From NCBI GenBank assembly GCA_030592635.1, contig JAUVIS010000004.1:1-44590 (forward strand): 44,590 nucleotides of DNA, given 5' to 3'. Positions 1 through 44,590 of the stretch are shown here, piece by piece. Made by a program: the position numbers and the translations under genes. This stretch comes from Candidatus Fermentibacteraceae bacterium. Its GTDB lineage: Bacteria; Fermentibacterota; Fermentibacteria; Fermentibacterales; JCC-6. The notes under the pieces were generated by a model that saw only the letters and a list, made by a program, of their open reading frames with translations, ran no database searches and was not told the origin of the DNA. Numbering within the stretch: the stretch's first letter is position 1; the number at the start of each line of letters is the position of its first letter.

Positions 1-480
1 GATTACAATTCCTTCTGGCAGGCGATTCAGATCCTTTTTACTGAAGCTGAGGCTATTGCCTGTTCTGAACCGGTGATAAATGCTGCACTTCGGGCAAACG
101 GTTCAACCGGGGTTCCGACCGGTGGCAGTCCGTGTGGTGTGTCTTCTCTGCGGCTGCGGCCCGGCGGAGAGATAATGCCGTGTGTGTACTGGGATCACAG
201 CCCTGTTACCATGGAGAATTTTCTGTCCGGGGAAATGGATCTGCCTTCCGGCTGCGATCTTCCCCGTCCGGAACTCTGTGATGACTGCGACTGGTTTGAT
301 ATCTGCCGTGGAGGTTGTTCCGGCCGCAGACTCTATACAGGTAAATCAGAACCGGACATCTACTGCTTCATGAAAGAGGGGCGTTCTGTACCGGAGCTTC
401 CCCTGAAACCCGTTCTCTCAGGAGATGACTACATACACGCATCATACCTCTGTACCATAATAGCGGAATTCGGGGAATGA
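1..480 (+). CDS. Radical SAM/SPASM protein, C-terminal part (5' truncated by window)
   Basis: Frame 1 is open from base 1 (DYNSFWQAIQILF...). SPASM-type Cys pattern CGVSSLRLRPGGEIMPC...CDDCDWFDICRGGCSGR. Stop overlaps the next ATG (ATGA at 477-480). Confidence 0.8.
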   Translation, partial: DYNSFWQAIQILFTEAEAIACSEPVINAALRANGSTGVPTGGSPCGVSSLRLRPGGEIMPCVYWDHSPVTMENFLSGEMDLPSGCDLPRPELCDDCDWFDICRGGCSGRRLYTGKSEPDIYCFMKEGRSVPELPLKPVLSGDDYIHASYLCTIIAEFGE

Positions 481-1760
481 ACCACGAGTCATTGTTTCTG
501 CATACCTACGATGTGAATGGCGAGAAAGTTTACTTCCATTCTCTGACACTTGATCTTTTCAATTCGCCGGAAGAGTGTCCATCTCCGGAAAGAGAGCAGG
601 AACTGCTCGCTTCATACCGCGAAAAAGCCGGAGAGAACAGCGGAATTATCATGGGCTGCATGTTTCTGACAACACGGTGTTCCAGAAGCTGCGGGTACTG
701 CTTTCTGTCCGGTGTTTCCCCGGGTGATATGACGATTGCGGAGATTGACGCAGGTCTTGACCTGATGGGAAAGGGCCCCGCAGATCTTCTGTTGTACGGG
801 GGGGAGCCCTTTCTGAGGCCTGATCTTGTTCTTCATGTGATCAACAGGATAAGAAGCAGTGGTGTGAAGATAAACCTTTCCACAGCCACGGGAGGAGTTC
901 CTGTGGATCCGTCCCTCGCCCGTGAGCTGGCACTGGAAGACGCATTCATAATAGTGTCTATTGACGGCCCTCCTGCTGTACACAACAGCGCAAGACCGCT
1001 CAGAGGCAGAGGAGATTCCTTTAAAGATGCTGAAAAAGCTTTTTACATATTCAGAGACGCGGGATGCAGAGTTGGTATATCTGTTACAGTTACAGAAAAA
1101 AGCATAGCAACAGTCCGTGAGGATTTCAGGTGGCTGATGGAGCGTTTTCAGCCGGATGATATGGGGCTGAACCCATGGTTGCACCCCTTGAAGGGTGGCA
1201 GAGCGAATCCGTTGCAGGCCACTGGTCCCGGCATCCTCGAAGCTGTTACATCCTGTATGGAAATGGCCATTGACCGGGGAATGTACATAGAACAGCTCGC
1301 GAGAAGGGTAAGACCCTTCGTCAGACGAACTCCAAGGCTGAAAGACTGCGCTTCAGCCGGAGGTCGACTGGTACAGGTACCCGGAGGAATTGCCGGTACC
1401 TGCGATTGCATGACCGTCTGCGGCGACCATGGCGTGTCTCTGAAGAAGACCGGTGAATTTGATGATCTGCTCACACGGTTCAGAGATCTTTCTCCTGTGA
1501 ATTTTCCCGACTGTCTTTCCTGCCCCGCGCTGGCTTTGTGCGGAGGAGGGTGCAGATACGATGCTTATCATGCTTCCGGGGCACTGAACGGGTCCCGCCC
1601 GGAAAGGTGCTCATACGAGAGGGAGTTTCTCAGATGGATGATAGAAAGGTCTGTTGAGCAGGGCAGGGAATCGCTGATTCCGGCGGGTGGTTTTGACACG
1701 GTCGCCATGCCTATGCCCGTGGGAACCATGATCGGCGAGGAACAGGCGGTGGCTGATTGA
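477..1760 (+). CDS. Radical SAM/SPASM domain protein
   Basis: CSRSCGYCF (CxxxCxxC) cluster motif, GGEPFLRPD, VSIDGPPAVHN, C-terminal CLSCPALALCGGGCRYDAYHASG SPASM motif. Confidence 0.88.
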   Translation: MNHESLFLHTYDVNGEKVYFHSLTLDLFNSPEECPSPEREQELLASYREKAGENSGIIMGCMFLTTRCSRSCGYCFLSGVSPGDMTIAEIDAGLDLMGKGPADLLLYGGEPFLRPDLVLHVINRIRSSGVKINLSTATGGVPVDPSLARELALEDAFIIVSIDGPPAVHNSARPLRGRGDSFKDAEKAFYIFRDAGCRVGISVTVTEKSIATVREDFRWLMERFQPDDMGLNPWLHPLKGGRANPLQATGPGILEAVTSCMEMAIDRGMYIEQLARRVRPFVRRTPRLKDCASAGGRLVQVPGGIAGTCDCMTVCGDHGVSLKKTGEFDDLLTRFRDLSPVNFPDCLSCPALALCGGGCRYDAYHASGALNGSRPERCSYEREFLRWMIERSVEQGRESLIPAGGFDTVAMPMPVGTMIGEEQAVAD

Positions 1761-2899
1761 AATACAGATACGGTAATGCACGGTTTGATCCTGTAACACT
1801 GAGAATCTCCGTGGGAGATTCACCTGAGGACTGCGGCGCGTCTGTTCCAACCGTTCCAGCTTCTGAAGTAAAAGCGGTTCAGGCCGTTGTAACCAGACGA
1901 TGCAATCTGTCGTGTTCTTACTGCAATGTGCTGCTTTCCGGAGATACTCCCGATGACATGACCTTCGAAATTGCTGACACTGTCATAAAAACTGCCGGAG
2001 ACGCACCTCCGGGCAGACTGGTAATGGTTACAGGAGGGGAACCTCTTCTTGTTCCTGATATCACCTTTCATATTCTGAAAAATACTGATTCCCCGAAGGT
2101 GTTGTTTACCAACGCTACACTTGTTTCTCCGGAGATTGCTTCTGAACTGAAACGGATGAGAGTATCTCCAGTTGTTTCTCTGGACGGCACGGAAAGCGTT
2201 CACAATTCACAACGCTGCGGTTCCTGGGCCAGAGCAGCAAAAGGGCTGGATACTCTCAGAGAAGCCGGTGTCTCATATGGTATCTCAACAGTGGTGAGTT
2301 ATCACAACCATCAGAACATCTCATCGGAAATGGAAGAGCTTTACAGCAGATTCATGCCTGCAAGCATGGGATTCAATATTCTTCACTGGACCAGGGGGAA
2401 CTTTGATCCCATCTCCGCTGAAGCATACACGGACGCGATTGGCAGAGTATTTCACACTGCTCTGAAACACGGGATCTTTGTGGATCAGATCGCACGCAGA
2501 ATAGATCCCATTATCAGCGGTGTGTACAGGCACAGAGACTGCGCGGCTCTGGGGGGCAAGATCGTCTTTCACCCGGACGGCAGAATATCAAACTGCATAA
2601 GCGGAAGAGAAATGAAGGATTGGTCCGGCAGGATGCCTGTCTTTATGGAGTACTGCGCAGATTGTCCCGCTGCGGGAATCTGCGGCGGCGGTTGTGCCTG
2701 GGATGCCATTCACCTTGGAGGTATAGGTAAACCTGACGCGCGACACTGCATGTGGGTCAAACACATACTGGATCTCTTCCTTGAGGATGTGGCAAAGCAT
2801 TTTCCGGAGGGGCCTGTCTCACGCAGGGAGCTTAAGAAGAGATACGGCAGTCTGGTCACAAGAGGCGGTTCCGCGCTTACCGGATCCATTGGTCACTGA
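1757..2899 (+). CDS. Radical SAM/SPASM domain protein (paralogue of the preceding gene)
   Basis: TTG start overlapping upstream stop (TTGA). CNLSCSYCN motif, TGGEPLL, VSLDGTESVHNSQR, C-terminal CADCPAAGICGGGCAWDAIHLGG. Confidence 0.87.
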   Translation: MKYRYGNARFDPVTLRISVGDSPEDCGASVPTVPASEVKAVQAVVTRRCNLSCSYCNVLLSGDTPDDMTFEIADTVIKTAGDAPPGRLVMVTGGEPLLVPDITFHILKNTDSPKVLFTNATLVSPEIASELKRMRVSPVVSLDGTESVHNSQRCGSWARAAKGLDTLREAGVSYGISTVVSYHNHQNISSEMEELYSRFMPASMGFNILHWTRGNFDPISAEAYTDAIGRVFHTALKHGIFVDQIARRIDPIISGVYRHRDCAALGGKIVFHPDGRISNCISGREMKDWSGRMPVFMEYCADCPAAGICGGGCAWDAIHLGGIGKPDARHCMWVKHILDLFLEDVAKHFPEGPVSRRELKKRYGSLVTRGGSALTGSIGH

Positions 2900-2901
2900 G
2901 A

Positions 2902-3552
2902 ATGAATGTTCTCCGGGGATGGAGCGCTGAGCAGGTCAGGGAATACACAGCAGGCAGAGTTTTTTCAGATGCAGACAGCTACATACTGCGGAGACTTGAG
3001 GAAAACTCTCCCGATACAGTGGTTGAAATCGGCTGCGGACCGGGAGTAATTGCAGAAAAGTCTGCATTTATCCGGGAGTATATCTGTACCGATGTAACTT
3101 TTGACTTTCTTAAGGTTGCATCTGAGACTGCGTCAAATGGTTTATTTATTAACTGTTCGGAAGATATACCTCTGCCTGACAATCACGCTGACTGCGTACT
3201 GGCGATGGTTGTTCTTCACCACCTGCCGAAAGAAGCCCTGGGGCATTCCCTGTACGAAATACACAGAATTCTGAAGCCGGGTGGCATTTTTCTGCTTCTT
3301 GAAGACTGGTGTTTTTCAAGAGGAATAAATGAATTTGAAGAGGAGGCCAGAAGGTGGAGATTCAGAAACGGTTCTGATGAAAACCATCTTGCAGCTGAAG
3401 AGTGGAGCAGAGAGATAAAATCTGCAGGTTTTTCCTGCGCTGATCCGGTATGGGTTGAGAGACCGTTCCATACCACTGCCGCTCATCTTACCAGATGGCC
3501 GGAGAAGGAAAGAAAAGTGAGAATGATGGCACTGGAATCAGTCAGGCAGTAA
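2902..3552 (+). CDS. Class I SAM-dependent methyltransferase
   Basis: VVEIGCGPGVIAEKS motif I, PLPDNHADCVLAMVVLHHL, LKPGGIFLLLEDW (Methyltransf_11-like). Confidence 0.8.
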   Translation: MNVLRGWSAEQVREYTAGRVFSDADSYILRRLEENSPDTVVEIGCGPGVIAEKSAFIREYICTDVTFDFLKVASETASNGLFINCSEDIPLPDNHADCVLAMVVLHHLPKEALGHSLYEIHRILKPGGIFLLLEDWCFSRGINEFEEEARRWRFRNGSDENHLAAEEWSREIKSAGFSCADPVWVERPFHTTAAHLTRWPEKERKVRMMALESVRQ

Positions 3553-4769
3553 TGAAAATTCTTCTTGTTCAGACCTGGCTGGGAAGAGAGCAGCATCCGG
3601 TATTGCCTCTGGGGCTTGCTTCTATCGCCGGTTCCCTTCCTTCACACAATGTCAGGATTGAGGATCTGAATTTAAGCAGATCTCCCATGGAAAGACTCAG
3701 GTCGGTTCTTACGGATTACAAGCCTGATGCTGTGGGATTCAGTGTGAGAAACGCCGACACAACCTCTTTTTTTGACCGGTTCAGCTACATTCCCTGTTGT
3801 CTTGAGCAGATAGAACTAACCTCCCGATTGTGTCCGGATGCTTACATACAGGCAGGAGGAGCGGGCTTCAGCATTTTCGCGGAACAGATAATGAACCACT
3901 CTCCATACATACACTGCGGGGTGACCGGGCACGGTGAGCTTATTGTTGAGGAACTTGTCAGGCACAGGGCGCGGGGTCTTTATCATGGTGAAAAGGGAGG
4001 TTTTGTCTCTCCAGAATTTGATCTCCTTGATTTGACCTCATATACGCCTTTTGAAGAAAATCTGGCAGTTGGCGTGGAGGTTAACAGAGGGTGTGATCTC
4101 AGATGCCGGTACTGCTCCTACTCCCTGATATCGGGAAAGAGCGTTCAGGAAAGACCACTCGAACTGATAAGAAACGACATCAGTCAGCTTGTCGCGCGGG
4201 GTTCCGGCCACCTGTTCCTGATAGCTCCCATCCTGAATAATCGAAAAGCGAGGGGGGTGGAGGTGGCTTCAATGATCGGATCCATGAACTCAGATATTAC
4301 CTGGGAGGCGTACCATTCCGCTTCTGGTTTTGACGGAGAATACGCTTCATTGATTCGTGATTCCGGCTGTACGGCTGTTTCCTTTTCTCCTGACGGAGGA
4401 ACAGCCTCGCAGATGAAGAGAATGGGAAAAGAGTATACGCCTGCTGACCTGGAATTGGCAATTGCTGCGGCGGTTTCCAACGGATTACAGGTATCTCTGA
4501 ACATATTTCCCTGGGATGCCGCCTGCGGTATCTCTGAGATGATCCGGGCCTTCCGGAACGGAGCCGGGTGGGGCAGACTGGCTGGAGAGGGGCTGAGAAG
4601 ACTGAGATTCAGTCTGATCCGGAAGCTTCCGGAAACTCCGTTTGCTCCTGCGGAAGTCTCTTTGAACCCGTTGATTCCGGTAAAGGAGTTTGTCAAACCT
4701 TCTGCGTCTGGAATGATTGTTTTCCGGGGAATGAAAAGAATTTTTGACAGGAATTTAAAAAACACATGA
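3552..4769 (+). CDS. Radical SAM protein with N-terminal B12-binding-like domain
   Basis: ATG at 3552 overlaps upstream stop (TAATG), preferred over the 3495 start in the ORF track. N-terminus MKILLVQTWLGREQHPVLPLGLASIAG..., YKPDAVGFSV, then CDLRCRYCSY cluster motif. Confidence 0.78.
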   Translation: MKILLVQTWLGREQHPVLPLGLASIAGSLPSHNVRIEDLNLSRSPMERLRSVLTDYKPDAVGFSVRNADTTSFFDRFSYIPCCLEQIELTSRLCPDAYIQAGGAGFSIFAEQIMNHSPYIHCGVTGHGELIVEELVRHRARGLYHGEKGGFVSPEFDLLDLTSYTPFEENLAVGVEVNRGCDLRCRYCSYSLISGKSVQERPLELIRNDISQLVARGSGHLFLIAPILNNRKARGVEVASMIGSMNSDITWEAYHSASGFDGEYASLIRDSGCTAVSFSPDGGTASQMKRMGKEYTPADLELAIAAAVSNGLQVSLNIFPWDAACGISEMIRAFRNGAGWGRLAGEGLRRLRFSLIRKLPETPFAPAEVSLNPLIPVKEFVKPSASGMIVFRGMKRIFDRNLKNT

Positions 4770-5446
4770 GAGTATTGATACTGGCAGCGGGGATTGGAAG
4801 CAGGCTTGGCGCTGAAATTCCCAAAATACTTGTAAAAGTGGCAGGGAAAACCATCCTCAGCCGCCATGTTGAATCTCTGGCCGCTGTGGGAATATCACCG
4901 GGGGAAGTCACAGTAATTACCGGCTACAGATCCGGTGATGTGGCGGATTCCTGCCGGGCTCTGGGCATGAATGCTCTCTTCAACCCGCATTGGGACACTC
5001 CGGGTACTTTTTCATCGTTTTTTGTTTTTCCCGCCACGGATAACCCCCTGCTGATAATTCACGGAGATCTTGTATGGGAAGCAGGTCTGGCGCCGGGTAC
5101 TCTTGAAAACAGGGGAGATATAGTGGTACCTGTGGATCCGCGAAACAGAGCTGACGAGGAAGCCATGAAAGCGGAGGTTCGCGGGAGTCGACTTCTTCAC
5201 CTCTCAAAATCCCTGCGAGTTTCCAGATCCGCGGGAGAATCCATGGGCATGTTCCTTGTCCGCAATCACCGGGTACTCCGCAGGTTTTCAGCGTGTCTGT
5301 CAGAGGACTCTCTGGCAAGTTTTGATGATGCGGTGAATCTTGTCGCCGCTTCGTTCGAGGTAAGACCGCTGATCACCGATAAGTTTGTGTGGGAGGAAAT
5401 AGATACACCTGAAGATCTTACACTGGCTGAAAGAAAGTTTTCATGA
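4766..5446 (+). CDS. Nucleotidyltransferase, LicC/PntC/IPCT-like (probable cytidylyltransferase type)
   Basis: MRVLILAAGIGSRLG...PKILVKVAGK nucleotide-binding signature; C-terminal FVWEEIDTPEDLTLAE typical of this fold family. Confidence 0.75.
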   Translation: MRVLILAAGIGSRLGAEIPKILVKVAGKTILSRHVESLAAVGISPGEVTVITGYRSGDVADSCRALGMNALFNPHWDTPGTFSSFFVFPATDNPLLIIHGDLVWEAGLAPGTLENRGDIVVPVDPRNRADEEAMKAEVRGSRLLHLSKSLRVSRSAGESMGMFLVRNHRVLRRFSACLSEDSLASFDDAVNLVAASFEVRPLITDKFVWEEIDTPEDLTLAERKFS

Positions 5447-6180
5447 CCAGCTGGGAACCAATCTGGAAGAGAAATCAACTGCACACCGGACTTATCCACC
5501 GTACTGGAAGGAAGCTGGCCGAATACGGTGATCTTCAGAGAATAGTTACGGGGATACTGAAAAAAGAATGCAGAATAGGGGAAAATACCCGCATACTGGA
5601 GGTTGGCTGCGGATCGGGTCCTGTGGCAGGCAGACTCTCAAGGTTATCTCCGATGGTTTACGGTGTGGACATCTCGCCCGCAGCAGTTGAACTGACAAAG
5701 GAAACTGGAGTGGAAGCCGCGATAGCCGACGCACGGGAACTGCCCTTCAAAGACGGAAGCTTTGATCTGGTCTACAGCTCAGGAGTTGTGGATCTGTTTA
5801 ACGATACTCAGGCTTCCATTTTACTAAAAGAGATAGTAAGAGTTACAGGAACCGGCGGCAGGATAGTAGTTATTACCGCCTGGAGCGGCTGTCGGATTCA
5901 TGAAACAGTGAAGAAGTATCTGATCAGACGACAGCGGTGGCGCTACGGGCCAAAGCGGACTTTCAAAACTCTTGAGCATCTTCTGCCCGCCGAAGGCACG
6001 CTTATCAGTGAGCGGGCAATGGGTGCCCTTTTTCAATTCAGGTTTTTATCATATCTTTTCGAAGAGAAGAAGCTCGCGAGAAGGCTGTATCATCTTGTTT
6101 ACCTGTTGCTTTCAATCCTTCTCTGGCCTCTGAACAGGCTGCCGGGCGCAGTACTCGTAACGACAGTGGAGAAAAAATGA
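5443..6180 (+). CDS. Class I SAM-dependent methyltransferase
   Basis: ILEVGCGSGPVAGRLSRLSPMVYGVDISPAAVELTK, ADARELPFKDGSFDLVYSSGVVDLF. Confidence 0.82.
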   Translation: MTSWEPIWKRNQLHTGLIHRTGRKLAEYGDLQRIVTGILKKECRIGENTRILEVGCGSGPVAGRLSRLSPMVYGVDISPAAVELTKETGVEAAIADARELPFKDGSFDLVYSSGVVDLFNDTQASILLKEIVRVTGTGGRIVVITAWSGCRIHETVKKYLIRRQRWRYGPKRTFKTLEHLLPAEGTLISERAMGALFQFRFLSYLFEEKKLARRLYHLVYLLLSILLWPLNRLPGAVLVTTVEKK

Positions 6181-6938
6181 ACGGGATTCCCGGTATTTCA
6201 GCTTTGAGATCTATCTGTCAGCCGAATGATCTGGATGTCTGCCTTTACAGAAAACTGTTCACTCGTCGTTTTTCCATTTACTTGACATCACTGTTTCTTC
6301 GGATGGGTTTTTCCGCCAACAGCGTTTCTGTTGTCAAGGGTATTATTGCCTGTACCGGAGCTGTTCTTTTTGCTCCGGGTAAACCTGTCTGTTTTATCAC
6401 AGGTGCTCTGCTTCTTCAGTTTTCATTCGTTCTTGATGCCTGTGACGGAGAGGTAGCCAGGTTCAACGGGAGTAACCGCAGAGCCGGAGGTGAATTCATT
6501 GACAAGATAGGAGATACAGCTTCAAGAGGACTGTTTTACGGTGCCTGGGGCTGGGGGGTATACAACCTTTCAGGGGATATCAGGGCTGTTATAGCCGGGA
6601 CTGTTATGGCTGGCCTCTGGCTTGTGGTCAGATTCTGTGCCGTGGAAACCCTGCTTGAGAGCTTTTCCAATCATGTCGGGACTCCAGCAGGTCGTGAAGA
6701 GAAAGAATCTTTAGAAAAAATATTTGTGAGGAATCCAGGTGGCGGACGTGTTGAATACTATCTTTCAGCGTTGTTCCATCCGTGGGTGAACATGGCGGCC
6801 GCAGCCGCTTTACTGTCCTTCTTTCCGGTTCTTTTCTCCGGTCTTTTCTGGGGCTACTTCACTCTCTGGATCATCAACACGGTCAGGAAGATACGGAGTG
6901 GATTCCATAATTCGAACTTTGAAAGGCCACTTCAATGA
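6177..6938 (+). CDS. CDP-alcohol phosphatidyltransferase family membrane protein
   Basis: LDACDGEVARFNGSNRRAGGEFIDKIGD matches the CDP-OH-P motif DGxxAR...GxxxDxxxD; several hydrophobic segments. Confidence 0.83.
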   Translation: MNGIPGISALRSICQPNDLDVCLYRKLFTRRFSIYLTSLFLRMGFSANSVSVVKGIIACTGAVLFAPGKPVCFITGALLLQFSFVLDACDGEVARFNGSNRRAGGEFIDKIGDTASRGLFYGAWGWGVYNLSGDIRAVIAGTVMAGLWLVVRFCAVETLLESFSNHVGTPAGREEKESLEKIFVRNPGGGRVEYYLSALFHPWVNMAAAAALLSFFPVLFSGLFWGYFTLWIINTVRKIRSGFHNSNFERPLQ

Positions 6939-7462
6939 TGAGTGTATACGGGGTAGTCCTTGCGGGTGGAAAGTCAAGCAGGATGGGAAGAGACAAAAGG
7001 AAGGTAATCCTTTCCAGCGGTTTGTCCATGGAGGATAATGCAATGCAGATATTGAATTCCTCCCGTTGCACACGCTCTTTCGTATCCGGTCCGGGGGGAA
7101 TTCCAGACATCCATCCAGGCAGGGGTCCAATGGGAGGTATTGAAGCTGCCCTTCACGAGCTTCGGGGCAGCTGCCTGATGTTTCTTCCCTGTGATATGCC
7201 CTTTGTGATACCGCATCAGGTGGATAGAATTATCAGATGTTTTACGCTCAGCCCCCGCCTTCCTGCAGTGGCCATGGCCCCGTTAATGGAGCCGCTGTTC
7301 GCAGTGGTTCCGACTTCGTGGGGGGAGAGGGTATCAAATGCCGTGACTCTGGGGCATCTAAAGGTGGGAAAATTCTGGCAGGACTGCGGATTCACGCAGG
7401 TAATTATCCCGGAAGAATGTCTGCTGAAAGACGCGGATTATCCATGGGAGGTTTCTGCGTGA
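6935..7462 (+). CDS. MobA-like NTP transferase
   Basis: YGVVLAGGKSSRMGRDKRKV, GPMGGIEAALHEL and LMFLPCDMPFV are MobA-family signatures. Confidence 0.75.
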   Translation: MMSVYGVVLAGGKSSRMGRDKRKVILSSGLSMEDNAMQILNSSRCTRSFVSGPGGIPDIHPGRGPMGGIEAALHELRGSCLMFLPCDMPFVIPHQVDRIIRCFTLSPRLPAVAMAPLMEPLFAVVPTSWGERVSNAVTLGHLKVGKFWQDCGFTQVIIPEECLLKDADYPWEVSA

Positions 7463-8367
7463 TTCGTCTTTACTTTGAACTGTTTGCTCTGTTCAGCTCA
7501 GCAGCGCAGTTTGTTACGCTGCCTGGTATTCCTGTTGCAATACAGCCTGTATACGGGGGGATTGCAGTGGCATGTACAGATCAGCCCTCAATCTGCCTTG
7601 TAGATAGCGGTTTTGCATTGGAGCTGCTGTCTTACGAAGTACTGGCCCCCCGTGATCTCTGCCTGTGGAACGAAGAGCTGGTCGCGTCAGACTTTGCAGG
7701 GCGATCGATTGTAATGGACAACCGGGTAATTGCGGTTCCGGGGAGTCCCGACGGAATGTGTGAAGTATTCTGGAATTCTTCCTCTGTTTCGGAACTGGCT
7801 GTGGCTCTGTTTGATCCGGGTGCTGTTGTTCTTGTGCAGCAGGACGGTTCGATTTCAACACTTGTGGAAATGCCCGGAGTCAAGTGCCTTTCTTCCTGCG
7901 ATGCGGATGGAGACGGGGATATTGACATCTTTGCCTCGGGATGCGGAAGTGGCGTTGTCTTAATCGAGAATCGGGGCACTCTGCCCGTGGTTCACTGTAT
8001 CGGAACAATTCAGGCCGGCGTTAAGAGATGCCGCGCTGCTGATATGGATAACGACGGTCTTATAGATGTGGCAGGTATCGCCTGTGCTGAAGGAGGGGCT
8101 GTCTGGTGGAAAAATCCGGGTAATCCGGATGAGCAATGGTTTTCTTATGAGATTGATGTTTCGCTGGAAGGGCCGAAGGACATCTTCTGCCGCGGCGACA
8201 GCATGGTTATCGCTTCACTGTTCAGTGGCGCTGTCTTTTCCTTTGATCCCGATATTCAACTGCCGGAGGGCTTTATATGCTGCTTTATCTCTGACAATGG
8301 AGATATTATTCTAGGACACAGGTTGGGATTTCTTGTAACAGTATCAGGGAATGGAGGCTATTTATGA
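7459..8367 (+). CDS. FG-GAP/VCBS-type beta-propeller-like protein
   Basis: GTG at 7459 overlaps upstream stop (GTGA), preferred over 7237. DADGDGDIDIFASG and DMDNDGLIDVAGI Ca-binding repeat motifs; hydrophobic N-terminus. Confidence 0.65.
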   Translation: MIRLYFELFALFSSAAQFVTLPGIPVAIQPVYGGIAVACTDQPSICLVDSGFALELLSYEVLAPRDLCLWNEELVASDFAGRSIVMDNRVIAVPGSPDGMCEVFWNSSSVSELAVALFDPGAVVLVQQDGSISTLVEMPGVKCLSSCDADGDGDIDIFASGCGSGVVLIENRGTLPVVHCIGTIQAGVKRCRAADMDNDGLIDVAGIACAEGGAVWWKNPGNPDEQWFSYEIDVSLEGPKDIFCRGDSMVIASLFSGAVFSFDPDIQLPEGFICCFISDNGDIILGHRLGFLVTVSGNGGYL

Positions 8368-8654
8368 GTTCAACAGGTGCCGGAGCGGCTGCGGGTCACT
8401 ATGCGGCGATGGCTAATGCGGTTAAAGCCATTGGTTCAATTATCAAGCTTGATCCGGAGGAATTTCAGAGGGTACTCAGTCTTGCTGATAATCCACTGGT
8501 TGTTACCGCCGAAGGCCGAGTATTTTCCAGATGGTACAAGTACATATTTTCATACAAAGGTCTGACATTTTACTGCAAAAGCAGATCTGAAATTGTTCTT
8601 CCCGGAGATGTCCGGATTATTCAGGCGCAAAAGATAAGCATACCTGATTTCTGA
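8364..8654 (+). CDS. Conserved-looking small protein of unknown function (96 aa)
   Basis: ATGA overlap with upstream gene; Ala-rich N-terminus then IIKLDPEEFQRVLSLADNPLVVTAEG...YKGLTFYCKS. Confidence 0.6.
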   Translation: MSSTGAGAAAGHYAAMANAVKAIGSIIKLDPEEFQRVLSLADNPLVVTAEGRVFSRWYKYIFSYKGLTFYCKSRSEIVLPGDVRIIQAQKISIPDF

Positions 8655-8924
8655 TTTCAGAATGGTACCGCTTTTCACACCGGTTAAGCATCACAATGTG
8701 CTTAATGAGACAAAGAAATGAACCTGTTACGATATTCACAGCACAACAGAAAATTGATGCAGGGCCGTTCGTTGCGTGCGAAAGCATAGCGTGAACAACC
8801 GCTGTTATTACACTTGACAAGCCCCTGTGTTTGTGGTCTCTTTGGGGTTCGCACACTATCGTAATAGCTATCTGATTACCCAGTTAACCCTAATTTGGAC
8901 AACTCAATGGAAAGGATTCAGGTT

Positions 8925-9323
8925 ATGGCAGACAAGATAAGAGTACTGCTTGTCGATGATGATCCTGATTTCATCGAGGCCAACAGCATCATCCTTGACG
9001 CCAGCGGATTTGAGGTTCTTACAGCTTCAAGCGGAGCCGAGGGCCTCAAGAAGGTCGAGGAAGAAAAGCCGGATGTTGTTGTTCTTGATGTTATGATGGA
9101 AAACACTGATGAGGGTTTCGCGGTGGCAAGAAAGATACGGCACAAACTTCACAGTGATGTTCCCATCATAATGCTTACATCGGTCGCGCAGGCAACCGGT
9201 TACACATTCAAGCCGGAAGAGCACCCCGATTTCTTCCCGGTGGATCAGTTTCTTGAGAAACCTGTTCCTCCCACTGTGCTGGTTCAGAAGATCAAAGATG
9301 CGCTTGCGAAGGGAGACAAGTAG
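8925..9323 (+). CDS. Response regulator receiver-domain protein (stand-alone)
   Basis: MADKIRVLLVDDDPDF, VVVLDVMMEN phospho-Asp, PIIMLTSV, FLEKPVPP Lys. ATG 8925 preferred; the ORF track starts at TTG 8895. Confidence 0.85.
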   Translation: MADKIRVLLVDDDPDFIEANSIILDASGFEVLTASSGAEGLKKVEEEKPDVVVLDVMMENTDEGFAVARKIRHKLHSDVPIIMLTSVAQATGYTFKPEEHPDFFPVDQFLEKPVPPTVLVQKIKDALAKGDK

Positions 9324-9784
9324 TGGCACGCAATCCCGGAGAGATTGTTGCTGAGGGTGTCAGTGAGTTCGGTAACGGCCGCGAGAGGATCATGCAGATC
9401 CTCACAAAGGTCAATGATGAACTCAGCTGGGTTCCCGCAGAAGCAATTGAGGCAATAGCCGAGGCAACAGATGTCAGCGCCGCTGAAGTCTACAGTGTTG
9501 TGAGCTTTTACAGTTTTTTCAGTTCAGAACCTCGCGGCAGGAACATTGTTCGTCTCTGCAGCACTATCAGTTGTGCTATGGCCGGCCAGGGTGATGTCCT
9601 TGAAGCTTTGATCAGCGAGTTTGATATTGAACCCTTTGAAACAACTGAAGACGGGCGTCTGACCATTGAAACCACACCCTGCATTGGTCTTTGTGACCAG
9701 GCTCCAGCCATGCTGGTGAATGGTGAACCTCATGTAAAACTTACACCCGAAAAGGCGTGCGAAATCGTACGCGGACTGGAATAG
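9323..9784 (+). CDS. NuoE/HydC-like [2Fe-2S] subunit of NAD(P)-linked hydrogenase
   Basis: GTG start at 9323. Thioredoxin-like 2Fe-2S pattern VRLCSTISCAMAG ... TTPCIGLCDQAPAMLVNG (Cx4C...Cx3C). Confidence 0.88.
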   Translation: MARNPGEIVAEGVSEFGNGRERIMQILTKVNDELSWVPAEAIEAIAEATDVSAAEVYSVVSFYSFFSSEPRGRNIVRLCSTISCAMAGQGDVLEALISEFDIEPFETTEDGRLTIETTPCIGLCDQAPAMLVNGEPHVKLTPEKACEIVRGLE

Positions 9785-9792
9785 GAGGCATC

Positions 9793-10998
9793 ATGGAAAA
9801 GAAAGTGCTGCTTGCTGAAAACCAGCCTGAATTCGGCGCGGGGCTTGAAAAGGCCCTTAATATGACATCGGCTGATGTGGTGTACGCTGTGCGTGACTCC
9901 GGAATCAAGGGCCGCGGCGGAGCAGGATTCCCGACAGGCGTGAAGTGGAACCTTGCCGGTGCCGCATCGTCTGATGTGAAGTATGTGATCTGCAATGCTG
10001 ATGAGGGCGAACCGGGCACATTTAAAGACAGACTTCTCATTGAAAAGTACTCTGAAAGGCTCATTGAGGGTATGGCCATTGGCGGATACGCCATAGGCGG
10101 TTCCCACGGCATTATCTACCTCAGAGCGGAATACCCCTATCTCATTCCAGCTATAGAAAAAGCCAGGAAGAACCTTATGGACAAGGGTCTTTTAGGCGAG
10201 AACATTCGGGAAAAAGGTTTCAACTTTGATGTTGAGATTCGCCCCGGAGCTGGAGCCTATGTCTGCGGAGAAGAGACCTCTCTCATTGAGAGTCTTGAGG
10301 GCAAAAGGGGTGAGCCCAGAAACAAACCGCCTTACCCTGTGAACAGCGGCTATCTCAACAAACCTACCATCGTGAATAATGTGGAAACTTTCTGCGCTGT
10401 TCCGCACATCGTTCTCAACGGCCCTGAATGGTATGCTGATCTCGGTGAAGGGGACTGCTCCGGAACAAAACTCTTCAGCATCTCAGGTGATGTGGAAAAG
10501 CCCGGTGTTTACGAACTTCCCATGGGAGCGCAGTTGAAAGATCTGCTTGAGCTTGCCGGAGCGACTGATGTTCAGGCTGTTCAGGTTGGCGGTGCCAGTG
10601 GAAGTACTGTTCCTGCTTCCGAAATACATCGTTCGCTTTCCTTCAAGGATCTTCCTCCCGGAGGCTCTGTGATAGTTTTTAATCATACAGTAAACATGGT
10701 TGAGGTTCTCGAGAACTTCATGGACTTTTTTGTTCACGAATCATGCGGACAGTGTACTCCCTGTCGGGAGGGTAACCTTAGACTGATGCACGCGGCTCAG
10801 GATATCATCAACGGTGATATCTGCTGCAGGGAATGTGTTGCTCCATTCTTTGAACTCGCCGAGGCCATGAAGGTGTCCAGCAAGTGCGGTCTCGGGCAGA
10901 CATCCGCCAACTGCTTCGTTGACATTATCAATAATTTCGTGGAGCTCTCTGACGAATGTCATTGCGGAGAGTGCTGCTGCGAAGGAGGTGATGAGTAA
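9793..10998 (+). CDS. NuoF/HydB-like flavoprotein (NADH-binding) subunit
   Basis: ATG 9793 after AGGAGG. SGIKGRGGAGFPTGVKW, NADEGEPGTFKDR, ICGEE-type GAYVCGEETSLIESLEGKRGEPR, SCGQCTPCREG. Cys-rich tail CHCGECCCEGGDE. Confidence 0.9.
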   Translation: MEKKVLLAENQPEFGAGLEKALNMTSADVVYAVRDSGIKGRGGAGFPTGVKWNLAGAASSDVKYVICNADEGEPGTFKDRLLIEKYSERLIEGMAIGGYAIGGSHGIIYLRAEYPYLIPAIEKARKNLMDKGLLGENIREKGFNFDVEIRPGAGAYVCGEETSLIESLEGKRGEPRNKPPYPVNSGYLNKPTIVNNVETFCAVPHIVLNGPEWYADLGEGDCSGTKLFSISGDVEKPGVYELPMGAQLKDLLELAGATDVQAVQVGGASGSTVPASEIHRSLSFKDLPPGGSVIVFNHTVNMVEVLENFMDFFVHESCGQCTPCREGNLRLMHAAQDIINGDICCRECVAPFFELAEAMKVSSKCGLGQTSANCFVDIINNFVELSDECHCGECCCEGGDE

Positions 10999-12776
10999 TG
11001 CACAGCGTTACCATCAACATCAATGGAAAAGAGTACAACGCAGAAGAGGGTTCAACAATTCTTGCGGCCTGTAAAGACATTGGAATTGAAGTTCCCACAC
11101 TCTGCTACCATCCCGACCTGTCCACCGCCGGCAATTGCCGTGTGTGCGTGGTTGAGGTGGAAGGATGGAATACACTTGTTCCAGCCTGTGTTACGCCGAT
11201 CACACCCAACATGGTTGTCAGGACAGACAGCCCAAAGGTTAGACGGACAAGAAAGCTTCTACTTGAACTGATCCTCGCTGACCACAATAACAACTGTCCG
11301 GAGTGCGAGAGAAACGGAAACTGCGAGCTTCAGAGTCTTGCCGAGAGGTACAACATCAGGCTTAATCGTTTTCAGACCGATGGAAAGCCTGAGAGTCTCA
11401 TACAGGTCAGCCCCGGCATAATGCGGGACAGCAGCAAATGTATCATGTGTACCCGTTGCGTGAGAACCTGTGAAGAACTCCAGAGCGTTGCTGTTATAAA
11501 GTCAGTCGGACGCAGCGCGGAAATTCACATCGGAACTTTCGAAGAAAGAGGTCTTGGCGATGTAGCCTGTACTCAGTGCGGACAGTGCATCAACCGCTGT
11601 CCCACAGGAGCTCTTTATGAGAAGGACGAGACAGCGCCAGTCTGGGCAGCGCTGGAAGACCCCGAGAAGATAGTTATTGTCCAGACAGCCCCTGCTGTTC
11701 GTGTCGGTCTCGAGGAAGCCCTTGGTCTTCCCACAGATCACCACACAGGCAAAATGGCTGCTGCTCTGCGCAGGCTGGGTTTTAACAGGGTGCTTGATAC
11801 AGACTTCTCCGCTGACCTTACAATCATCGAAGAGGGGCATGAGCTTCTTTTCCGCCTCAAGGACGCACTTGTAGAGAAAAAGGAAGTTCCACTTCCCATG
11901 ATCACAAGCTGTTCACCGGGCTGGATCAAGTTTATAGAACACAAGCATAATGATCTTCTTGATAACCTTTCAACCTGCAAGAGTCCACAGCAGATGTTCG
12001 GTGCCATTGCAAAAACTTACCTTTGCGACAAAGAAGGTTTTGATCCCGCAAAGATTGTAAGTGTTTCCGTTATGCCCTGTACAGCTAAAAAGTTCGAGAA
12101 GGATCGTCCTGAGATGAAGGACAGCGGCTTTCAGGATGTGGACTATGTCATCACAACTCGTGAGCTTGCCAGAATGATTCAGGAAGCCGGTATCGATTTC
12201 GATCATCTTCCCATAGAGAAGTTCGACAGGTTCATGGGAGATTCCACAGGTGCCGCTGTTATCTTCGGAGCAACAGGCGGTGTTATGGAGGCTGCTCTCA
12301 GAACTGCCTATGAGGTTGCCACAGGGAAAGAGATACCCTTCAAGGGACTCAACGTGATGCCTGTACGCGGATTTGAGGGAATCAAAGAAGCAGCAGTTCC
12401 AATGCCTGCGGAAATGGCTGAAGGCTGGGAGTTCCTTGCCGGAGTTACTCTGAAGGTTGCTGTTGCTCACGGTCTCGCCAATGCGGATAAACTTCTCAGG
12501 TCTGTAAAGGCAGGTGAGGCCGAGTATCACTTCATTGAGATCATGGCCTGCCCCGGTGGCTGCCTCGGTGGCGGCGGACAGCCGATACCCACAGACATGG
12601 AAAAGAGAATGGAGAGGATGCGCGCCATCTACGCGGAGGACGAGAGTCTTCCCCTGAGGAAATCCCACGAGAACCCTGAGATTCAGCTTCTCTATGCGGA
12701 ATACCTCAAAGAGCCTCTGGGTCACAAGTCTCACCATCTGCTTCACACGAAGTACACAAAAAGGGATAAGTTCTAG
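10998..12776 (+). CDS. hydA: [FeFe] hydrogenase large subunit (HydA, NuoG-like N-terminus)
   Basis: N-terminal 2Fe-2S (CYHPDLSTAGNCRVCVVEVEGW), HNNNCPECERNGNCELQ, two 4Fe-4S motifs, H-cluster motifs TSCSPGW, MPCTAKKFE, MACPGGCLGGGGQP. Confidence 0.95.
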   Translation: MHSVTININGKEYNAEEGSTILAACKDIGIEVPTLCYHPDLSTAGNCRVCVVEVEGWNTLVPACVTPITPNMVVRTDSPKVRRTRKLLLELILADHNNNCPECERNGNCELQSLAERYNIRLNRFQTDGKPESLIQVSPGIMRDSSKCIMCTRCVRTCEELQSVAVIKSVGRSAEIHIGTFEERGLGDVACTQCGQCINRCPTGALYEKDETAPVWAALEDPEKIVIVQTAPAVRVGLEEALGLPTDHHTGKMAAALRRLGFNRVLDTDFSADLTIIEEGHELLFRLKDALVEKKEVPLPMITSCSPGWIKFIEHKHNDLLDNLSTCKSPQQMFGAIAKTYLCDKEGFDPAKIVSVSVMPCTAKKFEKDRPEMKDSGFQDVDYVITTRELARMIQEAGIDFDHLPIEKFDRFMGDSTGAAVIFGATGGVMEAALRTAYEVATGKEIPFKGLNVMPVRGFEGIKEAAVPMPAEMAEGWEFLAGVTLKVAVAHGLANADKLLRSVKAGEAEYHFIEIMACPGGCLGGGGQPIPTDMEKRMERMRAIYAEDESLPLRKSHENPEIQLLYAEYLKEPLGHKSHHLLHTKYTKRDKF

Positions 12777-12798
12777 AGATATCTCTCCGTATTCAGGA

Positions 12799-12827
12799 AA
12801 GGGGCATGGCTTTCAGCTGTGCCCCTT
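12799..12827 (+). terminator. Hairpin downstream of hydA (terminator-like, no evident T tract)
   Basis: AAGGGGCATGGC-tttca-GCTGTGCCCCTT: 12-bp stem with two G:T wobbles. Confidence 0.45.
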
Positions 12828-12864
12828 CGCCTATATGTTCGGTTAGTGAGAAAAGGGGGTAGTT

Positions 12865-14373
12865 ATGAGTCTGGTACTGTTTTTTTGTGGCGTGTTTCTT
12901 GTGCTTGCTGAACCGGATGTTCTCTGGTCCGCTGTAACCAGCGGCGGTGTGTATTGCTCAATCGACATGGGTGACCTTGACGGAGACGGGACTTCTGATG
13001 TGGCTTGCGGCGTTAATTTCTGGGACAGTGAACCGACTCTGTGGGCTGTTTCCGGGGTTGACGGTTCTACAATCTGGACCAGCAGTTCACACAATGGCAT
13101 CTATTCCAACGAAGGATTCAAGTGGTTTCCTGACGCGGATGGCGATGGGAAGCGTGAAATACTTATGGCAACTCCAGGGGGGTATGCACCGCCGGGGCGA
13201 TGCCTTTATCTCATTTCAGGAGTTGACGGATCAACCATCTGGGAATGGGCTGCATGTGAAGTCATGCCTTCCTATACAGGCTGGGGTTATTCATGCGCTG
13301 TCCTTCCGGACATAAATGGCGACAATATTTCCGAATGTGTGGGTGGATTCGGTACATCGGGATCTCCCAATTCGGGGCTTCTCGTCTGTATTGACGGTGC
13401 TTCCGGGGACAGTCTGTGGACTGTGTGGCTGCCGGATGCCGGTGAGGATGTGGAAGTTTTCGAAGATGTGAACAGCGATGGAGTAGAGGACATTCTTCTT
13501 GCGGTGGGGGGGAACGGCTATGCTGATGAAACTGCCTGGCTGGTGGATGGTGCCACAGGGGCTGTACTCTGGCAGAATGATCCGGGCGGAGACTGCATGT
13601 CCATAGCTCTGGCAGATCAGCCGGAAACATGGCCTTCAGCAGTATTTTGTACTTTCAATGGAAATGTCGTCTGCTATGACGGTGGCGGATCACTGCAGTG
13701 GAATTACACCGGATCAGGTATGTATATGGATGTTCAGGGTGGTCCTGATGTAGACGGAGACGGTGTTGGTGATATTGCTCTTGCTGCTGACGACAGTGGC
13801 GTGATGTGCCTTTCCGGTTCTGATGGAAGCGTCATCTGGAGCTATCCCAGCGGATCCAATACCTGGTCAGCAGTATGGGTTAATCCTGTGATAATACAGG
13901 GAGAACCTGTGCCCTGTGTGGCAGCGGGCTCTGTTAATGGAAGATCTGTCTGTCTTGTAAACGCACTTACCGGTGACCTGGTCTGGGAAATGCCTTTTAC
14001 TGAGCGGGTATATAATGTCTCGACTGTTGCTCTGGACTATCTGTCCCCGGTTGTTATTGCCGGCCTGCAGGATCAGCAATCCCTGCCGGATCATGCATGG
14101 GCACTGGCGAGTTCCACAGAAACCGGAATTGCCAGCGTTCCACACTCTGGTCTGATCAATGTTGTTACACCTTCGCCGGGATCTGTTTCTTTCAGTGTAT
14201 CAGGCGGGGGAGTCCTGGATGCTCAATGCTTTGATCTGTCTGGAAGGATTGTGTTTCAGGGGCAGTACTCAAGTAATCAGACCGTGATCGGTGACTCCAT
14301 GAGTCCTGGAGTTTACATTATCAGAGCCTGCCGCGAATCTGTTACACAGTTTTTTAAAGTAACCGTATTGTAA
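12865..14373 (+). CDS. Secreted PQQ/FG-GAP beta-propeller protein with T9SS-like C-terminal sorting domain
   Basis: Signal-like N-terminus; repeats such as DLDGDGTSDVACG, DADGDGKREIL, DINGDNISECVGG, DVNSDGVEDILL, DVDGDGVGDIALA; C-terminus QCFDLSGRIVFQGQYSS...SPGVYIIRACRESVTQFFKVTVL. Confidence 0.75.
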   Translation: MSLVLFFCGVFLVLAEPDVLWSAVTSGGVYCSIDMGDLDGDGTSDVACGVNFWDSEPTLWAVSGVDGSTIWTSSSHNGIYSNEGFKWFPDADGDGKREILMATPGGYAPPGRCLYLISGVDGSTIWEWAACEVMPSYTGWGYSCAVLPDINGDNISECVGGFGTSGSPNSGLLVCIDGASGDSLWTVWLPDAGEDVEVFEDVNSDGVEDILLAVGGNGYADETAWLVDGATGAVLWQNDPGGDCMSIALADQPETWPSAVFCTFNGNVVCYDGGGSLQWNYTGSGMYMDVQGGPDVDGDGVGDIALAADDSGVMCLSGSDGSVIWSYPSGSNTWSAVWVNPVIIQGEPVPCVAAGSVNGRSVCLVNALTGDLVWEMPFTERVYNVSTVALDYLSPVVIAGLQDQQSLPDHAWALASSTETGIASVPHSGLINVVTPSPGSVSFSVSGGGVLDAQCFDLSGRIVFQGQYSSNQTVIGDSMSPGVYIIRACRESVTQFFKVTVL

Positions 14374-14407
14374 AAAAAAGAGGGGGAGGGCTGGAAGCCC
14401 CCCCCCT
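14372..14407 (-). terminator. Intrinsic terminator for the minus-strand recombinase gene
   Basis: Minus-strand GC-rich hairpin (ggggg-a-gggct/gga/agccc-c-ccccc on +) followed by U8 (plus-strand A8 at 14372-14379). Confidence 0.8.
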
Positions 14408-14422
14408 GCGGAGAATCTGACC

Positions 14423-15253
14423 TTAGAATCTGTCCAGAGGGCTCAGAACCCTGAGGTGTGTACGGTTCTTGGCGAGCTTGAGATACGGTGTTATCATGGA
14501 TGGTGTTGAGATTCCAAGAAGCTTCTGTACCATCTTTCTGTCAACACCGTCTTCAAGAAGGTGTACGGCAAAGCTGTGTCTGAGCCAGCCGAGAGTTGCT
14601 TTTTTGTCAATTCCGGCTTCGACCAGCGCGTCGGTGAAGGCACGCTGAATAGTTCTGGCGGAAACGAAACTGGTTCTTCCACGACCCGGGAAAACAAAGG
14701 GTGAAGGATCGGTTCTCAGGTCGAGATACTGAGCCAGGATTCTACCTGTGGTCTTTGCGAGGATAGTATCTCTGAGGAATTCACCCTCCGGGCTGTACAC
14801 ATGGATAACATTGTTATCCAGATCGACATGCTCGCGCCTGAGAATTGCAGTTTCACTCACTCTGAGTCCGCTGGAGTAGATGAACATAAGAGAAAGGCGG
14901 TATTTAAGATCATGAACATGCTGAAAGACTTCTGCAATTTCATCTCTGGTGAAAACGCCGTGAAGAGGAACCTTTTTGGCAATGACACCTGGTCCGGGAA
15001 GAGGATTGTCTTTCTTGAGAACCTGCGAGTACAGATACCTGATCGCGCTCTGTGCCTGGTTGATGTAGGAAAGAGATTTGCCCTCGTTAACAAGTTCTTC
15101 GAGATAGTCCCTGAGATCGTTCTTTGTAAGATCGCCTGTTTTTTCGCCAAAATGATTTACCAGACGGCGAAGGTGGGAAACATAGCTGTTGGCAGTCTTA
15201 GGACTGCGACCGGACTTCTCCAGCTGCTTTCTGGTTTCTTCAACATAGTTCAC
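14423..15253 (-). CDS. Tyrosine recombinase/integrase, Xer-like
   Basis: N-terminal SAM-like core-binding domain (SPKTANSYVSHLRRLVNHFG), SSGLRVSE (Arg I), LRHSFAVHLLEDGVD, LLGISTPSMITPYLKL. GTG start at 15253 behind AAAGGGG fits the promoter better than ATG 15298. Confidence 0.8.
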   Translation of the reverse strand: MNYVEETRKQLEKSGRSPKTANSYVSHLRRLVNHFGEKTGDLTKNDLRDYLEELVNEGKSLSYINQAQSAIRYLYSQVLKKDNPLPGPGVIAKKVPLHGVFTRDEIAEVFQHVHDLKYRLSLMFIYSSGLRVSETAILRREHVDLDNNVIHVYSPEGEFLRDTILAKTTGRILAQYLDLRTDPSPFVFPGRGRTSFVSARTIQRAFTDALVEAGIDKKATLGWLRHSFAVHLLEDGVDRKMVQKLLGISTPSMITPYLKLAKNRTHLRVLSPLDRF

Positions 15254-15305
15254 GCATTTACCCCTTTTCTGATTGTACCGACTCTCATGACCCCTCACTT
15301 CAGCA

Positions 15306-15334
15306 ATAATAAAATGTCAACTCATGATTGTCAA
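15306..15334 (-). promoter_or_regulatory. Sigma70-type promoter for the recombinase gene
   Basis: Minus strand TTGACA (15334-15329), 17-nt spacer, TATTAT (15311-15306). Confidence 0.65.
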
Positions 15335-15347
15335 GCGCTATTGGCTA

Positions 15348-15376
15348 TTGTGAATGAATAAAGAAGGTGTTATTCT
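15348..15376 (+). promoter_or_regulatory. Possible promoter for the hybrid kinase gene
   Basis: TTGTGA, 17-nt spacer, TATTCT; each hexamer matches 4/6 consensus positions. Confidence 0.3.
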
Positions 15377-15424
15377 TTTAAGCCTGTACGTAGGCGATTT
15401 CAGCCATATTGAGGGGGTTGTTCA

Positions 15425-17527
15425 TTGAGAGAAGAGAGTAGATTCACCGGTAGAGCCAGGCTATATGCACCTTTCATTCTTGCTTTTATTGTATTTTCCG
15501 CTGTTCTTGGCGCAGAGTATCTGATAGTTTACTCTCTCATTGATCAATGCAATCAGAGAGAGATCGAAATGTATCATGGGGCAATGGGTCTAATTATATA
15601 CAACATTGACAGGTATGAGATTGAAACGGGTAACTCTATTTTCAATGACAATCAAGGGATGCCTGCCATCGTGAGTTCCATTGGGATGAACAACTCATTT
15701 ATCCAGATTATACCTGATTCTATTGATTACCCAGCTTTTCTGCAGACAAAGCTTGCAGAGGGGCTTTCCCTTACTCCCATGGAGTATGGGAACACAATTA
15801 TAGAAACTTCTGTCGGTAAAACACAGAATGGTGAAATTGTACTTCTCGAAGCACATGAACATCTAAATCCGGTGATTAAAGATCTGGAGAAAATCGCTTC
15901 AGGTCTGTTAATTGTGTTGTTCGCGATGATAATAATCGCGCTGGTTCCCGGCTCAATTCTCATCGAATCTCTTGCGCGAAGATCGACCATGATGAATTCT
16001 CTTGCACCTGCTTCCACCACGGGCAGCAATGATATACTCCGTGCGGGATTGGAGAGCTCGTCAGGAGTTGCCTTTCTGATCACATCCCCGGCGGGGATCA
16101 TAGTCTCGACCTGTTCTTCATGTCTTGAGCTTCTTGGAATTGAAAAACTTTCAGAGGGGCTGTCTTTTGCATCTTTAACTGCTCTGCCCGCTGAGGTCAG
16201 AAAGAAAGAGCCCTCATCATTCCAGCGTTTCTCCAGAAGAAACATCACGGTACAGTCCATGAACGGTTCCCGGAAAGATTGCCTGATGGAGATTCACCCC
16301 TTCTACAAAGAAGAGAAGATTGTTTCTGTTCTGTTTCTTTTCATTCCGGGGGTAACAGATGAGTTCAGGCAGATTGCCGATTCCGGTGCATCAAGCGAAA
16401 CGCGGGAAAATGTCAGCAGCAGAGCAAAGATGCATCTGGTCAAGTCGTTGATCCACGATATGAACAATCATCTTTCCGGAATTATAGGTGTTGCTTCCAT
16501 TGAGATTGAGACATCAGCTTCTGATGGTGTCAGAAGTCCGTTCAGTGCAGTTCTTGACTCCGCGGAGAAACTGACATCTCTCTGCAATGACCTTCGAACC
16601 ACGGTAACTGGTGACAATGACAGACGGCTTAGGGATGTTTCACTTGAGATGGGTCTTATAGCCGAAGTTCTCAGGAAAATTCTTCCAGGCAGAGTTGAAA
16701 TAGAAATCAGTGGAAGTTGCAATGCCGGGATCAAGGCAGATCGAGAACTTCTCAGGGAATTCTTTTACGGTCTCGCTCTTAATTCTACCGCGATGATGAA
16801 TGGCGAGGGCAGAATACGGATTGATGTTTCTGAGAAAATTCCAATGCCCGGCAATGGAGTTCAAGCGATTTCCCCGGGTAATAAAGTGTGTATCAGGTAT
16901 TCAGACGGCTTTATCATGCCTGTGGCTCTCAGGGACATACTTTCCAACAGGAACTACTCCGTCTTTGATATTGAAAGACAATTCGGAGCCACGATCGGCA
17001 GCGGCTATAAAGCACTGAACAGCCTGGCTGGAAGCATTGTGTTTGAAAGAGGCTCCGGAGAAACCATTCTGTGTCTTCTCCTGGACGGGTTTGAACAGAC
17101 AAAAGAAAAGGAAGTTTCATCAAGGCAGCTCACCAGAGCCATTGATGCTCCCGGCCTTTCTATTCTTGTTGCTGATGAGTTTGATATTGTGCTGAGCTCC
17201 ATATCAGAGTATCTTGAACGCGGCGGTATGACCGTCGCAAGAGCCAAAGACGGCAACCGGGTGATGGAATTGCTCAAGAGCAACAGCTTTGATGCGGCGG
17301 TTCTTGATTTGAACATGCCGGGGGCTCCTACTCCGGGTATCGTAAGGTACTGCCAGACAAGCAGACCGGACATGGCAGTTGTGATAACTACTGGTTTTGA
17401 CGCGCCGCAGGGGGTTAGAGATCTGATAGTTCATCCCTCTACGGAGTATCTCCACAAACCCCATAAACCGGAAGCTCTGGTCGGGATGATATATTCACTT
17501 ATCAGCAGGCTGAAAGAGGAAAAATAG
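15425..17527 (+). CDS. Hybrid sensor histidine kinase with C-terminal receiver domain
   Basis: TTG start. Two TM segments flanking an extracytoplasmic region, PAS-like region, H-box [19 protein letters not shown]-box-like [11 protein letters not shown]-terminal receiver ILVADEFD...AVLDLNMPG...LHKP. Confidence 0.72.
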
Positions 17528-17528
17528 T

Positions 17529-18203
17529 ATGACAGTTTCTGATTCGGCGTTAAGGTTACTGGCAGCCTTTGTTCTGGGTGGCATTGTGGGTCTGGAAAGA
17601 CAGATACACGGAAGACCGGCAGGCTTGAGAACACATATACTCGTTTGTCTTGGTGCCGCGGTAGCGGTTATCGCCGGCGTTCAGGCAGAAGGATCTTTTC
17701 CGGGTATAACCATAGATACAGGGCGTATTATCGCCGGTGTTATCACCGGCATCGGGTTTCTGGGAGCAGGGACCATCATTCGTCACCGCGAGGGAATAGG
17801 CGGACTCACAACAGCCGCATGTATCTGGTTTGTCGCGATGATCGGGATTCTCTGCGGGTTCGCTTTTTATATTCTGGCTGCAATGGCGTCTGTCGCGGCA
17901 CTTCTGGTTCTTCTGGTTCTGGATGCTCTGGAGGACAGGCTACCTACGGCCAGTTACTGGATGCTCACTGCGAAGACCGGCGACAGACCCCTTGAGCCAT
18001 TCAAGATGGAATGTGAAGAGATTCTGGAAAAAAGGGGTATTCGTGTTAAAAGCGCCACATTCAAGATTTCCGACAGCGGTATTGAACTCAGTCTTGTACT
18101 GCGAGCCAGGAATAGAAAAACAGACTTTGAAGCAGCGGAAACAATAAGAAAAATAGGGGGAGTTACCAGCGTCAAATGGGCGCACAGGTCCGGAGAATGG
18201 TAA
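17529..18203 (+). CDS. MgtC/SapB family membrane protein
   Basis: [37 protein letters not shown] and [27 protein letters not shown] are MgtC signatures. Confidence 0.92.
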
Positions 18204-19090
18204 AAATCGGCGTGGCTCTCGGTGGTGGCGGGGCAAGAGGATACGCCCATTTCGGAGCTCTTTTCGCTCTTGAAAAAAGTGGAATCCCTATTCACTGCAT
18301 TGCCGGTACAAGCATTGGAGCTGCGGTGGGGGCTTTGTGGGCTACATATCAGCATGTAGACTGCTACAATTCATTGAGAGAACTGGATAAGGCTGGAGTC
18401 AGAGACATTCTTGACCCGGAGTTACCTATGATCACCGGATTCCTGCGGGGGCGTAAGCTCTACGATGTCATGGAAAGCTGGTTCAAGGGATTCAGGGTCG
18501 AGAGTCTTACAAGGCAGTTCTGCGCCAACGCGGTTATGCTTAACACAGGTGAGGAAGTCACTTTCAATTCGGGGCAGCTTTCGGATGTGCTCCGGGCAAG
18601 TGTTTCAGTCCCGGTGATACTGTCGCCATGGCGGATAGGGGAATTTACTTATGTTGATGGAGGCGTTGTTAATCCCCTGCCCGTGAGGCAGTGCAGGGAG
18701 ATGGGGGCTGATGTGGTTATTGCTGTGAATCTTCTGGGGGTTGTGCCCGTGGTGGAAACCTGTTCACCGGAGCAGGACGAAATACGAAGAGTTGCTCACA
18801 GATTGCATCTTCCCGAGGGAGTTATTGAGGTAGCTTCAGACATCCCCCTTCTCCATAAATTAAGAAATCCAAAAGTTCCGGAAACTGCTTTTGCCGCTGT
18901 TCTTATCTCTCAGAGAGCCCTTGTTAATGCAAATCTCAGGGAGTGGACACCTGATTATCTGATTCAGCCCGACCTGAGCAAGTACACCGGAGCTGAGTTT
19001 CATCTTGTTGAAGAGATAAGCGATATAGGTCTGGGGGCGGCGGAAAAGGTTATACCGGAGATCATCCGGGATTTGGACATATCAGTATAG
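18176..19090 (+). CDS. Patatin-like phospholipase (RssA-like)
   Basis: [29 protein letters not shown] (GxSxG), [11 protein letters not shown] (Asp of dyad). ATG 18197 is an alternative start. Confidence 0.9.
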
Positions 19091-19168
19091 CCTTCCGGTT
19101 GCCACGGAAAATTAGCATAATTGCTCTTGGGAAAAATCAGACTGAAGATGACAAATCCGGGAGGGGAT

Positions 19169-19978
19169 ATGGCACTGTTCTCCGGCAATCTTAAGAAAAT
19201 GCAGAATGAGTTGGATGAGGCGAATGTAAACTGGAACAGGCTTGCAGATCTCTCTTCAGGCAGATACGACCTGTCAGGGAAAAATGCGGGCGAGGGGAAA
19301 ACCCTTATTAACTCCATGGTAAAAAGGGCCGCCGAGCCAACCAGTGACGAAAGACCACTGGCTCAGATTTTCAGAAACATTACCTCCAGGGGAGCTGATC
19401 TCAACAGATCAATGAATTCTTCAGGAGAAACCCCTCTTCATCTGGCTTCCGGTCTCGCGGACAGCACTCTGCTGAAATCGCTTCTTGAAGCAGGGATTCA
19501 ACCGGCATCTACTACCCGCACTGGTACTACAGCTCTTCATACGGCAGTTGCGGCAGGCCGCGCTAAGAATGTGAAGCTTCTTCTTGCTGCCGGTGCCGAC
19601 CCGGGAGCAGAGGATGCCACCAGCAATGCTCCGCTGCATTTTTCTGTTCAGCTTAAGAACCCCCTGAAAATTGTCAAAATGCTTCTTGGAGCAGGAGCAA
19701 AGGCATATCACAGAAATTCTCAGCAGAAAACCTCTGTTGATATAGCCGAGGAAAAAGGACAGACCGCATGCGTGGAACTCCTTCTGGAGAGCCTGCGGAA
19801 TCTGAGAAGAAACAGCAAAAGAAAGTGGAGTTGTCCACAGTGCGGCAGTCCGGTTAAAAGACCTCCACGGGAAAAGATTGAGTGGTATATCTCTCTGGAC
19901 ATGTGGGATCACTTCCAGCTTACCTGCGGAGAATGCGGTCATGTAACACCGGCCACTGTGCTTGACGGCGAAGTTTAG
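19169..19978 (+). CDS. Ankyrin-repeat protein with C-terminal zinc ribbon
   Basis: SGETPLHLASGLADSTLLKSLLEAGI, GTTALHTAVAAGRAKNVKLLLAAGADP, NAPLHFSVQLKNPLKIVKMLLGAGA repeats; CPQCGSP...CGECGHV. Confidence 0.85.
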   Translation: MALFSGNLKKMQNELDEANVNWNRLADLSSGRYDLSGKNAGEGKTLINSMVKRAAEPTSDERPLAQIFRNITSRGADLNRSMNSSGETPLHLASGLADSTLLKSLLEAGIQPASTTRTGTTALHTAVAAGRAKNVKLLLAAGADPGAEDATSNAPLHFSVQLKNPLKIVKMLLGAGAKAYHRNSQQKTSVDIAEEKGQTACVELLLESLRNLRRNSKRKWSCPQCGSPVKRPPREKIEWYISLDMWDHFQLTCGECGHVTPATVLDGEV

Positions 19979-20103
19979 CTGACCGCAGCAATTATTCAGT
20001 GTGTGAGTTCGAATCCTGTTCGGAGTGCCGGGACGGATGGAATGGTGCTGCCAGTCTAACGATTTTCCCCTGATCTTATGCAGGTATTCTGAAGTTCTTC
20101 ATG

Positions 20104-21438
20104 TCAGTCACGCTCCTGACTGAAAAGTGGTTCCACCGCGTTCTCAAAGATTTCTCTGCAGGCCGCCTTTGCCTTTTGTCTGTACTCCGGAGCACAGGCG
20201 ACAGTTAGCAGGCTTCGGTTGGGTCTTGCCTTCATCATGTACTCCGCGAAGGGGGGATCAATTTCATCCAGAGGAATCAGGCGACCTCTTTTGTCAAGGA
20301 ATCTGATGTCCAGTTTCTGGAATCGTTCCTCGGAGATTTTCACTGCTTCAATTGGAAGATCCACAATGATATATCCCGGATCTATTCCGGCTTTTGCTGA
20401 GATTTCCGCTGTGAGAAGTTCCGCAACTTTCTTCGGAGTACTGTTCTGATTTCTGAGACTGTTCAGGAAGTGAAGATCACTTTCCGATGTGGTTACAGCG
20501 TCAATTCTGAACACCTGAGAGAAAAGACCCTGTCTGTACTTTACTCTCCATGCCATTTCCCTGACCCATGGATCCGCTGATTCCTTTTCCAGAAAGCTGA
20601 GGATCTCGTCATCGGTCGTGAACATGAAGTTATCAATTTCCTTTAACTCAATGATGCTTTTTCGGGCGGCATTCAGCAGCATCTTATCGACAATTCGTGT
20701 TTTTCTGTGAAGGTATACCGATGAGTACATCTGAAGTCTGGCAAGAAGAAAGTCTCTGATGGCATTCAACCCCTTCTCAAGGAAAACAAGTTTGCCGTTT
20801 TTGATTGCCATGATGGATATGATTCTATCTACTTCGATGTGGCCGAAGGCAACGCCTGTAAAGTAAAAGTCTCTCTGCAGATAATCCAGCATATCCGCGT
20901 CCACTTCGCCGAATATCATCTGTTGAGCGAATTCCTGTTTCGTGTACCTGCTGGTAATCAGATCTGCCACATCTTCGGGATCAATTCCGTGTTTCCTGAG
21001 TATTTCGGGTATCTTTCCGGCACCCCTGACAGGCATTACTGTTCTTCCAGTGACCATGTCCGCGACAAGATCCATGTGATCGCCGCCTGTGAGTTCAAGG
21101 TAGAGGGGTTCCAGTGTATGAGACCACGGTGTGTGCCCTATGTCGTGGAGAAGCCCTGCCGCCTCAACCAGGTTCCTGGTGGTATCGGTGGTGTCATTGT
21201 ACTCCTCCGGGCTTCTGTCGCTGAGGTGACTGGCTATGCGGCCGGCCAGGTGGGATACACCGAGAGCATGAGCAAGTCTCATGCAGTGGGCTCCGGGGTA
21301 GCTCTGAAATGTTGTTCCCAGCTGGTGAATGAAACTGAGCCTTTGAACCTCTACTGTTTTAAGAAGCTCTTCCTGCAGTGTAGAAAGACGAATAGTACCA
21401 AGTACCGGTTCTCTGATGTACATTACTTTGTGATTCAT
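20104..21438 (-). CDS. HD-domain phosphohydrolase (dNTPase-like)
   Basis: H...LLHDIGHTPWSHTLEP HD motif, conserved N-terminal IREPVLGTIRL...QLGTTFQSYPGAHCMRLAHALGV. Start taken at the internal MNHKVMYIREP rather than the longer ORF-track start at 21543. Confidence 0.85.
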   Translation of the reverse strand: MNHKVMYIREPVLGTIRLSTLQEELLKTVEVQRLSFIHQLGTTFQSYPGAHCMRLAHALGVSHLAGRIASHLSDRSPEEYNDTTDTTRNLVEAAGLLHDIGHTPWSHTLEPLYLELTGGDHMDLVADMVTGRTVMPVRGAGKIPEILRKHGIDPEDVADLITSRYTKQEFAQQMIFGEVDADMLDYLQRDFYFTGVAFGHIEVDRIISIMAIKNGKLVFLEKGLNAIRDFLLARLQMYSSVYLHRKTRIVDKMLLNAARKSIIELKEIDNFMFTTDDEILSFLEKESADPWVREMAWRVKYRQGLFSQVFRIDAVTTSESDLHFLNSLRNQNSTPKKVAELLTAEISAKAGIDPGYIIVDLPIEAVKISEERFQKLDIRFLDKRGRLIPLDEIDPPFAEYMMKARPNRSLLTVACAPEYRQKAKAACREIFENAVEPLFSQERD

Positions 21439-21516
21439 TGTCTGCCCTTCGCTGGTTCCCGTGTTGTTACTTGACCCTCCTATGATAATATTCAAGCCTT
21501 CCCGAGAGGAGGAACA

Positions 21517-22413
21517 ATGGGATTGTGCGATTTTCATACACACAGTACTGCGTCAGACGGCAGGATGACACCAACTGAACTGGTTGATGAAGCATCAAGG
21601 TGTGGTCTCGACGGATTTGCCATCAGCGATCATGACACCCTTGCGGGTATTGAAGAGGCCGCAGCAAGGTCTTTCGAACTGGGATTGTTCTTCATTCCCG
21701 CAGTGGAACTCAGCGTGGATCTTCACATTGGTGGATCAGCTCACCTTCTGGGCTACTTTCCCGGAGCGGATCTCCCGGTGCTGTGCAATCCTTCATCTGA
21801 GATTCAGCAGGCGCTTCAGTTTGTTGTTGACGGAAGGAATACCAGGAATCCCGCCATTGTTCGCAAGTTCAGAGAACTCGGATTTGACATCACAATGGAG
21901 GATGTTGAGGCAGAGGCCGGTGAAGCGGTTGTAGGAAGACCTCACATCGCTGCAGTTCTGGTGAAGAGGGGCCTGGTCGGGTCATCCGAAGAGGTCTTCA
22001 ACAGGTACCTGGGATCTGGAAAACCGGCCTATGTGGAAAGAAGGCGGCTTGGGGATTACAGAGCTATTGAGATAATCAGACAAGCAGGGGGACTGCCCGT
22101 ACTGGCACATCCCAAGTATATTCGAGTTGAGGGTTTCAGAGAACTGGGGGCTCTTGTGTCCTCCCTGGCGGATGCTGGTCTGGCTGGTCTTGAGGCGTAC
22201 TATCCCGAGCAGGCTGACACCATGGTTTCTTTTCTGGAGGATGCATCGAGAAAACACAAGCTTCTGCTGACAGGCGGAAGCGATTTTCACGGAATCAGGC
22301 ACCCGCTTCCCGGCTGGTGCGATGGTTTTTTCGGGGTGGATACGGATAAGGTTATGAATTTTATGAACGAATGCGGGGCCGGGGAAAGGATCAACCATGG
22401 CAAAACTGAGTGA
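21517..22413 (+). CDS. PHP-domain metal-dependent phosphoesterase
   Basis: CDFHTHSTASDGRMTP, ISDHDTLAGI, VLAHPKYI, LLTGGSDFHG. Confidence 0.9.
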   Translation: MGLCDFHTHSTASDGRMTPTELVDEASRCGLDGFAISDHDTLAGIEEAAARSFELGLFFIPAVELSVDLHIGGSAHLLGYFPGADLPVLCNPSSEIQQALQFVVDGRNTRNPAIVRKFRELGFDITMEDVEAEAGEAVVGRPHIAAVLVKRGLVGSSEEVFNRYLGSGKPAYVERRRLGDYRAIEIIRQAGGLPVLAHPKYIRVEGFRELGALVSSLADAGLAGLEAYYPEQADTMVSFLEDASRKHKLLLTGGSDFHGIRHPLPGWCDGFFGVDTDKVMNFMNECGAGERINHGKTE

Positions 22414-22603
22414 CCTTGTTAAACAGATCGACAAGACTGCAAAATCCGGAGATAGAGAGAAAGCTCTCAAGATGCTTGACAATCTGCTGAAGAAAGTTCC
22501 TGAAGCAAAAGCACAGCCACTCCTTAAAAGGCAGGATATGTACAGAGGTGAGCTTGCCAATGAACAGCGCATAATCGCATTGGAGAAACAGTACAACATC
22601 TGA
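22397..22603 (+). CDS. Small helical hypothetical protein (68 aa)
   Basis: ATG overlaps the PHP gene end and its stop overlaps the next ATG (TGATG). Confidence 0.6.
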   Translation: MAKLSDLVKQIDKTAKSGDREKALKMLDNLLKKVPEAKAQPLLKRQDMYRGELANEQRIIALEKQYNI

Positions 22604-23379
22604 TGCTGAGATGTTCTATTTTTTTTCTTTTACTACTGCTCGTGGCCTGCGGGCCCGGGGTTGTGAATCGAACCTCTGAAATTTCATCTTATGCCGCCAG
22701 AGCTTCCTGGGGGTGGGAGAGTACAGACTTTTTTCTTGTGAGAGGCAGAGCGAGGCTTGAGGGCGAAAATCAGGTTTTTTCGGGTCCGTTCCTTCTCTGG
22801 GCTTCAAAAGATGTACCAGCTGTAAGGGCTGATTTCTGTGGCCCTGACGGATCTCCGCTGCTTTCATTACTTCTTGATTCTGTGGGGTGTCTCATTTACC
22901 GGCCCGAAGAAGCACAAGCCATTTATGTTATGGGAGGAATGCCTGCGGGAAGTGGCTACCTTGATGTTAACGCAGTCATTTCACTGATAAGAACCGGGTT
23001 TCCGGCGATACCGGTGCAGTGGGAAATGGTTGCGTCCTGCGACACCTCTTCACGGGAAGAAAACCGGTGGATATTTGTTTCTTCAACTTCAGACACCGCT
23101 GTTGTTTCTCTAAGACATTCCCGGCTCTTTCCTCTGTTTGATATCGGAGACTTTTCGCTGGAAGCAACCGCCGCCTCCTGGCATGACGAGTTTAATGCGC
23201 GGCCAATGGAATGGAGGCTTTGTTCTCCGTCTGTGAACGCCATAATTCGCATAAGAAGCTATGACACAGAGACAGAACCCCAGAGTAATGTGTGGAGCAT
23301 GGTTGTTCCCGTTCCCGTTGATACAGTCGGTACTGACGGGGGACCCTGGAGGTCTGCTTTTGATTTTCCGATTCGTTAA
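22603..23379 (+). CDS. Putative lipoprotein
   Basis: Lipobox-like signal MLRCSIFFLLLLLVACGPG. Confidence 0.65.
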   Translation: MLRCSIFFLLLLLVACGPGVVNRTSEISSYAARASWGWESTDFFLVRGRARLEGENQVFSGPFLLWASKDVPAVRADFCGPDGSPLLSLLLDSVGCLIYRPEEAQAIYVMGGMPAGSGYLDVNAVISLIRTGFPAIPVQWEMVASCDTSSREENRWIFVSSTSDTAVVSLRHSRLFPLFDIGDFSLEATAASWHDEFNARPMEWRLCSPSVNAIIRIRSYDTETEPQSNVWSMVVPVPVDTVGTDGGPWRSAFDFPIR

Positions 23380-23509
23380 CTTCATCCAGTTAACACAGCA
23401 ATCGCAGCTTGTACCCTTGCGGGGTAACCCCTTTTCATCTGGTTCGGCAAGTGGTATATAGCCTGCGTTACCAGAGTAAGAATACCGATTCCACATCAGG
23501 AGAACGAAA

Positions 23510-24568
23510 ATGGGTATAAAGAACTTCTTTGTCAGGTTTACGGGTTCGGGAAAATCCAGTTCCCAGGGAATGTTCTCATCTGCCATGGCAATTGATCTTG
23601 GTACAACCAACACAATTATTCACCAGCTTGACAGAGGTATCGTTCTTGAGGAGCCAAGTGTAATAGCCGTTGAAAGGGACAGTGGAAATGTTCTTGCTGT
23701 TGGCGGGGAAGCGAAAGCTATGCTCGGTCGAACAGGAGGGGATATTTTGGTAATCCGGCCCCTTAAAGATGGTGTTATTAAAGAGGCTACAGCTACAATG
23801 GCCATGCTGAGAAGGTTCTTTGAGCAGGCGCAGACAAGACGGTTTTCCATGCGTCCCAGAGTTCTTGTCTGTGTTCCCAGCGGAATCACAGAGGTTGAGG
23901 TTAACGCTGTACGCACCTCCCTCGAGAGGGCAGGCGCCAGGGAAGTGCTTCTTGTACCCGAGCCTCTTGCCGCGGCAGTTGGTGTCGGGCTTCCCGTTGA
24001 GTCAGCAGTGGGTAACATGGTGGTGGATATCGGAGGAGGAACCACTGAAGTCGCGGTAATCAGTCTGAGTTCCATAGCGGCTGACAGCTCCATAAGGGTT
24101 GGTGGCGATGAGATGAACGAAGCAATAATCAACTACATGAAGAAAAGTGCTTACCTTCTTATAGGTGAACGCACAGCTGAAATGGTGAAGATGAGACTTG
24201 GGTCAATGCTGGAGGAGGATGCCAGAGAAGAAGAGGTCAGCGGAATGGACGCTACTTACGGTATTCCCAAAACCATTACTGTGAAGGCCAGTCAGATAAG
24301 ATCTGCTCTGCAGCAGCCTGTTAACGCAATAATTCAGGCCGTGCAGCAGGGGCTTGAGAGAACACCTCCGGAGCTGGGTCGAGACATTGTTAACCGCGGA
24401 ATTGTTCTTACCGGTGGCGGCGCGCTGCTTCGGGGACTGGATGTTCTTCTTACCAGAGAAACAGGTCTGCCAATAAGAATTGCCGATAACCCTCTTTCCT
24501 GTACTGTACTCGGAGCAGGTATTATTCTCTCCGATCTCTACAGATATCGCAAACTGCTGATCAGCTGA
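23510..24568 (+). CDS. mreB: Rod shape-determining protein MreB
   Basis: MAIDLGTTNTIIH, VVDIGGGTTEVAVISL, ILVIRPLKDGVIKE; followed by mreC-mreD-mrdA-rodA. Confidence 0.95.
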   Translation: MGIKNFFVRFTGSGKSSSQGMFSSAMAIDLGTTNTIIHQLDRGIVLEEPSVIAVERDSGNVLAVGGEAKAMLGRTGGDILVIRPLKDGVIKEATATMAMLRRFFEQAQTRRFSMRPRVLVCVPSGITEVEVNAVRTSLERAGAREVLLVPEPLAAAVGVGLPVESAVGNMVVDIGGGTTEVAVISLSSIAADSSIRVGGDEMNEAIINYMKKSAYLLIGERTAEMVKMRLGSMLEEDAREEEVSGMDATYGIPKTITVKASQIRSALQQPVNAIIQAVQQGLERTPPELGRDIVNRGIVLTGGGALLRGLDVLLTRETGLPIRIADNPLSCTVLGAGIILSDLYRYRKLLIS

Positions 24569-24570
24569 TC

Positions 24571-25314
24571 ATGAGAAGCAGCGATGTCAGACTGGCACGG
24601 AACATCGCGGCAGCAGTCGCGATGTTGTTTTTTGGCCCCTCTGTACTGGGGGTTGGCGGCTCTATCCTCGGCGCGAAATTTGCGTCTTTGTTTTTTTCTG
24701 AAAATCAATCCGCTGATTCCGACTACCTTTCGCTGTCTGTAAAACTGATGCTGGAAAACGCAGAGCTGCGGGAGATGGCGGCAAAAAGTAAACTTTACCG
24801 CTCAATGCTTCATTACACAAGAATGCCTGAGGTCACAGCCCTGGTCGGGAGGGTCATGTACAGATCCGAGGGGCTTATCAGGGGAGACCTTGTTATTGAT
24901 CGCGGGTCGGATCACGGCATTTACACAGGTGCGATCTGTATTACCAGCAGAGGACTCGTGGGCATTATCACATCAGTTGAATCATCCAGTTCCACCGTAG
25001 TTCCCATCACCAGCCCGGCGATTCATGTGAGTTGCATTACTGCGACTACCGGTTCTCTGGGGATTCTAGGCTCTGAATCAAGTGGAAAACTCAGGCTCGA
25101 GTATGTGGATAATTCCTCTGATCCGTTCATCGGAGAGACGGTTCTTACCAGCAGATTCGGGGGTGTTTATCCCGAGGGAATTGTTGTCGGGACGGTGGAG
25201 GACATCTCAGAGGGAGGCCAGGGCCTGAATCTTTCCCTCTCCGTGGTTCCGGCAGTTGATTTTGAGAGAGTTGATGAGGTTCTTATCCTTCTTTCCGGGG
25301 ATCAGGCAGAATGA
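24571..25314 (+). CDS. mreC: Rod shape-determining protein MreC
   Basis: N-terminal TM, coiled region, VIDRGSDHGIYTGAICITSRGLVGIITSVESSSSTVVPIT, FGGVYPEGIVVGTV. Confidence 0.92.
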   Translation: MRSSDVRLARNIAAAVAMLFFGPSVLGVGGSILGAKFASLFFSENQSADSDYLSLSVKLMLENAELREMAAKSKLYRSMLHYTRMPEVTALVGRVMYRSEGLIRGDLVIDRGSDHGIYTGAICITSRGLVGIITSVESSSSTVVPITSPAIHVSCITATTGSLGILGSESSGKLRLEYVDNSSDPFIGETVLTSRFGGVYPEGIVVGTVEDISEGGQGLNLSLSVVPAVDFERVDEVLILLSGDQAE

Positions 25315-25790
25315 GGGAGCATCTGTCCGGCTGGCTGATTGTTTCTCTGGCAATAACAGCGCAGTTCCTTCTTGAAGCTACTCTTGGAAGAGTTGTGACA
25401 GCACCTGCCATTCTTGTCCCGGTGCTTGTCTACCTGTCTCTTTCCCATTCGAACTACTGGTCAATCGAAGCTGCCTTCTGGAGCGGCTTTGCAATTGATC
25501 TTCTTCTCCACCAGCCGATTGGAGTCAGCTCAATAGCGATGCTCACCGGGATTGCTCTGTCGCGCTGGATACTGAGGGTGACCACTGGAGCTCTCGATAT
25601 GACTTTTGTGATTAATGCGTTTCTGGCCTCAATTCTGTCCGACCTGTTTTTTATCTTTCTGGCTGCAAGACCGGTGGGAAGCGGATTTGGTATTTCCACT
25701 TTGCTTATCGTGCCTCGTGTTCTTTTCTCGCTTTTACTTTACATGATCATTCCCGTGATGTTTGGAAGAAAGAGCAGGGAACTCGGATGA
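25311..25790 (+). CDS. mreD: Rod shape-determining protein MreD
   Basis: Hydrophobic ~159-aa protein between mreC and mrdA; WSGFAIDLLLHQPIG resembles the MreD core. Confidence 0.8.
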   Translation: MREHLSGWLIVSLAITAQFLLEATLGRVVTAPAILVPVLVYLSLSHSNYWSIEAAFWSGFAIDLLLHQPIGVSSIAMLTGIALSRWILRVTTGALDMTFVINAFLASILSDLFFIFLAARPVGSGFGISTLLIVPRVLFSLLLYMIIPVMFGRKSRELG

Positions 25791-27508
25791 GGTCTTCTTC
25801 GTCTTTCAATGAGAGACCCTATCGCTCAATAATGTTTATTACCATTGCAGTATTTCTGGTTCTCGCGGGAAAGCTCTTTGAACTTCAGATAGTGAAGGGC
25901 GGTTACTACAGAGAGTTGTCATCAAGGAATCACATACGATCAGTTGTTCATCCTGCTCCAAGGGGGATAATAAGAGACAGGAACGGAGTGGTTCTGGCGG
26001 ACAATGTTCCGGCGTTCACAGTTTCTCTGGTCAGTGTGGAATTCGACAGTACAAATGCAATGCTTCTGGGAAATCTTCTCCGGATGGATCAGCATATATT
26101 TCGCGAAAGACTTTATGCCGCTGAATCCAGCCCATACAGATCCACCCGGATAATCAGTGGCCTGACTGTGGAGGATGCCGGAAGAGTTGCTGACAATCTG
26201 TATCGTCTTGGCGGAGTATCTGTAGATATTCTGCCCAGGAGAAGGTATCACAACAGCATTTCCTTCTGCCATCTGGTTGGCTATGTCGGGCTTGCTGACA
26301 GTACCAGAGTTTTTGTGGGAGAGCTTTCAGGCAGAACCGGGCTGGAGAGAATTCTGAATCAGAGACTGGTCGGCAAGCACGGCGTTGTTCGAGAGGTTGT
26401 CGACGCGCATGGAAGAGTTGTGGAGAGATTACAGGGAGGTGATGTGGAACCCTCGCCGGGAGAGGATATTACACTTACACTGGACACCAGACTTCAGTTG
26501 ACAGCTGATTCACTGATAATGTCTACCGGTCATTCGGGAGCGGCGGTGATCCTTGACTATGAAACCGGCGAGATTCTTGTCCTGTCTTCTGTTCCAGGCT
26601 TTGACACGAATCAGTTCGTAGGGGGTATCTCCTCAGATGACTGGAACAGGATTCTGAATCATCCCGGGAAACCTCTTCGTAATCGTTCCTGGGCCACAGC
26701 CTACCCTCCCGGATCAGTATACAAGACAGTGAGTGCCGCCTGGCTGCTTGAATCAGGGATTGTGAACGAGAATACTCTGCCGGATCCGTGTTACGGCACA
26801 TTTCACTTTGCCGGGAGTGATTTTCGCTGCTGGAGTACTCATGGAAGGCTTAATATCATCGGCGCGCTCGCCCAGTCCTGCGATACCTATTTTTACAGAA
26901 CAAGCATGCTGGGTGACATGGATGAAATGGCTGAGTTTTCCCGCGGTTATGGAATGGGAGCGCCTGTTACTGAGATTCTTCCCGGTGAGGCCTCAGGTGC
27001 TTTGCCTACCCGGGAACTGCTCAACGAGCTTTTCGGCCCGGGGGGCTGGGGGCTTGGTAATCTGATGATAGCCTCCATTGGTCAGGGCGAGGTACTTGCC
27101 ACTCCTCTCCAGATTGCGGTGACATCAGCACTGATAGCTTCCAGTGGTGATCTGCCCGCGCTTTCCCTTGTGATCGGTGAATCCTCTTCCGGCAGAACCT
27201 GGGAAACAAATACATCGGAAGAAACATTCCGAATTGTCAGGGAGGGCATGCTGCAGGCTGTGGAGTCATCGCGCGGTACAATGCACAGCTCAATGGGCTG
27301 TCTGCCGGTGACCGTTTTTGGAAAATCAGGTACAGCGGAGACCGGATCCGGCGAGGATCACGCATGGGTGACGGGATTCATAGAAGAACCGCAGCCGGTA
27401 GCCTTCGCTGTTATCATAGAGAACGGAGGCCATGGGGGGGTTGTTGCCGGTCCTGTGGCTGCGGGTCTTGTAGAAAAGATGCTGGAGATTGCTCATGAGA
27501 CGGAATGA
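25787..27508 (+). CDS. mrdA: Penicillin-binding protein 2 (MrdA)
   Basis: PAPRGIIRDRNGVVLADN, YPPGSVYKTV (SxxK), KSGTAETGSG (KSGT). Confidence 0.93.
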   Translation: MRSSSSFNERPYRSIMFITIAVFLVLAGKLFELQIVKGGYYRELSSRNHIRSVVHPAPRGIIRDRNGVVLADNVPAFTVSLVSVEFDSTNAMLLGNLLRMDQHIFRERLYAAESSPYRSTRIISGLTVEDAGRVADNLYRLGGVSVDILPRRRYHNSISFCHLVGYVGLADSTRVFVGELSGRTGLERILNQRLVGKHGVVREVVDAHGRVVERLQGGDVEPSPGEDITLTLDTRLQLTADSLIMSTGHSGAAVILDYETGEILVLSSVPGFDTNQFVGGISSDDWNRILNHPGKPLRNRSWATAYPPGSVYKTVSAAWLLESGIVNENTLPDPCYGTFHFAGSDFRCWSTHGRLNIIGALAQSCDTYFYRTSMLGDMDEMAEFSRGYGMGAPVTEILPGEASGALPTRELLNELFGPGGWGLGNLMIASIGQGEVLATPLQIAVTSALIASSGDLPALSLVIGESSSGRTWETNTSEETFRIVREGMLQAVESSRGTMHSSMGCLPVTVFGKSGTAETGSGEDHAWVTGFIEEPQPVAFAVIIENGGHGGVVAGPVAAGLVEKMLEIAHETE

Positions 27509-28688
27509 AAAGCCTGACTGGCTCTTTGCAGTCTCACTGTTTCTACTGTTGTCTCTGGGACTTTTGTGCGTTTATTCCGCATCGGGCTCTCAGAGAGGTC
27601 TTTTCACTCATCAACTGTTTTTTGTTCTTGCGGGTATTATTGTTTTTTTCGGCGCATTAGTATTTCCACTGAGGTTTCTTGAGGAATCAGCTCCGCTTAT
27701 TTACGGCGTTTCCCTGATTCTGCTTGTACTGACTATCTTTTTTGGAGGAGGACCTGCCGGCAGATGGCTTCAACTGGGGCCATTGAATATTCAAGCATCA
27801 GAGATCGCCAAGTTGTGCGTAATAGTGCTTTCCGCGAGATGGCTCCCGGCGCTTAAAAGAGAATCTGTTCCCGGGGGGGTTTCTCTGTATTTGTCGACGG
27901 TTGGTGTACTCACAGCGCTGACTCTTCTACAGCCGGATCTGGGCACAGCCGTTGTTATAGTGATGATTGTTTTCGGCATGATCTACTGGGCGGGATTTGG
28001 CTTTAACTGGATATTTCTCTTTTTAAGTCCATTGTCCGCAGCCATTTCTTCAATCAAATTTGTTTCATGGATAACATTTACTGCTTTTCTCTGCTGGGTT
28101 CTCTACAGATCAGGTGCAAGGCCGCGCAGGTGGGTTTTCTTTCTGGTAATGACCAGTGTGATAGCCGCTGCCACGCCGTCTGCATGGGGTCTTCTCCGCC
28201 CATACCAGCAGGCACGATTGACCACCTTCCTGAATCCGGAAGAAGACCCCTACGGTGCGGGGTGGAATGTTATTCAGTCAAAGGTCGCGATTGGATCCGG
28301 CGGAGCTACCGGTCAGGGATTCTTGAATGGAAGTCAGAATGAACTCGCGTTCCTCCCCGCAAGGCACACCGACTTCGTCTTTTCCGTGTGGGCGGAAGAG
28401 TGGGGGTTTGTCGGCAGTCTTTTCCTTCTTTCTCTGTATGTGGTTCTTGCATGGAGAATTCTGGTTGGTGCAAGACGCTCCTTAAATCCGTTCAATTCAA
28501 CTATTGGTGCGGGCACGGCAGTTTTCATCATAATTCATGTTGTTGTTAATGTGGGAATGACGCTGGGAATGATGCCTGTTACAGGTCTTCCTCTGCCTCT
28601 AATTACATACGGAGGCAGTCACATAATTACGGAAATGCTGCTTCTCGGCTTTTCCGGCAATGTGATCCGGAACTGGCGCAGTTACTGA
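27495..28688 (+). CDS. rodA: Peptidoglycan glycosyltransferase RodA (SEDS family)
   Basis: LQLGPLNIQASEIAK, LLQPDLGTAVVI, GQGFLNGSQNELAFLPARHTDFVFSVWAEEWGFVGS, TGLPLPLITYGGSH. Confidence 0.95.
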   Translation: MRRNEKPDWLFAVSLFLLLSLGLLCVYSASGSQRGLFTHQLFFVLAGIIVFFGALVFPLRFLEESAPLIYGVSLILLVLTIFFGGGPAGRWLQLGPLNIQASEIAKLCVIVLSARWLPALKRESVPGGVSLYLSTVGVLTALTLLQPDLGTAVVIVMIVFGMIYWAGFGFNWIFLFLSPLSAAISSIKFVSWITFTAFLCWVLYRSGARPRRWVFFLVMTSVIAAATPSAWGLLRPYQQARLTTFLNPEEDPYGAGWNVIQSKVAIGSGGATGQGFLNGSQNELAFLPARHTDFVFSVWAEEWGFVGSLFLLSLYVVLAWRILVGARRSLNPFNSTIGAGTAVFIIIHVVVNVGMTLGMMPVTGLPLPLITYGGSHIITEMLLLGFSGNVIRNWRSY

Positions 28689-28748
28689 CAGCAACACTGC
28701 TCTTCGTTATCATACAGCATTCGTTAAACCAACAGATTGAAGGGGAAC

Positions 28749-29561
28749 ATGCATCCGATTCTTTTCAAAATAGGTTCACTGCCCATAAACAGCTACGGAC
28801 TTATGCTGGCTGTTTCATTTCTGCTGGGAGTGAAACTGGCATCGCGCAGAGCCTTTAAACTGGGCATTCCCGCTGATGAGACAGTTAATCTCAGCATCTG
28901 GATAATGGTCGCGGCAATAATTGGATCCAGGGCTTTTTATGTAGTCACACACATGGATCAGTACTCCGGGGATCCTCTGGCAATTGTGGCATTCTGGAAC
29001 GGCTTGTACGGGCTCAGCATGATGGGCGGTGTCATTCTTGCTGTGATTACCGGATTTACCTGGATAATAAAGAAGGGATGGCCCGTCTGGTCCTTTGCCG
29101 ATGCCATTATTCCATCTTTTGCGCTGGGAATATTCATCACACGAATAGGCTGCTTTTTCAATGGATGCTGCTTTGGCACTGAAACAAGCTGCTCCATTGG
29201 CGTGTCTTTTCCTTCCGGCTCACTGCCCTTTTCGGTGTTTGGGAGTGCCCCTATCCATCCGGCACAGCTTTACAGTTCTCTGGGCGGTCTGGCTATTCTG
29301 CTTATACTGCTTATTTCCGATCGTAGAAAAAACTTTCCCGGATTCATTTTCTCCATGTTTCTCGGCCTTTACGGCGCAACAAGATTTGGTATGGAAGAGT
29401 TCAGGTATTTTGATCATGCCCTCAGCAGCAGTTTCGGCTACAGTGTTTTTGCAGCCAGACCGGGGATGACAGATAATCAGCTTATCAGCCTTGGCATGAT
29501 TTTCCTTTCTCTCGCTCTGGGAATATGGCTCTATTATCGGGATCAAAGAAGTTTTTCCTGA
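28749..29561 (+). CDS. lgt: Prolipoprotein diacylglyceryl transferase
   Basis: SYGLMLAVSFLLG, GLYGLSMMGGVI, RIGCFFNGCCFG, IHPAQLYSSLG. ATG 28749 behind AAGGGG. Confidence 0.93.
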   Translation: MHPILFKIGSLPINSYGLMLAVSFLLGVKLASRRAFKLGIPADETVNLSIWIMVAAIIGSRAFYVVTHMDQYSGDPLAIVAFWNGLYGLSMMGGVILAVITGFTWIIKKGWPVWSFADAIIPSFALGIFITRIGCFFNGCCFGTETSCSIGVSFPSGSLPFSVFGSAPIHPAQLYSSLGGLAILLILLISDRRKNFPGFIFSMFLGLYGATRFGMEEFRYFDHALSSSFGYSVFAARPGMTDNQLISLGMIFLSLALGIWLYYRDQRSFS

Positions 29562-30208
29562 ACCTGCTGGTTCACCGATGCATCGGTTGCGGCAGCAGGA
29601 TAGAAGCAGGGAAAGGCAGGTTCTGTCCGTGGTGTCTGGTAAGAATGTACCCGGACGGTGAACGGATGGCGGGAGGAATACGAGTTCTTACCGGCTTTTT
29701 TCACACCGGCGTGGTGCGCGAGATGATTCTCAGGCTCAAATTCGGCGGCGAGAGGCATCTGGGCAGAGAACTGGCGAGGCTTGCACTTGATTCATGGAAG
29801 GAAACGCCATCAGGTGATGATACTATTTTTCCTGTTCCAGCCTCCAGGAAAAGATTGCGGGAGCGTGGTTACAACCAGGCGGCGCTGCTTGCTGCCGCCA
29901 TCTCCACAGAGACCGGGGCAAAGTTTAAAGATCCTCTGATCCGAAGCAGCGGAGAGTCTCAGATCAGAGTCCCCGGAGCAGGGAGGGCTGAAAACATCCA
30001 CGGAAAATTCTCTGTTTCGCAGGGAACAGGGTGCGACGGGAGGCTGTGGCTGATTGACGATGTGATGACTACCGGCGCGACCATCACGGAAATTGTATCC
30101 ACTCTTTCAGATGCTGGAATCCACCGGGTGCAGCCGGCTGTGGTATGCTTTCGAAAAATCAGTAAAGAGAGTATTATTAGCAGGGAGGTTAACCATGCAG
30201 GGGTCTGA
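29525..30208 (+). CDS. ComF family protein (phosphoribosyltransferase-like)
   Basis: Zn-finger CIGCGSR...CPWC, RLRERGYNQAALLA, LIDDVMTTGATITE. Confidence 0.92.
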   Translation: MALLSGSKKFFLNLLVHRCIGCGSRIEAGKGRFCPWCLVRMYPDGERMAGGIRVLTGFFHTGVVREMILRLKFGGERHLGRELARLALDSWKETPSGDDTIFPVPASRKRLRERGYNQAALLAAAISTETGAKFKDPLIRSSGESQIRVPGAGRAENIHGKFSVSQGTGCDGRLWLIDDVMTTGATITEIVSTLSDAGIHRVQPAVVCFRKISKESIISREVNHAGV

Positions 30209-31349
30209 TGACGCGGTTCGCAATTATGTGCACAAATTGAAGTTTCAGGTAAAAGACACTCTTCTCGCCGCAAGGTACGGATTCAACATAAGGAATATCT
30301 GGGTCTTCTGGAAGGGAATAATCCAGGCCTGGGCGGTATGGGCATTCTTTGCCTATGCAGGCTTTCTCGCAGCGGGAGATTCAGTTGTCCACAGGTTTGC
30401 AGCGGCCAGAATGTGTCCTGTGCCGGATGGTCTTTTCATGACAAATGTTCCTTCGGTGATTTTGCTTGTTCTGGGTACCCTGCTTGCTTTCTGTATCTAT
30501 ATGATTACTGCTCTCAAGGTTTCAAGGCTTACATTCGAGCAGTTGCGCGGGGATCAGTTTTTCTCTGAAGCCGACGCACGCAGGTTCTGCCGTTCCAACT
30601 GGAAAGCCGTGATTCTTACACCTCTGGCTATTGCTGCCGGGATTGTCACGGGAATCCTCGTCATATTTATTATCGGGCTTATCGGCAGGATACCTTCCGC
30701 CGGACCGATACTTGCGGGACTGCTTTCGATTCCAGCCTGGGTACTGGGTCTTTTCCTTGTGCTGGCATTTGTTGTTCTTATGCTTTCCGTCTTTCTAGCA
30801 CCGGTAATAACAGCAACGACAAAGGGCGACACATTCGAATGTCTTTTTGAGGTATTCAGCATTGTAACATCTCAACCCATGCGGCTCTTCCGGGGTATTG
30901 CCACCGGGGTTTTCATGAGAGTTATCGCCCTTGCTGTTTTTTCCGTCTTTGCCTGGGGCTCTGTTACCGTTGTTTCTTCTGTTCTTTACCGAACCTCCGG
31001 AATTCAGGGATTCGGAGACACCATGGAATCAGGATTCTCCAGAATCGCTCCGGAAATAGTTCCATTCTATTCATCAATTTTCAGTCCGGTTTCTTCCACC
31101 GGGCACACTGATTCATCCTGGGACGGGCCGGCAGGGCTGCTTGTTTCTCTGGCTGGCGCAGCTGTTTTCCTTGCTCTGTGGGCTTACTGGCTCTCAAGTT
31201 GTACTGCCCAGTGGACTATTTTGTATCTGGGTGCCAGGTACAATCGTGACAGGGAAGATCTTCTTCTGAGAGCAGAGGAAGAGGAATACCGGGAATTCAG
31301 CAGGATCCACAGTTCAACCCGTAACGATGGAGACAGGACTGTGGAATGA
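30195..31349 (+). CDS. Multi-pass membrane protein of unknown function
   Basis: Multiple hydrophobic segments. ATG 30195 behind GGGAGG, preferred over 30093. Confidence 0.7.
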   Translation: MQGSDDAVRNYVHKLKFQVKDTLLAARYGFNIRNIWVFWKGIIQAWAVWAFFAYAGFLAAGDSVVHRFAAARMCPVPDGLFMTNVPSVILLVLGTLLAFCIYMITALKVSRLTFEQLRGDQFFSEADARRFCRSNWKAVILTPLAIAAGIVTGILVIFIIGLIGRIPSAGPILAGLLSIPAWVLGLFLVLAFVVLMLSVFLAPVITATTKGDTFECLFEVFSIVTSQPMRLFRGIATGVFMRVIALAVFSVFAWGSVTVVSSVLYRTSGIQGFGDTMESGFSRIAPEIVPFYSSIFSPVSSTGHTDSSWDGPAGLLVSLAGAAVFLALWAYWLSSCTAQWTILYLGARYNRDREDLLLRAEEEEYREFSRIHSSTRNDGDRTVE

Positions 31350-34300
31350 GTTCTCCGAAATTCGTTCATCTGCATCTTCATTCTGAATACAGCCTTCTTG
31401 ACGGAGCGATCCGCTTCGACAGTCTTGGCCGTTTCCTTGTAAAGAACGGGATGGATGCTGTTGCTGTTACCGACCACGGAAACATGTTCGGTGCTGTTCA
31501 GTTCTGCGATACAATGAAAGACGCAGGCGTGAAGCCTATCATAGGCACAGAGGTGTACCTTTCCCCCGGAGACAGGCACGAAAAAAAGGTGTACAGCGGA
31601 AGACCTAAATACTATCACCTCACACTGCTGGCAGCTGATGAGGAGGGGTATCACAACCTCATGAAGCTTTCTTCCGCCGGGTATCTTGAGGGTTTTTACT
31701 ACAAACCGAGGATTGATCGTGAGATACTTGAGAAGCACAGCGCCGGTCTGATAATCGGATCTGCCTGCCTGCAGGGCGAAGTCGCCCGGCACCTTCTTTC
31801 AGGCAACAGAGACAAGGCTGTCGAGGCGATTCAATACTACCGGAATCTGGTAGGGAAGGATCGTTTCTTCATAGAGCTTATGGATCACGGACTGGCGGAA
31901 GAAAAGCAGATTCTTCAGGAACTGGCGGAGATAGCCCGTGAGACCGGAGTACTGCCTGTCGCGACAAATGATGCCCATTATCTGTCGAAGGATGATGCCA
32001 GAGCCCATGAGGCTCTGCTTTGTCTTCAGACCGGAAAAACTCTGGATGATGCCAAAAGGATGAAATTCGGCACTGATGAGTTTTATGTGAAAACTCCTGA
32101 TGAGATGGCTAAACTTTTCAGCTGGATCCCGGAGGCGGTTTCCAACTCCTGCGTTATCGCTGATATGTGTGATTTTGCTGTTTCAAAGGGGAAGTTTCTT
32201 CTTCCCGACGCACCCATGCCCGAGGGCTTCAGCAATCAGGGAGACTATCTCGCGCACCTTGCGGCTGCGGGCCTGAAGAACAGACTTGGTCGTTGTATTT
32301 CCGATATTGAAAGTCGACGACTCGACCACGAACAGAAAATTATTAACGATATGGGTTTTCCCGGCTATTTCCTGATAGTTTCGGAACTTATGCGCTGGGC
32401 TCGCCGGAAAGGTATTCCAGTTGGTCCGGGCAGGGGCTCCGCGGCAGGAAGTCTTGTCTCTTTTGCGGTTGATATAACCGATGTGAATCCGCTGGATTAT
32501 GATCTGAGTTTTGAAAGGTTTCTGAATCCCGCGAGAGTCCAGATGCCGGATATTGACCTTGATGTGTGCGTGGAGCGCAGGGGCGAGATTATTGATCACA
32601 TCAAGCGGCTGTACGGCGAGGAGAGCGTCTGCCAGATAATCACATACAGCAGAATGAAGAACAAGGCTGTTATCAAGGACATTGCCCGTGTACTCGGGAT
32701 GAGCTACAATGACGGGGAAACTTTTTCGAAACTTGTTGGAGAGGCAGATGACGGTACAGGCAGAAGCCTCAGGGAGATTGTGGACTCCAGTGCCGCGCTG
32801 AAATCACAGATCAATGGTAATGCCAAAGGGCCCACTCTGATTGAATATGCTGACCGTCTTTCAGGCATGGTGAGGCATGCCGGTGTGCATGCCGCAGGTG
32901 TTGTTATTACACCGGGACGCCTTGACAAATATGTACCACTCTACTGGGCCCGGGAAAAGGGTGTCACCACTCAGTACGAAATGAAGGCTGCTGAGAAGAT
33001 CGGTCTTCTCAAACTTGATGTACTCGGGCTTAGAACGGTAACAGTAATCCACCATGCCGAAGAAGCCATCAGGCGGTACGAACCGGACTTTTCCATTGAA
33101 AAAGTATCATACAATGACGCTCCGACACTGGAGATGATAAGTTCCGGTGACACCACAGCGATTTTTCAGCTGGAAAGCAGCGGTATGCGAGAAGCTCTGC
33201 GAAAGATCGGCGTGAACCGCTTTGATGATGTCACAGCAGCGGTGGCTATTTACCGTCCCGGCTCCATGCACATGATTGATATCTACGCAGCCAACAAAGA
33301 GAAGGCAGCAAGGGGAGAGAGTATCAGTTACCCTCACGATGCTTTGAAGGAAGTACTTGAGGATACTTACGGCGTAACCATCTATCAGGAACAGGTGATG
33401 CGGATTGCCAATGTTCTGGCTGGAATGAGCATGGCGGATGCCGATAATCTCAGAAGGGCAATGTCCAAGAAGATTGCCGCCCGGATGGCTCAGATGAAGA
33501 CTGTTTTCCTCAAGGGCGCCGCAGAAAGGGAAATTACTAAAAAGAAGGCTGCGGAGATATGGGATCTGATAAAGAAATTCGCCGAGTACGGATTCAATAA
33601 ATCTCACGCGGTCTGCTATGCCATTATCGCGTACAGAACGGCCTATCTGAAAAGGCACTATCCCGCGGAGTTCATGGCAGCCTGTCTTACCAGTGAGATC
33701 GGCACAGTGTCAAAACTGAGGTCTCTCGTAAAGGAAGCCATACGCCTCGGGGTTACTGTAACCGGTCCTTCAGTGAACCGCGGTATGGAGCGGTTTGTTG
33801 CTTCGTCACCGGAAGAAATAGTGTATTCCCTGGCCGCAATCAAAAATGTGGGAGTTACTCCGGCCGGGGAAATTGTGGAGGCGAGAAAAACAGGCGGCGA
33901 TTTCAAAACAGTTTTTGACCTCTGCGCCGGTGTATCTCTGCTTGAGAAGTCTTCCGGGCTGAACAAACGGTCTCTTGAGGCTCTCATTCTCGCCGGAGCT
34001 ACAGACTGTCTTGAAGGTAACAGAGCCCAGCAGCTTGGAGTGATGGAACAGGCTCTTGAGTATGCTTCCGCCGCCAGGCGGCATCACGATTCAGGCCAGA
34101 TGTCTCTGTTTGGATCAGAAGGCGAGGAGCCGGTTGCTCCTTCCCTGGCTCCGCATGACGAAATTCCTCTGGAGGATAAACTGGAGAAAGAGAGAGAAAT
34201 GCTGGGGTTTTATTTCTCCGGCCATCCGCTGGATATGTATACTGAAGAGATCAGCGGGTTCACAACTCATTTCGTGGATCAGGTTGATTCCGCCCCTGCA

Positions 34301-34822
34301 GGTTTTCTTTCAGTAGCGGGAACAATCACGGCAGTCAGAAAGATAAATACCCGCAAGGGGGTTATGGCATTTGTGACAATCGCGGGGAAAATCGGATCCG
34401 CCGAGGTCATTCTCTTTTCCGATGTACTTGAAAGATACAGTGATCTTGTTCAGACAGGAGCCCTGCTCATTTTTGAAGGAGAGGTAACTGAAGGCAAAGG
34501 CAGCCGGGAGGACAAATTGCTGGTTAACAGAGTTGTTTCCCTGCAAAAATCCAGAGAATTGATGAATCCCGGGGTCTTTATAGAAGTGGATGGACTCCAG
34601 TGCGGAATGAGTGTTCTTGAGGAAGTCAACGAATACATAAGAATGAATCCCGGGAAGGGAAGACTGTTCATGAAGGTTGTATTTCCTTCAAGCAGAGTTG
34701 TGAACTGCATTTCACGATCAATAACTGTTGATACTGGTAATGAATTTCTTGCTGGACTGAGGGATATTCTGCCGAAGACTGCTGCAGTTTCCCTCTGTCG
34801 CGGTGATGGGAGACACAAATGA
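31346..34822 (+). CDS. dnaE: DNA polymerase III subunit alpha
   Basis: PHP start FVHLHLHSEYSLLDGAIR, PVGPGRGSAAGSLVSFAVDITDVNPL, MPDIDLDVCVERR, FNKSHAVCYAIIAYRTAYLKRHYPAEFMAA. Confidence 0.96.
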   Translation: MSSPKFVHLHLHSEYSLLDGAIRFDSLGRFLVKNGMDAVAVTDHGNMFGAVQFCDTMKDAGVKPIIGTEVYLSPGDRHEKKVYSGRPKYYHLTLLAADEEGYHNLMKLSSAGYLEGFYYKPRIDREILEKHSAGLIIGSACLQGEVARHLLSGNRDKAVEAIQYYRNLVGKDRFFIELMDHGLAEEKQILQELAEIARETGVLPVATNDAHYLSKDDARAHEALLCLQTGKTLDDAKRMKFGTDEFYVKTPDEMAKLFSWIPEAVSNSCVIADMCDFAVSKGKFLLPDAPMPEGFSNQGDYLAHLAAAGLKNRLGRCISDIESRRLDHEQKIINDMGFPGYFLIVSELMRWARRKGIPVGPGRGSAAGSLVSFAVDITDVNPLDYDLSFERFLNPARVQMPDIDLDVCVERRGEIIDHIKRLYGEESVCQIITYSRMKNKAVIKDIARVLGMSYNDGETFSKLVGEADDGTGRSLREIVDSSAALKSQINGNAKGPTLIEYADRLSGMVRHAGVHAAGVVITPGRLDKYVPLYWAREKGVTTQYEMKAAEKIGLLKLDVLGLRTVTVIHHAEEAIRRYEPDFSIEKVSYNDAPTLEMISSGDTTAIFQLESSGMREALRKIGVNRFDDVTAAVAIYRPGSMHMIDIYAANKEKAARGESISYPHDALKEVLEDTYGVTIYQEQVMRIANVLAGMSMADADNLRRAMSKKIAARMAQMKTVFLKGAAEREITKKKAAEIWDLIKKFAEYGFNKSHAVCYAIIAYRTAYLKRHYPAEFMAACLTSEIGTVSKLRSLVKEAIRLGVTVTGPSVNRGMERFVASSPEEIVYSLAAIKNVGVTPAGEIVEARKTGGDFKTVFDLCAGVSLLEKSSGLNKRSLEALILAGATDCLEGNRAQQLGVMEQALEYASAARRHHDSGQMSLFGSEGEEPVAPSLAPHDEIPLEDKLEKEREMLGFYFSGHPLDMYTEEISGFTTHFVDQVDSAPAGFLSVAGTITAVRKINTRKGVMAFVTIAGKIGSAEVILFSDVLERYSDLVQTGALLIFEGEVTEGKGSREDKLLVNRVVSLQKSRELMNPGVFIEVDGLQCGMSVLEEVNEYIRMNPGKGRLFMKVVFPSSRVVNCISRSITVDTGNEFLAGLRDILPKTAAVSLCRGDGRHK

Positions 34823-35535
34823 AATTTCTGTTTGTATTGCTGGTAGTTTTCATTGCCGCTTCTCAGAGCCGGGCCGGCGAACTCATGCGGGTTGCCGGGG
34901 AACCCACTGCAGGAGTCATTGCTCCGAGAACATTCAATGTCGCCATTAGTACTTTTCCCGTCAGCGGTCTTCGATTCTCGGTGACCGCCGGTATCCTGCC
35001 CAGATTCATGGCGGGACTGGGGTACGGCGGATGGAACATTATGGGGATGAGCGATCCCGACTGGTTTGACGAGGTTTATCTGAAAGCAAGACTCAGAGCA
35101 CTTGATGAAAAGCGAACCTTTCCCGCTATTGCTCTGGGCTACGATAACGAAGCTGAACATTCCCGGTCAGGCGCGGAGTACTTGAGACCCGCCAGAGATT
35201 TCTATCTGGTGTTCAGCAAGAACTTCGCCGGCTGGGGCGGAGACATGGGCTTTCACTTCGGGGCGAACCTTACAAGCGACAATCCTGATCATCTGGGAAG
35301 CTGGTTCGGGCTGGACAAGTCATTCCCGGGCGGCTTCGGGGTTGCGGCCGACTGGGATCTGGCAACAAATGGTGACACAGAGTACCGATTTGATAAATCA
35401 GGTGGTTTTGTGGATATTGAAACTTACTGGGAGAGTTTTGGCCAGGTCAGAATAGGTCTCAGGTTCTGTGATATTCTGGAAACCGGCGGAGCACCCTACC
35501 GCTCACTTGTGATTGATTTCCTGGGACTGATCTAA
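34819..35535 (+). CDS. Secreted/outer-membrane-like protein of unknown function
   Basis: Signal peptide MKFLFVLLVVFIAASQSRAG; alternating aromatic/Gly strands. Confidence 0.6.
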   Translation: MKFLFVLLVVFIAASQSRAGELMRVAGEPTAGVIAPRTFNVAISTFPVSGLRFSVTAGILPRFMAGLGYGGWNIMGMSDPDWFDEVYLKARLRALDEKRTFPAIALGYDNEAEHSRSGAEYLRPARDFYLVFSKNFAGWGGDMGFHFGANLTSDNPDHLGSWFGLDKSFPGGFGVAADWDLATNGDTEYRFDKSGGFVDIETYWESFGQVRIGLRFCDILETGGAPYRSLVIDFLGLI

Positions 35536-35549
35536 TTTAAGGAGACAGA

Positions 35550-36776
35550 GTGAATAAGGAACTGATGAAAGCGTACTCTGAAGTGATTCTCAGCAGTGCT
35601 CTCAAGATAAAGAAAGGTGATGTTCTCTGGCTTCGCAGCGAGCCTGTACATCTGGAGCTGGCCAGATTCATGGCAGAAAAGGCATACAAACTTGGCGCGA
35701 AGTATGTAAATGTTTCACTGGAGGATCCTGCATTTGCTCGAATCCGGATTGATTCGACCGTTGATGAAGATTTCCTTGATTATGTTCCGGAGAACAGAAC
35801 ACCAATGTTTGATTCCATTGTAAAAGAGGGCTGGCGTTCTCTGGCGCTGCGCGGACCCGCTGAACCTGATCTCATGGAGGGTGTTGATTCTGTCAAACTG
35901 GGTAGAACCACAAAGGCCGCTTCCATGGCAAGAAAGGGTTTTCTTTCTGCGATTTCTTCAAACAGGCTTCCCTGGAATGTCTGTCTTGCCCCAACCCGGG
36001 CCTGGGCTGCCAAGGTACTCGGCAGTGATGAAGACTGGGAAAAGAGAATATGGGACATCCTTATTCCGATTCTTCGGCTGGACAAAGACGATCCTGCCGC
36101 GGCCTGGCTGGAGCACGATGCCATGCTGAAGCGAAGAGCCGCGTTCCTTAACTCTCACAAGTTTCCGAAGATCAGGTTCTCCGGACCTGGAACTGATCTG
36201 ACAGTCGGCATGCTTCCGGACAGGCGTTTCAACGGAGGAAGCTGTACCGCTGCTGATGGAACAGTATTCTTTCCCAATGTTCCGACTGAGGAAGTATTCA
36301 GCACACCTGACATGACTGCCACCGAAGGGAAAGTCAGGTGTACGAGACCGGTTACGGTATACGGAGTTCAGGTGAATGGAGCCTGGTTCCGATTTGAAAA
36401 GGGCAGAGTGGTTGAATCCGGGGCGGAGACCGGCGCGGATGTACTCAAACAGTATCTCAGCGCGGATGATGGAGCATCGATGCTGGGAGAGGTTGCTCTT
36501 GTGGGTGTGGATTCACCAATTTACAAGTCTGGTAAAATATTTCACAATATACTCTTCGATGAGAATGCCTCATGCCATATAGCCCTGGGTAACGGCTATA
36601 CTGACTGCATTGCAGGCGGCACAACAATGGATGAGGAGGCTCTGCGCAGCTGCAGATGCAACCAGTCTCTGGTTCACACTGATTTCATGATTGGCAGTGA
36701 AGAGGTTGATGTTACCGGTATCGCTGCTGACGGTACTGAAACAGCAATCATTAAAAGCGGCGAATTCGTGATCTGA
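35550..36776 (+). CDS. Aminopeptidase, M29 (AmpS/PepS) family
   Basis: [72 protein letters not shown]. Confidence 0.9.
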
Positions 36777-36789
36777 AGGGAAGAGAAAA

Positions 36790-36966
36790 ATGATTGATCC
36801 GAGACTGCTTGAAATTCTTGTATGCCCCAGGTGCAAGGGGGAACTTGAGTACAGGACAGAAGGAAATGAAAGTCTGATATGTAAAAAATGTGCTGTGGTT
36901 TTTCCAGTCAGAGACGATATTCCGGTAATGCTTATGGATGAGGCAGTGCCTGTTAAGAGCCAGTGA
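36790..36966 (+). CDS. Trm112-like small zinc-ribbon protein (58 aa; absent from ORF track)
   Basis: ATG at 36790; [52 protein letters not shown] is the Trm112/YcaR family pattern. Confidence 0.88.
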
Positions 36967-37229
36967 AACCAACCGCTTTTCTCAGGATAAAAGTAACGCC
37001 GGGTTGCGGCAGAACAGAGTTTTGTTCAATGATGGACGATGGATGCTGCAAGATTCGCCTGAAAGCCCGGCCTGTTGAAGGAAAAGCAAATGCAGAGCTT
37101 GTCCGGTGGATTGCAAAACAGTTCGGGGTTCACCGGGATTCCGTGCTGATCAAATCAGGAAGTACTTCGAGAAAAAAAACAGTAAAAATCTTATCGCCCT
37201 GTATTGTACCTGAGTGGTATCATGAGTGA
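36963..37229 (+). CDS. DUF167 (YggU-like) protein
   Basis: GTG start overlaps upstream stop (GTGA). [14 protein letters not shown]...[27 protein letters not shown]. Confidence 0.88.
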
Positions 37230-39840
37230 GAGAATGCTTGCTGAGTCCATTCGCAGAGAGCTTGAAGAGTCCGGCAGAAAACAGATACTTGTCAGGAACC
37301 TTCATAAAACAGAGAAGCTTATTTCTGCCCTTGAAGCTACCCTCTGCGATGTGCGTGTAATTGTTGTGGATTGTGCCGATGATGATTCTTTGCGCGGGAG
37401 TTTGTTCACATATTTTGTGGGAGACAGTCTTCCGGATGATGGCACTGCCTTCGAGGCCGGCTGGCGTTCACACGCAACGGAGATTTCCCTCTGTTCGGAG
37501 GCGGCAGGTCTCGAAATCGTGGCAGGCCTTCACTGTGTAAAGGCTGTTTTAAAAAACTTTCTTCTTGACAATACCTCACAGCCACCGGACGCTCAGGATC
37601 TTGCAAAGGTTTTTTCATCTTTCGCATGGTCTCTTCCCTCTGTCATCTGTTTTACCAACTACACAGGCAGGCAGGGAGGTCCTGTTTCCGCTCTGCAGAC
37701 AGGTATGCTTTCCGGCATGCCTCCAATCCTTGTCTGTCGGGGGGATTGCGGGGATTTTATCGGGGCTGACTTTATACTCGAGTCGGGAATGATGTCCCCG
37801 GATTCCATTCGATGCTATCTGGCTGAAGAAAACTCACGGGCAGTACCGGAGATGGTGCTGATTGCTACCGGCGGTGATGAAGGTCTGGTAAAACTCTATG
37901 CAGGATTGCAGAAACTCACCGGCGAAGAGGGTGACGATGTGTTTCTTATGCTCGATACTTTTCTTCAGAAGAATCCCCGGCTGGCACTGTTTGCCCGGAC
38001 GGCCGCGCTGTTTGGAATGCAGTTTCTCCCGGGCGAGGTTTCCATTCTATCCCGCGTAAAAGCAGAAAATATTTTTATTTCCGGTGGAAAGATCAATCTC
38101 TGGCAGGGATACCTTACGGGATACTTTTCAAGCGGAAGTATTCGTGAGCACATAATCAGGGATATGTCTCCTGAAGAGAAAGACGGTATGCTGAGAAGAG
38201 CGGCAGAGGTGGTTCTGGAATTCAGGGGAAAAAATTCCCGTTCGTATCAGGTGGCCGGTGATCTCCTGGCCAGAGCCGGGATGAATCACTCCGCGTCGGA
38301 ATCCTATGAAAGAGCAGCGGAACTGGCAGCGGGAGATCTTCGGAAAGCGGATTTGTACAGGAGAGCAGCCTTGTTTTCGGAAAACGATACTGATCATTTT
38401 CTGCTTCAGGCGGCACTGAACCTTTTCAGAGGGGAGTTCTACCCGGAAGCGGTTGATGTCCTCAAATCCATGAAGAGCCCTTCCAGTGCAGTCGTCGGCG
38501 TGCTTTGGGGATTGTGTGCAACTTCCGGTGATGAGTCGTTGCGTGAAGCATTTGAGATTACGGGAGAGTCCGGTATTCCCGATCTTGTGTTTGAAATTCT
38601 TGAATCCCGCGAGCTTCACAGAGACGGTCGTTATCACAGGGCAGAGAGAATTCTTCTCAACCGTGCCATCGGAGATCCTTTGAGTTCCGTGGTGTGTCTA
38701 GTGGAACTTGGCGAGCAGTTGTACAAGCGGGGAATGGTTGAGAACTCTCTCAACACAATGACAGTCGCCAGGCGGGAAGCTGTAATACTGGGAGCCGACT
38801 GGCTTGAAAGAAAAGCACTTTTTACTTCCCTGAAGGCATGGAATCGTCTTGGAAAACAGGAAAAAGTAAACTCAAAGTTGAGCAGGCTGCTTGAGCTGAC
38901 ACTTCTTTCCGGTAACAGACGGAAGCTGGTGTCAGTTTACAATCTTTATGCAAATTCACTGCTTCTTCGTCACAGGTACAGCAAAGCTCTTGATATCTAT
39001 TCTTCAGCGCTCAGGACTCTTGCTGTTGGTTCAGAGACCCGGGCAGTAAGAATTATCATCCTGAATAACATGGGAGTTGCCGAGCGAAAGCTATCCCGCA
39101 CCAGCGAATCTCTGCGAACCCTCATGCGTCAGATTCGGATATCTGTGTCTTCGGGAAATCTGTCACAGGCCTGCATAGCTTACGGCAATATGGCTCGTAT
39201 CTTTATTCATCTCTGCAAGACAGATGCCGCTGAAGACTGCCTTGAGACAATGATTGAATTCGCAAGCCTCGGAAAAATAGCGGAAGCAACTGAGTCCATA
39301 TGCTACATCTCTTCACAGATTGCGTTTATGAGAGGTGATTCAGAAACTGCTTTTTCGCTTATTAATCAATCAATACAGCTTTCAAGAGAATCGGGAAAGA
39401 AAAGAAGGCTTTCTCAGGTGGTCGTTAAAAAGGGTTCCATGCTGCTCAGACTTGAGAAATACAGAGAGGCCGTGGATGCCCTCGCTGAGGGGCTTGATAT
39501 ATCCACGGCAGTTGGAGCAAACCTCAATGCTTACCTTGCTGATATGAAGCTCACTGCCGCAAAGTGTTTTCTCGGTCAGTGTCAGCCGGTTGATCTCTTG
39601 TCTGTTGAATACAGGGGAAACCCGGATGATACCCAGAAGGGTGAGCAGATGTACTACCACTGGCTTCTCACGGGAAGCAGGCAAAGTCTTACTGCTGCGG
39701 CTCAACTAATCTCAGGAGGACTCTCTCACGGGCTGTATCTCCATTCCTATCTGCATATGCTGCAAAAGATTGTACAGAATATCCCAGTCAGTCTTGCAGA
39801 TGCAATTCCCCTTGTGCATAATTACCCCTCCTTTGATTGA
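37222..39840 (+). CDS. Large TPR-repeat protein with divergent N-terminal region
   Basis: C-terminal TPR-like repeats (YSKALDIYSSALRTL, SLRTLMRQIRISVSSGNLSQACIAYGNMARIF, YREAVDALAEGLDIS). ATG 37222 overlaps the DUF167 stop. Confidence 0.75.
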   Translation: MSERMLAESIRRELEESGRKQILVRNLHKTEKLISALEATLCDVRVIVVDCADDDSLRGSLFTYFVGDSLPDDGTAFEAGWRSHATEISLCSEAAGLEIVAGLHCVKAVLKNFLLDNTSQPPDAQDLAKVFSSFAWSLPSVICFTNYTGRQGGPVSALQTGMLSGMPPILVCRGDCGDFIGADFILESGMMSPDSIRCYLAEENSRAVPEMVLIATGGDEGLVKLYAGLQKLTGEEGDDVFLMLDTFLQKNPRLALFARTAALFGMQFLPGEVSILSRVKAENIFISGGKINLWQGYLTGYFSSGSIREHIIRDMSPEEKDGMLRRAAEVVLEFRGKNSRSYQVAGDLLARAGMNHSASESYERAAELAAGDLRKADLYRRAALFSENDTDHFLLQAALNLFRGEFYPEAVDVLKSMKSPSSAVVGVLWGLCATSGDESLREAFEITGESGIPDLVFEILESRELHRDGRYHRAERILLNRAIGDPLSSVVCLVELGEQLYKRGMVENSLNTMTVARREAVILGADWLERKALFTSLKAWNRLGKQEKVNSKLSRLLELTLLSGNRRKLVSVYNLYANSLLLRHRYSKALDIYSSALRTLAVGSETRAVRIIILNNMGVAERKLSRTSESLRTLMRQIRISVSSGNLSQACIAYGNMARIFIHLCKTDAAEDCLETMIEFASLGKIAEATESICYISSQIAFMRGDSETAFSLINQSIQLSRESGKKRRLSQVVVKKGSMLLRLEKYREAVDALAEGLDISTAVGANLNAYLADMKLTAAKCFLGQCQPVDLLSVEYRGNPDDTQKGEQMYYHWLLTGSRQSLTAAAQLISGGLSHGLYLHSYLHMLQKIVQNIPVSLADAIPLVHNYPSFD

Positions 39841-39854
39841 ATGAAAGGTGACTG

Positions 39855-40382
39855 ATGTATATTTCTTTGCCCCGTGGCTGGGGAGACATTATCTCTTCCC
39901 GGGACGGTATTTCTGTTTCTGTAGAATACTCCGTTGATTCCGTAAGAAACGCGCTTGAGCAGGGGGAGAATCTCTTCCTGATCGGTGCTGACGCTGTTTC
40001 AGATTCTGCCGGCTGGCTTTTCGCTCGTGATCATCTGGCTCTTTTCGGTACCGGAACCCTTGCCGGCCCCAACCATCCTGCAGGACCGAGATTCCCGAAC
40101 CTCAGGGGTATGTACATTGTACCTGAACTTGAAGGGGAAACCGTTCGTGCCGGAGTTGTAATGAGAGTTCCCGACATCCGGTTAAGTACAGGGGCAGAGC
40201 TTGGGGCTTTCTCCTGTGACGCGCTTGTTTCCCGCGGAATTGATCAGGCCATTGCCGCCGCGCACGGCGGAGCGAAGGTGATATTCATTTTGAATTGCAG
40301 AAAGCCGGATAGCGGAGAAAGCAATGATTATTCTTTCCTGAACAGACTGATTCAGGAAATTGAAGGAGGTGAGCAGCAGTGA
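39855..40382 (+). CDS. Truncated/divergent purine nucleoside phosphorylase-like protein
   Basis: RDHLALFGTGTLAGPNHPAGPRFPNLRGMY resembles the PNP motif DHINLxGxNPLxGPN...GxRFPxMSxAY; CDALVSRGIDQAIAAAHGGAKVIFILN resembles ADAVGMSxxxExxxARHxGxxVxxxSxxTN. Confidence 0.55.
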   Translation: MYISLPRGWGDIISSRDGISVSVEYSVDSVRNALEQGENLFLIGADAVSDSAGWLFARDHLALFGTGTLAGPNHPAGPRFPNLRGMYIVPELEGETVRAGVVMRVPDIRLSTGAELGAFSCDALVSRGIDQAIAAAHGGAKVIFILNCRKPDSGESNDYSFLNRLIQEIEGGEQQ

Positions 40383-43144
40383 ACTACAAGGAAACCATAA
40401 AGCTTCCCTCAACCGGCTTCTCTATGAAGGGCGGGTTGATCAGGAAGGAGCCGGAACTTCTTGAAAGATGGGAGGAAATGGATCTTGAAGGCAGAATAAC
40501 AGAAGCCAGACGCGACTCTGATCCCTTCATCCTTCACGATGGACCGCCGTATGCCAACGGCAATGTTCACCTGGGTACCGCACTTAACAAGATACTAAAA
40601 GACTTTATTGTGAAAAGTCACACCATGCTGGGTTACTACTCTCCCTATGTACCCGGCTGGGACTGTCACGGCATGCCCATTGAGCACAAGGTTATGACTG
40701 ACGCGGGAGAGCAGAGAGCCTCCCTTTCCATGATGGAGATCCGGAAGAGGTGCCGGGAGTATGCTGCTGGGTTTGTAGATGTGCAGAGAGAAGAATTCAA
40801 GCGACTTGGTGTATTCGGGCGGTGGGAGAGCCCCTACCTGACAATGAAAAAAACTTACGAGGCAGGGATTGTCAGCGCCTTTGGGAAAATTGTCGGGGAA
40901 GGCTACATTTATCAGGGTCTTCGTCCCATTCACTGGTGCACATCATGCACAACAGCACTGGCTGATGCCGAGGTCGAGTATGCCGATCACACTTCGCCTT
41001 CGGTGTATGTTGCTTTTAAACAATCCGACAAATCCGACTGGAGCGCGGCAGGTGTTCCCGGGGATATTGAGGTTGTTATCTGGACAACCACTCCCTGGAC
41101 TCTGCCCGCAAATATGGCTGTTGCTCTGAATCCCGGAGAGAACTATGTGGTGGTTGACACAGATGATCGTCATTTCCTTGTTGCTGAAAGAAGAGCACAG
41201 GCTTTCATTGATGATACCGGTATTGACGGAAGAGTCAGAAAAGACCTTGCGCTCAGAGGCAGAGAGCTTGAGAATCTGCTTCTTGAACATCCCGTGTTTT
41301 CGGAGAAGACCTCGCTTGTCATTGTCGCTGACCATGTGACTATGGATGAAGGAACCGGCTGTGTTCATACAGCTCCCGGGCATGGCGCTGATGACTTTAT
41401 GGTCTGTCAGGCCTACGGAATCGAAACCTTCTGCCCGGTGGGGCCTGAAGGTCTATTTACAGAAGAGGGCGGCAGGTACGAAGGTCTGCATGTGTTCAAG
41501 GCCAACCCCGTAATAGTCGAAGATCTTACCGGATCCGGAAGAATGATAGCTTCCCGAAAGGTTAAACACAGCTACCCTCACTGCTGGCGGTGCAAGAAGC
41601 CGCTGATTTTCAGGGCTACAGAGCAGTTTTTTCTCAGTCTTTCCCATAAAGACCTGAAGAAGAGAGTTCTAAAGATGGTTGACGAGGTGAAGTGGTATCC
41701 CGACTGGGGATATGACAGAATGAAGAACATGATGTCTGTTCGCCCCGACTGGTGTCTTTCCAGACAGCGCTCATGGGGGGTTGCTCTTCCTGTTTTCACC
41801 TGCCCTGACTGCGGGGAAGCAGTTCTGGATGCTGAACTTATCGCAAAGGTCGCGGAAAAGGTGCTTGAAGAGAGCGCAGATGTCTGGTTCAACATGACAC
41901 CTGATGAAATCTTCGCTCTTGACGGAAGAAAAGCCGAGTGCCCTCACTGCGGTGGAACGGATCTGAACAGGGTTGACGATATACTTGATGTGTGGTTTGA
42001 CAGTTCTCTAAGCCACTACAATGTACTGACAGAAGAGTATGGCCTTACCAGGCCGGCCTCGGTATACATTGAGGCCACTGATCAGCACAGAGGCTGGTTC
42101 GGTGTGAGCCTGATAACCTCCAACGCGCTCGATTTTTCAAGGCCGGCGGACAACATCATTACCCATGGTCTTATTCAGGATAAAAAAGGTAAGAAGATGT
42201 CCAAGTCACTGGGCAATGTGATCGCTCCGTCGAAGGTAATCAATGCCAATGGAGCTGATATTCTCAGATTGTGGTTTGCGGGAATTGACTACACCTCTGA
42301 TTTCAGAGCGGATCTCAGTCAGCTCGCGGACTCAAGAGAAGCCTACAGAAAGATCAGAAACACCATTCGATTTATGCTTGGCAACCTTGGAGACTGCACA
42401 GGAGTCATGCCTGATACCGACAGCCTGAAGGGTCTTGACAGGTACATCTGGCTGAGATTCAGAAAACTCATGGCCTTCTGCCTGGAAGAGTACAGGAAAT
42501 TCCAGTTCCACAGGGTGTACAGGGAACTGAGGAATTTCATGGTAATCGAGCTTTCCGGTCTCTATCTGGATGCCAGGAAAGACAGACTCTACTGTGACTC
42601 GGTTGACAGTCCTGAAAGAAAGGCAACGGTTGAACTCCTGGGATGGCTTACAGTTGAGATCACCAGATTGCTGGCCCCTCTGATTCCCTTTACCGCCGAG
42701 GATATCCGGGATCACCTCCCGGAGAGCCTGAAGAACTCTGACAGTGTTCACCTCGAGCTTTTTACACAGGATTCAGCCCTGACTCCGGAGGAGGATAAAG
42801 AGCTCTCTTCATGGTCAGCGTATCTTGATGTAAGGAAGTCCGTGCTGAAGCATCTTGAAGAGCAGCGAGCTCAGGGAACCATAGGCGGCGGACTGGATGC
42901 TCATGTTTTCCTGACACTTCCGGAGGAAATGACAGAAAGCGCGCTTGGAGAGAACTGGGCTGATTTTCTGATTGTGTCCAGAGTTCTGGTCGGCTGCGGA
43001 GACGATCCTGATGTAAGTACAGTGAAGGCCGAAGGTGGTAAGTGCCAGAGGTGCTGGAAGATCGTTCCTGAGGTTGGATCACATCCTTACGCGGATGATG
43101 TTTGTCCCAGATGCGGAAAGGTTCTTGAAACAATTGAAAAGTAA
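40379..43144 (+). CDS. ileS: Isoleucyl-tRNA synthetase
   Basis: GTG start behind GAAGGAGGTG. PYANGNVHLGTALNKILKD, YVPGWDCHGMPIEHKV, KGKKMSKSLGNVIAPS, C-terminal CQRCWKI...CPRCGKVLE zinc motif. Confidence 0.96.
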   Translation: MNYKETIKLPSTGFSMKGGLIRKEPELLERWEEMDLEGRITEARRDSDPFILHDGPPYANGNVHLGTALNKILKDFIVKSHTMLGYYSPYVPGWDCHGMPIEHKVMTDAGEQRASLSMMEIRKRCREYAAGFVDVQREEFKRLGVFGRWESPYLTMKKTYEAGIVSAFGKIVGEGYIYQGLRPIHWCTSCTTALADAEVEYADHTSPSVYVAFKQSDKSDWSAAGVPGDIEVVIWTTTPWTLPANMAVALNPGENYVVVDTDDRHFLVAERRAQAFIDDTGIDGRVRKDLALRGRELENLLLEHPVFSEKTSLVIVADHVTMDEGTGCVHTAPGHGADDFMVCQAYGIETFCPVGPEGLFTEEGGRYEGLHVFKANPVIVEDLTGSGRMIASRKVKHSYPHCWRCKKPLIFRATEQFFLSLSHKDLKKRVLKMVDEVKWYPDWGYDRMKNMMSVRPDWCLSRQRSWGVALPVFTCPDCGEAVLDAELIAKVAEKVLEESADVWFNMTPDEIFALDGRKAECPHCGGTDLNRVDDILDVWFDSSLSHYNVLTEEYGLTRPASVYIEATDQHRGWFGVSLITSNALDFSRPADNIITHGLIQDKKGKKMSKSLGNVIAPSKVINANGADILRLWFAGIDYTSDFRADLSQLADSREAYRKIRNTIRFMLGNLGDCTGVMPDTDSLKGLDRYIWLRFRKLMAFCLEEYRKFQFHRVYRELRNFMVIELSGLYLDARKDRLYCDSVDSPERKATVELLGWLTVEITRLLAPLIPFTAEDIRDHLPESLKNSDSVHLELFTQDSALTPEEDKELSSWSAYLDVRKSVLKHLEEQRAQGTIGGGLDAHVFLTLPEEMTESALGENWADFLIVSRVLVGCGDDPDVSTVKAEGGKCQRCWKIVPEVGSHPYADDVCPRCGKVLETIEK

Positions 43145-43616
43145 ACCGGCGGCTTTCACAGCGGCGGCAGTGGTTCTGCTGCTTGACCAGATAACTAAAA
43201 TCGCCGCCAGGCACGCGCTTATGGATGGAATTCCCAGGGATGTTCTGGGCAGCTTTCTCAGAATTACACTGAGGTACAACTACGGTGCCGCTTTCAGTCT
43301 GGGGTGGGGCGGACCTGTATTTCTGTCTGTATTTACCGCGGCTGCATGCTTTTTTCTGGTACGCTACATGATGAAGATTGGTGACAGGAAACAGGTTCTC
43401 TGCCTGGGGGTTATTCTCGGCGGAGCTGTTGGGAATCTTGTTGACAGGATTGCCATGGGCAAGGTAACTGATTTTATAGACATAGGATTAACCGGGTGGA
43501 GATGGCCCACCTTCAATGTAGCTGACATTGCCATCTGTATCGGGGGCATCGCCGTATTCTTTCTGCTGAAGGGAGCGAAGCGGCTGGAGGTACCCACAAA
43601 GGAAACAGAGAAATGA
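43134..43616 (+). CDS. lspA: Lipoprotein signal peptidase
   Basis: LLLDQITKIAARHAL, RYNYGAAFSLGW, GGAVGNLVDRIAMGKVTDFIDI, FNVADIAICIG. Probable TTG start (43125 or 43134) overlapping ileS. Confidence 0.9.
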   Translation: MKSKPAAFTAAAVVLLLDQITKIAARHALMDGIPRDVLGSFLRITLRYNYGAAFSLGWGGPVFLSVFTAAACFFLVRYMMKIGDRKQVLCLGVILGGAVGNLVDRIAMGKVTDFIDIGLTGWRWPTFNVADIAICIGGIAVFFLLKGAKRLEVPTKETEK

Positions 43617-44560
43617 AGAACACTGGCAGGATCGTTGTTGCTATCGGAGGAAACTCTCTGATCAATCCCGGTTCAGGACGGGGCAACAGAGACACCCATG
43701 AGGTCGCCCGCGCGGTATGCGAGGAACTTGCTGCAATCGCGGACATCTTCGGCAGTCTTGTAGTAACTCACGGTAACGGGCCTCAGGTGGGCTATGAGCT
43801 TATAAGAAACGCCCAGGCTGATCACATAATACCCCGTGACGGGATGGATGTGAATGTTGCCGCTACTCAGGGTATTATCGGCTATCTGCTCCAGCAGGTA
43901 CTCGGTGATGTCCTTGAGGAACTCGGCAAGAACATTCCCATTTCCAGTCTGATTACACAGGTTGAGGTGAAAGCGGATGATCCCGGTTTTAAGAATCCGA
44001 CCAAACCTGTCGGTCCTTTCTACACGGAAGAGGAAGCTGCAGACAGGATGAAATCAAAGGGATGGATTATGAAGGAGGATGCCGGTCGAGGCTGGCGGAG
44101 AGTGGTTCCTTCCCCTATTCCCAAAAAGATAGTTGAACTTGCCACTATCAATTCGCTCGTTGAAGCCGGACAGATCGTTATCTGTGCCGGTGGAGGCGGT
44201 GTGCCCGTTGTAAGAGAGGGAAAAAAGATACGGGGTGTTGCCGCAGTGATTGACAAGGATCACGCCAGTGCCCTGCTTGCCTCCAAACTGGGCGCTCCAA
44301 CTTTTGTGATCTCCACAGGAGTCCCTGAGGTTTACATCAACTTCGGCAAAACTGATCAGAAAGCTCTTCGCGCAGTAACGGCGAAAGAGATAAAGAAGTA
44401 CATGGATCAGGGGCACTTCGCAGAGGGCTCCATGAAGCCCAAGATCAAAGCGGCTCTCGGTTTTCTTGAGCACGGGGGCTTCCGAGTGGTTATTTCCTCA
44501 CCGGGCAACCTTGTCAGTGCCCTCAAGGGTGAAGCTGGAACGACCATTACTGCTGAATAG
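43613..44560 (+). CDS. arcC: Carbamate kinase
   Basis: IVVAIGGNSLINPG, VVTHGNGPQVGYELIRN, WRRVVPSPIPKKIVE, GGGGVPVV, VIDKDHASALLA. Confidence 0.95.
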   Translation: MKNTGRIVVAIGGNSLINPGSGRGNRDTHEVARAVCEELAAIADIFGSLVVTHGNGPQVGYELIRNAQADHIIPRDGMDVNVAATQGIIGYLLQQVLGDVLEELGKNIPISSLITQVEVKADDPGFKNPTKPVGPFYTEEEAADRMKSKGWIMKEDAGRGWRRVVPSPIPKKIVELATINSLVEAGQIVICAGGGGVPVVREGKKIRGVAAVIDKDHASALLASKLGAPTFVISTGVPEVYINFGKTDQKALRAVTAKEIKKYMDQGHFAEGSMKPKIKAALGFLEHGGFRVVISSPGNLVSALKGEAGTTITAE

Positions 44561-44568
44561 CAAAAAAA

Positions 44569-44590
44569 GGGAGGGGCTGTTCGCCCCTCC
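44569..44590 (+). terminator. Terminator hairpin after arcC (cut by window end)
   Basis: GGAGGGGC-tgttc-GCCCCTCC perfect 8-bp stem, preceded by A7. The downstream T tract, if any, is outside the window. Confidence 0.65.

Follow-up and report, generated by a model that had tools for sequence, protein, structure and literature searches.

What is made by a run of closely packed genes that encodes four radical SAM enzymes, two methyltransferases, a nucleotidyltransferase and a CDP-alcohol phosphotransferase? The run lies at positions 1-8654 of the window (the whole 44,590-nt stretch of DNA analyzed), which comes from a MAG of the Fermentibacterota related to Ca. Sabulitectum/Aegiribacteria. A sequence-only reading had described 11 consecutive plus-strand genes there, nearly all overlapping, and had proposed a single pathway transferring a CMP-activated group to a membrane or surface acceptor. 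A check of the open reading frames found all 11 as first stated, and domain scans and motifs agree with its three SPASM enzymes, two methyltransferases, B12-type radical SAM enzyme, nucleotidyltransferase and CDP-alcohol enzyme. The genes are as follows:

1..480, + strand: A, SPASM radical SAM enzyme, C-terminal 159 of ~339 aa (full gene in relatives; motifs CX10GX4C and CX2CX5CX3C in L047)
477..1760, + strand: B, SPASM radical SAM enzyme, 427 aa (Pfam PF04055; CSRSCGYC and SPASM motifs; both phyla)
1757..2899, + strand: C, SPASM radical SAM enzyme, 380 aa (Pfam PF04055; motifs; alignment)
2902..3552, + strand: D, class I SAM-dependent methyltransferase, 216 aa (Pfam PF08241; also NCBIfam)
3552..4769, + strand: E, B12-binding-domain radical SAM enzyme, 405 aa (PF02310 and PF04055, each above its Pfam cut-off)
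4766..5446, + strand: F, cytidylyltransferase-type nucleotidyltransferase, 226 aa (Pfam PF12804, NTP_transf_3; alignment; solved relatives)
5443..6180, + strand: G, class I methyltransferase, 245 aa, with a hydrophobic C-terminus (NCBIfam methyltransferase families, no Pfam run)
6177..6938, + strand: H, CDP-alcohol phosphotransferase, multi-helix membrane protein, 253 aa (Pfam PF01066; invariant catalytic motif; PDB neighbors)
6935..7462, + strand: I, MobA-like nucleotidyltransferase, accessory (NTP_transf_3; NCBIfam)
7459..8367, + strand: J, FG-GAP/propeller-type protein, 302 aa, apparently starting with a signal sequence; an accessory of Fermentibacterota (Pfam PF13517, one repeat match)
8364..8654, + strand: K, 96-aa protein outside the conserved core (no family match)

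The junctions A/B, B/C, E/F, F/G, G/H, H/I, I/J and J/K each overlap by 4 nt and D/E by 1 nt (TAATG), leaving the 2 nt between C and D as the one gap. The start of E was re-placed from 3495 to 3552, at the TAATG junction, and that of J from 7237 to 7459. The contig start truncates A, of which the last 159 aa remain compared with 339 aa in the closest relative.

Treating the run as one unit holds for the core genes, but the unit is incomplete, as relatives carry two further genes upstream of A. These are X, a cytosolic molybdopterin enzyme, and Y, a TIM barrel of the epimerase/dehydratase type. The conserved core thus comprises ten genes: X, Y, the SPASM genes A, B and C, the B12-binding radical SAM gene E, the methyltransferase genes D and G, and F and H. 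Within the Fermentibacterota family, nine of 36 genomes carry the cassette, as do seven of the 39 from a second phylum, labelled Calditrichota in its records. The carriers are uncultured, anaerobic bacteria. X is found in 15 of the 16 carriers and in none of the 12 non-carriers tested. In L067, Y stands apart from the other cassette genes, with the best Y match of that genome on another contig. In our 99-genome sample, every genome with a match to C also has a full-strength match to H, and the remaining genomes have weak, distant H matches only. The sequence-only reading recognized no named system here, and we likewise found no description of the cassette in the open-licence literature.

F and H point to the kind of bond that is made. 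The best solved match of an F orthologue is the CTP:inositol-1-phosphate cytidylyltransferase 2xme (E 8e-17), followed by PntC and LicC; judging by these nearest solved relatives, F likely uses CTP. H scores 23.6 bits against the Pfam CDP-OH_P_transf cut-off of 22, with its orthologue in L067 just below that cut-off. Its motif, DxxDGxxAR...GxxxDxxxD with a spacing of x(8-9) after AR, is invariant across orthologues, and its predicted model, of moderate pLDDT (76), consists of membrane helices. By sequence and by model, its solved neighbors are AF2299, PIPS and IPCT-DIPPS, with AF2299 and PgsA1/PIPS as neighbors in fold. By motif, helices and fold, H is a class I CDP-alcohol phosphotransferase. 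It shares the complete catalytic motif with PIPS/AIPS and other members of the class, yet identity is only ~20%, and the cassette supplies its own nucleotidyltransferase. HMMs built from F and H also detect ~8 proteins of 417-457 aa in other genomes in which F-like and H-like domains are fused in the same order, as in IPCT/DIPPS. The two domains of IPCT/DIPPS are distant relatives of F and H; in the cassette, in contrast, F and H are separate genes accompanied by eight additional enzymes. H matches inspected in other genomes belong to different nucleotidyltransferase/CDP-alcohol systems that lack the cassette.

Y suggests what kind of substrate enters. Its model (pLDDT 95) matches ketose 3-epimerases, AsbF, AtHYD and IolE, and E, D and H residues are invariant at apparent metal-site positions. 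From the relatives of Y, F and H, the substrate class would be a small polyhydroxylated, sugar- or polyol-like compound. No cassette gene marks a substrate, and the chemistry ahead of F is guesswork.

Given the above, we propose a ten-gene pathway in which a modified polyol- or sugar-like group is activated with CTP and linked by H to an alcohol acceptor that is probably a lipid; we rate its chance of being right at about even. Under this scenario, Y, X, A, B, C, E, D and G would rearrange the substrate in the cytosol, with E probably carrying out a B12-dependent C-methylation. F would then activate the phosphate of the substrate with CTP to give a CMP derivative, and the membrane enzyme H would displace CMP, forming a phosphodiester to the acceptor. 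That acceptor is most likely a diacylglycerol-type lipid, which would yield a head group without precedent. What the analysis shows directly is the set of genes and how it is conserved, along with the domain families, the catalytic motifs and the tie between F and H through fusions; the order of steps is something we infer, and the lipid as acceptor is the least certain part. One pathway bringing a CMP-activated group to an acceptor, as first proposed, fits all the data, including the F/H fusions and the conservation in two phyla, while placing that acceptor in the membrane or at the surface is still conjecture. More tentatively, and with a somewhat less than even chance in our estimate, the cassette may give strict anaerobes membrane lipids of a new class, or a lipid-anchored cofactor. 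Four radical SAM enzymes and a molybdenum enzyme would assemble the head group, CTP would activate it, and a CDP-alcohol phosphotransferase would attach it.

The acceptor need not be a lipid, since IPCT-DIPPS, the nearest solved relative of F and H together, makes a soluble phosphodiester. The product could be a soluble phosphodiester resembling a compatible solute, much like that of the di-myo-inositol phosphate pathway; F would then form a CDP-linked compound, and H would join this to another alcohol, either phosphorylated or free. The presence of IPCT-DIPPS among the best solved relatives of both proteins and the fusions that resemble it are in line with this view, which we nevertheless consider unlikely: lipid enzymes of the PIPS type are equally close structurally, and a compatible solute would hardly require four radical SAM enzymes. 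Inositol itself, and with it di-inositol phosphate, is disfavored as inositol-1-phosphate synthase is absent from 15 of the 16 carriers (all nine in Fermentibacterota and six of the seven in the second phylum). Phosphonolipid and LicC-PntC head-group pathways follow the same logic of a nucleotidyltransferase paired with a CDP-alcohol phosphotransferase, but the cassette lacks choline or AEP genes, and a phosphonate or phosphonolipid is disfavored by the absence of PEP mutase from all 16 carrier genomes.

The relatives of the radical SAM enzymes and X bear on a different possibility, a product that is redox-active or resembles a cofactor (such as an aromatic ring derived from a cyclic polyol) and is then anchored by a phosphodiester. 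Both the B12-binding and the radical SAM domains of E pass their Pfam cut-offs, and the closest named families are TIGR04072 (ladderane-type; 137.7 bits, cut-off 360) and BzaD (134.5 bits, cut-off 450). These scores are far under the curated cut-offs for membership in either family, and no further gene of either pathway is recognized beside E. A, B and C score moderately against cofactor enzymes such as MftC, NirJ and AhbC/D. X is closest to acetylene hydratase (2e7z, E 5e-49 and 4e-66), although it differs from that enzyme and the DMSO-reductase family in being located in a biosynthetic cassette. It was rejected as a formate dehydrogenase, scoring 198 and 240 bits against an Fdh-alpha cut-off of 666; the Cys at the metal-ligand position is conserved, but the His that follows it in formate dehydrogenases is replaced by Leu, Tyr or Phe. 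As all of the similarities to cofactor enzymes are distant, far below curated cut-offs, and a respiratory partner is absent from the cassette, a cofactor-like product is quite unlikely. Additional copies of X and Y found in the second phylum were set aside as ordinary molybdenum enzymes or genes in no recognizable pathway.

SPASM enzymes act mostly on peptides, which counts against the proposed pathway; A, B and C might instead modify a genetically encoded peptide in a RiPP-type system. The CxxxCxxC, CX9-15GX4C and CX2CX5CX3C motifs are all present in A, B and C of both phyla (one protein per phylum for each gene, with A taken from relatives). These full cysteine patterns are shared with SPASM maturases (mycofactocin MftC, GeoRSP, FibroRumin and PapB), many of the matched families are peptide maturases, and B and C have N-terminal stretches ahead of the radical SAM domain. 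However, all three proteins score far below the equivalog cut-offs, no PqqD/RRE domain was found in them in a Pfam scan, and no conserved small ORF was seen. In the cassettes of L097 and the window all genes overlap or abut, so that a precursor peptide gene has no intergenic space at these loci. As F and H would also be left unexplained, a RiPP is disfavored and, in our view, highly improbable.

The least credible reading, that two or more unrelated gene groups lie side by side by chance, draws on the differences in I, J and K between genomes and is largely refuted by conservation, since both gene content and gene order are shared with other genera and with the second phylum, where only E differs in position, and the core is present or absent as a whole. 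The co-conservation check that the sequence-only reading had set for its single pathway was run and did not refute it. I, J and K, which it had counted as pathway members, are not core. I scores 61.5 bits against the NCBIfam MobA cut-off of 151.85, which most matches in control genomes also fail to reach, and is the sole MobA-type match in the window's genome. It is absent from the cassette in G016, G028 and G034, and most likely serves the molybdenum enzyme X rather than the product. J adjoins the cassette in every Fermentibacterota locus that extends to this point and not in the second phylum. K, for which no family was found, lies beside the cassette in the window and one close relative (G002) only. 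Hydrogenase genes at 9.3-12.8 kb, downstream of the cassette in close relatives only, are not members of it.

Identities relative to DnaE and branch lengths, rather than tree topology, suggest that the cassette spread horizontally; the cassette-gene tree leaves genera unbroken. A pathway that has stayed together in two phyla, and that apparently was transferred horizontally, must yield a useful product. In the second phylum, L097 and L098 carry the complete cassette (E-X-Y-A-B-C-D-F-G-H) with unrelated genes on both flanks, and provide a delimited set of genes suitable for expression. The predicted outcome is a new CMP-activated metabolite and, through F and H, a phosphodiester. Should the acceptor be a lipid, the head group would arise by a biosynthetic route without precedent and might serve as a biomarker of anoxic sediments; otherwise, SPASM enzymes would be put to a new use, on a substrate other than a peptide. 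Weak radical SAM matches in G187, G218, G323, G306, G166 and G227 were rejected as they lie in other neighborhoods without the cassette. Several of these matches have a small PqqD-like gene directly upstream.

The eleven consecutive genes that the sequence-only reading had assigned to one pathway, here A to K, are present as described, tightly packed on a single strand, with the starts of E and J corrected to 3552 and 7459. The window is the entire contig C19 of a 2.35-Mb MAG that is 89% complete, and gene A is truncated as the contig starts within it. Its features are:

1-8654, single strand: genes A to K
8895-12776: a response-regulator gene, then NuoE-, NuoF- and [FeFe]-hydrogenase-like genes; also directly after the cassette in G002 and G011, relatives in the same family, and outside the cassette proper
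18176-19090: patatin-like gene
23510-43144: ordinary core genes MreB, PBP2, DnaE and IleS

The SPASM radical SAM enzymes are A, B and C, whose cysteine motifs are all complete (for A, in full-length relatives), and E joins a B12-binding domain to a radical SAM domain. D is matched by class I methyltransferase models of both Pfam and NCBIfam, and G has many methyltransferase family matches in NCBIfam, the sole database scanned for it. F is an NTP_transf_3 protein; among solved structures its orthologue at L097, a second-phylum locus, best matches CTP:inositol-1-phosphate cytidylyltransferase, followed by PntC and LicC. H, a CDP-alcohol phosphotransferase, scores barely above the Pfam cut-off, and its catalytic motif is invariant. 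Of the last three proteins, I is MobA-like, J gave a single FG-GAP match and K no family match. Among the NCBIfam matches listed, no cassette protein reached an equivalog cut-off, and hence no member can be equated with a known enzyme; the sole curated cut-off reached among them was that of the general SPASM domain model TIGR04085, by the window A and its relative at L067.

Searching the Fermentibacterota family with C, H and A placed the cassette in 9 of 36 genomes (G000, G002, G008, G011, G016, G019, G028, G033 and G034) from three genera. The organism itself is a member of Fermentibacterota, the nearest named records with the same genes being Candidatus Sabulitectum, Candidatus Aegiribacteria and Hyd24-12 bacteria. 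Gene order is identical across the cassette loci read in these carriers. Relatives with longer contigs add two genes upstream of A, encoding a TIM-barrel protein (Y) and a molybdopterin oxidoreductase (X), whose copies aligned from G028 and G033 carry an extra cysteine-rich, ferredoxin-like C-terminal stretch. In the genome of the window, Y was not found and X lies where contig C89 breaks off; a gap separating C89 from C19 could account for this. In G002, contig C14 has X close to its end and, after it, the first part of an FG-GAP gene, and contig C90 opens on the last part of an FG-GAP gene, then Y and A; one gene has probably been inserted between X and Y. The same genome has, between E and F, an inserted gene for a repeat-rich protein of 505 aa that bears an apparent signal sequence (L047 7439-8956). 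In G011 (L053, L054), frame changes interrupt several cassette genes; NuoF is interrupted likewise and the MAG is 71% complete, so sequencing error is a likelier cause than decay.

Full-strength matches in a 385-genome sample were confined to the family. Scanning the A alignment against 84,980 species gave strong matches outside Fermentibacterota in three MAGs, L066 (Black Sea), L067 (Calditrichaeota DeMMO3_2) and L068 (Modern_marine.mb.49), all of one phylum, in which 7 of 39 genomes have A. Their cassettes run E-X-Y-A-B-C-D-F-G-H, except that L067 has no Y in place and the L068 contig starts just before X, with E at most a fragment. Two further carriers of this phylum (L097 and L098) have all ten genes between unrelated genes. 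Across the two phyla, the A proteins are about 42% identical, the B proteins about 36% and the C proteins about 34%. Absence is bounded here by sampling and MAG completeness and the scan patterns were strict, so other carriers may exist.

Presence is all or none. Wherever C was present in a 99-genome sample, H was too at full strength, the remaining genomes having only weak and distant H matches. None of the 12 non-carriers tested has X, against 15 of 16 carriers; the one carrier in which it was not found is G034, where the contig stops within A. Co-conservation, the check set by the sequence-only reading, is borne out, and the finding is stronger than first reported. The view that the combination is no recognised named system also stands: the cassette is a real, co-conserved multi-phylum gene set without a described counterpart in the literature searched.

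Compared with G019, from another genus, the window cassette proteins show 67-86% identity, and compared with G008, from the same genus, 59-74%; for DnaE the figures are 55% with G019 and 78% with G008. This reversal of sequence identities suggests that the cassette moved between genera. The genera stay separate, though weakly supported, in the cassette gene tree, which therefore does not fix the direction or number of transfers.

The last two steps of the cassette follow known logic. F would activate the group and H would then transfer it, as supported by about eight proteins in other genomes in which an F-like domain is followed by an H-like domain. The similarity of the Y model (pLDDT 95) to ketose 3-epimerases and related dehydratases/hydratases suggests that the substrate is polyhydroxylated. 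X is most like acetylene hydratase; it retains the cysteine at the metal-ligand position and lacks the histidine of formate dehydrogenase. The sequence-only reading had the CMP-activated moiety delivered to a membrane or surface acceptor. A lipid acceptor is favoured, given that H is a membrane protein close to enzymes of the PIPS type and that the G sequence has a hydrophobic C-terminus. A soluble acceptor is possible, with DIPPS as precedent.

Two known pathways were weighed. That of inositol, nearest in its logic, is unlikely since 15 of the 16 carriers lack inositol-1-phosphate synthase, as is a phosphonate pathway, PEP mutase being missing in all 16. Neither L097 nor the window has intergenic room for a precursor peptide.

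The genes at the downstream end are less constant. I is not in the cassette of G016, G028 and G034, each of which has a MobA-type gene elsewhere, and is the sole MobA-type match in G000, G002, G008, G011 and G019. As all nine Fermentibacterota carriers have a MobA-type match, against 10 of 20 non-carriers tested, and a distant X homologue in G113 overlaps a MobA-like gene by 4 nt (L132 7615-10376), I most likely serves X. J follows the cassette in every Fermentibacterota locus that extends far enough and was not seen at second-phylum cassette loci. Besides the window, K adjoins the cassette only in G002.

In Sabulitectum the region upstream of X holds an ArsR-type/methyltransferase gene and after it an adenosylhomocysteinase-like gene (L129 7997-9403; L130 3467-4873); the latter is also beside X in G011, does not adjoin X in the other genera read, and may supply SAM recycling. 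Elsewhere, fused NTase/CDP-alcohol phosphotransferase genes directly adjoin a B12-binding-type radical SAM gene (L107 5740-9453) or a radical SAM gene (L111 540-2957), and this pairing may recur in other pathways. Another candidate head-group-type set, at L108 7881-10547, comprises adjacent genes for an NTase, a dehydrogenase-like protein and a CDP-alcohol phosphotransferase.
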